Origin: Shewanella sp. MTB7
GTDB taxonomy: Bacteria > Pseudomonadota > Gammaproteobacteria > Enterobacterales > Shewanellaceae
Direction of reading: 5' to 3'
Assembly: GCF_027571385.1 (NCBI RefSeq)
Contig: NZ_CP085636.1
Coordinates: 6,303,001-6,367,000, forward strand
Length of the DNA stretch: 64,000 nucleotides
Of the stretch, positions 1 through 64,000 are shown piece by piece. The translations under genes and the position numbers were made by a program. Numbering within the stretch: position 1 is the first letter of the stretch; each line of letters starts with the position of its first letter. The notes beneath the pieces are model-generated. The model was not told the origin of the DNA and did not search any database. It worked only from the letters and a program-made list of their open reading frames with translations.

Positions 1-40
1 TTCGTTTCGAAAGATGCATTATAGTGAAACGAAACTTTTT
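1..40 (+). terminator. Possible terminator of a gene left of the window
   Basis: An 8-bp arm TTCGTTTC at 1-8 pairs with GAAACGAA at 26-33 and is followed by ACTTTTTT. This fits an intrinsic terminator for a plus-strand gene that ends before the window, but the arm may be cut by the window edge and the 17-nt loop is long. Confidence 0.4.
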
Positions 41-76
41 TACCAGTTTGAAACCTTAATAAGAGTGAAATTCAGA

Positions 77-106
77 CAAAAAAAAGCCCCTATTTGAGAT
101 AGAGGC
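77..106 (-). terminator. Terminator of the TonB receptor gene
   Basis: Read on the minus strand, the stem GCCTCTAT / ATAGGGGC (86-106, one mismatch) is followed directly by a run of nine T (77-85). It lies 42 nt beyond the receptor stop codon. Confidence 0.8.
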
Positions 107-147
107 CATTCGCTTGGCAAAATACGTTTTAACGCTAAGTTTTAAAC

Positions 148-2283
148 TTAGAATTTAGCTTGTAACGCCAAGCTTATGTTGCGACTTTCGCCGATAGACA
201 CTTCTTTGTAACTACCGCCACCTAAATACTCTTCATCAAATAGATTTTGCACATTCATACGTACACTATACTCGGTCCCACTTAGCTGCCACTGATAAGC
301 CGCACCTAAATCAAAACGCACATAACCGTCTTTAGTTATGGTATTAACATCATCAGCAAAACGTTCGCCCACATAAACGGCACCGAAGTTAAGCGCTAAG
401 CCCTCAGTCACTTCATAGCGGGTCCAGATATTAGCCGACCACTTTGGTGCATCAATTGGAGTCATACCATTTAATTTAGCATCTTTACCCGTAGTATTAT
501 ATTCGGCATCTAAGTACATCATAGAACCCGTCATAAACCAACTATCACCCAGCTGGCCTTGAGCACCCATTTCGAAACCACGGTGATTCTGATCTCCACC
601 ATTTTGAGTCGTTTCTTGATCATGTCCATTAGCATCTTTATCAAACTCATTTATAACTAAGAAGTTTTCAACGGTAATATCAAATACAGCAGCGGTTAAT
701 AGTAAACTATCATTGAATAGTTCCCACTTCGTACCTACCTCATATTGAGTGCCGAATTTAGGTTTTAGATGTTCGCCATAGTTTACATCGTCTACATTAT
801 TAATCGAACCTTGAGGCACAAAGCTCTTAGAATAATTAAAATAAATGTTACCGTAATCAGTTGGTTCGAAAATCACCCCAACTTTAGGGGATACTGCATA
901 GCTATTATTGTTAGGTTCTTCTGGTTTCCCGTCTTTCTTCTGCTCGTCATAACGAGCACCTAATAATAGTTTCCAATTATCTGTCAAAGTCATCAAATCT
1001 TGAACATAGAAGCCATATTGATAATAATCACTTTCAGACTTTCCATCTGGATCATTATGATAGTTAACCTCAGGTAATGGGAAGTTATTTTGATCAGGGT
1101 AAAATGTTGATGTAACACCTCTTTCGATTAATTGCCCATAGTAATAATCAAGCATATTAGCCCCAACTAACAACTGGTGGTCAATACCGCCAGTGGAGAA
1201 GGTTCCGGTAAAATCAACATAAGCGGTTTTATATTGCCAATCATCATGGCGATCGAACGGCTTAACATCGTAACCAAGTTCTGGCGTTGGGGTGTAGGTT
1301 GGTGATGAAGCGAAGCGCTGACGTTCATACATCTGATGGTTATAACCCATCTTCATCTGCCAGTTATCAGTAATATACCAGTTCAAATCACCACCTATAT
1401 TTGAGACAGTGAAATCAATAAAGGCCCAAGGCATTTCCCAAATAGTATCGCGACCGCCAATCACTTCACCGTCTTTATTTAACCAGCTACCTGAATCTAA
1501 GCCTGTTTTATCAGATGTAGTATCATATTTAACCGATAGTGTCAGATCATCAGTTAAATCAAAATCTAATGCGATTAGTGCAAGTAAACGATCACGCTCT
1601 TTATTCTCACCATTTAAATATTCAGATGAGTATGTAGCGTCTTGTTTCACTAACATGCTGCGATAGCGCACTGTTTGTTCTTCATTAAGCGCCCCACCCG
1701 CATCCACTTGAAAGCGTGTAGAACCGTATTCATCAGTATCAAATTTTAAATTGAATAAATCATCGTAAGTGGGCTTTTTGGTCACCATGTTAATCAAACC
1801 ACCTGGACCTGATTGACCGTACAGCATAGATGACGGTCCCTTTAGGACCTCTACAGCCTCAAGAGTCTCTGTTGGCTGTATGTAATGAGACCAATGTTGG
1901 TGGCCATTGACTAAGAAACCACTACCAGAATCAAGTGAGAACCCACGTATAGAGAACTGTTGACGATTCCACTTTTCACTCCCTGCTGTCACTGAAGAGT
2001 CGTTAGTTAGCACTTCAGCTAAGTTAGTTGCTAATTGTTCATCAGTAACAAAGCTTGGAATAACCACTACCGACTGCGGCGTGTCCATTAAATCGATATC
2101 ACCACGCATCGCACCAGATGCCGTACCTGCTTTGTAATCATTAAAGCTGCGACCAGTGACGGTAATACGCTCAATATTATTTACAGCATAGACTTCATCA
2201 CTCGATTGCTCTTGTGCAAAACTGGAAAATGAAGCTAGTGCAGCTGTAACAGCGACGCTGATACAAGAAATTTTAAATGACAT
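148..2283 (-). CDS. TonB-dependent siderophore receptor
   Basis: Outer-membrane receptor that would import a ferric siderophore using TonB energy. The 711-aa product begins with a signal peptide (about residues 1-23, cleavage after SSFA), followed by the short motif ERITVTG and a plug domain containing DTPQSVVVIP and RGFSLDSGSG, then a long beta-barrel rich in aromatic and Asp/Asn residues. It ends in Phe, as outer-membrane barrels do. The length is normal for the siderophore receptor subfamily. It is a single-gene unit with its own terminator, and a Fur-box-like sequence lies just upstream. The exact ligand cannot be read from sequence. Confidence 0.92.
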   Translation of the reverse strand: MSFKISCISVAVTAALASFSSFAQEQSSDEVYAVNNIERITVTGRSFNDYKAGTASGAMRGDIDLMDTPQSVVVIPSFVTDEQLATNLAEVLTNDSSVTAGSEKWNRQQFSIRGFSLDSGSGFLVNGHQHWSHYIQPTETLEAVEVLKGPSSMLYGQSGPGGLINMVTKKPTYDDLFNLKFDTDEYGSTRFQVDAGGALNEEQTVRYRSMLVKQDATYSSEYLNGENKERDRLLALIALDFDLTDDLTLSVKYDTTSDKTGLDSGSWLNKDGEVIGGRDTIWEMPWAFIDFTVSNIGGDLNWYITDNWQMKMGYNHQMYERQRFASSPTYTPTPELGYDVKPFDRHDDWQYKTAYVDFTGTFSTGGIDHQLLVGANMLDYYYGQLIERGVTSTFYPDQNNFPLPEVNYHNDPDGKSESDYYQYGFYVQDLMTLTDNWKLLLGARYDEQKKDGKPEEPNNNSYAVSPKVGVIFEPTDYGNIYFNYSKSFVPQGSINNVDDVNYGEHLKPKFGTQYEVGTKWELFNDSLLLTAAVFDITVENFLVINEFDKDANGHDQETTQNGGDQNHRGFEMGAQGQLGDSWFMTGSMMYLDAEYNTTGKDAKLNGMTPIDAPKWSANIWTRYEVTEGLALNFGAVYVGERFADDVNTITKDGYVRFDLGAAYQWQLSGTEYSVRMNVQNLFDEEYLGGGSYKEVSIGESRNISLALQAKF

Positions 2284-2328
2284 TACCGACCCTATTGGAA
2301 AGCATTAATGAATAATTGACCCCAACAT

Positions 2329-2349
2329 TAATGATAATCAATCTTATTT
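2329..2349 (-). promoter_or_regulatory. Fur-box-like site upstream of the receptor
   Basis: AATGATAATCA followed by ATCTTATT lies about 45 nt upstream of the receptor start. It matches the left two-thirds of the Fur consensus GATAATGATAATCATTATC, which fits iron repression of a siderophore receptor. This is a match by eye only. Confidence 0.5.
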
Positions 2350-2422
2350 GCATTACTTTTTTTATTATATTTTCTTTAATGTGAACAGGATCACTATTGT
2401 CCCTATATGATTGGCTAAAAAC

Positions 2423-2449
2423 AAAAAAGCGCCATTGCTGGCGCTTTTT
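2423..2449. terminator. Bidirectional terminator after tdh
   Basis: The perfect stem GCGCCA-TTGC-TGGCGC region at 2429-2444 is flanked by A6 on the left and T5 on the right. It can end the symporter-kbl-tdh transcript on the minus strand. Confidence 0.85.
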
Positions 2450-2512
2450 ATACAGTGAGAAAGCTCAAACTTCGGGACCTTGAGCTTTCAATACATCGTA
2501 TTAAATCATTGA

Positions 2513-3544
2513 TTATTCCCAATCAAGAATAACTTTTCCTGATTGCCCCGAACGCATTGCATCAAAACCGCGCTGGAAATCATCAATATTAAAATGATGA
2601 GTAATAATGGGGGTGATATCTAAGCCTGACTGGATTAAACTTGCCATCTTGTACCAGGTTTCAAACATCTCACGACCATAAATACCTTTAATGATAATGC
2701 CTTTAAAAATAACCTGATTCCAATCGATGCGCATATCTGCTGGTGGAATACCCAGTAATGCAATCTTGCCACCATGGTTCATATTCTTAAGCATGCTATT
2801 GAAAGCGGGAGAAGCACCGGACATCTCTAATCCCACATCAAAACCTTCGGTCATGCCCAATTCGGTCATCACATCTTCGATTTTTTCTTCAGCGACATTG
2901 ACGGCTCTAGTGACCCCCATCTTACGAGCTAAGTCCAACCGATACTCGTTAACGTCAGTAATAACCACATGGCGTGCGCCAACATGCTTAGCAATGGCTG
3001 CTGCCATAATACCAATCGGACCAGCACCCGTGATCAATACATCTTCACCGACTAAATCAAAAGAGAGCGCAGTATGAACAGCATTGCCTAGTGGATCAAA
3101 AATTGAGGCTATATCATCACTGATATTATTTGGGATTTTAAACGCATTGAATGCAGGTATAGCTAAATACTCAGAAAAAGCACCAGTACGATTTACGCCA
3201 ACGCCGATAGTGTTGCGACACAAGTGCGTACGCCCACCACGACAATTACGACAATGACCACAGGTAATATGGCCCTCACCAGACACACGGTCACCAATAT
3301 TAAAACCGCGAACCTCTTCACCAATACCAACCACTTCACCTACGTACTCGTGACCAACGACCATAGGAACCGGGATAGTTTTTTGTGACCATTCATCCCA
3401 ATTGTAGATATGGATATCAGTACCACAGATGGCTGTTTTCTTAATTTTTATCAAAATATCGTTATGGCCGACCTCAGGTTTTTCAACTTCGGTCATCCAA
3501 ATGCCAGGTTCTGCCTTTAATTTCGAAAGTGCTTTGATTTTCAT
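2513..3544 (-). CDS. tdh: L-threonine 3-dehydrogenase
   Basis: NAD-dependent oxidation of L-threonine to 2-amino-3-ketobutyrate in the cytoplasm, the first step of threonine conversion to glycine. The 343-aa zinc medium-chain dehydrogenase has the catalytic zinc residues Cys40 (motif CGTDIH) and His65-Glu66 (GHEYVGEV), structural zinc cysteines 95, 98, 101 and 109, and a GAGPIG nucleotide-binding turn. The ATG at 3544 ([10 protein letters not shown]) was chosen: an in-frame start 105 nt upstream would add residues not typical of the family and overlap kbl. It lies 40 nt after kbl in an operon with a symporter. Confidence 0.97.
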
Positions 3545-3584
3545 AACGTTTCCAAAATAACAAATAAAAACATAAATGAGTAAA

Positions 3585-4796
3585 TTAGATGAGTTCCATC
3601 TCTTTACCGACTGCAATAAATACCTTAATGGCTTTATCCAATTGCTCACGGCTGTGCCCTGCAGACATCTGAGTACGAATTCGAGCTTGGCCTTTAGGCA
3701 CTACAGGGAAAGAGAAACCAACAACATAGATGCCCTTTTCCAATGCTCTCTCGGCAAACTCAGCAGCCACTTTGGCATCCCCTAGCATGATAGGAATGAT
3801 GGCATGATCTGCGCCTCCCATCGTAAAACCAGCCGCCGTCATTTCAGTACGGAAATGAATAGAATTCTCCCAAAGACGATCACGGAGTTCAGCATTTTCC
3901 TGTAATAAATCAATAACTCGAAGAGAAGCTGAAACAATAGATGGAGCTAACGAGTTGGAGAACAGATAAGGGCGTGAGCGTTGACGTAACCAGTCAATCA
4001 CTTCCTGCTTACCTGATGTATAACCACCAGATGCTCCGCCCATCGCCTTACCTAACGTTCCGGTAATAATGTCGATACGATTGATCACATCATGGAATTC
4101 ATGGGTACCACGACCGTTACCACCCATAAAGCCAACAGCATGAGAATCATCAATCATCACCAATGCATTGTACTTATCGGCTAAGTCACAAATTCCTGGA
4201 AGATTTGCCACTACGCCATCCATAGAGAATACGCCATCAGTCACGATAAGCTTATGCCTAGCACCTGCAGCGTCCGCAGCAATCAACTGCTGTTCTAACT
4301 CAGCCATATCATTGTTGGCATAACGGTAGCGCATTGCCTTACACAGACGAACACCATCGATGATCGATGCATGATTTAGCGCATCAGAAATAACCGCATC
4401 TTCAGCACCTAAAATGGTTTCAAATAAACCACCATTAGCATCAAAACAAGAGGTATATAGAATCGTGTCTTCAGTACCCAGAAAATCAGAAAGCTTGCAC
4501 TCTAACTCTTTATGCTGATCTTGGGTGCCGCAAATAAATCTCACCGACGCCATACCAAAACCATGCTTATCTAGGCCCTCTTTCGCAGCCTTAATCAATT
4601 CAGGGTGATTAGCTAAACCTAGGTAGTTGTTAGCACAGAAGTTAAGTACTTCGTTATCATCCTGCTCGCCTTGGGCATTCAAAATGGCAACCGAAGCCTT
4701 CTGCGCAGAAGTAATGACACGCTCCCCCTTAAATAACCCCTCCTCTTTGACATCATTAAGCTGTTTTGCTAATTGCTGATAAAATATTTTAGACAT
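3585..4796 (-). CDS. kbl: 2-amino-3-ketobutyrate CoA ligase (glycine C-acetyltransferase)
   Basis: PLP enzyme that cleaves 2-amino-3-ketobutyrate with CoA to glycine and acetyl-CoA, acting on the unstable product of Tdh. The 403-aa sequence belongs to the alpha-oxoamine synthase family: [12 protein letters not shown] at about 214-225, and the PLP-lysine motif [10 protein letters not shown] with Lys250. The start at 4796 gives [10 protein letters not shown], the usual N-terminus; a longer in-frame start would add 15 unlikely residues. It follows the symporter gene by 62 nt and precedes tdh by 40 nt. Its product glycine is the possible substrate of the reductase encoded 6-15 kb away. Confidence 0.97.
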
Positions 4797-4858
4797 TACC
4801 AATTCCTTAATTACTGGTGCCCGAAGGCGCGTTCTTAACAATCATAATTTAACGCTAG

Positions 4859-6052
4859 CTATTCCGTACGAGCTTCAGCTTGACTCGCAGGCTCTGGAGT
4901 CGTAATCACTTCTTTCTCAGAAAATTTATCCACTAACAAAGAGATAGCACCATCTCCCGTAATGTTGCACGCAGTACCAAAGCTATCTTGTGCCAAATAG
5001 AGTGCAATCATTAATGCCAACTCAGCCTCACCAAAACCTAACATTGTTGCCATTAATCCTAAGGCCGCCATTACCGCACCACCTGGAGCGCCAGGCGCTG
5101 CAATCATAGTGACTCCTAGCATTAGAATAAAAGGTAACATCTCGAATAATGAAGGGATCGCGATATGCTGGCTCAATGCCATAACAGCGGTAGCACAAGT
5201 GACCAGAGTAATTGTAGAACCAGACAGGTGAATCGTCGCACACAAAGGAATGGTAAAATCAGCAATTGCAGGGCTGACACCATTTTTCTTAGTTTGCGCT
5301 AAAGTCACTGGAATGGTTGCAGCAGAAGACATGGTACCAATAGCAGTAAAATACGCTGGCAACATGGTTTTAATCAGATGAATAGGAGATTTACCCACCA
5401 CCAAACCAGCAATCGTATATTGCACACTTAGCCATAACCAATGCATCACTATAGCCAACGCCAACACAACACCAAAGGTTGCTAGGGTATCAAACACTGT
5501 GCCCTGAGCCGCCATCTCTGTGAATACACCAGCAATATAGAAAGGCAGTAATGGGATGATTACCTTGCCGAGGACCTTATCTATGATTGCCCGGCCTTCA
5601 TCAACCACTAGTTTAAGATTCAAGCTCTGATTAACACTAATACCGATACCGAATATAAATGCCAACGCAAGCGCAGTCATTACACCAAATATAGGAGGGA
5701 TATCGAGGGAGAGCAGACTCGTCAATTGGAACGTATCATTCACAGTGACAGCAGAAATATCAGTCAAGTTACTAATAACAGCGCTTGCCACTAAAAAGGC
5801 TAAACTACCCGCGATAATAGTAGAGCCATAAGATAACAATATTGTTTTACTTAACAGTGAACCGGAATTTTGTGGCAGACTGGCAATACCACTTGCAATG
5901 TAGAATAAAATAATAAGTGGAATAGTAAACCCAATCAACTGACCACCAAGTTCCTTAATGGTCAACATCATGCGAATAATAACATCAGGAGAGAACAGGC
6001 CAAGCAGAATACCTAACACAATTCCAGCAACGAGCTTTAGTATTAACTTCAT
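4859..6052 (-). CDS. Dicarboxylate/amino acid:cation symporter (DAACS family)
   Basis: Inner-membrane secondary transporter of 397 aa, about the length of SstT and GltP/DctA relatives. Eight or more hydrophobic segments alternate with two re-entrant-loop signatures: GTMSSAATIPVTL and the distal APGAPGGAV / QDSFGTACNITGDG block. The serine-rich first hairpin and the NxTGD-like C-terminal motif place it in the family. It is first in the operon with kbl and tdh, so uptake of threonine or serine is the contextual guess. The family also takes glutamate, aspartate and C4-dicarboxylates, and substrate cannot be settled from sequence. Confidence 0.88.
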   Translation of the reverse strand: MKLILKLVAGIVLGILLGLFSPDVIIRMMLTIKELGGQLIGFTIPLIILFYIASGIASLPQNSGSLLSKTILLSYGSTIIAGSLAFLVASAVISNLTDISAVTVNDTFQLTSLLSLDIPPIFGVMTALALAFIFGIGISVNQSLNLKLVVDEGRAIIDKVLGKVIIPLLPFYIAGVFTEMAAQGTVFDTLATFGVVLALAIVMHWLWLSVQYTIAGLVVGKSPIHLIKTMLPAYFTAIGTMSSAATIPVTLAQTKKNGVSPAIADFTIPLCATIHLSGSTITLVTCATAVMALSQHIAIPSLFEMLPFILMLGVTMIAAPGAPGGAVMAALGLMATMLGFGEAELALMIALYLAQDSFGTACNITGDGAISLLVDKFSEKEVITTPEPASQAEARTE

Positions 6053-6547
6053 TACACAACCCTTTATTTAATCATTATAATAAAAGTATTATTGTCTGTG
6101 TACATGTTTGTATAAATATCTAACATAGACTTTAGACAATATGGATTATTTATCATTAACATCTATATTTATAAGTTTTTAAATATTAATCACTGTTTAT
6201 TTCAGTGGACTATTACAATACAGGCAATATATTTACAGTCTATTTATTATGATGAATACTCAACCAGAATATGACACAGGTCACACTTAGATATTGGGTG
6301 CTGTGCGGGAACTCCAAAACAAGCATTCTCCAATAATATGGTTAACACCAAAGATTAAAAAGCAACAAACCGCAAACAATACCATCACTTTTAAACACGA
6401 TAAAAACCGCGTAGATCACATAGATCAACACGGTTTAGTTTATATTTTAAACACCTTAAAATGTTATCTAATTAAAACGGATACATACCGTAAAATAAGA
6501 AGCACTTATTTTGTAAACATACTGTTTAGTTCACACGAAATAACTTG
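6053..6547. other. Intergenic region between symporter and selB
   Basis: This AT-rich region of 495 nt holds the upstream region of the symporter operon on the minus strand. An 8-bp inverted repeat (AAAATAAG / CTTATTTT, about 6493-6514) lies just beyond selB, without a T-run. A plus-strand open frame here begins with TTG and has no recognisable composition or ribosome-binding site. I see no convincing gene, RNA or riboswitch. Confidence 0.6.
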
Positions 6548-8383
6548 CTAAACAAAACTATTAACGTCAAGACTAATATCAGGAAATGAAAAATTAAATA
6601 ATTTCAGTACTTCTCGATCATTCTCGTATCGTTTTATCCACCCATCTTTCTCCATTCTATTAAGAATTGGAATAATGTACTTACGGGATAAACCTGTGCG
6701 CTCGCGCGCTTCTGCGATGGTAAAACGTTCATGTAACTGGTAACCACAAATAATATCGGCCATTAGCTGCTCATAAACTTCGCAATCATAGTAAATTTTA
6801 CCCTCAAGTGGCACGACAAACGCCTGCCTAACCAAGTTTCTCAGCTCTTTTTGGGCACCAGCAACCTTCTCTTTATCGGCTTCAAAGCCTTGTTTATCAT
6901 TCGATCTAATCAAACCTAAAATCTTTTTGCCCACATCAGATAAGGACTCTTCTGAATGACCATTTCCCAAACTATATAACAGTTCATCGCAGCGTAACTG
7001 ACCATTATTCAGCAAGGCGGTTAACACGGGTTTAAGTGCTGAAGCGGGTATATTTAATTTGCTACTTAGCTCCATCAAAGAGAACGACATGGGCCCACTT
7101 TCTAACAGAGCTAACACTTGATTCTGTGTTGTTTGGTAACTAGCTGGGAGAAATAGCCAATCGTCACAGCGAATAATATCACCACCAAGTTCAAGATCCA
7201 TATCTTCAGCTTGAGCATAACCATACAGTTGCAGATTCAACTTAATGTAATCACACCACTGCAATGTTTCCGGTGCTTTATCAAGTAGCGCTGCCAAGAG
7301 TGTCCGCATATGACGCGGCACCATACCGGTCCACAATATACTGCCACTATTGAGAATTTTACTGCCGCCATGTTGAATCAACAAAATCCGTTGATTCCAA
7401 AAACAGCTAGCGCTTTGCTTTAGACGAATCCTAGCCAGACGAGTATCTTTAAAAAAGAAAATAGTTGCGCGCGTATTAAAAGTACCTAGAGCGACTTCAA
7501 TCTCACTGTTGTTACGACATGTCCCTTTTTCAGGCAACTCATCTAACCTAACTATACATTCATCCATGACAATGTTTTTAATATTACCTTTATTGTCTGC
7601 TGGAATTAAACAATAGCCCCGTTCAAGCTCTTTTTTCTTAACCCCTTTCAAACATACCGCTACCCGTGAAACCATCTCAGCTTTTTCAATACTCTGATGA
7701 TAAGACTGTAAACTCTTCACCTGTACTGCTTGTCCACTCGGCTGGATGATCAACTTTTGGCCAACATGAAACTCACCGCCACAAAGACTCCCAGTCACTG
7801 TTGTCCCTATGCCGTTTACGGTAAAGATGCGGTCAATATACAGATGAGCGCCTTGGGCCAATATTGGACGCTGTAGTATGCTTAATTGATGACCTATTTT
7901 CCGCTTTAATTCATTAATACCTATATCTTGATGAGCTGACACAGAGACGGAGTCAGGCAAAATTCCTGCAACATCCATAAACTGCTCTAATGCTTCCTCC
8001 TCAACAAGTTCTAGTGTCTGCTGATCGACTAAATCAGCCTTAGTGATCACCAGCAACACCTGCTTAATCCCCATGGCTTGAATCACTCTTAGATGATCCG
8101 TCGACATCTGCATCCAGCCTTCATCGGCCGCGACCACAAATAGCACCATGTCCAGACTCCAGACACCCGCCACCATGTTACGGATAAAACGTTCGTGACC
8201 AGGAACATCAATAACTCCAATCATATTGTTTTGCTCATCATTAAAATGAGCAAAACCGAGATCGATTGTCATACCACGATTTTTTTCTTGGGGTAAATGC
8301 GCCGTTTCGATGCCTGTCAGTGCTTTAATCAGAGCTGTCTTACCATGATCTACATGGCCAGCCGTACCAATTACAAAATGCAT
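6548..8383 (-). CDS. selB: Selenocysteine-specific translation elongation factor SelB
   Basis: GTPase that carries Sec-tRNA-Sec to UGA codons marked by an mRNA hairpin. Of 611 aa, the N-terminal GTPase has G1 GTAGHVDHGKT (6-16), G3 DVPGHERF and G4 TKAD, followed by EF-Tu-like beta domains and C-terminal winged-helix repeats that bind the SECIS hairpin (last helix near SRKYIIPILNRMEKDGWIKR). The length matches the bacterial family. Its start overlaps the selA stop by 13 nt, indicating translational coupling. The presence of three in-frame UGA genes nearby makes a working SelB necessary. Confidence 0.97.
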   Translation of the reverse strand: MHFVIGTAGHVDHGKTALIKALTGIETAHLPQEKNRGMTIDLGFAHFNDEQNNMIGVIDVPGHERFIRNMVAGVWSLDMVLFVVAADEGWMQMSTDHLRVIQAMGIKQVLLVITKADLVDQQTLELVEEEALEQFMDVAGILPDSVSVSAHQDIGINELKRKIGHQLSILQRPILAQGAHLYIDRIFTVNGIGTTVTGSLCGGEFHVGQKLIIQPSGQAVQVKSLQSYHQSIEKAEMVSRVAVCLKGVKKKELERGYCLIPADNKGNIKNIVMDECIVRLDELPEKGTCRNNSEIEVALGTFNTRATIFFFKDTRLARIRLKQSASCFWNQRILLIQHGGSKILNSGSILWTGMVPRHMRTLLAALLDKAPETLQWCDYIKLNLQLYGYAQAEDMDLELGGDIIRCDDWLFLPASYQTTQNQVLALLESGPMSFSLMELSSKLNIPASALKPVLTALLNNGQLRCDELLYSLGNGHSEESLSDVGKKILGLIRSNDKQGFEADKEKVAGAQKELRNLVRQAFVVPLEGKIYYDCEVYEQLMADIICGYQLHERFTIAEARERTGLSRKYIIPILNRMEKDGWIKRYENDREVLKLFNFSFPDISLDVNSFV

Positions 8384-9735
8384 ACTTCAAGTAACTCCTT
8401 CATTTGAGTCGCTACATATTCCAACTCTTTACTCGATAGCGTGGCCATGCTCAGTAACACCTTGTCATGTTTAACCATGCCGATAACAGGAATAGGCCAA
8501 CTACGCATGATATTGAGTAGTCGATCCGGGGATTGACTCATGTGAACTTGCAAGGACCAAGAGGGAAAGTTTTCATCGGGTAAGGATCCACCACCAATCG
8601 TCATTTGACTTGGTACTACACTCAATTGATCTGGGGATAAGGCTGCTAATTTTTCCGCCATAGCACGCTGCTCACTCTCAGGTCTTCGAAAACGACTTTC
8701 AGCAATCCCTCTACCCGCATTATCAGCATTCAACTTGCGCACTAATAACTCTTCCAAAAGGGAATAGATAATTCGTCCCGGCCGAAAAGCCCGCATCATA
8801 GGATTCTTTTCCATTCTCTCGATAAGCATTTGTTTACCTGTGATAAAACCAGACTGAGGACCACCGATAATTTTATCACCAGAGAAACAAACAAGGTCGA
8901 CGCCCGCTCTTAAGTAATGGCTGACACTCAATTCATCAGGAAAGGATTCGGTAGTCATACCAGAGCCTTGATCCACGGCTAAAATAACATGATCAGGTAG
9001 ATATTTTGCCAGTTCAGACAGATCCGGTGATTGAGTAAAACCACGGATCTTATAGTTAGAAGTGTGTACCACTAATACCATTGCGGTATTATCAGTTACC
9101 GCATCGAGATAATCTTCCAACGTCGTGATATTGGTTGCACCAACCTCGACCAATTTTGCACCTGACTGTGCCAAAATATCCGGAATACGAAAGCCACCTC
9201 CAATTTGAACTTGCTCTCCCCGTGAAACAATGACCTCTTTACCTTTAGCCAGTTCATGCAACATCAAATAGATAGCGGCAGCATTATTGTTAACCACCAA
9301 GGTGTCCTCACCTTTTACTAACTCGTGCATCAGTCTAGGAAGCATGCCTTTACGCTTACCCCGTTTCCCCGTGTGCAGATCAAGTTCAAGGTTACAGTAG
9401 CCGGTATTGAGTTCTGTCACCGATAGCCACAACTCGGGATCAATGGGAGAGCGACCTAGGTTCGTATGAACCACCACGCCAGTGGCGTTAATGACCTTTC
9501 TCAGACGTTGGCGTTGGAAGGTTTTACAGCTAAGTTCTATGAGTGAATAGAGTCGATCACTACTGAAATGAGAAAAACCACCGGCATCAATGCACTCTTG
9601 CTTATATTCAGCAACGATATTCTTGACGATACGGGAGACAAACTGACGACTTAAGGTTTCAACATAGGGAGCAAGAAAAGGTTGTTGAATTATTTTTTCA
9701 ATTTGGGGAAATTGGGCAGCATTTTGGATAGACAT
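8371..9735 (-). CDS. selA: L-seryl-tRNA(Sec) selenium transferase
   Basis: PLP enzyme converting Ser-tRNA-Sec to Sec-tRNA-Sec with selenophosphate. The 454-aa protein shows the family's N-terminal tRNA-binding region, the INATGVVVHTNLGRSP motif (82-98), and the PLP-lysine Lys288 in FSGDKIIGGPQSG. The length is close to the usual ~460. It lies 91 nt downstream of selC on the same strand and overlaps selB, so selC-selA-selB is probably one transcription unit. Confidence 0.97.
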   Translation of the reverse strand: MSIQNAAQFPQIEKIIQQPFLAPYVETLSRQFVSRIVKNIVAEYKQECIDAGGFSHFSSDRLYSLIELSCKTFQRQRLRKVINATGVVVHTNLGRSPIDPELWLSVTELNTGYCNLELDLHTGKRGKRKGMLPRLMHELVKGEDTLVVNNNAAAIYLMLHELAKGKEVIVSRGEQVQIGGGFRIPDILAQSGAKLVEVGATNITTLEDYLDAVTDNTAMVLVVHTSNYKIRGFTQSPDLSELAKYLPDHVILAVDQGSGMTTESFPDELSVSHYLRAGVDLVCFSGDKIIGGPQSGFITGKQMLIERMEKNPMMRAFRPGRIIYSLLEELLVRKLNADNAGRGIAESRFRRPESEQRAMAEKLAALSPDQLSVVPSQMTIGGGSLPDENFPSWSLQVHMSQSPDRLLNIMRSWPIPVIGMVKHDKVLLSMATLSSKELEYVATQMKELLEVCIL

Positions 9736-9826
9736 GTTTCAGCCTTAACGCAAATATATAAATCACCAGAAACATTAAAATAAGAATTGTACTCTTATTA
9801 ATGTCATTACTGGAAATAACATTAAT

Positions 9827-9918
9827 TGGCGGAAGGAGCAGGAATCGAACCTGCCACGGCTAATAAAGCCGACATCGGTTTTGAAGACCGCGGAGACCAC
9901 CAGATCCCATCCACTTCC
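9827..9918 (-). tRNA. selC: tRNA-Sec (anticodon TCA)
   Basis: The minus strand encodes a 92-nt tRNA with CCA included. The acceptor arms GGAAGTGG (5') and CTCCTTCCGCCA (3') frame it; the anticodon loop reads CTTCAAA with anticodon UCA; the variable arm is long (GTCGGCTTT...AGCCG) and the T arm GGCAGGTTCGATTCCTGCT is intact. The 8-bp acceptor and extra-long variable arm are the marks of bacterial tRNA-Sec. It sits immediately upstream of selA. Confidence 0.97.
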
Positions 9919-10400
9919 TTATTTGTTGCAATGAACAATACAGACTCACCTAACCCTATTCAACTTGATAAAATTGAACTTGTGAGCTAACTAACAAAAT
10001 AACAGTTTTTATAAAACAAAGAGAGATCGAGTATCCATAATTGATAAAAACAAATTTAAACCCATTGATTTAGCATAAAAAAACCGGTTCTAAATTAAAG
10101 TTAAAACCATACCTAACCAACTGAAAAATAATGAATAATAAAACATTTAAGCAACATGCTAATCATTAGTAAATGCTAAAAAATCCAAAACTTATTAATG
10201 AAGAATAAAATAATAAACATAATGACAAAGCCCAACAATAGATTAGTATTACAGTGAATAATCTATATATTTAACTGATAAAACTACTGAGAACTTTATC
10301 TAAAAAGGTTAATAACCTGAAAAGTTTAAGTTCAGATTAAAATTAATACCATAACGTCAACACTCCATAAAATACATTACTAATACTGAGTGATTTAATA
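9919..10400. other. Divergent intergenic region selC / grdX
   Basis: Very AT-rich 482-nt stretch that must hold the promoters of selC-selA-selB (minus) and grdX (plus). AACCGGTT near 10082 is a short palindrome. No further structure or reading frame is evident. Confidence 0.6.
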
Positions 10401-10793
10401 ATGAATAAAAAACTTATTTTAATATCAAACAATCCTAGCTTACTCAATGACATGTTATTTCCAACTCAGATCGTTGCCGAGAGTAATATTGATGTTATTA
10501 ACCAATGCAGAGATCAAATCCATGCAGGGGCCAAATTAGTAACACACCCTTTAGCGGGTAGTATAAAACCTTGGGAAACGCCTTATCGATCTATATTAAT
10601 ACAAGTTAAACCAGAAATTCAGGGGCAGGCCTCTCTAGATATGCACTCATTAGAGATGATTGAGTCCGCAATCCAAAAATACAATACCAAACTAGTAGGG
10701 ATTAATAAACCTAAACCTACCCTCAAGTCAGATGCTGACTTTCAATTAGTGGATAAAGAACTCATGTTGTCGGCTCTAAAATCGCTACGCTAG
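10401..10793 (+). CDS. grdX: GrdX-family protein
   Basis: Small cytoplasmic protein of 130 aa resembling GrdX, the accessory protein of unknown function encoded with glycine/betaine/sarcosine reductases. The family pattern is visible: N-terminal ILISNNP, a central THPLAGSIKPWETPYRSILI block (given here as HPLAGS and KPWETPYRS), and a C-terminal DxxLM segment. In Firmicutes grdX is usually inside or ahead of the operon on the same strand; here it is on the opposite strand, convergent with grdB, and shares a terminator with it. No signal peptide or membrane segment is seen. Assigned from recalled family pattern and context. Confidence 0.8.
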   Translation: MNKKLILISNNPSLLNDMLFPTQIVAESNIDVINQCRDQIHAGAKLVTHPLAGSIKPWETPYRSILIQVKPEIQGQASLDMHSLEMIESAIQKYNTKLVGINKPKPTLKSDADFQLVDKELMLSALKSLR

Positions 10794-10802
10794 TTCGACC
10801 AA

Positions 10803-10830
10803 TAAAAAAGCCCCATTCGGGGCTTTTTTA
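10803..10830. terminator. Bidirectional terminator between grdX and grdB
   Basis: Stem GCCCC-ATTC-GGGGC (10810-10823) is flanked by A6 and T7. It ends both the plus-strand grdX and the minus-strand grd operon. Confidence 0.9.
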
Positions 10831-10853
10831 TTCACAACAAACAGCAAGAGTGA

Positions 10854-12149
10854 TTAAAATACCGTTTGATCGGTTATCTCAGTCATCAGACCCTTAATCG
10901 CCTTTTCTACCAACATACGACGTTGGTGCTTCTCTTCCTCTGGCGTTGCTTTTGGATCGCCCAGTGGATGCGGAATAGCAATCGCTGGAACAATACGGTT
11001 AGCACCGACAGTTAAGGAGATAGGGACCACAGTCGCAATATGAACAACTGGCATTACTTTTTCAATTTCTTTTAGCATCGTTGCACCGCAACGAGTACAA
11101 GTGCCTCAAGTGGATGTAAAAATGGCAGCAGTAACCCCGGCCTTTAGCAGTTCCATGGCGATGGCTTCACCATAAGCTTTAGAGTTAGCAACAGAGGTAC
11201 CATTACCCACAGTTGCATAATAGATATCATGCAACTTACCAATCTTACCTTCTCTTTCCATATCACGTAGAACATCGACAGGTAAAACTCGGTTTGGATT
11301 CTGATTACAGGCAACTGGATCATAACCACCGTGGGCAGTTTCATGGGTCTCAGAAGTAATAGTATCCAACCCTTCAATGCTATAAGTACCAAACTTTGAT
11401 GCACTGGAAGACTCAATCCTATCTGGATTCCCTTTAGGTACCACACCACCAGACGTCACTAAGGCAAATACTGCGGTAGTGGGATCAAGTATCGCAGGTT
11501 GGGGGTCAACACGATCGAACACCGGCATTGGGTATTCAGTAGTGGTAGTGCCCTCAAGCTTAGCAATTAACATATCAACTGCACGCTCAGAGCCGCGCTT
11601 ATCAGCAAAATAGTTAACCCTTAAGCCACGAGGCATATAACCTTCATCTTCAGGCGAGCCTAACTTACCTTCAGTTTCAATAAAACGATTGATAAGATGT
11701 GCCATAGCAGGAGCGGCTTTTCGCATGCCAGCTGCACTGTTCGATGTTTCTGCAAAATAGGCAAAATTACGGAACATCTCGTAACCAGGGTTTTCAACAT
11801 AGATGCCTGAAATCGTAGTAATACCCAGTTCATGGGCGACTTTTGCCACCATACCACAAGCCATACCATAACGGCCGGCGTTAAATGCAGGTCCCGCTAC
11901 GACTAAATCAGGCTTAAGCTGTTGCAGTATCTCTTTAATGCCGTAACAGCTCAGTGATTCATTTTCGTTAAAATATGAGTCACCACAAATAATGGTATGA
12001 GTAATTTCACCCTTACCTGCCATTGCAGCGTTTAACTGCGCGCCCACACCGACTTGGCCTTCAACAACCTCCATCGGAATATGTGCCATCTCTTCGCCGC
12101 CTTTTTGGCCGAAGAACTGATTAATATAATGTACAACTTTAATTGTCAT
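10854..12149 (-). CDS. grdB: Glycine/betaine/sarcosine reductase selenoprotein B (Sec-containing subunit)
   Basis: Substrate-binding selenoprotein of the reductase: with GrdE it splits the amine from its substrate and passes a carboxymethyl group to GrdA. The reading frame is interrupted by TGA at 11106-11108, which is Sec348 of 431 residues: ...TAAIFTST-U-GTCTRCGATML... The STUGTCTRCGA context is the signature of the family. N-terminus VVHYINQFFG is also typical. A hairpin begins 12 nt after the UGA. Last gene of the operon, 12 nt after grdE. GrdB, GrdF (sarcosine) and GrdH (betaine) are too alike for the substrate to be decided by eye. Confidence 0.95.
11079..11093 (-). promoter_or_regulatory. 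SECIS-like hairpin after the grdB UGA
   Basis: On the mRNA, CGUUGC-GGU-GCAACG forms a perfect 6-bp stem with a GGU loop, starting 12 nt after the UGA. In E. coli fdhF the SelB-binding upper stem-loop starts 11 nt after UGA and presents GGU in its loop. Stem, loop and spacing are read directly; SelB binding is inferred. Confidence 0.7.
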
Positions 12150-12161
12150 AACAACCTCACC

Positions 12162-13454
12162 TTAACCTTGCTTAGATGTTAAGTTATGGAACCCAAGTTC
12201 GCAGGTAGCACCAAGAATGGCCTGCAACTCCACGGTGATAGAGCCATCGGCATGTAAACTACCGTCAAATCCACCCGCAACCGTATCAGCATAAGAATCC
12301 AACCCAATAACACGCTGCATTGGCGGCAGAGTGATCAACTGGTTAGCATTACCGTTAGAGATCACCGCATCTGCCGATGGATGTGCATCAGCCAGTGACT
12401 GACTCTCGCCATTTTGACCAGCATACTCATCGGTCATCAAAACCACTTTCAAGCCAGCTTCAGTCAACTTACGGCTGTTCATGATCAAGTCGGCGTCTGG
12501 ATTACCAAAGCCCTCTTCACTGACAATGACGGCATCCCAGCCCATCTGCGTTGCCAACTTGGCGACGAAATTAGATGAACGCTCTTTGTCTTTCAACGTC
12601 ACGTTCTCGTTAGTCACAATGACACCCATGAAGTTATATTTACTGCCATGATGTTTATAAAGATCGTGAATAACAGGACTATTTTGATGAATATAAGAGG
12701 TGTTCTTATCACAAGCAGAAACACAGTTGCCGCTGGTGATAGCCCCATCCATCACTTCTGTTGGATACATTAATGTTGGCAAGATCCCTTTCACATCAAC
12801 ACCATAATAATAGGTGTCATGCAATAGTCCCTGACTTTGCAACATGTAGATATAGCCCACTTTAGGCAGTTCTGGATACAAGGCAGCCTGCTCTAACATA
12901 GGCTTAGTTTCGTAGGTCTCGATCTCATCAGGTGTGGCTGAAATAGACAACTTACCTAACCAACGTGCCGCTTCATGCCCAATCATGCGTAAGATAAATT
13001 CGTGATCGTATTGATTGCACTTGTCATTAACTTCACAGGTAATAACCAGATTCATCAGTGAGGAGTAAGGAGTATATTCAGCACCAGGACCACTCATGTC
13101 GATGATACCTTCTTGGAATCCGACTATGCTGCCTGTAGTGACAACTGACATACCTTTAAGTACATGAGTACGCCCTTCACCAACCATATCCTCTTCACCA
13201 AGATGGCGACCAGGGAAAATATGACCTTTCCCTTCAACCTTCACTCTAGGCTCGATGACATCTTTGACTGGCATAATACGGGTACTATCACCCGGCTTGG
13301 CAATGGCCAGTTCAATGCTTGAAATGCGATGATCAATGTCAACGAGGAACGCATTAAGTTCCTGCTCATTAATCACCAGTTTATTTCCGAGTAATTCACT
13401 TTGTGGCCCAAAGACCAAGTCACCAATGTGAATGTTGCCAACTTCAAGTTTCAT
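12162..13454 (-). CDS. grdE: Glycine/betaine/sarcosine reductase component B proprotein (pyruvoyl subunit)
   Basis: Partner of GrdB. The family is made as a ~47-kDa proprotein that cleaves itself to two subunits, generating a pyruvoyl group from cysteine to form a Schiff base with the substrate amine. The 430-aa product keeps the cleavage pair Asn243-Cys244 in the context ITSGNCVSACDKNTSY, very near Cys242 of the studied enzyme. ATG at 13454 gives MKLEVGNIHIGD, the standard N-terminus; an upstream in-frame start would run into selD. Lies 55 nt after selD and 12 nt before grdB. Confidence 0.95.
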   Translation of the reverse strand: MKLEVGNIHIGDLVFGPQSELLGNKLVINEQELNAFLVDIDHRISSIELAIAKPGDSTRIMPVKDVIEPRVKVEGKGHIFPGRHLGEEDMVGEGRTHVLKGMSVVTTGSIVGFQEGIIDMSGPGAEYTPYSSLMNLVITCEVNDKCNQYDHEFILRMIGHEAARWLGKLSISATPDEIETYETKPMLEQAALYPELPKVGYIYMLQSQGLLHDTYYYGVDVKGILPTLMYPTEVMDGAITSGNCVSACDKNTSYIHQNSPVIHDLYKHHGSKYNFMGVIVTNENVTLKDKERSSNFVAKLATQMGWDAVIVSEEGFGNPDADLIMNSRKLTEAGLKVVLMTDEYAGQNGESQSLADAHPSADAVISNGNANQLITLPPMQRVIGLDSYADTVAGGFDGSLHADGSITVELQAILGATCELGFHNLTSKQG

Positions 13455-13509
13455 GGATATCTCCAAATAACACGACAATAGATGGTATGTAACATTAGTT
13501 TCTAACAGA

Positions 13510-14553
13510 TCAGAAAATCCTGATCCCTTCTCCATGTTCGGCATGTCCAACCACCCAACATGGTTCACCTAGCTTAGAAAATTCTTGTAATAATTCAGGC
13601 AAACTTGCTTTCGGCACAGCAGCAAGCAAGCCGCCAGAGGTTTCTGGGCAACACAGTTTCAGCCGCCACAGTTCTGATAAGTCATCGGAAAAATGTAATC
13701 GCTGCCGATACTCATCCAGATTTCGTTTAGCGCCGCCAGGAAGGAGTCCCTGCTCGGCATACTCCTTCACACCATCAAAAAAGGGCACTGCATTAGCATC
13801 AATATGTAAACAGACGCCACTCTTCTCCGCCATTTCCAGTCCGTGCCCTAAGAGGGAATAACCGGTAATATCGGTGCAGGCTTTAATGGGATAACGAGAG
13901 AATATTTGAGCCGCGCTGCGGTTTAGCGCTTTCATGCTGTTAGTGGCTAGCTGAATATGCTCAGTCGTCGCCTTGCCCCGTTTAGCCGCCGTTGAAACCA
14001 CGCCGTTGCCTATGGGTTTAGTCAACACCAACACATCTCCAGCAGTAACAGCGGCTTTGGTTTGCACTTTTGAAGGGTGAATAATACCCATGACCGACAG
14101 GCCAAATTTGGGTTCGCTATCTTCAACGGTATGACCGCCGACTAGCACGGCGCCAGCTTCGCGCACTTTATCTGCGCCACCTTTGAGAATTTGTGCCACA
14201 ACTTCATCAGGCAATTCAGGCGGAACACAGAAGATATTCATCGCCAGAGTTGCTTCGCCGCCCATGGCATAAACGTCACTTAATGCATTGGCTGCTGCGA
14301 TAGCGCCAAAATCATAGGGATCATCGACAATGGGGGTAAAGAAATCCAAAGTTTGGATAACGGCTACATCGTCATTTATTTTGTAAACCGCAGCATCATC
14401 ACTAACGGCTAGACCAACCATAAGGTTAGGGTGTTCATGTTCAGGGAACAAAGGGGTTATCAAACGCAGAACCTGCGCCATGGCACCAGGGCCAATCTTA
14501 GAGGCTCAACCCGCTTTCTTGGTCATTTGCGTCAAACGCACTTTATCGCTCAT
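13510..14553 (-). CDS. selD: Selenophosphate synthetase, itself a selenoprotein
   Basis: Makes selenophosphate from selenide and ATP for SelA. The full frame starts at ATG 14553 (MSDKVRLTQM) and reads through TGA at 14506-14508 as Sec16 in TKKAG-U-ASKIGPG, the catalytic position that is Cys in E. coli SelD. Total 347 aa. The GGHTVEDSEPKFG and conserved Asp/Gly nucleotide-binding motifs are present. A hairpin begins 11 nt after UGA. It sits inside the grd operon between grdD and grdE, with an intrinsic terminator just upstream. Starting at the later ATG 14481 would lose the catalytic residue and is rejected. Confidence 0.96.
14481..14494 (-). promoter_or_regulatory. SECIS-like hairpin after the selD UGA
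   Basis: The mRNA segment UGGC-CCUGGU-GCCA starts exactly 11 nt after the UGA, with GGU in the loop. The stem is short (4 bp), but position and loop match the E. coli fdhF SelB-binding element. Confidence 0.6.
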
Positions 14554-14628
14554 GTCTAACTCCAAAATTTAGGGAATAGAGCCTGCTTAATAAAAGCCAA
14601 CCTCTGCTACTTAACCATGTCTTTATCT

Positions 14629-14655
14629 AAAAAATGCCCCGCCGCCATGCGGGGC
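14629..14655 (-). terminator. Internal terminator between grdD and selD
   Basis: On the minus strand GCCCCGC-ATGGCG-GCGGGGC is followed by ATTTTTT. It stands 22 nt after the grdD stop and ~75 nt before the selD start, so it separates trxB-trxA-grdA-grdC-grdD from selD-grdE-grdB or allows only partial read-through. Confidence 0.8.
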
Positions 14656-14676
14656 TTTCATAGCAATTAAACTGAC

Positions 14677-15831
14677 TTACAAATACTGCTTAGTGTGTAA
14701 GTGTTCTCTAGCCTTATCTTTATCTGCCGCCGCAATCATCACTATCGGACCGGTACATCCCATACCAGTTCGGGCAAAAATCCCCACAGACCAAAGAGAT
14801 TCACAAGCATCTTCAATCTCAAGAATATCGATACCACTAATGTCTGCATCGGTGATTTTTGTCGCTGGCGCGACCACCACAGGTTTAGTTGCGACTTCCG
14901 TTTTAGCTTGTTTTAGCTCAGTTAAAATCAGATCTAAACCCGCTTTCTTTGCCAACTTCATCTCAGCTTCGGTAATCGCTAGTGCCTGACCAATAACTGC
15001 GTCTGCACATAATCGCATGGCTCCAGCAATAACAGGGGCACCGGATGCGCGCGAGATAATTGCAACCAGATGCTGGCTGCCCTCTCCCAATCCAGGACCA
15101 TAACCGTAACCCGATGCTTCGTAGCTGCCACCTGTAGTAAATGATGAGAACATCTTCATCATTAAATTACCGGTTAGACTATCAGTCACCATCACATCTG
15201 GCGTGCCCTTAAGCAGGTCATTACCGCGCATACACACGCCACCATCTTCACGAGAAGACTCGGTAAACCTGATGTCATAACCTTGCTGTTGCAATCTTTT
15301 CAGATAGCGTTCCACCAGCGCAGCACCATCAATATTCAGGATGCCCACCGTCGGCTGGTTAATTCCCGTCGCCTTCGCCAGAGCAATACCATTAATGGTA
15401 TTTTTCAGCATAGCCGCAATGCGATGGGTATCCGTTGTGCCAGTGGTAGAAGCTATTATCATCTCTCGTCCAAGAGATGGCGTAACAACTTTACCAAACG
15501 TACTTACCCCTAATGGAAAGTTGTAATGCAGGGTGACACAGCCGTCTATCTCATTGTTTTTAAGGAGTGCTTCCATCACACTGTGGCAAGCATGCAGATC
15601 ATCAGCTTGATGCAGTTCAAACTCAGTTTCTATCGTTTGACCGATAAGCACAGGCTCAATATCTGGATACTGACGAGCCACCATCTTTGCGGCACGGTGC
15701 AACTCATCAGCGCCATGTTCACTGCCGACTAAGGTTAACCCTATACGTTTTTTTGCACCAAACTGACCACTTAACAAACCATCAGCCATATCACTGAAAA
15801 TATCAGCAAGCTGTTTGTTTATGTTACCCAT
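14677..15831 (-). CDS. grdD: Glycine reductase component C, GrdD subunit
   Basis: With GrdC it forms protein C, which takes the carboxymethyl group from selenoprotein A as an acetyl thioester and releases acetyl-phosphate. The 384-aa protein has the C-terminal motif RTGMGCTGPIV, whose Cys is residue 359, the same number as the known active-site thiol Cys359 of Eubacterium acidaminophilum GrdD. The fold is related to phosphate acyltransferases (PlsX-like). Begins 13 nt after the grdC stop. Confidence 0.95.
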   Translation of the reverse strand: MGNINKQLADIFSDMADGLLSGQFGAKKRIGLTLVGSEHGADELHRAAKMVARQYPDIEPVLIGQTIETEFELHQADDLHACHSVMEALLKNNEIDGCVTLHYNFPLGVSTFGKVVTPSLGREMIIASTTGTTDTHRIAAMLKNTINGIALAKATGINQPTVGILNIDGAALVERYLKRLQQQGYDIRFTESSREDGGVCMRGNDLLKGTPDVMVTDSLTGNLMMKMFSSFTTGGSYEASGYGYGPGLGEGSQHLVAIISRASGAPVIAGAMRLCADAVIGQALAITEAEMKLAKKAGLDLILTELKQAKTEVATKPVVVAPATKITDADISGIDILEIEDACESLWSVGIFARTGMGCTGPIVMIAAADKDKAREHLHTKQYL

Positions 15832-15844
15832 AATCGCCTCCTGA

Positions 15845-17392
15845 TTACTTAGCGCTGTCTTGTTCGAGTGTCAGCATGTTTTGGGCAACATTTTTCATCG
15901 CCTCGGCAATCAATTGCTTGATACGAGCTTCATCAATACCTGAGTCTGTGGTAATACCTGGGTTCTTTTGCACCACGAAACTCAAACCATCAAACAAGTT
16001 GGTCATACGTCCGAGGAACAAGCTGCCCTTACCCACCATCATAAAATTATTGATATCGCCATTGAGGATCATATCGCGACCAAATCCTACAAATGGCACA
16101 CCTGATGGAATGTGGCCCTGAGTCGGTGCCCAACCAGGCATACCGTGCTCGATGACAAAATCAGGCAACTGTTTACGGTCCAGTAAGCCCTCTTTTACTG
16201 CAAGTGCAGCAATCATTTTGTAGTTAGCTTCTGGCACGTTTCCGGCACCAGCAGGCTTGGTAATTTCTGGGTTGTGCATTTCGACAGAATACTTGTCAAT
16301 TTGCAGCATTGTCATACCATTATCTGTTAATGGCTTAGAGATTAAGCTGGTCATCACCGCTTGTGGCGATGAACCAGTCCCCACGGTATGGCGACCAATA
16401 ATGTCAGTATTAATGATCGGGTTTACCCCATCATTCTCGCTGATTAGACAAGCAAACCCAGCCAACACATCTTCCAATACCGGCATATTTTTAGCGACAT
16501 GATCGCGGCCATTCATGCCTAGTTTGGCTACGGCGCCACCGGCAACAACCAAGACATGTTTAAACACGCCTGCTTTAACCAAGGCCGCGGCGGTGGTAAA
16601 TGCATGAGCGGGAGCGGCGCAGAATCCACGTACATCAGAACCAGTGGCATTAATACAACCGGAAGATTCACCGATGGCTTTGGCAAAGTTACCACCACCA
16701 CGTTGATTGACATCTCCACACGCTTCTTCAGAACACTCGATAATGTATTCAACAGTCGACAGATCTATCCCTTGAGTCTTGAGGTTTAATACTGCAATAA
16801 CTCCGGTAGCCTTGGCGCAGAGATTTTCTAACATAATATGGCCAGACAAGTTCTCATCTTCGTCATGAGCTTGTTTTACACAGCCGACAAGTTCGCCGTT
16901 AAGGATAAGCGGCTCAGCCTGATGTAAATCAACGAAGGCCTGCATTTTCGCCATCGTTTCAGTATTCGCGTCCTGTAGCAGGTTCAATGCTCCCAGCACA
17001 GGATGATCGTTAAATTTATCTTGATAAGCAGCAACAAACTCAGGAGAAAGCAGTACCAGATCAAACACATCTACATGTTGTAGTAAGGCATAAAACTCCT
17101 CCTCACTCAGGATGTCACCGTATTTACCTAAGCGTTCAGCATCAGCTTTGTGCTCATACCAGGGCTGTGACAAATCAGTCAGTGCTTCAGGCATAATATT
17201 ACCGATATAACACTGGTTAGCCGGATAAGCGACAACCTCATTGTAGGGCCGTAAGTGATCCTGCAACTGCTGAAGATAAGGATCTTGTGGGTTTCTTTTA
17301 CGAGTAGCAACCTGAACTGCACCGTGCTGAACTAAAATATCCGGTGTATGAGCAAGGATATAGCTAATGCCTTTAATTACTGCAAATCCCAT
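15845..17392 (-). CDS. grdC: Glycine reductase component C, GrdC subunit
   Basis: Larger subunit of protein C (515 aa), distantly related to beta-ketoacyl-ACP synthase III. The family blocks YIIECSEEACGD, GCINATGSDVRGFC and CAAPAHAFTTAAALVKAG are visible, as is the distal HGMPGWAPTQGHIPSG block. Length matches the clostridial protein (about 510 aa). It lies 72 nt after grdA and 13 nt before grdD, in the same operon. Acts in the cytoplasm on carboxymethyl-Se-GrdA. Confidence 0.95.
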   Translation of the reverse strand: MGFAVIKGISYILAHTPDILVQHGAVQVATRKRNPQDPYLQQLQDHLRPYNEVVAYPANQCYIGNIMPEALTDLSQPWYEHKADAERLGKYGDILSEEEFYALLQHVDVFDLVLLSPEFVAAYQDKFNDHPVLGALNLLQDANTETMAKMQAFVDLHQAEPLILNGELVGCVKQAHDEDENLSGHIMLENLCAKATGVIAVLNLKTQGIDLSTVEYIIECSEEACGDVNQRGGGNFAKAIGESSGCINATGSDVRGFCAAPAHAFTTAAALVKAGVFKHVLVVAGGAVAKLGMNGRDHVAKNMPVLEDVLAGFACLISENDGVNPIINTDIIGRHTVGTGSSPQAVMTSLISKPLTDNGMTMLQIDKYSVEMHNPEITKPAGAGNVPEANYKMIAALAVKEGLLDRKQLPDFVIEHGMPGWAPTQGHIPSGVPFVGFGRDMILNGDINNFMMVGKGSLFLGRMTNLFDGLSFVVQKNPGITTDSGIDEARIKQLIAEAMKNVAQNMLTLEQDSAK

Positions 17393-17464
17393 TTGAAGCT
17401 CCTGAATATCAAGATCCGGATCCAGAGATTCTCTGAACCCGGTTATTACATGTTTAAATGACGG

Positions 17465-17932
17465 TTAAAGATATTTACCAAACTGGGTACGGTAGCTTTT
17501 CACTTCAGCCACAATTTCGTCTACATCTAATACCATTTCCATCATGCCAATTTGTTCGTCATAAACGTCCGCATTGACTGCATTTTTTACTTCTGGCTCA
17601 ACCACATGGTAACAAGAGAGTCCTAACTGAACTCCGGCTAGTGGACCTGCAAAAGTTGGATCACCGTTGGTGACAGTTTCACACGCAAGGCCTGAAGACT
17701 CAGCTTCAGCACCACCAAGAATCACGACCACATTTTCTGGTCCATATTCTTCAGCGAGTGATTTGATCCGCTTTTGATTTTCTAGATCCATAGCGCCTGC
17801 GCTTGTTCAGACAAAGCATTCTGTAGTAGAGAACAGCACTTGGGCACCCGTAGTGTTAATGCAAGCTTCGATTGCTTGACCAGGAACACCATCTCGATCA
17901 CCTAAAATAATGACTTTTTTATTAGTGAACAT
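17465..17932 (-). CDS. grdA: Glycine reductase selenoprotein A
   Basis: Small selenoprotein carrier: its selenolate receives the carboxymethyl group from component B and, after acetyl transfer, is re-reduced by thioredoxin. Starts at ATG 17932 ([20 protein letters not shown]). TGA at 17807-17809 is Sec42 in [15 protein letters not shown], the CxxU redox motif of the family (Sec44 in E. acidaminophilum). Total 155 aa, usual for GrdA. An ATG after the UGA would yield only 108 aa without the active site. A 12-nt self-complementary stretch AGCGCAGGCGCU lies only 3 nt after the UGA, so the SECIS placement is less clear than in selD and grdB. Confidence 0.97.
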
Positions 17933-17948
17933 CTTATCTCCAAAGGAT

Positions 17949-18263
17949 TTATAGATACTTTTTAATAGTGGAAGCGATCTCAGCTACTTCCAGTTCTTCT
18001 CCGCAAAGATGCTCAAGCTTCTCTCCGTTTTTATAGAACACGATTGATGGTAGCCCCATCACTTTTTGAGCCATAGCCAAGCGGCGACTACCTTTTATAT
18101 CCAACTTACAAAATTTGATTTGTGAACCAAACTCTTCCGCTAACTTAGTAATATCAGGCATCAACTCCATGCAACGACCACAGCTTTCGCTCCAGTAATC
18201 CACTAACACCACACCATCGATATTTACTTCTTGTTCAAAATTATCTTTATTAAGTTCAATCAC
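17949..18263 (-). CDS. Thioredoxin-like protein with CGRC active site
   Basis: Probable electron donor to selenoprotein A. The 104-aa thioredoxin fold has the redox motif Cys28-Gly-Arg-Cys31 in [14 protein letters not shown] instead of the usual WCGPC, and the cis-proline loop [11 protein letters not shown]. The Trp before the first Cys is displaced and Pro is replaced by Arg, changes expected to alter redox potential and partner choice. It lies between trxB and grdA with spacers of 12 and 16 nt, the same arrangement as in clostridial grd operons. Confidence 0.93.
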
Positions 18264-18275
18264 TATTCTTGCTCC

Positions 18276-19487
18276 TTAAAAAAGTTTATCTAAATCATTC
18301 ATGTTGTTGACTAAAACTCGTTTAACTTCCTTACCAGCTTCGAAACGAATAATCAAAGGGATCTCTTTAACATCAAAGCGGTTAGATATAATTTGGCTTT
18401 TGTAGGTATCGAGCGTAACAATGCGTAAATCAGGATAGATCTGACAACGAGTTTCCAATTCACCAATAATCTCTAAGCTCTGAGGATTAGTCGGCGACCA
18501 GAAAACAACTAAAGCAGAACCATCGAAATGACCGACTTTTTCCAGCCAATTTTCTTCCTCTTCGATATAACGATCCGCAGCTACCGCAGCAATGGCTCCA
18601 TCACCGGCAGCAGTAATAACCTGACGCAGATAAGTATCGGTCACATCACCAACAGAGAAAATGCCTGGAATATTGGTTTCCTGCTTTTCGTTGACCTTGA
18701 TATAGCCTTGAGGCGTTAACGCAACTAAATCTTTTACAAAACCAGTTCTTGGGACTGTGCCGACGAACATGAATACACCATCACAAGGCACTGCTGTTAT
18801 CTCGCCAGTTTTAAGATGCTTTAGCCGCACACCTGTGACGAGTTCATCACCAGCAATTTCATCAACAACTGAGTTCCAGACGAAGTTAATTTTCTTGTTA
18901 CTAAAGGCTTGTTCCTGAGCGGTACGATCAGCATCGAGAATACCTTCATCATGCAATACGATCATGGTGACCTTATTGACAAACTTGGTTAGGAATACCG
19001 ACTCTTCAACGGCCGTATTACCACTACCCACCACCACCACATCGAGAGCTTCATAAAAATCTGCATCGCAGGTCGCACAATAAGAGACACCTTTACCACG
19101 AAACTCATTTTCACCTTTGATACCCAGTACGCGAGGCGCTGCACCAGTACCTATCACTATGCTCTTTGCCTGTAACTCTTCACCAGTTGATGTGGTCACT
19201 GTTTTAAAGAAACCATCGGCAGAAACACAGATACTATCAACGGTCGCTTTTTTAAATTCGACACCAAACTTTTCACAATGAGCTCGAAATTGCTCCATCA
19301 ACTCAGGACCCGTCGCTTCCAAAATGCCTGGATAATTTTCCAGTTCATTTGTCGTTGCAGCCTGGCCTCCCACTTTGCGTTTTTCTTCTAAAATAAGTGT
19401 TTTCATTTTACCGCGTGCCGCATAAACCCCAGCGGACATACCGCCTGCACCAGCACCAATAATGATGATGTCATATAGATCAGACAT
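18276..19487 (-). CDS. trxB: Thioredoxin reductase with C-terminal thioredoxin-fold extension
   Basis: FAD/NADPH enzyme that reduces the neighbouring thioredoxin. FAD motif GAGAGGMSAG (11-20), active disulfide Cys137-Ala-Thr-Cys140 followed by DADFYE, NADPH motif GSGNTAVEE, and GIFSVGDVTD. At 403 aa it is about 85-90 residues longer than ordinary TrxB. The extra part, from about residue 315, resembles a thioredoxin domain (ALVVFWSPTNPQSLEIIGEL, then IPLIIRFEAGKEV) but has no cysteine at the CxxC position. ATG 19487 was preferred over 19499 because GGAAA lies at suitable distance. First gene of the operon. Confidence 0.93.
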   Translation of the reverse strand: MSDLYDIIIIGAGAGGMSAGVYAARGKMKTLILEEKRKVGGQAATTNELENYPGILEATGPELMEQFRAHCEKFGVEFKKATVDSICVSADGFFKTVTTSTGEELQAKSIVIGTGAAPRVLGIKGENEFRGKGVSYCATCDADFYEALDVVVVGSGNTAVEESVFLTKFVNKVTMIVLHDEGILDADRTAQEQAFSNKKINFVWNSVVDEIAGDELVTGVRLKHLKTGEITAVPCDGVFMFVGTVPRTGFVKDLVALTPQGYIKVNEKQETNIPGIFSVGDVTDTYLRQVITAAGDGAIAAVAADRYIEEEENWLEKVGHFDGSALVVFWSPTNPQSLEIIGELETRCQIYPDLRIVTLDTYKSQIISNRFDVKEIPLIIRFEAGKEVKRVLVNNMNDLDKLF

Positions 19488-20009
19488 AATATTTTCCATT
19501 TAATTGATAATAATTACTTATAGAAATGTCATCAGATATGCGGCAGCACTTATCTAGCCAAGCTGACAACAGGGAGAAAAATAATTGAATAGAATGATGT
19601 GAAAACACTGACGTTTGCAGTCTTGATTGAAAGCAGAAATCTAACTCGAAAAAAGCTAGTAAATAAGAGGTGAGCACCTTTATGTTATTTAATATTTTAC
19701 AATAAAAAACAATATGTTGGCATGGGTGATTTGCACAGGTCAACTCAGCTATACTAGCGAGATGATAAGAAACTCAACGATGTTGATTTGCTATATTTAC
19801 CATTACAAAAAATCCGTCTTAATTACTTTAATGACCAAAGATTAAAGCTAACCCATTTAAATTATTGTGAGCTGACGCTTGTTTCTATACTTATTTTTCA
19901 TTATAAATCACAAATAAACATCATTAGAAAAACTAATGATACTTAAACATATAAATACATCTATGTACTGATAGTTAAATTAATTCATATATATCATTAC
20001 TTTTTCTAG
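19488..20009. other. Upstream region of the trxB-grd operon
   Basis: This region of 522 nt lies between trxB and the LysR gene, both on the minus strand, and should hold the operon promoter. I looked for glycine-riboswitch core motifs on the minus strand and found none. A short palindrome AGGTG-AG-CACCT occurs near 19668-19679. Short open frames here have no convincing features. Confidence 0.55.
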
Positions 20010-20891
20010 TCAGATTTTCTGTCCATTTAAAGTATCGAGAAAAACTTGAGTTAAGCTCGTCAACGCTCCTCCTGACTTGGTTATACAATAAAACTGTGAC
20101 TCTAATTCATAGGGTTTTATTTGCTTTAATGTTCCTTTTTTCACCCACTGTTTTGCATAATGTTTTGGTAAAAAACCTATGTAGTGACCTGTGTGTATCA
20201 AGGTTGCCTGCGCCTCAATATTATCTATGCTAGCAGCCGCTTGTTGTACATCTAAAGCAGTTAAGTCACGACCAAACAGATATATTCGAGAAATAATAGC
20301 CGCTTGGTTAAGCATACTGAATGTGACATCAGCACAATGATAAAAAGGATGGGTATTAGAACAGTAAAGACAATGACGCTCGATATACAGGGGTTGATAG
20401 TTCAAGCCAGCAATCTGTTGTTGAAAAGGGCCAATGGCAAGGTGCAGATTGGTGTTCAATACCTCTTGTTCTAACTGATATGGAGTACCCACCTTGATAC
20501 TTGGTATCACGGAGCATGACATCCCAAGTAGTTTTCGTAACGTACTGATAAGGGGCATATCGATATCAGATACGGTATTATCGATAACCCCAATACGAAG
20601 TTCGCCCCTCAGATCGCTGTGAAGATCACTAATTTTATGACGAAAACTATCGATTGAAATAAATAACTCTTGGCTCGCTTCATATGTGCTTTGACCTACT
20701 AAAGTCAGTTTGAAACCACTGCGCCCTCTTTCACAAAGCGTCAAACCAAGACGTCCCTCAAGTCTAGTCATATGCTCGCTGATTGTTGAAGCACTAATAT
20801 TAAGCACTGACTGTGCAGCAGAGAAACTCCCCGCTTTCACTATGGCATCAAAAACCCGCAATAAGCGTATGTCCGTATCTTGCACCTGCAT
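20010..20891 (-). CDS. LysR-family transcriptional regulator
   Basis: Cytoplasmic regulator of 293 aa. N-terminal winged helix (about 8-66) with FDAIVKAGSFSAAQSVLNISASTISEHMTRLE pattern (SFSAAQ, STISEHMTRLE), followed by a periplasmic-binding-like effector domain. It is divergent from the ureohydrolase gene with a 158-nt spacer that contains a TTCGT-N6-ACGAA inverted repeat, so it probably controls that gene and the exporter after it. Effector unknown. Confidence 0.92.
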   Translation of the reverse strand: MQVQDTDIRLLRVFDAIVKAGSFSAAQSVLNISASTISEHMTRLEGRLGLTLCERGRSGFKLTLVGQSTYEASQELFISIDSFRHKISDLHSDLRGELRIGVIDNTVSDIDMPLISTLRKLLGMSCSVIPSIKVGTPYQLEQEVLNTNLHLAIGPFQQQIAGLNYQPLYIERHCLYCSNTHPFYHCADVTFSMLNQAAIISRIYLFGRDLTALDVQQAAASIDNIEAQATLIHTGHYIGFLPKHYAKQWVKKGTLKQIKPYELESQFYCITKSGGALTSLTQVFLDTLNGQKI

Positions 20892-20942
20892 GATTATCTA
20901 TTCCATCTAACCAAATGTGTTGAACGAATCTACACCATTTAG

Positions 20943-20958
20943 TTCGTTTCAATACGAA
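20943..20958. promoter_or_regulatory. Candidate LysR operator
   Basis: TTCGT-TTCAAT-ACGAA, an interrupted palindrome between the divergent LysR and ureohydrolase genes. It contains the T-N11-A pattern usual for LysR boxes. Assigned by position and symmetry only. Confidence 0.4.
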
Positions 20959-21049
20959 TTACACTTCTCATATTTCGTATTTACCTAAAGATATAAATCG
21001 TTGATTTTAATAAATGAGAGTTTGATCTTAATTTATCTAGGAGTGAAAT

Positions 21050-22033
21050 ATGAGTGAGAATAACTATGCTACTGGTCGATTGAATCTGCCATTTGTCGGA
21101 CATTGTACTTTTGCAAAATCCCCCGTTTGTACCGACTGGGAAACTATCGATGCCGATGTTGCTATTTTAGGTGTTCCTAATGATATGGGTTCACAGTGGC
21201 GTTCAGGTGCCCGTTTTGGACCAAGAGCAGTACGTGAGGCATCGACTCTATTTTCATTTGGCCATGGTGGCGCTTACGATTTTGAAGATGACAAGATGTA
21301 CCTCACTCAAGAGCAGGTCACCATGGTTGACGTAGGAGATGCAGATATCATCCACACCGACATGAACCAGAGTCATGCCAATACCGAAGCGGCAGTACGC
21401 AAAATATTGTCTCAGGGCGCTATGCCTATCGTTATTGGTGGGGATCACTCGATCCATATCCCAGTGATAAGAGCGTTTGACGATCAAGGTCCTATACACA
21501 TTATTCATATTGATGCCCACCTAGATTTTGTCGACGAGCGTCACGGCGTTCGTTACGGCCATGGTAATCCCCTGCGCCGTGCCTCTGAAATGTCACACAT
21601 TACCGGTATGACTCAGCTGGGTATCCGCAATGTCTCTTCATCGAATCGTAGCGACTATGATGCAGCGATAGAGGCTGGCTCCAATATTCTTTCAGTCAGA
21701 CAGGTCAGACGCCTTGGTACCGAGGCCGTGCTTGCACAGATCCCTCAAGCCGAACGTTATTATATCACCATAGATATTGATGCCTTCGACCCCTCTATTG
21801 CGCCAGGTACAGGAACGCCGAGCCATGGCGGATTCATCTATTACGAGGTACTGGAAATTCTTCAGGCCTTGAGTAAGCGCAGTTCTGGAAAAATTGTGGG
21901 TATTGACTTGGTAGAGGTAGCTCCTGCCTACGATCCAACTGGTGCGACTCCTATTCTAGCCGCACAACTGTTAATGAATACCATAGGTTTTATCTTCTAC
22001 GACCGATCGCAAGCTAAAGCCACAGAAGTATAA
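21050..22033 (+). CDS. Agmatinase-like ureohydrolase (arginase family)
   Basis: Binuclear manganese hydrolase releasing urea from a guanidino compound. All metal-ligand motifs are present in the 327-aa sequence: GGDHSIHIP, HIDAHLDF and DIDAFDPSIAPGTGTPS. N-terminal GVPNDMGSQWRSGARFGPRAVREAS is typical of agmatinases and guanidinobutyrases, which overlap in sequence, so agmatine is likely but not certain. It has a good ribosome site (TAGGAGTG) and lies upstream of an EamA transporter, with a LysR regulator divergent. No arginine decarboxylase lies nearby. Confidence 0.88.
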   Translation: MSENNYATGRLNLPFVGHCTFAKSPVCTDWETIDADVAILGVPNDMGSQWRSGARFGPRAVREASTLFSFGHGGAYDFEDDKMYLTQEQVTMVDVGDADIIHTDMNQSHANTEAAVRKILSQGAMPIVIGGDHSIHIPVIRAFDDQGPIHIIHIDAHLDFVDERHGVRYGHGNPLRRASEMSHITGMTQLGIRNVSSSNRSDYDAAIEAGSNILSVRQVRRLGTEAVLAQIPQAERYYITIDIDAFDPSIAPGTGTPSHGGFIYYEVLEILQALSKRSSGKIVGIDLVEVAPAYDPTGATPILAAQLLMNTIGFIFYDRSQAKATEV

Positions 22034-22043
22034 CTACCCCACG

Positions 22044-22067
22044 GCAAGCTATTCCTCTATAGCTTGC
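22044..22067. repeat. Inverted repeat after the ureohydrolase gene
   Basis: GCAAGCTAT and ATAGCTTGC (9 bp, 6-nt loop) form a perfect hairpin 10 nt after the stop codon. There is no T-run, so it may stabilise the mRNA end or attenuate transcription into the EamA gene. Confidence 0.6.
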
Positions 22068-22179
22068 TCATATACAAAAGGTATACACCGTCAATCGTCT
22101 TATGCCTATAAACAATCACAACTAAACAGGCATAAGAGGTCGGCGATATTTCGTTACAGATTAATTAAGGATGTAGAAT

Positions 22180-23103
22180 ATGATCAAGTCGGAAACCACA
22201 GGCTTATTATTATCGATGGTGTGTGCCATCATCTGGGGGGCGTCCTACCCAATATCGGCAATACTTGCCGGGAAAATAGATCCTATCGTCTTCTCTATTG
22301 CTCGCTATGGATTAGCAGCAGCTGGACTAGCCATTATATTTCTATTACAGAAGAAAAAATCTTGGTTACAGATAAGAGATATTCCCAGTATGGCAATAGC
22401 TGGCATCTTGGGTCAGGCAGTACTCTTTTACACAACATTACTCGCCCTTGAATATATTTCTGCCGCCGAAGTTGGGGTGATCAACGGCATGATCTCCATC
22501 TTGACCGTGTTAATCTGTATTCCCATTTATCGCACCATGCCTACCGTGACCCAGATCATCGCCGTAATCATCTCTTTTTTTGGTGCTTTTTGTATTGCCT
22601 TCGACCCAAGCAATAAATTTACCGGCATAAATCTTGGACATCTATACGCAATCTTAGGCGTATTAAGTATTATCGCATCTGGCTTTATCAATAAAAAGTT
22701 TGCCGAACGCTACGATGGCATTTCGAGTATGTTCTATCAATTTATGTTTGCCACCGCCGCCTTAGTTATCGTTATGGTCGTCCAAGGTAGAGATATCACG
22801 CAGATGTCGATCATATTTGATAATGGCTACTATTTATCAAGTGTATTAATACTAGGTTTTGTTTGTTCTGCAATAGCCTACGTCATCTATTTCCAGGCGC
22901 TAAAACTCACGGGAGTACAGCGAGCCAATATGGCGCAAAACGTACTACCTCTTTCAGCATTTACCTTAGCGATTTTTATGGTGGATGAGCAAATAACCAC
23001 TCAAAAAGTGATTGGTATAGCGCTAGTGGTATCTTCACTATTCCTATTCGACATGAAGTGGGACACCATTAAAGTAAGATTGACTAAATTGTCGATAAGA
23101 TAG
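22180..23103 (+). CDS. EamA-family (DMT) transporter
   Basis: Inner-membrane protein of 307 aa with about ten hydrophobic helices arranged as two EamA repeats. The opening MVCAIIWGASYPISA and the repeat-ending GxxLVVSSLFLF are characteristic. Such proteins often export amino acids or metabolites. It follows the ureohydrolase by 146 nt on the same strand, so export or uptake of a guanidino compound or polyamine-related metabolite is a contextual guess only. Confidence 0.88.
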   Translation: MIKSETTGLLLSMVCAIIWGASYPISAILAGKIDPIVFSIARYGLAAAGLAIIFLLQKKKSWLQIRDIPSMAIAGILGQAVLFYTTLLALEYISAAEVGVINGMISILTVLICIPIYRTMPTVTQIIAVIISFFGAFCIAFDPSNKFTGINLGHLYAILGVLSIIASGFINKKFAERYDGISSMFYQFMFATAALVIVMVVQGRDITQMSIIFDNGYYLSSVLILGFVCSAIAYVIYFQALKLTGVQRANMAQNVLPLSAFTLAIFMVDEQITTQKVIGIALVVSSLFLFDMKWDTIKVRLTKLSIR

Positions 23104-23681
23104 AAGAGCAAAACCAACGGTAAACTCTCACTTTATATGCCTAGTGCAATTTATGTAGGAAGGAATCGTTAATCATCACCTTGAAACTAGTGACGCAGCG
23201 CACAAATACACTAAAAATCAAAACGATATCGACTAAGCGGTATTTAGAAGCTTGATCAAACCAAGGTTTGGGCATATTGTGAGCACAGAAATAGGTTAGC
23301 TATAACGCGAACATTAAACTTGATATTTATTGCCAAGGATTTTATATGTTTGAAAACAAAATTCGCTTACATTGACCCAGTGGAACGTTAACCTGTCAGG
23401 TTAATCACTTCCTCTTATTCGGCTCTCTCCTTGAGTTGCTACAACTTACTTATCATTTGATTCATACACTTTGTTGGCCAAGAACTTGGCGTCAACTACG
23501 CATCGGTCCTCGTCCCATATACCTTTATGTCTGCGTTCCCCCCTGAGCTTGACCTATTTGACTCACTGTTTCTAATTTTACGAATAACGAGACTGAGTTC
23601 AAATAACTAAATAATGCTATCTATGCATCGATAATTAGAGATGTTAAAACATTCCAAAAATATAAAAAAGAGAATAAATAT
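23104..23681. other. Intergenic region before the PTS-IIC-like gene
   Basis: 578 nt without a convincing gene. It contains the perfect 17-bp palindrome TTAACCTG-T-CAGGTTAA at 23388-23404 and a smaller CAAACC-AA-GGTTTG at 23258-23271. The first may be an operator for the downstream membrane protein. Confidence 0.55.
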
Positions 23682-24713
23682 ATGGAAATACTTATAGGAA
23701 TAGCGGCGTTATTCGCCATGTTAACCCTGTTTTCACTCATCAGCCTCAAAGCACCTAATGGTCGCGCGGCCATGTCCGGTTTAGCTGATGCTGCTATCGC
23801 GACATTCTTGATTGAAGCAATTCACAAATACATCATGGGTGATTTTTTAGGTTTCACTTTTCTCGGTGAAACAGGGGCTGTTTTAGGTGGGCTGGGCGGT
23901 GTAGCTGCAGCAACACTTGTGATGCTACGCCTCAAAGTTTCACCAGTATATGCCGTCATTACCGGCCTTTCTATGCTCAACCTAGGCATACTAGAAGGCT
24001 TTGTGGTGGGATATACCTTCTCCTTTATCATCCCAATATTTCAACGCCGTCTACCAGAAGGCTTAGATATAATAGTTATCGCTCTGCTACTGGCACCAGC
24101 CGCTCGCATAGTCGGTCTGGAAATATCACCTAACATTCAGTTAATATTAAGCATAATATCCAATGCCATTACAGGTGCGACTTACGCATCTCCACTACTA
24201 ATGGGTCTATTCTTGGGTGGCATAATCAAGATAGTTTGTACCTCACCGCTTAGCTCTATGGCACTGACTGCCATGATGGGACTTACGGGACTGCCCATGG
24301 GTATCGCTTGTATTGCCTGTTTTGCAGGTTCATTTACCAATGGCTACGTTTTCTACAAACTAAAACTAGGTAACCGCGCTAACATCACTGGTGTAATGTT
24401 AGAGCCATTAACGCAAGCGGCAATCACAACACGTCACCCTATTCCAATCTACGGTTCAGATTTCATCGGCGGAGCATTAGCAGGTATGGTTGCAGTCTCC
24501 TTTGGGATCAGTGTTGATGCACCGGGTACGGCAGCCCCTATTCCAGGCATGTTAGCGCCCTTTGCTTTCAACCCAGCATCAGAAGTGTTAACCGTGCTAG
24601 GCATCGCCATGGTATGTGGACTTGTCGGCGGTATGATAGGTGTGAAAGTTTACCAAATGTTCAATAAGAAACCTCTTGAGACAATCGCAACTCCAGATGC
24701 ACCAGCAAGCTAA
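23682..24713 (+). CDS. PTS IIC-like integral membrane protein (PTS_EIIC_2 / PfoR type)
   Basis: 343-aa membrane protein with about nine to ten hydrophobic segments rich in Gly and Ala, typical of the PTS_EIIC_2 group of putative sugar-permease IIC proteins. Motifs include GLADAAIATFLIEAIHK near the N-terminus and STxPIYGSDFIGGALAGM-like text (PIYGSDFIGGALAG). No IIA, IIB, HPr or sugar enzyme gene is adjacent, so it stands alone and its substrate is unknown. A bidirectional terminator follows at once. Confidence 0.78.
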   Translation: MEILIGIAALFAMLTLFSLISLKAPNGRAAMSGLADAAIATFLIEAIHKYIMGDFLGFTFLGETGAVLGGLGGVAAATLVMLRLKVSPVYAVITGLSMLNLGILEGFVVGYTFSFIIPIFQRRLPEGLDIIVIALLLAPAARIVGLEISPNIQLILSIISNAITGATYASPLLMGLFLGGIIKIVCTSPLSSMALTAMMGLTGLPMGIACIACFAGSFTNGYVFYKLKLGNRANITGVMLEPLTQAAITTRHPIPIYGSDFIGGALAGMVAVSFGISVDAPGTAAPIPGMLAPFAFNPASEVLTVLGIAMVCGLVGGMIGVKVYQMFNKKPLETIATPDAPAS

Positions 24714-24743
24714 ACTTAAGAGCTGAAATTGTTACTTAAAGAA

Positions 24744-24773
24744 CAAAAAAGCGACCTAAACAGGTCGCTTTTT
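24744..24773. terminator. Bidirectional terminator between PTS-IIC-like gene and glmU
   Basis: Stem GCGACCT-AAAC-AGGTCGC (24751-24768) is flanked by A7 and T5. It serves the two convergent genes. Confidence 0.9.
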
Positions 24774-24787
24774 AATTACAGCAATAA

Positions 24788-26152
24788 TTACGATTTCTTC
24801 TTTACCGGTCTTACCCAGCCACTTAAATGACGCTGCTTAACTCGAGTGATAACAAGTTCGTTAGCAGCGACATTGCTACTAATGGTAGAGCCCGCACCTA
24901 AGGTCGCACCTTTACCTATGGTCACTGGAGCAATCAGTTGAGTATCACTACCCACAAAGACGTTATCTTCAATAACCGTTAGATGTTTATTTGCACCATC
25001 ATAGTTACAGGTAATCGTTCCGGCGCCAATATTCACACCACTGCCGATTTGTGCATCACCAATATAAGCCAGATGACCCGCTTTAGAGCCTTCACCCAAC
25101 ACCGCTTTTTTCATCTCAACGAAATTCCCGACATGAGCGTCGGTTTTAAGCTCAGCGCCTGGACGTAAACGTGCAAAAGGCCCAGCACTCGAAGCCACAC
25201 CCATTTTGGCATTTTCAACGATAGAGTAAGGTTTAATTTCAGCATTGTCGCTAATATCACAATCGATAAGGATCGCGCCAGCGCCGATAGTCACATTGTT
25301 GCCTATGGTCACTTTACCTTGAATAATGACGTTGATATCGATCATCACATCCATGCCCACAGTCACGTCACCGCGAATATCAATACGGGCTGGGTCTCTG
25401 AGATTAGCGCCTTCAAGCATCAACTTCTCAGCAGCACGCGCTTGATAAGCTCGCTCCAATTGAGCCAGTTGTACTCGGTTATTAGCACCTTCCACTTCAA
25501 TCGCCGATTCAGGCTGAGCCGTCGTGATCACCACACCATCTTTATGAGCCATCGCAACGATATCAGTTAGGTAATATTCACCCTGAGCATTGTCAGAAGA
25601 TAACTGACCAAGCCAAGTTTTAAGCTGCTTACCTGACGCCGCCATAATACCTGTGTTGATCTCATTAATCGTCAGCTGTTCAGCATTGGCATCTTTCTGC
25701 TCAATAATGCCCACAACTTTGCCCGCCTCACGCACGATACGGCCATAACCTGTTGGATTAGGAAGATTAACGGTAAGAATGGCTAGACCATTATCTTCGC
25801 GGGCAGCAAGCAGAGTTTCAAGGGTAGTACTTTGAATTAAAGGCACATCGCCATAAAGAATAAGCACAGTATCGTCATCAGCAATATTGGAGTTTGCCTG
25901 AGCGACTGCATGGCCAGTACCAAGCTGTTCAGCTTGTAAAACCCAATTTAGCTGCTGCTCTCCCAACACACTCTTAAGCTTTTCGGCACCATAGCCATAT
26001 ACCAGCTGAATTTCGTCGCTTCCCACCTTATGTGCTGTGTCGATCACATGTTGAACCATGCTCTTATGGGCTATAGGGTGTAACACTTTAGGGAGATCTG
26101 AGCGCATGCGAGTTCCCTTACCTGCAGCCAAAATCACTACGTTCAATGCCAT
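24788..26152 (-). CDS. glmU: Bifunctional GlcNAc-1-P uridyltransferase / glucosamine-1-P acetyltransferase
   Basis: Makes UDP-GlcNAc for peptidoglycan and lipopolysaccharide. The 454-aa protein has an N-terminal pyrophosphorylase domain ([20 protein letters not shown], 5-24; YGDVPLI) and a C-terminal left-handed beta-helix of hexapeptide repeats with the acetyltransferase residues around CNYDGANKH. Length equals the E. coli enzyme. Position after the atp operon is the conserved gammaproteobacterial order, although a DsrE-like gene and a long repeat-rich spacer intervene here. Confidence 0.98.
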
Positions 26153-26267
26153 GAGTTATCCTTGAGCTAATGCTGATTATTATAACGAGATTGGGGTCAT
26201 ATTTTTATGAGACTGATTTTAAGCCATTGAACAATTAAAAGCGACTCGACCTGTAATTGAACCAGCA

Positions 26268-26624
26268 TTAGAAGGTAATAACTTTATCAGCAACCAGCAC
26301 CCACTGAGCCAAGTCATCCATCGTCGCCTCTTCACAACCTTCGATGACGCTAAGATCTTGTAAACCTCTAGCGTGAACACAGGAGCGACAAAACTTCACC
26401 TCACAATGTTGAGCCAGCACAATCTCCAACATCTGCCCAATATTGTAACCCTCACCAGGTTGCTGTTTAGGCAAAACAGCAGTAATCGCATCTGAGAGTA
26501 AAAACAGACTGACCTTAGCTGGTGGGCTTTCATGTTCATTGAGTTGTATCACAAGCCGCAAAGCATTAAACAGCTTTTCTGATCCATAAGGAGCATCATT
26601 AACGATGATAAGTACATGTTGCAT
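26268..26624 (-). CDS. DsrE/YchN-like sulfur-relay family protein
   Basis: Small cytoplasmic protein of 118 aa with the DsrE fold pattern: an N-terminal beta strand VLIIVNDAPYGSEKLFNALRLV region, central hydrophobic strand FLLSDAITAVL, and a conserved Cys in the VKFCRSCVHARGL segment. Members of the family pass sulfur between proteins or have unknown roles. It is monocistronic, upstream of glmU on the same strand with a 115-nt gap. The family is clear, the biochemical role is not. Confidence 0.82.
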   Translation of the reverse strand: MQHVLIIVNDAPYGSEKLFNALRLVIQLNEHESPPAKVSLFLLSDAITAVLPKQQPGEGYNIGQMLEIVLAQHCEVKFCRSCVHARGLQDLSVIEGCEEATMDDLAQWVLVADKVITF

Positions 26625-27118
26625 GAGTAAAATTCTCAGATATTAAGTTATTTAGAGAGAATATCACTCAAATCAGGTTTAGAGATTTGCACGGATCACG
26701 ATAATCAATTCAAGCCATTAGATTCTACTAAAAGGTACTAGGACGTGACGCTGTCACGGCTAGAGCGTCGCTACGCTCCTGCTAGATCCTATAAGAGCGA
26801 TACCGACAACGCTAACTTTCTATTTTGGCTTTCCTGCTTTTCCAACAAATTTTAGCTCCCCTTTAATTGACGGGTTAAAACCCGACCTACAAAAATCAAA
26901 TTATTTCGTCTCTTTCGTAAGTGAGCTTGCGAACGTTCTGTTATCCGTGAGCAAAGCGTTCGTTCCTGCTTCTGCCTTTCCTAGAACCTTTCTTATCTTT
27001 AACCTTCTATTAGACACAAATCCCCTCTAACGCTATCCCTGCGTTCGGGGATAAGTACTCTGACCTCCAAGGATGGAGGAAATGGCGATAAGTGTATGGA
27101 TCACTTACGGCCATGTAC
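26625..27118. other. Repeat-rich spacer between DsrE-like gene and atpC
   Basis: No gene is visible in ~490 nt. Several short perfect hairpins follow one another: CGTGAC-GCT-GTCACG (26744-26758), AGCGT-CGCT-ACGCT (26764-26777) and CGGGTT-AA-AACCCG (26871-26884). Near 27061-27090 CCTCCAAGGATGGAGG forms another stem. These resemble dispersed intergenic palindromes of REP type. Confidence 0.6.
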
Positions 27119-27157
27119 AAAAAAGGCGACCATCCGTTAAGAAGGTCGCCTTTTTTT
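27119..27157 (-). terminator. Terminator of the atp operon
   Basis: GGCGACC / GGTCGCC (27125-27150) form a 7-bp stem, with T-runs on both sides. It lies 20 nt after the atpC stop. Confidence 0.9.
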
Positions 27158-27170
27158 AAACAAATAACCC

Positions 27171-27599
27171 TTATCGGGAAATGTTCTTCTTGATGGTTTC
27201 AACAACGCGCAATTGAGCAACAGCCTGAGCTAGTTCAATCGCAGCGGCAGCATAGTTGAAGTCAGCGCCAGCATCTGCCATAGCAGATTCTGCACGACGC
27301 TTAGCTTCCCCAGCGGCCTTTTCGTCAATCTCATCAGCACGCAATACTACGTCAGCCAATACTGAAACAGAAAAAGGTTGAACTTCCAGAATACCACCTG
27401 AAAGATAAAACACCTCTTCTTTCCCATCTTGCTTGACGATGCGTGCCATGCCAGGTTTGATATATGTCAGCAGTGGCGCGTGTCCAGGCATAATACCTAG
27501 CTCACCTTCTGAACCAGTCACTTGTAGATGTGCTACAAGGCCAGTAAAGATGTTGTTTTCTGCACTTACAATATCAAGTTGTACTGTCATGGCTGCCAT
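27171..27599 (-). CDS. atpC: F1Fo ATP synthase epsilon subunit
   Basis: Central-stalk subunit of F1 with the beta-sandwich ([38 protein letters not shown] region) and the C-terminal helical pair. 142 aa, normal length. ATG at 27599 follows AAGGAG at good spacing; the internal ATG four codons later is also possible. Last gene of the atp operon. Confidence 0.97.
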
Positions 27600-27671
27600 C
27601 CGTTCTCCTTAAAACTAATACTCTGCACTTATTCTTGAACTAAAAGTTCTGAACGAGCGCAGAACACTTCG

Positions 27672-29078
<1,407 letters not shown>

Positions 29079-29083
29079 CTAGC

Positions 29084-29944
29084 CTAAACGGCTGCAGCGC
29101 CAGCAACAATTTCCGACAGTTCCTGCGTAATCGCAGCCTGACGAGCCTTGTTATAAACTAACTGCAAGTCTTTAATAAGATCACCAGCATTGTCGGTTGC
29201 AGACTTCATAGCAACCATACGGGCTGCTTGTTCGGATGCAATATTTTCAACAACACCTTGGTAAACCTGTGACTCCACATAACGTACCAACAAGGTATCC
29301 AAAAGTTCTTTTGGATCCGGCTCGTATATGTAGTCCCAATGATGAGAAATCTCATCCTCTTTTGACTTTGGCAAAGGTAGCAGCTGTTCGATCACTGGCA
29401 TTTGAGACATAGTATTAACGAACTTGTTAAATACCACGTACAAACGATCCAGTTTGCCTTCGTTGTATCCTTCTAGCATCACACGTACTGTTCCGATCAG
29501 GTCAGCGAGCTTTGGAGCGTCGCCTAAACCAGATGCTTGAGCAGGTACTATTCCGCCAAAATTAGTGAAGAACTGTACACTTCGTGCGCCGATTGGGCAG
29601 AATTCAACTTCTACACCAGCTGCACGTTGCTGCTTCACGTCTGCGATAACCTTTTTGAAAAGGTTAACGTTCAGACCACCACAAAGACCACGGTCGGTTG
29701 ACACTACAATGTAACCAACACGCTTAGCCTCTCTCACCTCTAAATAGGGGTGCTTATACTCGAGAGAACCTTGCGCTACGTGACCGATCACCTTACGCAT
29801 ATTTTCTGCATATGGACGACTTGCTGCCATGCGTTCCTGCGCTCTGCGCATTTTGCTGGCAGCAACCATTTCCATAGCGGATGTGATCTTCTGAGTATTT
29901 TGAACACTCGCGATCTTGGTTTTAATCTCTTTAGCGTTGGCCAT
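29084..29944 (-). CDS. atpG: F1Fo ATP synthase gamma subunit
   Basis: Rotor shaft of F1. From ATG 29944 the product is 286 aa ([36 protein letters not shown], of which [14 protein letters not shown] is the typical opening). The C-terminal [15 protein letters not shown] helix is conserved. A longer in-frame start is possible but is not the family's usual N-terminus. Confidence 0.98.
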
Positions 29945-29992
29945 CTTAACTCTCCAATTCTGGACCTGAGGTGCCAAAGGCACCTCGTTCGA

Positions 29993-31534
29993 TTACCAGG
30001 TTTGGGTTTCGACGAACTTATCGAGGCCGGCCTTCAACTCACCTTCGATGTCGGCATTATAGTTGCCAGTCTCGTTGATGGTCTTCATAAGCTCAGCATG
30101 CTCGCTGTTCATGAAAGAGAGCAAAGATGCTTCGAAATCACCAATTTTATTAAGCTCAACGCTCTTTAGGTAACCTTTTTCAGCTGAGAAAATAGACACA
30201 GCCTGATTAGCTACGCTCATAGGGGCGTATTGCTTTTGCTTCATAAGTTCGGTAACACGCTCACCATGCTCAAGCTGAGCACGTGTTGCATCATCTAAGT
30301 CAGATGCAAACTGTGAGAACGCTGCAAGCTCTCGATACTGTGCAAGTGCGCTACGAATACCGCCTGACAGTTTCTTGATGATCTTCGTCTGCGCCGCACC
30401 ACCAACACGAGAAACCGAAATACCAGGGTTAACAGCAGGACGTAGTCCAGAGTTAAACAGGTCAGTTTCAAGGAAGATCTGACCATCAGTAATCGAAATT
30501 ACGTTAGTCGGTACGAATGCAGATACGTCACCCGCTTGAGTTTCAATAATCGGCAGAGCTGTCAAAGAACCAGTTTGGCCTTTCACTTCACCTTTAGTGA
30601 ACTTCTCAACATACTCAGCGTTAACACGTGAAGCACGTTCTAACAGACGAGAGTGAAGATAGAATACATCACCTGGGTATGCTTCACGTCCTGGAGGACG
30701 CTTAAGTAGCAATGAAATCTGACGATAAGCAACTGCTTGCTTAGAAAGATCATCATAGACAATCAGTGCATCTTCACCGCGATCGCGGAAATACTCACCC
30801 ATTGAACAACCAGAGTATGGAGCCAAATATTGCAGTGCAGCAGCTTCAGAAGCTGTAGCAACAACAACAATGGTGTTCGCCAAAGCGCCATGTTCTTCTA
30901 GCTTGCGTACCACGTTAGCAATGGTAGAAGCCTTTTGGCCTACCGCTACGTATACACACTTAATGCCAGTATTTTTTTGATTGATAATTGAATCGATCGC
31001 AAGAGCGGTTTTACCGATCTGACGGTCACCAATAATCAATTCACGTTGTCCACGACCAATAGGGATCATAGAGTCAACGGCTTTGTAACCAGTTTGCACT
31101 GGTTGATCTACTGACTGACGTTCAATAACACCTGGTGCGATTACTTCAACAGGAGAGAAACCATCGTGATCGAGTGGTCCTTTTCCGTCGATTGGTTCAC
31201 CCAATGTGTTGACTACGCGGCCTAATAGACCACGGCCAACTGGGACTTCCAAAATACGACCAGTTGTTTTAACTTTATCGCCTTCTGCCAAAGAGGCATA
31301 AGGACCCATCACTACGGCACCGACAGAATCACGTTCTAAGTTCAACGCGATTGCGAAACGGTTACCAGGCAGTTCGATCATCTCACCTTGCATCACATCG
31401 GCTAGGCCGTGGATGCGGATGATGCCGTCACTTACTGCAACGATAGTACCTTCGTTGCGAGCTTCACTAACGACTTCGAACTGCTCGATCCGCTGTTTAA
31501 TCAGATCGCTGATTTCAGTGGAATTCAGTTGCAT
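29993..31534 (-). CDS. atpA: F1Fo ATP synthase alpha subunit
   Basis: Non-catalytic nucleotide-binding subunit, 513 aa, start ATG 31534 preceded by GGGAG at 7 nt (the TTG two codons upstream is less likely). Order of motifs is normal: P-loop, [42 protein letters not shown]. One oddity: the P-loop reads GDRQIGKT where E. coli has GDRQTGKT, a single-base change in the codon (ATC for ACC). Confidence 0.98.
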
Positions 31535-31548
31535 GCTCAAACTCCCAA

Positions 31549-32082
31549 TTACGATTGCAGCGTATCAGACAGACGCGAAATTTTTCCGCGGACCGAGCCA
31601 TCTATGACGAGGTCACCTGCCGTGATAATAAAACCAGCTATTAGGCTGGCATCTGTGCTGCAATTCAGCTTTATTTTGCGTGTGAGACGTTTCTCTAAAG
31701 AAACACTAATATCCTGTTGTTGCTCTGAAGTAAGCTCTGTAGCTGAAACGACAAACGCTTCAATCTCTTTTGCCCATTCATGCTTCATCTCAACAAAAAG
31801 TTGAGACACTGCAGGTAGTGCTTCTAAACGACCGTTTTCAGCCATTACCTTTAACAGATTTTGACCTTGCTCATTGACTTGCTCACCACAAACATTAATA
31901 AAAAGTTCGGCAAGCTTATTACTGGCTAATGCGCCAGATAGCAGTGGCTTAATGGTTTCGTTTTCACTTACCATGGCCGCGAAGTTCAGCATTTCTGCCC
32001 AACTATCAACTGCATTTTTTTCAATAGCAAAATCAAACGCTGCCTTTGCGTAAGGACGAGCGATGGTGGTTATTTCAGCCAT
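31549..32082 (-). CDS. atpH: F1Fo ATP synthase delta subunit
   Basis: Stator subunit joining F1 to the b subunits, 177 aa. N-terminal [14 protein letters not shown] and the C-terminal [25 protein letters not shown] pattern ([23 protein letters not shown]) identify it. Sits between atpF and atpA with short spacers. Confidence 0.98.
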
Positions 32083-32098
32083 AACTCAAACTCCTTAT

Positions 32099-32569
32099 TT
32101 AAAGTTCAGCAACAAGTTTATCAACTATGTCACTGTGGGCGGCTTTATCGATAGAACGCTCAAGAATCTTCTCTGCACCAATAATGGCTAGAGTAGCAAC
32201 TTGCTTACGCAAGTCTTCTTTAACGCGATTACGTTCAGCTTCAATTTCTGCATAACCCTGAGCAATAATTTTATTACGCTCAGCATCAGCTTCGGCTTTT
32301 GCTTCGTCAACTATTTGAGCTTTACGTTTGTTCGCTTGCTCAATAATTTCGTTCGCAGTAGCTTTGGCGTCTTTTAGTTGGTCAGTCGCTTTCGCTTGTG
32401 CCAACTCAAGGTCTTTTACGGCACGGTCAGCATGAGCTAAACCGTCAGCAATCCTTTTTTGACGCTCTTCGATGGCATTCATCAAAGGTGGCCAAACATA
32501 CTTCATGCAGAACCACACGAAGAGTAAAAAGGCGACCGACTGTCCGAGTAAGGTAGCGTTGAAATTCAC
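32099..32569 (-). CDS. atpF: F1Fo ATP synthase b subunit
   Basis: Peripheral-stalk subunit of 156 aa: one N-terminal membrane helix (about 5-25, containing [17 protein letters not shown]) followed by a long charged coiled-coil. Same length as E. coli AtpF. Located between atpE and atpH. Confidence 0.98.
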
Positions 32570-32606
32570 AACAGCCTCCTATTGAGTTTAAAGACAGAAG
32601 CGTTTA

Positions 32607-32900
<294 letters not shown>

Positions 32901-32923
32901 CTAAAAATATCTTTCAGCAATCC

Positions 32924-33721
<798 letters not shown>

Positions 33722-33730
33722 TCATCCCAC

Positions 33731-34114
33731 TTAACTTTGCTTGAAATATAAAGGAGCTGTCCAATGCACGATTAACACTAAGGTATAACAAACAAAAAGA
33801 GGCATAAATCCCACTTTCCAATTGATAAACACTAGTGAAAACATTGCGATAGTAAGCAGCAACTTTACCGCTTCCCCCCAGTAAAAAGTCTTAATGACCT
33901 TTCCAGCTGAACTTGCTCCCGAATGGGAAAAAGCTAGGGTTGCGAATACAAAATTAGGAAGTACAGCAATAGCACCACCTGCTAGTGCAGATAAGCCATA
34001 CTGAGCTCCCCACGTGGCGAAAAAGAAAATAGAAATAACCCCAGCCATCGCCGCCTGCATCATCACCAATTTATAGGCTGACCATCGGCCACGACGTGCT
34101 AAAACTTTACTCAA
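33731..34114 (-). CDS. atpI: ATP synthase protein I
   Basis: Small membrane protein (127 aa, four hydrophobic segments) encoded at the head of the atp operon; it helps assemble the c-ring in related systems. LSALAGGAIAVLPNFVFA and the family's Pro-Asn pair are visible. The gene starts 225 nt from parB, where the atp promoter should lie. Confidence 0.93.
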   Translation of the reverse strand: MSKVLARRGRWSAYKLVMMQAAMAGVISIFFFATWGAQYGLSALAGGAIAVLPNFVFATLAFSHSGASSAGKVIKTFYWGEAVKLLLTIAMFSLVFINWKVGFMPLFVCYTLVLIVHWTAPLYFKQS

Positions 34115-34339
34115 TTTACCCTCTCCGCTTTAGTGCTTTAATGGCTCGATGACCGGATAACTATACCCAAACAATACCGAACTACAAAAAAGCTTGCGAA
34201 AGTATACCTTTTCAAGCATTCAAAGCAAGTTTAAGCTAAGGAAAATCGACACTTTTAATGTGATCTACTACCAAAGATGCAAAAGTATAAAACTAACGGA
34301 TGTCGCAAAATTACATAATATAGCCGTAACATGATTTTT

Positions 34340-35236
34340 TTAACGGATTTTGCTGATAATGCCGTCTAATTCAGCGAGATCTTGATAGTTTATTACCAAT
34401 TTACCCTTACCTTTTTTATTATGCGTAATCGATACTTTCGCACCTAATCTTTCGATTAATTGGCTTTCAAGACGGGCTACGTCATGATCTTTTGCAGGTT
34501 TGTCTGCAATTTCAGGAGGATTTAAGGTTTTATTAACTAAGCGTTCAGTTTCACGCACAGTTAGTTCTTTTGCAGCCACCATTCTGGCGATAATTGTCTG
34601 TTCATCACCATCGATAGATAACAAAGCTCTAGCATGGCCCATATCTATGTCACCATACTCCAACATACGCTTAACAGGTTCGTTAAGACCATTAAGTCGT
34701 AGCAAGTTAGAGACGGTAGTTCGAGACTTCCCAACAGCGTCAGCAATCTGTTGATGGGTCAGATTAAACTCTTTCATTAATCGATGAAGTGCTATCGCTT
34801 CTTCCATCGCATTAAGATCTTCACGCTGAATATTCTCAATCAAGGCGATAACAACGGCAGATTCATCGGGCACTTGTTTAACAATACAAGGAACTTGCTC
34901 AAGTTTAGCGAGTTGAGCAGCACGCCAGCGACGTTCACCGGCAATAATTTCATACATGGTAGGCGATATTTTACGCACTAAAATAGGCTGAATAATACCT
35001 TGTGCTTTTATCGACACCGATAACTCATCGAGGGCTTCAGGAGACATATCCTTACGAGGCTGATATTTTCCTGATTGCATCATATCGACATCTAACATGA
35101 TGAGAGAATCGTTTTTAATATCTTGATCCGCTGAATCGCTATTTGTTTGATTTAACTTCGCACTTGCTGCATTGCTGGTACTGAGTAATGCGTCCAGGCC
35201 TTTACCCAAACCACGCTTTTTGACTGTCATTTCCAT
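34340..35236 (-). CDS. parB: Chromosome-partitioning protein ParB
   Basis: CTP-dependent DNA clamp that loads at parS. 298 aa: N-terminal KRGLGKGLDALL, ParB/Srx domain with GERRWRAAQLA (the arginine-rich CTP-binding motif), helix-turn-helix THQQIADAVGKSRTTVSNLLRL, and a C-terminal dimer domain. Start could be 35236 or two codons later. Downstream of parA by 9 nt. A matching parS-like site lies in hrpB at 57491-57504. Confidence 0.97.
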   Translation of the reverse strand: MEMTVKKRGLGKGLDALLSTSNAASAKLNQTNSDSADQDIKNDSLIMLDVDMMQSGKYQPRKDMSPEALDELSVSIKAQGIIQPILVRKISPTMYEIIAGERRWRAAQLAKLEQVPCIVKQVPDESAVVIALIENIQREDLNAMEEAIALHRLMKEFNLTHQQIADAVGKSRTTVSNLLRLNGLNEPVKRMLEYGDIDMGHARALLSIDGDEQTIIARMVAAKELTVRETERLVNKTLNPPEIADKPAKDHDVARLESQLIERLGAKVSITHNKKGKGKLVINYQDLAELDGIISKIR

Positions 35237-35245
35237 AACCCTAAT

Positions 35246-36037
35246 TTAAGCTTGTTCGCCCTGAAGTTTATGCTGTTCGGCACGCCGAATGATTTCACCA
35301 GCTAGTGACAGATAGGCTTTTGCACCCGCACTGGTTTTATCATAATACATAGCTGGGGCACCAAAACTTGGCGCTTCAGCCAATCGCACGTTTCGAGGAA
35401 TAACAGTGCGATACACTTTCTCACCAAAATGTTGTTTAAGCTGATCGGACACATCATTCGCCAAACGATTACGGGGATCATACATGGTACGTAAAATACC
35501 TTCGATATGCAGACCAGGGTTAACCATGGCACCTATCTTACTGATAGTGTCCATTAGCGCAGTTAATCCTTCTAGCGCATAATACTCACACTGCATCGGC
35601 ACTAACACCGAATCCGCAGCCGACATCGCATTTACGGTTAACATATTTAAAGAGGGTGGACAGTCGATAAAAATATAATCGTAATCATCTTTGATCGGAG
35701 CTAAAGCATTACGTAGACGGATTTCACGAGCAAAAAATTCCATCAATTTGATCTCAACAGCAGTAACGTCACCATTACCCGCGATCAGATCATACTTGCC
35801 ACTCGTCTCTCTATAGACAACCTCATCAAAAGGTTTCTCTTCAACCAACAATTCATATGCTGTATTTTCAACGCTGTATTTATCAATCCCACTACCCATG
35901 GTCGCATTACCCTGAGGATCGAGATCAATAAGCAACACTTTACGCTTTGTAGCAGCTAAAGATGCGGCTAAATTCACGCAAGTTGTTGTTTTTCCCACGC
36001 CACCTTTTTGGTTGGCCACGGCAATCACTTTACCCAC
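35246..36037 (-). CDS. parA: Chromosome-partitioning ATPase ParA
   Basis: Deviant Walker ATPase, 263 aa: KGGVGKTTCVNLAASLA at 11-27 and the DCPPSL switch. Works with ParB to position origins. Located between rsmG and parB as in most gammaproteobacteria with chromosomal parAB. Confidence 0.97.
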   Translation of the reverse strand: MGKVIAVANQKGGVGKTTTCVNLAASLAATKRKVLLIDLDPQGNATMGSGIDKYSVENTAYELLVEEKPFDEVVYRETSGKYDLIAGNGDVTAVEIKLMEFFAREIRLRNALAPIKDDYDYIFIDCPPSLNMLTVNAMSAADSVLVPMQCEYYALEGLTALMDTISKIGAMVNPGLHIEGILRTMYDPRNRLANDVSDQLKQHFGEKVYRTVIPRNVRLAEAPSFGAPAMYYDKTSAGAKAYLSLAGEIIRRAEQHKLQGEQA

Positions 36038-36122
36038 AATATCATCCTGTCAGTCACTTTCTTATATTCAATCTAAGTTATAACAATTACCAAGTTGCTT
36101 GAACCACTTAAAAAATGCAACT

Positions 36123-36749
36123 TTATTGCACTTTTTTAATGACTCTTAATAAGTGTCTTTGCTCATCAAGACAAGGAACGGTTAACTCGAAAACATCGGT
36201 TACTTCAAACCCTTCTGGAATATTCGCCATCTCATCTTCGGCCAACTGACCCTTTAATGCATAATAACAACCGTTATCAGTCGGAAGATGGTGACACCAA
36301 TGCAACATATCTTCGATTGACGCAAATGCACGACTTAACACACCATCAAATTTAATGTCTGGTTGATAAGCTTCAACACGACTTTCAACAGAGCTGATAT
36401 TTTTAATACCTAATTCATGTTGGACCTGCTTTTGAAAACGGATCCGCTTGCCTAAACTATCTAATAATACAAAAGATTTATCTGGATTCATTATCGCTAA
36501 TGGGATGCCTGGTAAACCAGGGCCGGTGCCCACATCAATAAAACGCTCACCAATGAGATGTTCAGATACCGCTAAACTGTCCATAATGTGACGGATCAAC
36601 ATCTGTTGTGGGTCTCGGATCGACGTCAGGTTAAAAGCCTTATTCCACTTATTGAGCATCTCAACAAAACCAATAAGCTGCTTTTTTTGCTCAGCGGTCG
36701 CAGACAGATTCATTTCAGACAAATACTTATCTAATAGGGCAGATAACAC
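36123..36749 (-). CDS. rsmG: 16S rRNA (guanine527-N7)-methyltransferase
   Basis: AdoMet-dependent methyltransferase of 208 aa (formerly GidB). The [23 protein letters not shown] region and the glycine-rich [14 protein letters not shown] motif are family signatures. Follows mnmG by ~100 nt, the conserved order. Confidence 0.97.
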
Positions 36750-36851
36750 AGGTAGATCCTTAATTACAAACTTAAATAGGCATGAACAAGCTATTATGAA
36801 GCTGTCAAAACAGTAAGGGAAGCGCTATTGGCTTCCCACTACTTGATATTT

Positions 36852-38744
36852 TTACGAAGCTTTTTTACGTAACAAGCCACGTCGCTTCAGATGCACCAAT
36901 AAAATAGAGATAGCGGCTGGCGTCATTCCTGAAATTCTCGAAGCCTGACCTATCGTTTCAGGTTTATGATCATTGAGCTTAGCGATTACTTCGTTTGATA
37001 ATCCCGGCACCTCCTGATAATCAAGATCTAACGGTAATCCAGTAGTTTCATGACGAACCGCTTTATCAATTTCATCTTGCTGACGTTGAATATAACCCGA
37101 GTATTTAACTTGGATCTGAACTTGCTCAGCAGCACGTGGATCTTCAAGTCCCGGACCAAATCCTTCTAAGGACATTAGTTTAGGGTAATCCATTTCTGGA
37201 CGACGCAATAAATCTTCAAAAGAGGCTTCACGTGAGATGGGTGTATTTAACTCAGGATTCAAGACATCGATCAAAGGTGAATGGGGGTGAACCCACTGGC
37301 TACGCAAACGTTGCAGTTCAAGTTCAATAGCCTCACGTTTCTCATTGAATTGTTCCCAACGGTTATCACAAACTAATCCAAATTCACGTCCTTTTTCGGT
37401 TAAACGTAGATCGGCGTTGTCTTCACGAAGTAGCAAACGATATTCAGCGCGACTGGTAAACATGCGATAAGGTTCTTTAGTGCCTAATGTAGAAAGATCA
37501 TCCACTAACACACCTAAGTAAGCTTGATCACGACGTGGCGCCCAAGCTTCTTTACCTTGAACTTGCAAAGACGCATTCATGCCTGCTAATAAACCTTGAG
37601 CAGCGGCTTCTTCATAACCTGTGGTGCCATTGATCTGTCCAGCAAAGAAAAGACCGGCAATGGTTTTAGTTTCAAGGGAGTTTTTTAAATCTCTTGGATC
37701 AAAATAATCATATTCAATTGCATAACCAGGACGGATAATTTCAGCATTTTCCATTCCCTTAATCGATCTAACCAAATTAAGCTGCACATCGAAAGGCAAA
37801 CTGGTTGAGATACCGTTAGGGTAGATCTCATTGGTGTTTAGCCCTTCAGGTTCAATAAAGATTTGATGGGAAGATTTATCTGCAAAGCGATGGATCTTAT
37901 CTTCAATTGAAGGGCAGTAACGTGGACCAATACCTTCGATAACACCTGAATACATAGGACTACGGTCTAATCCACCACGAATAATATCGTGTGTGCGCTC
38001 ATTGGTATGAGTGACATAGCAAGAAACCTGACGAGGATGATCTTTTACATCACCGATAAATGACATCACAGGCAAAGGGGTATCACCTTTCTGTTCAGCC
38101 ATCAGATCGAAATCTATGGTATTTACATCAATTCGAGGTGGAGTCCCTGTTTTTAAGCGGCCAATCCGGATCGGCAGTTCACGTAGACGATCAGCTAGTG
38201 CGATCGATGGTGGATCTCCTGCTCGTCCACCACTGTAATTTTGCATACCTATGTGAATTTTACCACTAAGGAAAGTGCCTGCAGTTAAGATTACCGTAGG
38301 GGCTTCAAATGCTAATCCCATCTGAGTGACAACGCCTGTGACTCGACCATTTTCAACAATAAGATCATCAACTGCTTGTTGGAAAAGTCTAAGGTTAGGT
38401 TGGTTTTGCAAAATCTGTTGGATCTTAGCTCGGTACAAAGCCCTGTCTGCTTGAGCACGAGTGGCTCGAACTGCTGGGCCCTTGCTTGAGTTAAGAGTTC
38501 TGAATTGAATACCAGCAAAGTCAGTTGCAATCGCCATTGCACCGCCTAAAGCATCAATTTCTTTTACCAAGTGTCCTTTGCCAATCCCGCCAATAGCTGG
38601 ATTGCAAGACATCTGTCCTAAGGTATCGATGTTGTGAGTCAGCAAGAGGGTTTTTGATCCCATTCTTGCTGCAGCTAACGCGGCTTCGGTACCAGCATGG
38701 CCACCACCGATAACAATTACATCGAACCGTTCATGAAAATGCAT
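36852..38744 (-). CDS. mnmG: tRNA uridine-5-carboxymethylaminomethyl modification enzyme MnmG
   Basis: FAD enzyme that with MnmE modifies the wobble uridine. 630 aa, FAD motif [19 protein letters not shown] at 11-29, and family blocks [22 protein letters not shown] and [10 protein letters not shown]. It lies next to oriC exactly as in E. coli and Vibrio. Distinctive length and motifs leave little doubt. Confidence 0.98.
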
Positions 38745-38799
38745 GAGTAAACCTTAAATTTAAACTTTAGTCGATAACGAGCAAACAGTGAATTTGAGC

Positions 38800-39202
38800 T
38801 GAGCATTTTAGCATTTGATCTGACCTAGGTGAAAGATCAATTTTACTGTTCAGATCCGATGAAGATCTGCTTAATAGATCTTAGGATCTTTATATAGATC
38901 CTTTGTTATGTTTATTATTAAGGGAGCACTTTTCTGTGGATAATCTATTTTTTTAAATAGAATCAATAGTTAAAAGCGATCAAAACCTGTGATCTATTTT
39001 AGATCTAACTGACTTAAGCTTGGGGATAGATCGGCTACTTATCCACAAGGCGGATCATTGACCGGATCGCATGTGGATCAATACAGAGTTTGATCAGAGC
39101 TAAATAATAGGTTATCCACATATTTATCATTTTAGATCGTAATATGTGGATAAAGTAGATCTAAACTGTGAGTTGTTCTCATAGTTATACTGAAAAGCGA
39201 TC
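38800..39202. other. oriC: Chromosomal replication origin oriC
   Basis: The 458-nt gap between mnmG and mioC has four perfect DnaA boxes TTATCCACA/TGTGGATAA (38935-38943, 39039-39047, 39112-39120, 39145-39153) plus the variant TGTGGATCA (39072-39080). About 18 GATC sites occur in ~400 nt. An AT-rich, GATC-punctuated block at 38863-38932 resembles the unwinding element with its 13-mers. Position and architecture match E. coli oriC. Confidence 0.95.
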
Positions 39203-39643
39203 TTATAGTTGATCTTGCCATTGTGTTAACCAAGCAAGAGCAGGGTCTTCAGGAGTATGATCGTATTGAACATCGATCTGGATCTTATCCACATAGACTT
39301 GTGCACCGCAATCCTGCAAAGCTTGAGACAACTTTTCTGGTCCTTCACAAAAAGTATCGTAGCTTGAGTCTCCGATCGCGCAAATGGCAAATTTGATTCC
39401 GGTTAGATCGGGATTTTTAGCGAAGATCTCGCTTAAAAATGGGGTTATATTGTCAGGAAGATCGCCTGCTCCATGTGTCGATGAGACGATCAACCAGAGG
39501 GATTTTGGGTCCAAATCATCCAATTTAGGGGTCATGTGCAGCTGATTTTTATGGCCTAATTCGGTTAATTTAGCCGCTAGTTCATCGGCAACATACTCTG
39601 CATTACCTAAGGTTGTTCCTATTAATATCTCTATTTTAGCCAT
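39203..39643 (-). CDS. mioC: Flavodoxin-like protein MioC
   Basis: FMN-binding flavodoxin-like protein, 146 aa from ATG 39643 (MAKIEILIGTTLGNAEYVADEL...). The phosphate-binding loop TTLGNAEY and the FMN loop SSTHGAGDLPDN are clear. It is transcribed toward oriC, as in E. coli, where this affects initiation. Confidence 0.95.
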   Translation of the reverse strand: MAKIEILIGTTLGNAEYVADELAAKLTELGHKNQLHMTPKLDDLDPKSLWLIVSSTHGAGDLPDNITPFLSEIFAKNPDLTGIKFAICAIGDSSYDTFCEGPEKLSQALQDCGAQVYVDKIQIDVQYDHTPEDPALAWLTQWQDQL

Positions 39644-39791
39644 AATCTTTCTCATTTAGCGGTGTAAATAGGCCTTTTTAGGCCACTTTGATTCAATAAT
39701 GGAGCTCATAATAAGGTAAAACGAGTGAGAAGTAGGAGGTTTAAAGGTAAATATGGGAGTAAAGAGGAGAAAATAGATACTTTAAATAAGC

Positions 39792-39811
39792 AAAAGCCCA
39801 ACTGAATGGGC
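39792..39811 (-). terminator. Terminator of the class III alcohol dehydrogenase gene
   Basis: Minus-strand stem GCCCA-TTCAGT-TGGGC is followed by TTTTG, 18 nt beyond the adh stop. Confidence 0.65.
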
Positions 39812-39828
39812 TTAATTAACGAGTTTGA

Positions 39829-41013
<1,185 letters not shown>

Positions 41014-41142
41014 TTAATATGTGCATATCAGTCAAAAGTTAGATATAGCAAGGGAGCTGAGTGTTTTCTAACTCAGCTTTATCGGCAGGAAAAAGCGTTC
41101 GTGGGCAGATGTTTTAAGTAAGTATTTATGTTAATTAACGGC

Positions 41143-41787
41143 TTAGCTCATGGTTTGCACTTGAGATGCTAACAGCCAGATAGCTAAAGTGAAGAAGATT
41201 AATCCCATAAATTTATTTTGATAAGCTCTGAACTTGTCATTTTTCAGTAGAGATTTACCTAAACTGCCAACCATAGCTACCAGCAATAAATTAAACAGCA
41301 AGCCCATCACGTTGAGTAACAATCCCAATGCCAACATCTGTTCTCCAGAACTGGCCGTTAAGTCTGTCGAGACAAATTGAGGCAAAAAAAGCACGAAAAA
41401 GAGTAGAGCCTTAGGGTTTAACAAGTTACTGAATACGGCACGTCGATAGAGGATCTTAGCTAGGTTGTTATCTTGAGCAACTTCAGGAGCATCCATTGGA
41501 TCTGCTCGCATGCAGTCCCAACCCATTTTCAACAGGTAAGCACCGCCTAATAGACGCAGTAATTGCAGAGCCATAGGATTCATGGCTATTAATGCAGATA
41601 CGCCCATAGCAGCTAATAAAGTGAGTAATAAACCTGAAGTGGCATTGCCTAAACTAGCGTAAATCCCAACTTTGCGACCATAACTAAGGCTAGAGCTGGC
41701 TATTAATAACATATCTGGACCAGGGATCAGCAAAAGGGCTATAACTGTGGTGAGATATAGAGGAAGTAACGCGAGATCGATCATCAA
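41143..41787 (-). CDS. LysE/RhtB-family amino-acid exporter
   Basis: Inner-membrane exporter of 214 aa with five to six helices. The opening LLIPGPDMLLIASSSLSYGRKVGIYASLG (in part PGPDMLLI...GRKVG) and NPKALLFFVLFLPQFV are signature motifs of the family, which exports Thr, homoserine, Lys or related amino acids. Substrate unknown. Stands alone between frmA and a long non-coding gap. Confidence 0.93.
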   Translation of the reverse strand: MMIDLALLPLYLTTVIALLLIPGPDMLLIASSSLSYGRKVGIYASLGNATSGLLLTLLAAMGVSALIAMNPMALQLLRLLGGAYLLKMGWDCMRADPMDAPEVAQDNNLAKILYRRAVFSNLLNPKALLFFVLFLPQFVSTDLTASSGEQMLALGLLLNVMGLLFNLLLVAMVGSLGKSLLKNDKFRAYQNKFMGLIFFTLAIWLLASQVQTMS

Positions 41788-42402
41788 TAATGCACTGGTT
41801 TAGAGAGAAGGCCGGGATTCTACAGTGGTTTGCTATCATTCTGTAGATTTTTACAGCGACAACAAGAACAAGCGTTTAATAACTGCGCAGAACGCGCAAA
41901 TAATGCACTTTTTTGGCCGTAAGCTGATTATTTTGATGACCGATTTAGATTGATTTTGAATGGATATATAATTTTTTAAAACTTTTTATTGGCCGTCACA
42001 TTAACTCTCTTTTTTCTCCTCATCGACTCAATGAGTTTATTTATCATCATTTGATGTCTTTTACTGTTTGCTATTTAACTCGGTATTAGTGGAAGACTAT
42101 ATAGTAGTAAGTTGTTATATACACTGATTTTTGAATAGGTAAATAACCAAGGTTAGCGGTAGAATATTATCAATATGATGGAATAACCTCAGCTGTAAGT
42201 AGGTTAGAAATGGCTTAAATACAGATAAATATACGTTTTAAAAAACGTTCAAAAAACTGACGCTTTGAAGATAAATTGACTCTACAAATATTCGTCAATA
42301 AATGATGAACTGCTGATTAAATAGACTGTTTATTGACAGTGTTTTGTTATGGCCATTTAGATTATATTTATCGGTATCAGAGTAAAAATGTGAATCATTA
42401 TT
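41788..42402. other. AT-rich non-coding gap
   Basis: 615 nt between the LysE-type gene and a small open frame. I see no open frame with coding character, no strong terminator and no recognisable repeat. Confidence 0.55.
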
Positions 42403-42534
42403 ATGTTACGTAATTTGTTGTATGCCGTTATCTGTTATGCCATTTGGCTAACTTACCAAGATGTGTCTGCTTATATAACGGCGCCAGCAGAAGAGATAGC
42501 TCAGCTTGAACAAGAGGGAAAAGGTAAAGGTTAA
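42403..42534 (+). CDS. Small predicted membrane protein (43 aa)
   Basis: An ATG-initiated frame encodes 43 aa with one hydrophobic helix (LLYAVICYAIWLTY) followed by a charged tail EEIAQLEQEGKGKG. It ends 74 nt before the winged-helix gene on the same strand. Hydrophobic N-terminus plus Glu/Lys-rich tail is plausible for a small membrane protein, but no family is recognised and no clear ribosome site is seen. Confidence 0.4.
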   Translation: MLRNLLYAVICYAIWLTYQDVSAYITAPAEEIAQLEQEGKGKG

Positions 42535-42607
42535 TCCTCGTTTGTTAATTGAACTATTTATCTATAGCTTGTTACTCAATAATATAAAATATTGGTTAGC
42601 GATATTT

Positions 42608-43789
42608 ATGACGAGTCCATACTCTTCCCAAGAATGGTTGCAACTTAATTTGCAGCAGCAAGGTCTCTTGAAAACGGCGGGTTCTGTAAGTGAAACGCTA
42701 GAACTGTTGAGTTATGTGCAGATCGATTCCATTAATGTGGTCGAGCGGGCTCATCATCATGTGCTCTACAATCGTATTGCTGATTATCAAGCATCTTTGT
42801 TGGACACTGCGATGGCTAATCAGGAGATATTTGAGTATTGGTCTCATGCTGCAGCTTACTTACCAATAGCTGATTACCGCTTTAGCTTATGGCAAAAGAA
42901 AGCGCTAAAGCAGGGGGGTAAACATTGGTTCGAACCTGAGCATAAAATTATGCGAGAGGTTAAGGCTAAAATTATTGCCGAAGGACCGTTGAAGGCGAGC
43001 CATTTTACTAATACCACTAAGACAACTTCCACAGGTTGGTGGGATTGGAAACCTGCTAAGCGTGCTTTAGAGCAACTGTTTATGCAAGGTGAGTTAATGG
43101 TGGTACAGCGTGACAAGTTTCAAAAAGTTTATGATCTGACCGAACGGGTATTGCCAGCGGATGTGAATTGTCAGCTCCCCGATGATACCGAGTTTGCCCG
43201 TCACCTTATTTATGGTTACTTAACGGCCCACGGCTTTGGGACTGTTAAACAGATCATCTATCTGCGTAAAAATATTAAAACTATCCTAGTTAACACATTA
43301 AATGAGATGTGCTTAGCGGGAGAATTGGCTCGTTTTTCAGAATTAGATCAAGAGTATTTCTACCTTCCTAATCTACAGCTGTTAACAGCCATACCAGATA
43401 GGGTCTGGCTTTTGAACCCCTTTGATAACTTAGTGATCCAGCGGCAGCGATTAAAGCAACTATTTGGCTTTAATTATCAAATAGAAGTTTACGTACCCGC
43501 CGCTAAACGGCAGTTTGGTTACTACTCATTACCAATTCTCTGGCGAGATCGTTTTGTTGGTCGGGTTGATGTAAAAGCTGACCGTAAAGGGGGAATACTT
43601 TTGTTGCAAAAATTGACCATCGAAGAGGGAGTTTTTGGTGCTAGTACAAGTAGCACTGAGCTTGAGGCGTTTATTGCCGCATTCAGGTTTGCGGTTGATG
43701 AGTATGCGGTGTTTAACAAGTGCCAAGAGTGGCAGTTGGTTGAAACCAATTTGTTTAGTGACTTATTGGTTAATAAGTCACACAAGTAA
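42608..43789 (+). CDS. YcaQ-like winged-helix DNA glycosylase-family protein
   Basis: 393-aa cytoplasmic protein of the HTH_42/YcaQ (AlkX) family, whose members open interstrand DNA crosslinks by glycosylase action. The QIDSINVVERAHHHVLYNRI stretch at about 38-57 and the C-terminal WLLNPFDNLVIQRQRLKQLFGF block are typical. ATG 42608 was chosen because a longer frame would overlap the small upstream ORF. Family is sound; activity inferred. Confidence 0.88.
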   Translation: MTSPYSSQEWLQLNLQQQGLLKTAGSVSETLELLSYVQIDSINVVERAHHHVLYNRIADYQASLLDTAMANQEIFEYWSHAAAYLPIADYRFSLWQKKALKQGGKHWFEPEHKIMREVKAKIIAEGPLKASHFTNTTKTTSTGWWDWKPAKRALEQLFMQGELMVVQRDKFQKVYDLTERVLPADVNCQLPDDTEFARHLIYGYLTAHGFGTVKQIIYLRKNIKTILVNTLNEMCLAGELARFSELDQEYFYLPNLQLLTAIPDRVWLLNPFDNLVIQRQRLKQLFGFNYQIEVYVPAAKRQFGYYSLPILWRDRFVGRVDVKADRKGGILLLQKLTIEEGVFGASTSSTELEAFIAAFRFAVDEYAVFNKCQEWQLVETNLFSDLLVNKSHK

Positions 43790-43850
43790 CTTTTGAAGTT
43801 AGGTTTTTATTGTTTTTTAGCTGGTTTATAGGAGGACATATCTTCTATTT

Positions 43851-44086
43851 TATCTATCGCCTTCAGCGAGATATGTGCAGGTAAGTTCTCGGGACGCTGT
43901 AAAGCCATCCATGGCCGCTTCGCGAAAACCAATAACGTCCATATAAAACGGCCAGTTCGTATCTGCCAGACAGGAAGTCTCAATGTCGTGAAGGACAGGA
44001 GTCCGAGAACTATCCTATCTCTCGTTCGAAGAGTATTACTTCGTAATATCTCACCGTGTTTTCGAGACACTGGTTCCTCCCTACAC
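43851..44086 (-). repeat. Dispersed structured repeat, copy 1 (minus orientation)
   Basis: The reverse complement shares long identical blocks with copy 4 (51964-52338): GTGTCTCGAAAACACGG, a 7-bp hairpin region, ACTCTTCGAACGAGA and GACGTTATTGGTTTTCGCG. Open frames across it are not conserved between copies, so it is non-coding. Its 3' end pattern CGCTGAAGGCGATA is shared with copies 2 and 3. Confidence 0.8.
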
Positions 44087-44184
44087 CCTATTTTTACCTG
44101 AATTTGACTTTATGCTCATTGGAGCTTTAGCTTGTTGTTTGACTCATTTATGATGTTAAAAAGTTCTTTAGGTTTGAGTAAAAT

Positions 44185-45135
44185 ATGAAATTAGATGAGA
44201 TTATTACCACTTTGAGTAGTGGTGAGTTAACAGAACTGCCAGTTGAAGCTTTGCAAGCGGCGAGGCTGCAATGGCCAGAGCTACTGCCTATCATCGATGG
44301 ATTGATGCAGCAGTTTATTGTCAAAGAGGAATTGACTGAAGCTGAGGCTAATCTGTTGTTTTTCGGCATCTGTCTGATTATCGATCGTAAGGAGTTTAGC
44401 TGCTTTGACTCCCTAATCAATCTCACTAATAAGGAAGATTGTGATAGCCCGTTAGAGCAACTACTTGGTGATTTTGTCGCTTCCGATCTCTCCACCGCTT
44501 ACTATATTTTGGCTCAAGGGAAACCCGAGCAGCTGTGCCACTTAATCAATTCAGCTCAAGCCGGTGAAATTGTAAAAATGTCGGCGATGACAGCCCTATT
44601 TACTCAATATCATACCAAGCAGATTGATAAAGAAACGCTTAACCTGCGTATACCTGCCTTTATCGACAATCTGGTCGCCTATGATCAGACTATGGCCCTA
44701 TTTGAGTTGGTTAATCTATTAATTTGTCATGAGTTTAATCAGTATCATGCACAATTTGTCGAGCTTGTTAAAACCAAGGTTATCGATGAAGGTCCCCTAG
44801 AAAACCAATGCATTATCGATTGGGATAATAACTGTATAGGTTATTCAGAGTGGGATAGCGGTCTGATAAGCGGCGACTATGATATTATTAATGCTCTTAG
44901 CCAGTGGGCTGGCTTCAACTCAGAGTCTGAACTGAGTGATTCAGAGTTAATGGATATTTTCGATGACCTGATGAACGGCCCCGATGAACTCGGCAATATG
45001 GATTTTGAAAATGTTGATTCTTATTTGGACAGCTATGAAATTAAAGAACCCTACATTGCAGAGGTTAAAGCTGGTCGCAACGACCCATGCCCCTGTGGCA
45101 GTGGTAAGAAATATAAGAAGTGTTGTTTAAACTAG
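44185..45135 (+). CDS. DUF1186 protein with C-terminal SEC-C zinc motif
   Basis: 316-aa cytoplasmic protein. The N-terminal and middle part ([18 protein letters not shown]...) resembles the DUF1186 helical-repeat family. The last 20 residues form the SEC-C metal-binding motif [18 protein letters not shown], as found at the end of SecA and many unrelated proteins. Acidic composition with many Asp/Glu near 240-300. No function can be assigned. Single gene. Confidence 0.8.
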
Positions 45136-45145
45136 TTGGGATATT

Positions 45146-45406
45146 TTAGGAAGAGTAGTGATAGCGTAGGGCAACAATCGTTAACCTATCCTGAGTTGCC
45201 TTATAAACCAAACGATGTTCATCTGTGATCCGTCTAGACCAATAACCAGAAAGGTTTTCTTTTAATCTTTCTGGTTTGCCAATGCCTTCAAAAGGTGTCC
45301 TTTGACAATCTTTAATAAGCAGGTTAATTCGTTTCAATGTTTTTTTATCTTGTTGTTGCCAATAAAGGTAATCGTTCCAAGCATTATCAGAGAAGAGAAT
45401 ATTCAT
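45146..45406 (-). CDS. yoeB: YoeB-family mRNA interferase toxin
   Basis: RelE-superfamily toxin of 86 aa cutting mRNA in the ribosome. FSDNAWNDYLYWQQQDKKTLKRINLLIKD start, GIGKPERLKENLSGYWSRRI and the C-terminal catalytic RYHYSS (His-Tyr pair) are family marks. Its ATG shares one base with the antitoxin stop (TAATG), the usual translational coupling. Confidence 0.95.
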   Translation of the reverse strand: MNILFSDNAWNDYLYWQQQDKKTLKRINLLIKDCQRTPFEGIGKPERLKENLSGYWSRRITDEHRLVYKATQDRLTIVALRYHYSS

Positions 45407-45657
45407 TAATCCAGTAACTCGCGCTCTTGAGCCTGGCCTTCTTCAACCTGCTTTATAGAATCTAGCAGATGTTTTGCATTTACTGGGTTTGAAAGTAAGT
45501 AAATAGTCTCTTTCCAACTATTGAACTCTGACTCAGAGAACATGACGACATTTTCAGCACCTCTACGATGTATCACTGCAGGTTCGCAGTCATTGACGAC
45601 ACTGTCACAAACAGACTTAAAATTACTTCTTACCTCAGTAAAACTATAAACACTCAT
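45406..45657 (-). CDS. yefM: YefM-family antitoxin
   Basis: Phd/YefM antitoxin, 83 aa from ATG 45657 (MSVYSFTEVRSNFKSVCDSV). The N-terminal DNA-binding dimer fold is seen in RSNFKSVCD...VIHRRGAENVVMFSE, and the acidic C-terminal tail would wrap YoeB. It should repress its own promoter. Precedes and overlaps yoeB by one base. Confidence 0.95.
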   Translation of the reverse strand: MSVYSFTEVRSNFKSVCDSVVNDCEPAVIHRRGAENVVMFSESEFNSWKETIYLLSNPVNAKHLLDSIKQVEEGQAQERELLD

Positions 45658-45737
45658 AAACACCTCTACATGTACATTATTGAGTACAGTTTAGTTCAAA
45701 AGTGATAAACGTACAAGAGTAAGTACAAGTGTGGGCC

Positions 45738-45935
45738 CTTGTCGGTTAACAAAGGGAGGTAGCTTAAGCGATGAAGCTATATCATCGTTTTTAGTGTTCC
45801 ATTAAATTTTTGATATTTGATTGATTATCGGTAACCAAAGCTTCATTAGTATTTATCGCCTCCAGCGGGTGCCGTGCATGGATGTACCAATGTCGTGATG
45901 GCAGGATGCCAAAGAACGACGTATGTGCAAGTAAT
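45738..45935 (-). repeat. Dispersed structured repeat, copy 2 (minus orientation)
   Basis: One end, CTTGTCGGTTAACAA, is the reverse complement of the end shared by copies 3 and 5; internally it holds ATCGCCTCCAGCG, complementary to the CGCTGGAGGCGATAAA of copy 3. The central part is different, so it is diverged or partial. Confidence 0.6.
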
Positions 45936-45963
45936 CCTTCAACACGCTATCAACCCGTCCATG

Positions 45964-46018
45964 TAGAGAACAAGGCTAGAGAACGAGGCAGAGAACAAGG
46001 CAGGCAGAGAACATGGCC
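45964..46018. repeat. Short tandem repeat AGAGAACAAGGC
   Basis: Four imperfect 12-16-nt units: AGAGAACAAGGC, AGAGAACGAGGC, AGAGAACAAGGC and AGAGAACATGGC. It abuts the left end of the RayT element. Confidence 0.75.
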
Positions 46019-46168
46019 ACCCAAGATTATTCTTTGTTATTTAGGGTGAATAGATCTTGCCAATCTGAACTCTCTAACTCAGAATTATAGATGCCTTATT
46101 TACTATCGATTTCAGTTTATAGTCCATCAATAACTGAAGTATGAACTAAAAACTTATAATTAATCAGC

Positions 46169-46193
46169 ACAAAAACCGAGTATTATCTCGGTT
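46169..46193 (-). terminator. Hairpin after the RayT-type transposase gene
   Basis: AACCGAG-TATTAT-CTCGGTT forms a 7-bp stem; on the minus strand it is followed by TTTG. It may end the transposase transcript or be the foldback end recognised by the enzyme. Confidence 0.6.
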
Positions 46194-46233
46194 ACCAGTT
46201 TGGTTTAAACAGAGTGGTGTTATCGATGGCTAA

Positions 46234-47214
46234 CTAGGTACTATCAAACCATCGATGACAGTTTGCAGCACCTTGCCTTCGTTTACGTTCTAAATGTTCG
46301 CAATAGACATCAAGTGCTTCCAGAGTGCCCACAGCACCTTTAAATAATCTGCTAAACTCTGTAGAGAGTTTTATCCAATTTTCTTCTGGAATATTAAGTC
46401 TTTCAAGTACCTGCATAGATGTGCTACTTATAGCACCACGCTTGTCATCCCGAATAATTCTGCCTGTTTCATCAACTAGCTGTAAGTACTCTTTAGCGGT
46501 GAACATTAACCCTTTAGGCATTTCCTTACGCTCATTCCCTACAAAAGGCAGTAAAGCACTAGGCTGCTCACCTTTAATAGCGGACTTGATTCTAAGCTGA
46601 ATACTCGTGTGGTCTGATTGTTCTGGCGTATCAGCCATTTTGGCTCTGATAGGGTTTAGGTCGACATAAGCCATACAGGCTAGAACAGCAGTCTCATCGA
46701 GCAAAGCTTGAGACTTAAAACGCCCCTCCCAGAACCGCCCCGTGCAGTTATCCTCTTTATTCGCCATTCGGGCAATAGGTTCATTCAATGCTCTCATAAA
46801 CCAAGAAATATCACTCAATCGACTTCGATATTGAGCAATTGAATGCTTCAGACTGCTAACCTCAACACTTTCAATTAATTCACCTTTAGCAAACTTTTGA
46901 GTTATATCTGTGCCTTTGAATAGTTGATGCCAGTGTTCAACCACCTCTCTATCTGTCCAAGTATTGGCTTCATAGATATCTATCTTCAACACTAAGTGCA
47001 AATGATTGGACATCACCGCATAAGCGCTGACATCTATGGCAAAGATATTAGCTAACGCTAGCAGTCTTGATTCAACCCAACCTCGTCGATGCTCATAGGA
47101 CTGACCGGTATACTTATCAACCCCCGTAAGCCAGGATTTGCGCACACACCTAGACACGCAGTGATAAAAAGGGGTGTCTTCCACGCTAACTAACGTACTT
47201 CTTGGTCTGGCCAT
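46234..47214 (-). CDS. REP-associated tyrosine transposase-like protein (Y1_Tnp)
   Basis: 326-aa single-strand transposase of the Y1/HUH type: opening MARPRSTLVSVEDTPFYHCV, HUH motif SNHLHLVLKI, GRFWEGRFKSQAL and AYVDLNPIRAKMA. The larger C-terminal part is typical of chromosomal RayT-like families in marine gammaproteobacteria. Usually immobile by itself but linked to short palindromic repeats. No frameshift is seen, so it is likely intact. Confidence 0.92.
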   Translation of the reverse strand: MARPRSTLVSVEDTPFYHCVSRCVRKSWLTGVDKYTGQSYEHRRGWVESRLLALANIFAIDVSAYAVMSNHLHLVLKIDIYEANTWTDREVVEHWHQLFKGTDITQKFAKGELIESVEVSSLKHSIAQYRSRLSDISWFMRALNEPIARMANKEDNCTGRFWEGRFKSQALLDETAVLACMAYVDLNPIRAKMADTPEQSDHTSIQLRIKSAIKGEQPSALLPFVGNERKEMPKGLMFTAKEYLQLVDETGRIIRDDKRGAISSTSMQVLERLNIPEENWIKLSTEFSRLFKGAVGTLEALDVYCEHLERKRRQGAANCHRWFDST

Positions 47215-47287
47215 AGAAACCTCAATCCAACGACGATAATTTAAGCTTAGTCACAGCTTGAAAATTCATCCAGAATTATGGGTGGCC

Positions 47288-48004
47288 TTATAATTTATTG
47301 CGAAAAATAGGGACTCTATTGTTCTGTTGATAAGAAAAAAAATGTTCTGTGAAGTGATCACTGGATTCGTGATCAATATACACATCTTTGAAAGTACTTA
47401 TATTTTTTGATTCTAATAAGTAGTTTCGCTCAACACCTAGTTCAATAGTTTTTACGCCATTATGATTTATTGGGCATTGTGTAATAACCATCTCTACCTC
47501 GCCTTTGAGCAACATAGAAGCAGCATTGCGCATCTCTTCAACTTTAAATTCACAAGAAATATTTGGATGCTGGTTAATAATACGGTTAACTATTGGCATT
47601 ATCACTGAACGAGTGATTGAAGAAAAACTGCCTATTCGAACGACTCCAGATAACGAATTATAATTTTGTGAACAGAAGCCATACAATAGCTCTTGCTCAA
47701 AAGTTTCACGTAACTTGCAATATTTTAATAACCGAAGACCAGAATCCGATAGGGATATACTATTTTGCCCTCTGTTTATTAATATTCGCCCTAGTTTAGA
47801 CTCAAGTATATTGATGCGCTGTGATAATGCTGACTGAGTAATTCCAATAATTTTGGATGCTTTAGAGAAATGGAGCGTTTGTGCAACCATATAAAATGCT
47901 TGCAATTGTTTAGTCGAAAGACCACTTACTAGCTTTTGATATAAAGGTTCATTGGGTGACGATTTTCGTTGTGTGTACATACCGCTCCTAATTTTTAGAT
48001 CCAT
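47288..48004 (-). pseudogene. LysR-family regulator, truncated at the 3' end
   Basis: 238 codons only, where the family has about 295-300. The winged helix (LSTKQLQAFYMVAQTLHFSKASK...QSALSQRINILE) and most of the effector domain are present up to IDHESSDHFTEHFF and IFRNKL, but the following conserved C-terminal ~60 residues are absent. The stop codon directly abuts the inverted motif TGGGTGGCC of the transposase element, and the missing part is not found on the other side, so insertion with loss is the likely cause. Confidence 0.75.
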
Positions 48005-48254
48005 GGTACGAAAAAAAACGTACGCTAAGGTTAATTTGGGAGTTGAGCAAACACAGCTCTATTACTCAGAAAATGTGGCCGTGTAACTACGCTTTCACCA
48101 TTACTATACATGCCTGTATGCAAATTGTGCGATCTGTAACACTAGAATTCAATTATTTGGCTCGGTAACAGCCTGAGTTTTATTATGGGTATGCAATCAT
48201 TATAGTTGCATCTACACCACACCTCTAAAAACCAATGTTTCTTCGGTTTAGGTT

Positions 48255-51200
48255 TTAACTATTTGCTAATTTTGCAGCATCTTTCCATAAATAACTGGGC
48301 ATAGGTTCATGTAATTCCCAGGTTATATTCATAGGTTGAGAGCCGTTAGTTTCAATTAAATTAACCCAACCTAAGTTCACGAATCCCATCGTATTTCCAT
48401 TTTCGTCTTTATTGGATTCTCGTACCCATAACATGAGTCTTTTACCTATCTCTTTATGCTGAATATAGGTTAACCCTTTACCATTCTCAGGTTTTGATGA
48501 GTTTTGAGTTTGCCAATGAAAGTGCGTAGGGCTCATCGCATAATCATGGTAGCGTGTAGTCGGTGAAAAATGCTGATCTGACTTTTGTAATGTGACAAAT
48601 AAGAGCTCTACGTTGAGATCATTTAAGTTGAATACTCCTTCACGGCTAACAGCTTGTTTTTCGAAGCTTGAACCACCTAACCCTGTAATAATTTGCTCTC
48701 GAGTGTAACGTGCATTGAGCTGTAGTGGGCAAGGGAAGTCAGTTTCAATCTTCTGAACTTGAGTGTCGTTAGTATCAAGTAAATAGTTGATAACTTGTAT
48801 TAACTCACTTTGATATTCTGGATGAGCAAGTGCAGCTAGGCTTTCTGATAAAGAGTTAAAATCTAGTTTGCTGCCAGCACAGTTCCAAAAGTCATAGTGG
48901 CACATTAAAGCCATTTTCTGATCTATTGGATCTCCACTATCAATCCACATGAAGTTATTTATGGCTAGTGAGCGAATGAAAACTAGATAAGTTCGAGCAT
49001 CACATCTCATTAAACTGTTGCTAATAGCCTTGTGATAATTTTCAGCAATTGGGGTTTCGTTTACTTTTTCGATTAGTTTTAGATCGCTTAACAGACGAGT
49101 CCATCCCCCTCCTTTGTTAGGCTTATTCTTATAAATATCAAGCAGGTGAATATTAGTATTGAACGTTAAAAAGTTACTCAACGTCAGTTTTTGATTTGTA
49201 TGATGTTGAAAATTCGAAATATATGTCTTTAGCTTTTTCTGATTTAATATGGCTTTCTTAATATTTTCTAAGATTATTTCTTTGGTTTTTTTCTGCAATT
49301 CAATATGACAGCCAAGTGGAAGGTGCGGGAAGCCGTGTTCTATTTCTTTGCTTATGGCTGTATGTGTTTTTCCTATTAATGCTCTGAATTTTTGAGAAAA
49401 ATCGTACTCGGCTCTAGCATTACCGACAAAATCCAACACAGTGACACATTCTTTGCCATCATTGTGGCGTAAGCCACGTCCTAGTTGCTGCAAAAATATG
49501 GTTAAACTCTCTGTTGGCCTTAAAAATAGTAGGGTATCTATTTCTGGGATATCGACACCTTCGTTAAATATATCAACAACACAGAGGATATTTATATCTC
49601 CTTGCTGTAAAGCTTGTCTTACCGAATGTCTTTCAGAAGAATTTTTACTGGTAAGTACAGCACTTGGTATTCCTTTAAGAGAAAACTTTTCAGCCATATA
49701 TCGAGCGTGATCTTGGTTGACACAAAAAGCTAATGCGCGCATTTCTAATGGCTTAGTTATAAGCTCTTCTATATTTTGAAGTATTTTCTGCAATCGCTGA
49801 TCATTTTGGGTATAGAGTTGAGTTAACTCGCTTGGGTTGTAACGGCCATTTTCCCACTTTACCTGCCTTAGATCGGTATTATCATCTATGCCGAAATATT
49901 GGAAAGGACATAAATGTCTTAGATTTATAGCTTCAGGTAATCTAAGTTCAGCTGCTATTACTCCCCCAAAATCGTCTAATATATTTTTACCGTCATGACG
50001 CTCTGGCGTGGCGGTAAGCCCCAATAGTATCTTGGGAGAAAAGTGATGAATGATTTTTCGGTAGCTATCTGCAGATACATGATGAACTTCATCGATAACA
50101 ATAAAGTCATAATAATCTGAACTGAGGTTTATTTTATCTAATTGATTATTAAAGCTTTGAATTGATGAGAAAAGCTGTTTGTATGAATCTGGTTTATGTT
50201 GTCCGACCCATAATTCGCCAAAGTTGGGCTGTTTCAGTACAGCTCTAAAGCTTTCGATTGCTTGTATTAATATCTCTTCTCTATGTGCAATAAATAGAAT
50301 TTTTGCTGTTGGATTTTCTAGATAAAAACGTTTGAAGTCAAAAGCTGATATCAGGGTTTTCCCGGTACCTGTAGCGGCGACTATCAAGTTCCTATTTCTG
50401 CCATGTATATTCCGTTCTGCATCTAATCTTTCTAAAATTTCAATTTGATGCTGATGAGGCGCTAAATCGAAAAATATCCTATTAAAGTGTTCTTTATCAC
50501 CACGGCCAGCACTAAGCGAATGCCTTAGTTTACAACTCGCTTTCTCTGAACCATCAAATACCTCAAATTCAGGTTGCTGCCAGTATGTCTCAAATGTACT
50601 AAATGTTTTTTCTATAATGTGTGGAATTTCTTGATTGGTTATCTTTAAGTTCCACTCTAAGCCGTTAGTTAGGGCTGAACGAGAGAGGTTTGACGAGCCT
50701 ATGTAACCGGTATGAAATCCTGAATTTCGCATGAATAGATAAGATTTTGCATGAAGACGCTCTTGGTTATGGTTATAGCTTAATTTAACTTCGGTGTTAG
50801 GTAGCTGGGCCAGCCATTGAACGGCTTTTAGGTCTGTAGCCCCCATATATGATGTCGTAATTATTTGAAGTTTATGTTTGTTATCGCGGGTAAAGGTTCG
50901 AAGTTCATCCATGAAAATTCTAAGACCAGTCCATTTGATAAATGAAACGATCCAACAGATTCTGTTAGAAGATAGTATTTCGCGCTTAATCTCACTCTCT
51001 AGTGAAATGCCTTGGTTACTACCGCAGAATAATTCACTCTGCGTGAGGCCTGTAAGGGGAGTTATTTTATCTATGTGTGAGGATAGTTTAGCTGCAACCG
51101 GATCATGTTTATCAAAAATGGCTGTAAGTAGCTTTGCTGGTTGGGCTACGGTGAAGTTAGATAAATCAAGATTATCTACCCTTTCCTGTAGCCAATAAAT

Positions 51201-51413
51201 TAGCTCGTTTGCTAGTTCTATTTGGGATAATGGGGAGTCTTTGGTATTTTTTGATTCAGATATAGCAAGATGAAAAACATGGACTAATGCCCGAGTTAAC
51301 CAAAGAGTCTGCTCGGTTGTATCCATATTTCGTTCTGAAATAAAGAACTTATCTTTATCCAACTTATTATTGATAACTTTCGTGATAAGTTGTTCATAAA
51401 TACCCGTTTGCAT
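48255..51413 (-). CDS. PLD-domain / superfamily II helicase / DUF3427 protein
   Basis: 1052-aa cytoplasmic multidomain protein. An N-terminal helical part is followed by a phospholipase-D-type nuclease motif (LHAKSYLF ... GYIGSSNLSRSAL, roughly 210-250), then an SF2 helicase with Walker A ATGTGKT, IDEVHHVSADSY (DEVH box), GLTATPERHDG and QQLGRGLRH, and a C-terminal DUF3427 region. This architecture is widespread and scattered, and is suspected of action on foreign DNA, but no defence activity can be proved from sequence. ATG 51413 chosen over an upstream TTG. Stands alone. Confidence 0.9.
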   Translation of the reverse strand: MQTGIYEQLITKVINNKLDKDKFFISERNMDTTEQTLWLTRALVHVFHLAISESKNTKDSPLSQIELANELIYWLQERVDNLDLSNFTVAQPAKLLTAIFDKHDPVAAKLSSHIDKITPLTGLTQSELFCGSNQGISLESEIKREILSSNRICWIVSFIKWTGLRIFMDELRTFTRDNKHKLQIITTSYMGATDLKAVQWLAQLPNTEVKLSYNHNQERLHAKSYLFMRNSGFHTGYIGSSNLSRSALTNGLEWNLKITNQEIPHIIEKTFSTFETYWQQPEFEVFDGSEKASCKLRHSLSAGRGDKEHFNRIFFDLAPHQHQIEILERLDAERNIHGRNRNLIVAATGTGKTLISAFDFKRFYLENPTAKILFIAHREEILIQAIESFRAVLKQPNFGELWVGQHKPDSYKQLFSSIQSFNNQLDKINLSSDYYDFIVIDEVHHVSADSYRKIIHHFSPKILLGLTATPERHDGKNILDDFGGVIAAELRLPEAINLRHLCPFQYFGIDDNTDLRQVKWENGRYNPSELTQLYTQNDQRLQKILQNIEELITKPLEMRALAFCVNQDHARYMAEKFSLKGIPSAVLTSKNSSERHSVRQALQQGDINILCVVDIFNEGVDIPEIDTLLFLRPTESLTIFLQQLGRGLRHNDGKECVTVLDFVGNARAEYDFSQKFRALIGKTHTAISKEIEHGFPHLPLGCHIELQKKTKEIILENIKKAILNQKKLKTYISNFQHHTNQKLTLSNFLTFNTNIHLLDIYKNKPNKGGGWTRLLSDLKLIEKVNETPIAENYHKAISNSLMRCDARTYLVFIRSLAINNFMWIDSGDPIDQKMALMCHYDFWNCAGSKLDFNSLSESLAALAHPEYQSELIQVINYLLDTNDTQVQKIETDFPCPLQLNARYTREQIITGLGGSSFEKQAVSREGVFNLNDLNVELLFVTLQKSDQHFSPTTRYHDYAMSPTHFHWQTQNSSKPENGKGLTYIQHKEIGKRLMLWVRESNKDENGNTMGFVNLGWVNLIETNGSQPMNITWELHEPMPSYLWKDAAKLANS

Positions 51414-51483
51414 TATAAAACTCAAATATTCTTAGCCTGAGAGAAACTATGCCAGGTAAGTAAGTTTTTGCAAGCAACAAGAA

Positions 51484-51735
51484 CTAAATCGAAGAGATAA
51501 CTGTGGCTTTACCAACAGGTGTAGATACGGCTGCGAGTTTCGGTTTCAAGGATGAAACCGTAAAGCGGCCAGGGATGGCTTTATAGCGTCTCGCAGAAGT
51601 ATCTGCACATAACCTCGCTGGAGGCGATAAACACCAATGAAGGTACGGTTACTTTAACCCATCAAACAAAATAACAGCCAAATGAAACCAAAACCTAACC
51701 AGAAAAGTTATTTGCAAAACTTGTTAACCGACAAG
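51484..51735 (+). repeat. Dispersed structured repeat, copy 3
   Basis: Begins like copy 4 (AAATCGAAGAGAT...GGTGTAG), shares GGGATGGCTT-AGCGTCTCGCAGAAGTATCT with copy 5 and ends with CGCTGGAGGCGATAAACA, then TTGTTAACCGACAAG. Slightly shorter than copy 4. No conserved reading frame. Confidence 0.75.
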
Positions 51736-51738
51736 TGA

Positions 51739-51954
51739 GCTAAGCTCTGGGTAGATTACGAGAATGAAAATCATCGTGAGAACACAGGTTCTAGTCGATA
51801 CACTGTGATTACTGCAACCGCAACTCGTTTCAGTGCTTCTGAGTGGGATATTGAAATAGAACATGATGAAGAAAGCATCACTGTTTTTGAATCTGAAGAC
51901 TCCCAAGCTCTAACCCAATACCTCTCAACACTCTCTATTCTCGATACAGTTTAA
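51739..51954 (+). pseudogene. Gene fragment lacking its 5' end, between two repeat copies
   Basis: An open frame runs without a start codon from the edge of copy 3 to TAA 51952-51954, encoding about 71 residues, among them TVITATATRFSASEWDIEIE and QALTQYLSTLSILDTV. The acidic, amphipathic text looks like real protein, unlike the repeats around it. No family is recognised. The 5' part seems lost at the repeat junction. Confidence 0.5.
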
Positions 51955-51963
51955 CAAGGCAGC

Positions 51964-52338
51964 TAAATCGAAGAGATGCACTGCTTTTATAAACAAGGTG
52001 TAGGTAGGCAAGAGTGTCTCGAAAACACGGTGAGGTATTACGAAGTAATACTCTTCGAACGAGAAATAGGGATATCGAACTGGCCGTTTAACATGGACGT
52101 TATTGGTTTTCGCGAAGCAACCAAGGCAGAAAATGTTCCCTACATTTTTCTGCATTTCCTACTATCCATGTAAGTCAGATGGCTTCACAGCGTCCCGAGA
52201 GCTTACCTACACATGAGCCTGCTGCAAGCAATAAACACCAATGAAGCTTTGGTATTCCATAAACTTCAAAGTAAAAATGAAAGCCAAATCCCCAAAAACT
52301 AACCAGAAAAGTTATTTGTAAAACTTACTAACTGGTAA
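51964..52338 (+). repeat. Dispersed structured repeat, copy 4 (longest)
   Basis: Contains the hairpin GTATTAC-GAA-GTAATAC (52035-52051) within a larger pairing TCTCGAA...TTCGAACGAGA. It shares blocks with copies 1, 3 and 5. Its end reaches the fic stop codon (52328-52330), so the 3' end of fic runs into repeat sequence. Confidence 0.8.
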
Positions 52339-53437
52339 GTAACAAGTATCGAGTACTTCTACCACCAGCATCTGCCTTAACTAAACACCTTTGCTCAACC
52401 AGTTGTGCCAGATGACGGGTTGCCGTTGCGCGACTTACCTTGGCTACTTTTTGGTATTGGCTACTGCTGATCCCAAGTTCAAACTCATGCTCAGGGCTGG
52501 CGTCTAAAAGTCGGTTAAGGACTTTGATCTGTTCAGCACTGAGTAGTGTTTGATCAACTCGTTGCCAGTAGTTTGTTTTAGAAATGGTTTGCGCTATATC
52601 ATCTAAAGATTTTTGCAAACTGGCGTTGAGTGTATCTAAGAACCAGACAAGCCAAGAGGTGATATCAAGCTCGCCTTTTTGACTTATTTCCAGCATTTCA
52701 TAATAGGCTTGGCGACGTTCAAGAATACTTACCGACATTGCATAGAAGCGTATTGAATTGTTTTCAGCTTGGGCTAGCGCTAAGTCAGTGAGTAGTCGAG
52801 TAATACGGCCATTACCATCATCGAGCGGATGTAAGGTTACAAACCATAAGTGAGTGATCGCCGCGCGGATCAGTGGATCAAGATCAGTGTCGTGGCGTGA
52901 GCTATTAAACCAGAGAATAAATTGCTCAAGTTCACTATCTAGTATTACACGAGGAGGCGCCTCAAAGTGTACTTTGGGTTTGTCTATGCGACCTGATACC
53001 ACTTGCATAGGTGCATCCCCCCGCAATGTGCCACCTTGGACGGGATTAAACAGAGTGTAGCCTTCAGGGAATAATAGATTATGCCAACCCAGTATACGAG
53101 CTAAGGTTAACTCTGATTGCCAGTTTTGCAGCGCATCAAGCATCATCTCGGCTAAACCATCAGTTTGGGCTGTGGTGGGAAATGGTTTCTCATCACTAAC
53201 ACCAAGCTTGTTTGCCAAAGATGAACGTACCGAAAAAGCATTGAGTTTCTCACCCTCAATAGCGCTCGAATGTATGATGTTGGCTAAAAGCGTATCGAGT
53301 GTGATTTGAGTCGATGGCTCTCTATTTAACTTGCCAGTAAGTAGACCTTGATTGAAATTAACTTGACGCAGTAACGGTGCTATTTTACGACTGTCCCAAC
53401 TAAAATCAGGCCAATCTGCTTGTTGCCAAATCCACAT
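52328..53437 (-). CDS. Fic-family protein with C-terminal winged helix
   Basis: 369-aa protein predicted to transfer AMP or another nucleotide to a target. DUF4172-type start MWIWQQADWPDFSWD, self-inhibition motif SSAIEG (about 70-75; Glu blocks ATP), Fic core HPLDDGNGRITR (catalytic His; Leu replaces the usual Phe), and a C-terminal winged helix VAKVSRATATRHLAQLVEQ. The latter suggests that it also binds DNA; inverted repeats lie just upstream. ATG 53437 chosen for the typical N-terminus; an upstream GTG is less likely. Confidence 0.93.
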   Translation of the reverse strand: MWIWQQADWPDFSWDSRKIAPLLRQVNFNQGLLTGKLNREPSTQITLDTLLANIIHSSAIEGEKLNAFSVRSSLANKLGVSDEKPFPTTAQTDGLAEMMLDALQNWQSELTLARILGWHNLLFPEGYTLFNPVQGGTLRGDAPMQVVSGRIDKPKVHFEAPPRVILDSELEQFILWFNSSRHDTDLDPLIRAAITHLWFVTLHPLDDGNGRITRLLTDLALAQAENNSIRFYAMSVSILERRQAYYEMLEISQKGELDITSWLVWFLDTLNASLQKSLDDIAQTISKTNYWQRVDQTLLSAEQIKVLNRLLDASPEHEFELGISSSQYQKVAKVSRATATRHLAQLVEQRCLVKADAGGRSTRYLLLTS

Positions 53438-53482
53438 ACTTATCACTCTTGAGTCGAATACATACTTTATTCTACTCACTTA

Positions 53483-53547
53483 ATGAGGCGAATAACAATT
53501 ATATTTGCCTCATATCATGAGGCGAATAGGGTGTTTAATTGCCTCAT
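53483..53547. promoter_or_regulatory. Paired palindromic operators upstream of fic
   Basis: Two tandem inverted repeats: ATGAGGCGAAT (53483-53493) with ATTTGCCTCAT (53503-53513), and ATGAGGCGAAT (53517-53527) with AATTGCCTCAT (53537-53547). They stand 46-110 nt upstream of the fic start, where a promoter would be. The symmetry fits a dimeric winged-helix regulator, perhaps Fic itself. Confidence 0.65.
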
Positions 53548-53765
53548 TATCTGCAATCTTTACCTCCGCGAACGACCCTGTATCTCGCTCATAAGCTAAT
53601 GTCTTCGTCATATTCGGCGTGTAGCGGAGAAAAGCAATTAGGAAACTATCTTGAAAATAACCTCTAGAGTCTGTTTTTAAATACTTTTCGGTGAAATTTT
53701 TAGTCAATATATTCTGTCTAGCTTATTGCTACTCAAAGGGAGTGGTGACTACTGGATTGAATAAG

Positions 53766-54212
53766 ATGAAAACAACAAATTTTGGCTATGTGTTTGGCGT
53801 GCTAGGTGTATCTTTGCTGTTGCTATGGTTAGGGGTTTATAAGTTCACTCTTACTGAGGCTAAATTGATTGAACCCTTGATAGTGAATCATCCTTTGTTA
53901 AGTTGGGTCTATCAGGTTTTTTCTGTGCAAACGGTATCAAATCTTATTGGTTCGGTTGAGATTATTGTTGGCCTCGGACTCTTAGTTGGATTAAAAAAAT
54001 CTTGGGTTGGTTTGGTGTCTGGACTCGCTGCAGTGGGTATTTTTGTGGTCACTCTCAGCTTTATACTGACGACACCGGATACGTGGAAGGTATCAGATGG
54101 GGTACTGATCACCAGTTTCTTCTTGCTTAAAGACTGGGTGTTTCTCGCCGTGGCAATTATGGTGGTTGAAACCAACCGAGGAATTTTAAAGCGATATTCA
54201 GGCGATCAATAA
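53766..54212 (+). CDS. DUF417 (YkgB/RclC-like) membrane protein
   Basis: 148-aa inner-membrane protein with four hydrophobic helices. FGYVFGVLGVSLLLLWLGVYKFT near the start, the central LIGSVEIIVGLGLLVG and the SFILTTPDTW... LKDWVFLAVA pattern match the DUF417 family, which includes the reactive-chlorine-stress protein RclC. ATG 53766 is the natural start; a longer frame adds 25 non-hydrophobic residues. It precedes a catalase-like periplasmic protein by ~100 nt on the same strand, suggesting an oxidative-stress pair. Confidence 0.85.
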   Translation: MKTTNFGYVFGVLGVSLLLLWLGVYKFTLTEAKLIEPLIVNHPLLSWVYQVFSVQTVSNLIGSVEIIVGLGLLVGLKKSWVGLVSGLAAVGIFVVTLSFILTTPDTWKVSDGVLITSFFLLKDWVFLAVAIMVVETNRGILKRYSGDQ

Positions 54213-54312
54213 CGGTTTCTAATTAACCCTTTGTTTAGTTAATCCTAACTAACAGCCTTTTGCCAAAGACCTAGGCATTGTCTGTGAAGGAACTACTTGT
54301 GAAAGAATTATT

Positions 54313-55305
54313 ATGCATATAAATAGACTCTCTTTGCTCATTAAAATTTGTTTATTGACGGGATTATCAGTGCTAGCGTCACCTCTACTTGCTGCTGATA
54401 AGACCATTTCAGAGTTGGTAGATGCCGTTAATGGCACACCTGATACCGCCAGTCGTGAAGCGGGTAAAAAAATAAAATTACGTAATCATGCTAAAGGATT
54501 TTGTACCTCAGGCACTTTTATTCCTAACCCTAAATTGCTGCAAACTTTGGCAATTCCCTTTTTTGAGCAGCCAGAAATAGCAGTGACGGCTCGTTTTTCA
54601 CTTGGTGGCACTAGTCTATTGGCATCGGATAAGGGCGCGGGTCGTTTTATGTCGCTTAAGATTGATGGTGATAAAGAAAGCCTTAACTTTGTTACTACTA
54701 ATTCTCCCGTCTTTTTTGCCAGTGATTTGGAAGAGTTTTTTAACTTTCAAACGAAAGTGAAGCAGGGCGCTGAAGGTAAACAGTGGCTTATGGATCATCA
54801 ACCTAATGCCAAGGCTTTTTTTGACTACAGCAAGACATTGCCATCGAGTGTTAGTTTTGCCAATAGTCGTTACTTTGGGGTTAATAGCTTTCTGTTCACT
54901 GCTAATAATGACGAAATTATGCCAGGTCGTTGGATTTTTGAGCCCGTTGACGGTGTTAGTAACTTTAGTCCAACAGAGCGTGAGAAATTGCCTGATGATT
55001 TTTTACAAACAGAGCTGTTAACTCGTATTAAACAACAACCCGCTGCGTGGGATCTCTATATTAAATTGGCACTCCCCAGTGATGAGGTTAACGACCCAAC
55101 CGTGTTGTGGCCTGATACTCGCCAACGTTTATTGGTAGGGCAAGTGCTGATTGACGGGAGTCGAGATAATGAAACCGCAACAATGGAGTGTGATAAGGGC
55201 ATTTTTAACCCCGTATTATTGCCCAAAGGTATTACTCCTTCTGCTGATCCCATCTTAAATGCTCGTACCCCCGCATATATAGAATCATTTATTCGACGTC
55301 TATAG
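54313..55305 (+). CDS. Periplasmic catalase-related peroxidase (SrpA-like)
   Basis: 330-aa heme-dependent peroxidase of the catalase superfamily short branch. Signal peptide about 1-27 (ends LLAA-DKT). Family motifs: NHAKGFCTSGTFIP replaces the catalytic HxxG region, ARFSLGG, FANSRYFGVNSFLFT and the heme-Tyr motif ARTPAYIESFIRR near the C-terminus. It probably removes peroxide outside the cytoplasm, with the DUF417 gene upstream. The operator-like palindrome follows 12 nt after the stop. Confidence 0.9.
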   Translation: MHINRLSLLIKICLLTGLSVLASPLLAADKTISELVDAVNGTPDTASREAGKKIKLRNHAKGFCTSGTFIPNPKLLQTLAIPFFEQPEIAVTARFSLGGTSLLASDKGAGRFMSLKIDGDKESLNFVTTNSPVFFASDLEEFFNFQTKVKQGAEGKQWLMDHQPNAKAFFDYSKTLPSSVSFANSRYFGVNSFLFTANNDEIMPGRWIFEPVDGVSNFSPTEREKLPDDFLQTELLTRIKQQPAAWDLYIKLALPSDEVNDPTVLWPDTRQRLLVGQVLIDGSRDNETATMECDKGIFNPVLLPKGITPSADPILNARTPAYIESFIRRL

Positions 55306-55316
55306 ATAAAATAACT

Positions 55317-55361
55317 ATTCGCCTCACTTAGTGAGGCGAATAGGGTGGTTAATTGCCTCAT
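55317..55361. promoter_or_regulatory. Second set of fic-type palindromes, after the catalase-like gene
   Basis: Half-sites ATTCGCCTCAC (55317-55327), GTGAGGCGAAT (55331-55341) and AATTGCCTCAT (55351-55361). From GAGGCGAATAGGGTG onward it repeats the fic upstream sequence with one substitution over 29 nt. No gene starts nearby on either strand within 500 nt. Confidence 0.6.
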
Positions 55362-55572
55362 CTGCCTATTTCCTCAACCTCATTTCTTCAATCAGTCATA
55401 CTAGATACCAAATCGGTCATCAAAAACAGGCTTTAGATCAAACAGATAACTTTGGCTTTTTCACAGAGAGAAAGCACAGCTATTCACCACTGAGGGCACT
55501 AAGTACACGGAGAAAATAAACAACTAAGAGAAAAACTATCGAGCGTTAAATTATGATTTGTTTAAGAAAAAT

Positions 55573-55886
55573 CTAAAACGAAGAAGTGATCTCTGGTTTA
55601 TCAACTAGTGTAAATGCAGCTGCGAGTTTCTGTTTTAAGGTGAGATATCGCGAAGTGATACTCTTCGAACGAGAGGCTGGGATGCCGAACTGGCAGTTTA
55701 ACTGGGAGGTTATTGGAAATAGTAAAGCGACCAGGGATGGCTTCACAGCGTCTCGCAGAAGTATCTACACATTCAGCGAACCGCAGGTTATATATTCAAG
55801 TAAGTCCTTGGCCTTAGGATACCTACCAAATATCAAAAACCAAGACCTAACCTGAAAGCTATTTGCCAAACTTGTTAACCGACAAG
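55573..55886 (+). repeat. Dispersed structured repeat, copy 5
   Basis: Shares ATACTCTTCGAACGAGA with copies 1 and 4, GATGGCTTCACAGCGTCT with copies 3 and 4, and the terminal TTGTTAACCGACAAG with copy 3. The hairpin reads ATCGCGAAGTGAT here, so the stem is partly maintained by compensating changes (GATATCGC/GTGATA). Confidence 0.75.
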
Positions 55887-55950
55887 TTCAGATTAACTAG
55901 TGTTACAATCGTGACAATCACAAGGCTAAAACCTTATAGTAAAGCCACCT

Positions 55951-56733
55951 ATGACTATCATCACCAAATTAAAATCAACAATTAACCCACCAGCAAACCC
56001 AACATCTAACCCCAAAAAGATGACCAAGGCCTTCATCATAGGCCTACCCCGATCTGGTACAACAAGCGTCAGCGTGGCACTGCTTGAGCAAGGTTTTAAA
56101 GTGGCACATCAAGCGTTTACCAAGCAGGCATTTGAGTTGGCCGATGTGGTATCAGATGCCCCTTGTTTTAGTGATTACAAACAGTTAGCAGTTTTATATC
56201 CTCAAGCTAAGTTTATCTATCTGGATCGTGTTGTTGAGTCTTGGGTACCGTCGATGCAGATGTTGTTAAGTCGAATGTTACCCCATTTGGATATGAAAAC
56301 CGGACGGTTTCACCCTGTATTAAAGCGCAGCTTTAAGCACTGTTTTGGGGTGGGTGAAGTGAGCGAGCCTATGGATACTCAACACCTAATTAATTGTTAT
56401 CAAACTCATAAAAAAGCGGTGTTTGATTATTTCTGCTCTTTTGGAAGTGATCCGGATCGCTTTATTAGTATTGATATCAGTGAAGTGGGCAGTTTATCTA
56501 GGTTAATTAACTTCTTAGATGCCGATAAAGATATTCATTTTCCAAATTCGAATGCTCAGCTAAGCTACTCACACTTAAACTCTTTAAACCTGAGCTCTCT
56601 ACATCTAAATTTTCCACACCTAAATAAGGGCAGAAATGTTGCCAGCTGGGATGAGTATAAACATGCTAATAAGATCAACAGTAATGTATCTGGGCCGGAG
56701 AAGCGTAAGTTTTTCGATTACAAATTAGTTTAG
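55951..56733 (+). CDS. Sulfotransferase-family protein
   Basis: 260-aa protein with the 5'-phosphosulfate loop IIGLPRSGTTSVSVALLEQG (about residues 26-45) and LYPQAKFIYLDRVVESWVPS, the 3'-phosphate-side motif of the sulfotransferase family. It would use PAPS to sulfate an unknown acceptor. Near the C-terminus a Leu/Ser/His/Asn-rich stretch (SHLNSLNLSSLHLNFPHLN) is unlike the family and looks like a low-complexity insertion. Two starts are possible, 55951 or the ATG 23 codons later that sits directly before the domain. Single gene. Confidence 0.78.
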   Translation: MTIITKLKSTINPPANPTSNPKKMTKAFIIGLPRSGTTSVSVALLEQGFKVAHQAFTKQAFELADVVSDAPCFSDYKQLAVLYPQAKFIYLDRVVESWVPSMQMLLSRMLPHLDMKTGRFHPVLKRSFKHCFGVGEVSEPMDTQHLINCYQTHKKAVFDYFCSFGSDPDRFISIDISEVGSLSRLINFLDADKDIHFPNSNAQLSYSHLNSLNLSSLHLNFPHLNKGRNVASWDEYKHANKINSNVSGPEKRKFFDYKLV

Positions 56734-56906
56734 CTTTAATCTAGAGGCGCATAGATTCAATTATTATTAATTTCAGTCACATCTTATATTGATTATTAGT
56801 TCTCTATTTCTTCTGTTCCTTTTGCCCGTTAGACTTGGCAGAACATTCCATACTACCTGTTTACTTATTGCCGATGCCCCCTAAAAACCTCAGTTCAGCT
56901 ACTACT

Positions 56907-59399
56907 ATGATGTCACTGCCCATTGATGCTCTCTATGATGAGTTTGTATTAGCGATTAAAAACAATCATTTGGTAGTCGAGTCTGATACTGGATCCGGTA
57001 AATCCACCCGCTTGCCACTTTGGTGTGCCGAGTCTGATAGTGATGGTTTAAATGGTGGTAAACCTAAACGTGTATTGGTGGTAGAACCAAGGCGAGTGGC
57101 GTGTTTGGCTTTGGCGGGGTTCGTAGGTGCCCAAACAGAGCTTGACGTCGGTTATGCCATACGTTTTGATTCGACAGTTACCGATATGACTCAGATAGCG
57201 TTTGTTACGCCAGGTATTGCCCTGCGTTGGCTCTCTATGGGGAGAGGACAAGATGGCCAAGTCGATGAAAAAGCAGGATTAGCCTGTTTCGATATCGTGA
57301 TCATTGATGAGTTCCATGAACGCCGTTGGGATACGGATCTGCTATTGGCCATGCTTAAGGATAAAGCGGCACAGCAGGATAACTTCAGATTAATACTGAC
57401 CTCGGCGACGATAGATGGTGAGCGGTTAACGACTTATTTGGGACAGAATTCCGGCGTTAGTGCCCAAAGATTGCAGGCTCAAGGGAGAAGGTTCCACGTG
57501 GAACTTAGATATGAGGCTGCGGAAAGTCATCATCTACCCGATGTTCGTGGTGTGGAGCAGAGAGTAAAAAAGGTGGTTGCTGGGCTTTTGGCTGAAACTA
57601 AAGGAGATATATTGGTTTTCCTCCCCGGAAAAGGTGAAATTCAATCATGTTTGCAGGCATGTGAGGGCTTGACGAGAGGGAGTTCTGCTTCGGGAGAGGT
57701 GGTGGACTTGTTGGTATTGCATGGCGGCATTTCAGCCTCTGAACAGAAGGCGATACTTGATCCGGCGAAGGGACAAAGGGTCATTTTCGCCACCAATATT
57801 GCTGAGACTTCACTGACGATTCCTGGGGTCACTGCTGTGGTGGATTCGGGGTTAGAGCGTCGAACTCACCAGAGGAATGGCCGAACGGTATTGTCACTGG
57901 CTCGTATCTCTAAAGCCAGCAGTGATCAACGAATGGGGCGTGCGGGTCGTACTCAGCAAGGAATATGTGTGCGTCTATGGGGAATGGGGGCGCCATTAGA
58001 GATGGTCACACCTCCCGAGTTGCAGCGTGAAGAGTTGGTGGAACCTATGTTAGCCGCTGCTGCTAATGATTTTAGACTAAGGGAGTTAAGTTTTGTCGAC
58101 CGGATCCCTGCTAAAGCCTTAGAAATAGCTGAAACTAAGTTGTGCGCTATGGGGGCGATTGATCACCTGGGGAAAATTACTGCCCACGGTTACAAGTTAC
58201 TGCCTTTACCCATTGATACCCAATTTGCTCACTTGATCAGTGCGATGCCCAATGATGAGTGTCGTGGTCTGATGGTTGATCTTGCCGCGGGGTTAAGTGT
58301 GTCCCAGCGTCTATTTGTCATGCCAAGTTCAGACTCTGATCTCAAAGACCTAAATGAGTGGGAGCCGCTTGGGTGTGACGCTTTGACCTTGATTAAGTTG
58401 ATCCGTGAAAAACCTCCTGAGTTTATGCTGATAAATCAGAGTGCCCGCAAAGAAGCGCTATTATTGTCGCGCCAGATACGCTCCTCCCTTGGTTTGATTG
58501 CACTGGATAAAGATTTCAGCTTGCAAGCTGGTAGGTTCAATTTACGACAGCACTGGTTACTCGAGGTGATAAAGGCGTTACCTGAGTTGGCATTTATACG
58601 CCGTGAGAAACGTATTTCAGCTTTGGGTAATGGATACAGTGAAGTGCAGATTGGCCGTGATAGTCGTTTCTGTTGTGAGCTTAAAGATAGTCAGGGCAAG
58701 GAGAGTGCTGTTGTTGCTGTGGTGTTCGATCAGCATTCGATAGCGGGTAAGGGTAGCAAGCAGACATTGAATCTGGCCAGTTGTATGGCACCTATTTCGC
58801 TTAGTACCTTGTTGGAGGCTGACTTAGGTGTGGAGCGTTTAACTGAGAAGCGTGAACAGGGAATAAATCATCGTGTATTAGTTGAAACTGTTTATGCGGG
58901 GAGAGTCATTGGTACCCATCTAAAGGAGGTTGAGGGAGAGCAAGCTATCGAGGCGATAGTGCGCAGTATCTCTGTTGGCCGGACATTTAAGGGGCTTGCT
59001 GATCGTATTAATAATGATATTTCAGCCTGGAATATTTGGGTCGCTTTAGGTCTGTCTGAGTGCGATAAGCCTGCCTTAGAGTTCACTTCATATCTGAGTG
59101 ATAAGCTATCTGAACTTGGGGTTGAGAGTTTCGATGATCTTGCACTTATTGAGGCAGACGATCTTCTGTTTGAAGGGATTCCTGATTGGCAGCGTGCCGA
59201 GTTTGATGCGATGTATCCCATTAAGTTGGCGTTGGCTCAGTTAAAGGTGACGGTGGAGTATTTGCCAAGACGTAAACTAGTGACTTTGGTGTATGCCAGT
59301 GGCTTGAGAAAAACGGGGCCGCAACGTTGGGAGTTGCCTCGTTGGCTTGGCTGGAAAATTCAGTACCGTAAAGCGAGTCGGGTGATAGATGTAAAATGA
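56907..59399 (+). CDS. hrpB: ATP-dependent helicase HrpB
   Basis: DEAH-box RNA helicase of 830 aa from the ATG pair at 56907/56910; an upstream TTG or ATG 56874 cannot be excluded. Walker A DTGSGKSTRLP, DEFHERRWDTDLL (DEAH-like DEFH), SATIDGE, NIAETSLTIPGVTAVVDSG and QRMGRAGRTQQG follow in order, and the HrpB C-terminal domain ends RWELPRWLGW. It carries a 14-bp parS-like palindrome inside codons about 195-200. Confidence 0.96.
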   Translation: MMSLPIDALYDEFVLAIKNNHLVVESDTGSGKSTRLPLWCAESDSDGLNGGKPKRVLVVEPRRVACLALAGFVGAQTELDVGYAIRFDSTVTDMTQIAFVTPGIALRWLSMGRGQDGQVDEKAGLACFDIVIIDEFHERRWDTDLLLAMLKDKAAQQDNFRLILTSATIDGERLTTYLGQNSGVSAQRLQAQGRRFHVELRYEAAESHHLPDVRGVEQRVKKVVAGLLAETKGDILVFLPGKGEIQSCLQACEGLTRGSSASGEVVDLLVLHGGISASEQKAILDPAKGQRVIFATNIAETSLTIPGVTAVVDSGLERRTHQRNGRTVLSLARISKASSDQRMGRAGRTQQGICVRLWGMGAPLEMVTPPELQREELVEPMLAAAANDFRLRELSFVDRIPAKALEIAETKLCAMGAIDHLGKITAHGYKLLPLPIDTQFAHLISAMPNDECRGLMVDLAAGLSVSQRLFVMPSSDSDLKDLNEWEPLGCDALTLIKLIREKPPEFMLINQSARKEALLLSRQIRSSLGLIALDKDFSLQAGRFNLRQHWLLEVIKALPELAFIRREKRISALGNGYSEVQIGRDSRFCCELKDSQGKESAVVAVVFDQHSIAGKGSKQTLNLASCMAPISLSTLLEADLGVERLTEKREQGINHRVLVETVYAGRVIGTHLKEVEGEQAIEAIVRSISVGRTFKGLADRINNDISAWNIWVALGLSECDKPALEFTSYLSDKLSELGVESFDDLALIEADDLLFEGIPDWQRAEFDAMYPIKLALAQLKVTVEYLPRRKLVTLVYASGLRKTGPQRWELPRWLGWKIQYRKASRVIDVK
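57491..57504. promoter_or_regulatory. parS-like ParB-binding site inside hrpB
   Basis: GTTCCACGTGGAAC is a perfect 14-bp palindrome and equals the core of Pseudomonas parS (TGTTCCACGTGGAAC). It is the only such match I found in the window. It lies ~18 kb from oriC and ~22 kb from parB, within the usual origin-proximal zone of parS sites. Confidence 0.75.
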
Positions 59400-60137
59400 G
59401 TTGTTTTTTAATTTTCATAAACCCCATTAGAGCCTGTCATTTTTATAAGCAGGAAAAATAAAAAGTAAACTTTTATTCATTCTACATAGTACATACCCTT
59501 TACTTGGATTTTGATGCTATTTACCAGGTGGAAAAAGGGGATTTCTGTTATGCCTGTAATGATCTCTTGTGGATAAAACGATCTTTTACCGTGCGGATAA
59601 CTAATTTAATGTTTTTCTTGCGTATAACTTATCTACAGCTTTAAATATATTTTGATTTTTATCCGAAATACTTAAAAAACGATCTGAGGAAAAACACTTA
59701 ATAAACAGTGATATATGGGGCGATCCGAACAGAGATATAGATCTTAAGTAATCTTTGCATTGCTTGTTGATATCTCTGTTGATTATTTTGCTCCGGATCT
59801 GTGGGTTTTGTGTCTACAAGGTATCAAAGAGATCTTTTTTTGATCTAAGATTTACAGAGTAAAAAAGTGTGCTGTAAGGTTTTATTTTCTAGGGCAAAAG
59901 TAGGATGTTAAAACACGTTATGTTTTGTCTCAGCAGGCTAAAATTGGGCAATATGCCGTTTGATCCCAGCTGAAAATTGACGGGATCAGTGAGGGATAAT
60001 TTTCTATATTGGTTGCTATTATTTGACAAGCAGAAGCTAGTGAAGATTTTTTCTCTGTAGATCGTCTTATCTATAATTTCAGTTGGTGTTGTATGAGGCC
60101 ATCTAAAATCAGATGGCAACAGGCTTGCTTAATTTAA
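59400..60137. other. GATC- and DnaA-box-containing gap hrpB / mnmE
   Basis: 738 nt without a gene. It has one perfect DnaA box TGTGGATAA (59568-59576), near-matches TGCGGATAA (59592-59600), TTATCTACA (59629-59637) and TTATCCGAA (59659-59667), and eight GATC sites between 59561 and 59845. An origin-like composition, but weaker than the region next to mnmG. Confidence 0.6.
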
Positions 60138-61499
60138 TTACTTGCCAATACAGAAACTGCTAAATATTTTTCCAAGAAGATCGTCGGAAGTGAACTTACC
60201 TGTAATTTCTGATAATGCCATTTGAGCCATTCTGAGCTCTTCGGCGAGTAGTTCACCTGCTAAATAGACTTCGAGTTGCTCTTTGCCTATCAGAAGATGG
60301 CTGCTGGCAAGATCTAAGGCCTCTAAATGGCGACGTCGTGCGATAAAGCCACCTTCCATATTGCTCTGATAGCCCATGAGCGATTTAAGGTGCTGTTGTA
60401 GCGCATCAACACCTAAGCCTGTTTTGGCTGAAATACGAAACACATTGTGACCATGATCTTGGGTAAGTGCTAAATCTTCACCTGTGATATCCGCTTTATT
60501 ACGTATAACTGTGATACCTAAGTTTTTTGGTAGACGGTCAATAAAGTCGGGCCAGATCTCGTGTGGGTCAATGGCGTCGGTGGTGGTACCGTCAACCATA
60601 AAGAGTACCTGATCGGCGGTTTCTATCTCGGCCCAGGCGCGTTCAATACCGATCATTTCCACAGCATCAGTGGTGTCACGCAGACCTGCAGTATCGATAA
60701 TGTGCAGCGGCATGCCATCTAAGTGGATATGTTCACGCAGTACATCACGGGTGGTACCGGCTATTTCGGTTACTATGGCTGATTCTTTACCGGCTAATGC
60801 GTTAAGTAGACTAGATTTCCCCGCATTAGGACGACCGGCAATGACGACCTTCATCCCTTCACGAATGATAGAACCTTGCTTAGCACTGGCTTGAACTGTG
60901 TCGAGTTTAGTGATGATTCGATTGAGTGAACCAGCGATCTTACCATCAGATAGGAAGTCGACCTCTTCGTCGGGAAAATCGATAGCCGCTTCGACGTACA
61001 GGCGCAAATTAGTCACTTGCTCTACCAGTTCATGTATCTGTAGTGAGAACTCTCCCTGTAGCGAGTTTAAGGCGCTCTTAGCTGCTTGTTCACTGGTGGC
61101 ATCGATGAGATCAGCAATGGCTTCTGCTTGGGTGAGATCCATCTTGTCGTTCATAAAGGCTTGTTCGCTGAACTCGCCGGGTCTAGCGATACGTAGTCCT
61201 TCAACTTCCATTACACGCTTGATCAACATATCGAGCACTATCTGGCCACCATGACCCTGAAGTTCGAGAACATCTTCTCCGGTGAAGGAGTTGGGGCCTT
61301 GAAAATAGAGTGCGATACCTTGATCGATCACCACGTCGTTGGCGTCTTTAAAATCACAGTAATCGGCATAGCGTGTCTTGGGAAGGTGGCCAAGTACCGC
61401 CATAGCGACATCGCTGGCCTTGTCGCCAGAGATACGAATGATACCTACACCGCCACGCCCTGGAGCGGTTGCCTGTGCCACGATAGTATCTGTTGTCAT
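60138..61499 (-). CDS. mnmE: tRNA modification GTPase MnmE
   Basis: 453-aa partner of MnmG in wobble-uridine modification. N-terminal folate-binding domain with [13 protein letters not shown] domain with [24 protein letters not shown] and RNKADITG, and the invariant C-terminus FCIGK whose Cys is catalytic. Located between yidC and the accessory stretch. Confidence 0.98.
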
Positions 61500-61562
61500 T
61501 ACTGTGATTCCTACTTTGAATAATGGAAAGCAAATTCGAAAAGACTGAGTCTTATATAAAAC

Positions 61563-61600
61563 AAAAAAGCGGTCAATACTCAGTATTAACCGCTTTTTTT
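61563..61600. terminator. Terminator between yidC and mnmE
   Basis: AGCGGT and ACCGCT (61568-61594) enclose the inner pair AATACT/AGTATT and are flanked by A6 and T7. It ends the rpmH-rnpA-yidD-yidC transcript on the minus strand. Confidence 0.9.
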
Positions 61601-61616
61601 GTTTAGAGATTAAGGC

Positions 61617-63251
61617 TTATTTTAAGCCTTTCTTCTCCAAACCAGCGTAGATAATCTTCTGCTGTGTGATAGCCACTAAGTTACCGACTAACCAGTAAAG
61701 TACTAGACCCGCAGGGAACCATAGGAAGAATACGGTAAATACCACTGGCATCCACTGCATCATCTTCTGTTGCATAGGATCCATAGTTGGTGCCATTGGC
61801 TGCATCTTCTGCATTACAAACATTGAGATACCCATCAAGATTGGCATCACGTAGTAAGGATCTTGTACCGAAAGATCGGTTATCCAAAGCATGAATGGTG
61901 CATGACGTAGTTCAACACTCTCTAGCAGTACCCAGTACAGGGCAATGAAGATTGGCATCTGTAGCAAGATTGGAAGACAGCCACCCATAGGGTTCACTTT
62001 CTCTTTCTTGTACAGCTCCATCATGGCTTGACCCATCTTCTGACGGTCATCACCAAAGCGCTCTTTCATCTCAGCAAGCTTAGGCTGTAGATTACGCATC
62101 TTAGCCATAGAAGTGTACTGAGCTTTAGTCAGTGGATATAACATACCACGCACAGTTAGGGTAATTAGAATAATCGCAGCACCCCAGTTGCCTACTAATG
62201 ATTGGAAGAACATCAATAATTTGTAGATAGGTACTGCCAACCACCATAGGAAACCATAATCTACAACCAAGTTAAGGGTTGGAGAGATAGCGGATAGTGC
62301 AGCTTGATCTTTAGGACCAACGTAGAACTGGGAGGTGATCTCTTGTGTTGTGCCTGGCGCAATATCATAGATGGCGCCACGGAAACCGATATTGGCTTGA
62401 CCGCCAGCACTGATGCTAGAGAAAATAGTGTTTTGATCGTCTGCTGGTGGTACCCAAGCTGAAACAAAGTAGTGTTGTAGCATCGCTGCCCAACCACCTA
62501 ATGTTTTATCGTCTAGATTCTTATCTGCCATGTCATCGAAGCTGTACTTCTCGTAGCGAATATCTGCTGTCGAGAAAGCCGCGCCACGGTAAGTCGGCAT
62601 CATCATGCTGCTTTCGCTTTCTTTGATGCTGTGTTTAATCTGACCGTACATCTGAACTTGCAACTGCTTGTCAGAGGTGTTGTCGATGATGTAATCAACA
62701 TTGATGTCGAATTTGCCACGATGGAAGATAAACAGTTTCGTGTATTCAACACCATCAGCGGCAACATAGGTAAGTGGCACTTCTAATGTGTCTTGACCTG
62801 CTGCTAAAGTGTATTCACGTGAAGTACTGTCAAAATGTGCACGACCCTTAACGCTACTGTCGATACCATTGCGACCGATAAGACCACTTTGAGCAATATA
62901 GTTAATGTCTTTAGTTTGCTCTAGTAGTACGAATGGTTCGTTATTATTGAGTTCAAGTTTATGTTCAACCAAGGCTGAATAAACGATATCACCACCGATA
63001 GGGTTAATCTTAACGATTAACTGATCAGTGTTCACTGTGATGAGCTCTTTAGACGCTACGACGGCAGCAGGTAGTGCTGAGTCTGCATCGGGAACATCAG
63101 AGCTGTGAGAATCTGAAGCTGACGAAGCGGCGACAACCGATGAAGATTGAGTCGCTACTGGTTGTGGGGCTTGATCTGTCTGCCACTGTTGCCAAAGCAA
63201 AAAGCTGACAAAAAGCAAACCGATAAGCAATATATTGCGTTGAGATTCCAT
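61617..63251 (-). CDS. yidC: Membrane protein insertase YidC
   Basis: Inner-membrane insertase and chaperone, 544 aa. N-terminal anchor ([18 protein letters not shown]), large periplasmic domain, then the conserved five-helix core with the hydrophilic-groove arginine in [17 protein letters not shown] and the [13 protein letters not shown] stretch. Directly follows yidD by 3 nt. Confidence 0.98.
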
Positions 63252-63254
63252 AGC

Positions 63255-63512
63255 CTATTTATTACACCTGTGGTTTTTTTGGGGGACGGGATCGATTCCG
63301 CCCGGATGCAAAGGGTGACATTTTAGTATGCGTCGTGCTGCAAGCCAACAACCTTTTGCAGATCCATGCAAACGAATTGCTTCAATTGCATATGTGGAAC
63401 AAGTTGGATGAAAACGGCACTTATTAGCCCCTAAAAAGGGGCTGATGAAGATTTGGTAGCCACGAATTAACGTGGTTGCTAGCCATTGTAACGGCGATTG
63501 AGTTTTCGCCAT
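63255..63512 (-). CDS. yidD: Membrane protein insertion efficiency factor YidD
   Basis: 85-aa membrane-associated protein. [29 protein letters not shown] and the [20 protein letters not shown] block are highly conserved in the family. Its start overlaps the rnpA end by 34 nt and its stop lies 3 nt before yidC. Confidence 0.97.
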
Positions 63513-63841
63513 AGCTTTTCTACCAATTTATGGAGCTCTGCATTTTCCATCTCGACGACGCCATTTCTGACCAGTACTACTATATCAATTGGAGGCAGTT
63601 CGTGCTGATGCAAACGAAAGTTATCTCTAATGATACGTTTAATCCTGTTTCGCTGATGGGCTTTCTTTACAAAACGCTTAGCAACAGTGAGTCCAATACG
63701 TGGATGTTGTTCAGTGTTTGGGATAGCAAGTAAAGTTATTTCTGCGGAAGAAGCTTTGATGGGTTTTGAGAATACAGATTTAAATTGCGCGGGAGTCAAC
63801 AAACGTAACTCCCGCGTAAAGGTATAGCTAGTCACTTGCAT
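63479..63841 (-). CDS. rnpA: Ribonuclease P protein component
   Basis: Basic 120-aa protein that assists the RNase [17 protein letters not shown] is the RNR motif of the family; [17 protein letters not shown] is the typical opening. Lies 8 nt after the rpmH stop and overlaps yidD. Confidence 0.97.
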
Positions 63842-63849
63842 CTCTACGA

Positions 63850-63987
63850 TTACGCAGAAAGACGAGCACGACCCTTGGCACGGCGACGAGCCAATACCTT
63901 ACGGCCGCCTACTGTAGCCATACGTGCGCGGAAGCCGTGAGAACGCTTGCGCTTTAGGGTGCTTGGTTGAAAAGTACGTTTACTCAT
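63850..63987 (-). CDS. rpmH: 50S ribosomal protein L34
   Basis: 45-aa basic protein, [20 protein letters not shown] then [20 protein letters not shown], ending ARLSA. This is the bacterial L34 sequence. The ATG at 63985-63987 is 13 nt from the window edge, so its promoter and dnaA lie outside. Confidence 0.98.
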
Positions 63988-64000
63988 TGTGGCAATCCGT

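Follow-up and report, generated by a model that had tools for sequence, protein, structure and literature searches.

The window analysed here is the whole stretch of 64 000 nucleotides taken from the chromosome of Shewanella sp. MTB7 (NZ_CP085636.1, positions 6,303,001 to 6,367,000). The chromosome is a single contig of 6,367,435 bp and the window stops 435 bp short of the contig end; the location next to the chromosomal origin proposed in the initial annotation is plausible. Open reading frames (ORFs) and family matches placed trxB, trx, grdA, grdC, grdD, selD, grdE, grdB, selC, selA and selB on the minus strand between 6.5 and 19.5 kb. The Shewanella host, the contiguity of the genes from trxB to grdB on one strand and the adjacent selC, selA and selB were as initially annotated. 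The grdX gene (10401–10793; NF038093, 102.8 bits, cut-off 40) was found at the end of the locus as announced, but it is encoded by the plus strand and converges with grdB. All coordinates are window positions, on the minus strand unless stated otherwise.

The trxB-like gene (18276–19499) encodes a thioredoxin reductase with a score slightly below the TIGR01292 cut-off (338 bits for 343.45). Its product carries a C-terminal thioredoxin-fold extension (PF00085 at residues 314–396, 24.6 bits, cut-off 23.5) without CxxC, the sole CxxC of the protein being at residue 141. The clostridial-type thioredoxin gene trx (17949–18263; NF047697, 144 bits, cut-off 140) and grdA, encoding selenoprotein A (17465–17932; NF040748, 269 bits; PF04723, 267 bits), come next. 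Component C is encoded by grdC (beta, 15845–17392; NF040746, 763 bits, cut-off 450) and grdD (alpha, 14677–15831; NF040747, 550.7 bits, cut-off 350). The selD gene (13510–14553) scored above the TIGR00476 cut-off. The grdE gene was delimited at 12162–13454: the family match (PF09338, 650.6 bits) covers residues 39–466 of a longer ORF that overlaps selD, and the start was therefore placed at 13454 (430 aa). GrdB (10854–12149) belongs to selenoprotein B by its UxxCxxC motif, PF07355 (503 bits) and TIGR01918 (597.7 bits, cut-off 65).

The active-site residues listed in the initial annotation were all present. The CxxU of GrdA reads CFVU and lies in the GRDA domain. GrdD has Cys359; the motif TGMGCTGP was recovered in 22 of 34 sources. 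Of the remaining 12, some are partial, but L002 has a full grdD. GrdE is a GrdE-type proprotein with predicted cleavage at its single Asn-Cys pair, N243-C244 (SGNCVSACDKN), a motif found in 29 of the 32 loci searched. With the GrdA CxxU, a selenoprotein B, the GrdE proprotein and component C (GrdC and GrdD), the locus has the attributes of the glycine/sarcosine/betaine reductase family. Comparison with solved structures gave no meaningful match for GrdB or GrdE. A GC-rich hairpin with A and T runs on its sides lies between grdB and grdX (10804–10830); it is terminator-like and could act as a bidirectional terminator. This hairpin was also seen, at sub-threshold level, in two Rfam alignments.

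Selenocysteine codons and SECIS signals

UGA was found in frame at codon 42 of grdA, codon 16 of selD and codon 348 of grdB, which are the selenocysteine (Sec) positions initially claimed. Read through UGA, the predicted proteins measure 155 aa (GrdA), 347 aa (SelD) and 431 aa (GrdB). The window and related loci were searched with motifs in which any residue was permitted at the Sec position. UGA occupied this position in 34/34 grdB, 37/37 grdA and 20/22 selD places, and chance was excluded because of this recurrence. The sole point in favour of decayed genes, in which the UGA codons would be stops, is the UGA codons themselves. The frames continue past UGA in the 34 grdB and 37 grdA places and a SECIS is present on grdB, which makes gene decay extremely improbable.

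The SECIS lies directly 3′ of the grdB UGA (11068–11105) and scored 55.5 bits with RF01990 (SECIS_4, cut-off 38). The grdB codons 3′ of UGA were also constrained beyond the needs of the protein (0.57 versus 1.14 bits), none of 156 other codon windows being equally low. In selD, the codons 3′ of UGA were constrained too (4 of 262 codon windows equally low). The UGA and the candidate SECIS hairpins were delimited there at 14455–14508. Across 12 distinct rows, seven pairs were kept and one change was compensatory, a result matched by 35 of 500 shuffles; codon constraint and pair conservation thus weakly suggest a SECIS hairpin 3′ of the selD UGA. For grdA, no SECIS was found by folding, by Rfam at relaxed threshold or by codon constraint, which showed no excess 3′ of UGA (12 of 36 codon windows equally low). 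Folding energy was dropped as evidence because z-scores were unremarkable for the stretches following UGA (grdB –0.69, selD –0.13, grdA 0.26), for the SECIS of the native formate dehydrogenase (0.58) and even for the island tRNASec (just –0.97).

Two selenocysteine-decoding systems

The island, as the insertion described below is called here, contains the complete Sec-decoding trait. Besides selD, it comprises selC, a tRNASec (UCA) gene detected by ARAGORN, RF01852 (66.8 bits, cut-off 47) and its fold (9831–9918), selA for selenocysteine synthase (8371–9735; TIGR00474, 504.8 bits, cut-off 268) and selB for the Sec-specific elongation factor (6548–8383; TIGR00475, 292 bits, cut-off 242). The locus therefore has its own Sec machinery, as initially stated, but this is not the only set of the strain: MTB7 has two complete and diverged systems. 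The native selA-selB-selC genes are located elsewhere in the chromosome, beside a UGA-containing formate dehydrogenase, and the native SelD is encoded by a separate gene without UGA. RF01852 alone is no proof of tRNASec, as matches above the cut-off also appeared in 5 of 14 control genomes; both MTB7 tRNASec genes adjoin selB or selA, and ARAGORN agrees. Two non-identical tRNASec genes in two complete Sec operons have been reported for Photobacterium profundum 3TCK, and 12-bp (7+5) tRNASec for Gammaproteobacteria (Secmarker, PMC5330540). Beside this account of 3TCK, MTB7 shows acceptor stems of 7 bp in one tRNASec (that of the island, folded with a bulged U) and at least 8 bp in the other, and SelB proteins that are 26% identical.

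The two systems could be redundant, with every UGA site open to either SelB/tRNASec and the island cassette a passenger. The native system already adjoins a UGA-containing gene, and among 23 grd-bearing genomes a single SelB was found in 17 (a count of SelB only). Genomes with two or more SelB number at least 6 of the 23, not 5, because the count, made at E 1e-70, overlooked the third-type SelB of P. profundum, since identified (L172). Redundancy is nevertheless unlikely in view of the divergence of the two SelB, which falls to 18% identity in the C-terminal half, of the different SECIS families (SECIS_3 on the native formate dehydrogenase, SECIS_4 on grdB), of the different tRNASec and of the cassettes staying beside their clients. 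Photobacterium marinum has three selB genes, each adjoining a different client operon. We tentatively propose, as a possible reading, that Sec decoding is modular in these marine bacteria. Every operon for a selenoprotein, be it formate dehydrogenase N, glycine reductase or the formate-hydrogenlyase type, would travel with its own SelA-SelB-tRNASec and SECIS dialect, giving parallel, largely insulated systems, two in MTB7 and three in P. marinum; the MTB7 island would add threonine-derived glycine and so constitute a transferable, redox-balanced selenoprotein fermentation.

Probable substrate and proposed glycine supply

GrdB scored 592 bits with the glycine equivalog TIGR01917 and missed the cut-off (602.2) by 10 bits; for this reason the locus was filed as a member of the family, and glycine specificity is what we infer. 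With the sarcosine models (GrdF/GrdG), the scores were 583 bits (for GrdB) and 576 bits, below the cut-offs of 800 and 780, and with the betaine model (GrdH) GrdB scored 463 bits, below 775. That GrdB reaches none of the three substrate cut-offs would fit a B component forming its own specificity class and acting on sarcosine, betaine or another small acid. So would the nearly equal glycine and sarcosine scores, the latter being slightly or clearly higher in four of the six gammaproteobacterial relatives scanned (Kistimonas, Yokenella, Wohlfahrtiimonas and the second Parendozoicomonas copy). A genuine GrdF, too, passes the glycine cut-off (696 bits). Against a substrate other than glycine stand the Kistimonas and Wohlfahrtiimonas GrdB, which reach that cut-off (608.9 and 608.1 bits). 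The initial annotation had named a phylogeny against the sarcosine and betaine sets as a check; in the tree GrdB lies apart from GrdH, in line with its identities to two Halanaerobium sets (46% versus 62%). The GrdE cleavage-site motif is that of the glycine-type sets compared and differs from those of one GrdG and two GrdI. Finally, a BCCT carrier comes next after both the reference GrdF set and the reference GrdH set; none was found among the assigned island ORFs. A substrate other than glycine is thus rather improbable.

A tandem glycine riboswitch precedes grdX-grdE-grdB in Halanaerobium, the set nearest to the gammaproteobacterial clade, and an AgcS carrier lies 3′ of grdB in XeTr1. No glycine riboswitch was found in the window at the gathering threshold, nor in the 19.3–24.8 kb region at E 1. 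Where the initial annotation had named glycine, betaine or sarcosine, the evidence favours glycine without settling the matter, and glycine is probably the substrate.

Three further genes lie 3′ of selB. The first encodes an SDF-family sodium:dicarboxylate/amino-acid symporter (4859–6052; PF00375, 279 bits) that is weakly SstT-like, with 53.7 bits for an SstT model cut-off of 308. The others are second genome copies of kbl, for glycine C-acetyltransferase (3585–4796; TIGR01822, 672.8 bits, above cut-off), and tdh, for L-threonine 3-dehydrogenase (2513–3544; TIGR00692, 581.9 bits, and NF003808, 630.8 bits, both above cut-off). The native kbl is found at C1:122898-124088, and beside it the native tdh, with 82–83% identity to the island copy. 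On the other side of the operon, the plus strand carries a gene for a PTS_EIIC_2-family membrane protein, a possible permease (23682–24713; PF13303, 203 bits); a gene of this family also adjoins grd in Kistimonas and in one Oceanospirillales MAG.

The presence of a second tdh-kbl pair in the insertion, in an order shared with Kistimonas, suggests a route from threonine through glycine to acetyl phosphate. In Kistimonas, grd, SDF, kbl, tdh and PTS_EIIC_2 genes follow in a row, and the SDF gene at the same place (L019) is 38% identical. That the adjacent tdh, kbl and SDF carrier genes have no relation to grd, and that the island uses imported glycine only, is a real possibility, if a minority one. 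No tdh-kbl pair was found within the flanks read in Photobacterium and the Aliivibrio MAG, and, within the flanks covered, kbl-tdh adjoin grd in 1 of 25 gammaproteobacterial loci, several of which have short flanks. Moreover, the island proteins are closer to Shewanella copies (81–84% for Tdh; 72–76% for Kbl, native copies) than to those of Kistimonas (75% and 70%). The kbl tree had weak support, with a star on 1 of 11 inner branches and several rows cut to 320–353 aa; the only evidence used was the difference in identity that separates the island kbl from the native copies. The threonine route is favoured by the second-copy status of tdh and kbl inside the insertion and by the SDF-kbl-tdh order 3′ of grdB common to Kistimonas.

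Insertion, horizontal origin and proposed role

The operon lies inside an insertion of about 22 kb (window 2.3–24.8 kb, approximately) between a TonB receptor gene and glmU. These two genes adjoin in four other Shewanella, and the insertion is absent at the site in 4/4 relatives. The left boundary is uncertain because the TonB receptor is 60–63% identical to the copies of the relatives, versus 81–93% for its neighbours. The island ends showed no flanking repeat and no shift in GC or base composition, and no integrase or transposase was found among the assigned island ORFs (part of the small ORFs being outside the scan). In a plasmid collection, GrdB matched six records and SelB one, all typed as non-mobilizable and 0.8–2.6 Mb in size.

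Of 129 Shewanella genomes, a single one had GrdB. GrdB trees were built with 21 of the 26 gammaproteobacterial places (window and L002–L026) and with 12. MTB7 was paired with the Aliivibrio MAG (100/99), beside Photobacterium, and the same pair was recovered in the SelB tree (97/94), in which several branches are long and flagged. This agreement indicates that cassette and enzyme moved together. The operon order is common to MTB7, Photobacterium and one Aliivibrio MAG. The rarity of GrdB in the genus, the four relatives without insertion and the two trees support horizontal acquisition of the locus as a metabolic island of about 22 kb, in agreement with the transfer initially suggested.

The initial annotation presented the pathway as one mainly of amino-acid-fermenting Firmicutes. 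The novelty of the locus in a gammaproteobacterium is weakened by publication of both the MTB7 and the P. profundum operons. The genome paper of MTB7 lists grdB, grdE, selD, grdD, grdC, grdA, trxA, trxB, selA and selB and proposes a horizontal origin, with >70% identity to Photobacterium (PMC10059138). The P. profundum grd cluster has been known since 2005–2006 as a transferred Sec trait with divergent SECIS, and is expressed and pressure-induced (PMC1242214, PMC1794560, PMC1239915, PMC3505737). The core finding is thus already known; the additions are the extent of the insertion, the second tdh-kbl pair and the two Sec systems. Passages of the MTB7 paper on the operon do not mention selC, grdX, a second Sec system or insertion boundaries, and ‘threonine’ and ‘formate dehydrogenase’ do not occur in its main text. 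The P. profundum cluster is homologous and likewise has selD, selA, selB and selC. Unlike that of MTB7, it carries grdA twice and lacks tdh-kbl in its flanks, and in the GrdB tree MTB7 groups with the Aliivibrio MAG, outside Photobacterium. A threonine dehydrogenase route to glycine and acetyl-CoA, together with glycine reductase, has been described in Clostridium sticklandii (PMC3091704). That organism is an amino-acid-fermenting clostridium, whereas the MTB7 genes are gathered in one Shewanella insertion.

The island was probably acquired horizontally as a glycine reductase (GrdA, B, C, D and E) with its electron donors (Trx and TrxB), its own Sec cassette (SelD, tRNASec, SelA and SelB) and a glycine supply (Tdh and Kbl). 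Activity, substrate, threonine flux and dedicated decoding are what we infer from these genes, and the chemistry is taken from the clostridial enzyme. Tdh would oxidize threonine and Kbl would split the product into acetyl-CoA and glycine. Glycine would be bound by GrdB/GrdE and its carboxymethyl group transferred to the Sec of GrdA. Acetyl phosphate would then be released by GrdC/GrdD and the complex re-reduced by NADPH via TrxB/Trx. The three UGA codons would be read by the island SelB and tRNASec, beside the native system linked to formate dehydrogenase. As one oxidation balances one two-electron reduction, fermentation of threonine could yield two acetate and at most two ATP.

If this is true, an ATP-yielding amino acid fermentation of anaerobes would have moved whole, with its recoding machinery, into a deep-sea Shewanella. 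If decoding is modular, one natural cell would run two or three translation systems for the 21st amino acid in parallel, providing a test bed for the co-evolution of SelB, tRNASec and SECIS and for the engineering of mutually insulated Sec insertion.

The grd operon and what was already published

The locus had been described as a complete selenoprotein glycine-type reductase operon with its own selenocysteine (Sec) machinery, and family matches, gene order and UGA positions confirmed this with small corrections. The genes trxB, trx, grdA, grdC, grdD, selD, grdE and grdB, then selC, selA and selB, follow each other on the minus strand, each identified by a Pfam, NCBIfam or Rfam family match (grdB at 10854-12149, selB at 6548-8383). 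GrdE was set at 430 aa from position 13454 (minus strand), because the family match begins at residue 39 of a long ORF overlapping selD. The gene grdX, first assigned to the same strand, is on the plus strand, convergent with grdB and separated from it by a terminator-like hairpin. In-frame UGA codons were found at the announced Sec positions of GrdA (codon 42), SelD (16) and GrdB (348), as were the active-site residues (GrdD Cys359, the GrdE Asn-Cys pair and GrdA CxxU). The trxB gene (18276-19499, minus strand) scored just below the thioredoxin reductase equivalog cut-off (338 bits vs 343.45). Its product has a thioredoxin-fold C-terminal extension (residues 314-396) without CxxC. Relatives' thioredoxin reductases seem to share this extension, since trxB matches span about 400 residues in most relatives with the gene.

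The MTB7 genome is a single contig of 6,367,435 bases; the strain comes from the Mariana Trench at 5900 m. Its genome paper has already reported the core of the finding. That paper lists an operon grdB, grdE, selD, grdD, grdC, grdA, trxA, trxB with selA and selB nearby and more than 70% identity to Photobacterium, and reports its absence from neighbouring Shewanella and its horizontal transfer (PMC10059138). For P. profundum, papers of 2005-2006 had described the grd cluster together with the transferred Sec trait (PMC1242214, PMC1794560), and pressure induces this cluster (PMC1239915, PMC3505737). As first given, the finding was therefore known. The additions made here are the wider extent of the island, a proposed glycine supply from threonine and a second Sec system that has diverged from the native one; no earlier report of them was found in the accessible portions of open-licence full texts, and the words 'threonine' and 'formate dehydrogenase' do not occur in the main text of the MTB7 paper (PMC10059138).

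Extent and descent of the insertion

The glmU neighbourhood was compared in four of the eight other Shewanella returned by the search. In all four, the TonB receptor gene and glmU are adjacent, a few hundred bases apart; in MTB7 they are separated by about 22 kb (2.3-24.8 kb) containing tdh, kbl, an SDF symporter gene, selB, selA, selC, grdX, the grd operon and genes for LysR, ureohydrolase, EamA and PTS_EIIC_2 proteins. The island ORFs had no match in these four stretches. Neither flanking repeats nor a GC shift were seen at the insertion ends. The TonB receptor is 60-63% identical to those of the relatives, vs 81-93% for the next two genes, and the left edge may therefore be further left. 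Within the insertion, none of the genes at 20010-23103, which encode a LysR, an agmatinase-family ureohydrolase (TIGR01230, 184.9 bits, cut-off 174.3) and an EamA transporter, matched anything in the 13 stretches used for comparison. Left of the window, at about 6293480-6299940 of the MTB7 contig, lie more ORFs without match in the four Shewanella stretches, perhaps a second insertion.

One genome among the 129 of the genus has GrdB, as does one among 369 sampled evenly from the class, the latter being MTB7 itself; the class sample is thin, as none of the other grd-bearing gammaproteobacterial lineages came up in it. A scan of species genomes gave 33 grd loci. By record title, 25 are gammaproteobacterial, two of them sharing one genome: 14 Photobacterium, one Aliivibrio MAG, eight Endozoicomonas-like/Oceanospirillales, Yokenella and Wohlfahrtiimonas. 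The other eight belong to Halanaerobium and kin, clostridial groups, Candidatus Lithacetigena and a Deltaproteobacteria MAG. In the GrdB tree, the gammaproteobacterial copies fall into a single clade (100/99) adjoining Halanaerobium set 1, and the Aliivibrio MAG is the partner of MTB7 (100/99), the pair standing beside Photobacterium. The same pair was recovered in the SelB tree (97/94). The transfer suggested by the initial annotation is upheld by the rarity of GrdB in the genus, this pairing in both trees and the site without island in four relatives. The island probably came from a relative of the Vibrionaceae line and not from one of the Photobacterium sampled.

Likely substrate and proposed threonine supply

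MTB7 GrdB was scored against the glycine (592 bits, cut-off 602), sarcosine (583, cut-off 800) and betaine (463, cut-off 775) models. As controls, A. noterae reached 944 bits with the glycine model, E. gilvus GrdH 792 with the betaine model, and P. acidaminophilum GrdF 858 with the sarcosine model, yet 696 with the glycine model. Among six gammaproteobacterial relatives, glycine exceeded sarcosine in the Aliivibrio MAG (583 vs 579) and P. profundum (600 vs 594), and sarcosine exceeded glycine in Kistimonas (609.5 vs 608.9), Yokenella (607.5 vs 593), Wohlfahrtiimonas (609.4 vs 608.1) and the second Parendozoicomonas copy (583 vs 552). None reached the sarcosine cut-off; Kistimonas and Wohlfahrtiimonas passed that for glycine. 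Of the three substrates initially proposed, betaine is clearly disfavoured on these scores, and glycine and sarcosine are not separated by the models. Halanaerobium set 1, the nearest outside the gammaproteobacteria, passes the glycine cut-off (set 2 passes that for betaine), and in H. congolense a tandem glycine riboswitch precedes its grdX-grdE-grdB (L027, the locus read in this genome, 5575-5763). The GrdE Asn-Cys surroundings read SGNCVSACDKN in MTB7, A. noterae, Halanaerobium set 1, Kistimonas and the Deltaproteobacteria MAG, vs SGNCVAPCDKV in one GrdG, SGSFMP in two GrdI-type proteins and SGNCVAASDKV in the second Parendozoicomonas copy. In XeTr1, an AgcS carrier gene lies behind grdB. 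Judged from sequence, glycine is the rather likely substrate.

Besides the island kbl, the chromosome carries a native copy at 122898-124088. Identity to the native Shewanella proteins is 72-76% for island Kbl (84-97% among native copies) and 81-84% for island Tdh (86-99%). Behind grdB, Kistimonas asteriae has SDF, kbl, tdh and PTS_EIIC_2 in order, and an Oceanospirillales MAG has PTS_EIIC_2 immediately. The order common to MTB7 and Kistimonas may be convergence, because the Kistimonas proteins (Kbl 70%, Tdh 75% identity to the island) are less similar than the Shewanella ones. Tdh and Kbl turn threonine into glycine and acetyl-CoA, as described for C. sticklandii (PMC3091704). They would do the same in MTB7, where the one NADH from Tdh would offset one two-electron reduction by glycine reductase. 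With this balance, threonine fermentation through the island could yield two acetate, a flux that we infer.

Two Sec systems and their operons

The Sec machinery claimed for the locus is present, but it is a second set. Genome searches gave two SelB (496 and 291 bits) and two tRNASec (83.4 and 66.8 bits), all above cut-off; among 14 control genomes the cut-off was exceeded in 2 for SelB and in 5 for tRNASec. SelD is also present twice, one copy without UGA; the latter adjoins a gene with what we take to be a selU-like N-terminus. The native selB, selA and antisense selC adjoin a formate dehydrogenase N gene carrying one in-frame UGA and a SECIS_3 element (74 bits). At E 1e-75, 49 of the 129 genomes in the genus have SelB; two other Shewanella (G055 and G110) have two SelB each, all scoring as native type. 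Island and native SelB are 26% identical overall, 35% in the N-terminal half and 18% in the C-terminal half. The SECIS-binding domain is located in the C-terminal half. Native tRNASec has at least eight acceptor pairs; island tRNASec has a 7-bp acceptor stem with a bulged U and matches the gammaproteobacterial 7+5 type of Secmarker, which also credits P. profundum 3TCK with two complete Sec operons (PMC5330540). The native selB/selC antisense overlap is likewise in print for Shewanella (PMC8124441). The island system is thus a second, diverged Sec system beside the native one.

For decoding, a SECIS_4 element follows the grdB UGA. At conserved residues of post-UGA codons 1-14, variation in the 25 gammaproteobacterial grdB genes was 0.57 vs 1.14 bits elsewhere (0 of 156 windows as low); for selD it was 0.41 vs 1.02 (4 of 262 windows, 16 genes). 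No excess constraint was seen after the UGA in 33 grdA genes (0.89 vs 0.92; 12 of 36 windows). Two short selD hairpins are kept in 12 of 12 distinct rows, with one compensatory G-C to A-U change; this signal of conserved RNA structure is weak, since 35 of 500 shuffles do equally well.

At least two SelB were found in 5 of 23 grd-bearing genomes searched at E 1e-70, P. profundum being a sixth. In P. marinum, which has three, the first selB adjoins formate dehydrogenase N, the second accompanies grd and the third directly precedes a putative formate-hydrogenlyase-type operon, in which an in-frame UGA interrupts the formate dehydrogenase. A selB of this third kind accompanies the same operon in P. 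indicum, P. profundum and two GrdB-less Shewanella, the stretches read there ending short of any formate dehydrogenase gene. These selC-selA-selB cassettes are at loci L170 (G136:C34), L171 (G134:C1), L172 (P. profundum, G135:C50), L181 (G028:C1) and L182 (G058:C1). Behind the grd-linked cassette of the Aliivibrio MAG, one gene encodes a putative selenate ABC transporter component (TIGR04553, 365 bits). The putative transporter genes behind the grd-linked selB, for TIGR04553 and an ATPase, are at L002, 15631-17163. Close to the third-type cassette, L181 has another Phosphonate-bd family gene and L182 one for an ABC ATPase. Each SelB may serve its own clients alone; clostridial grd expressed in E. 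coli reportedly required the cognate selB. We read the SelB kinds with their different operons as client-linked Sec cassettes.
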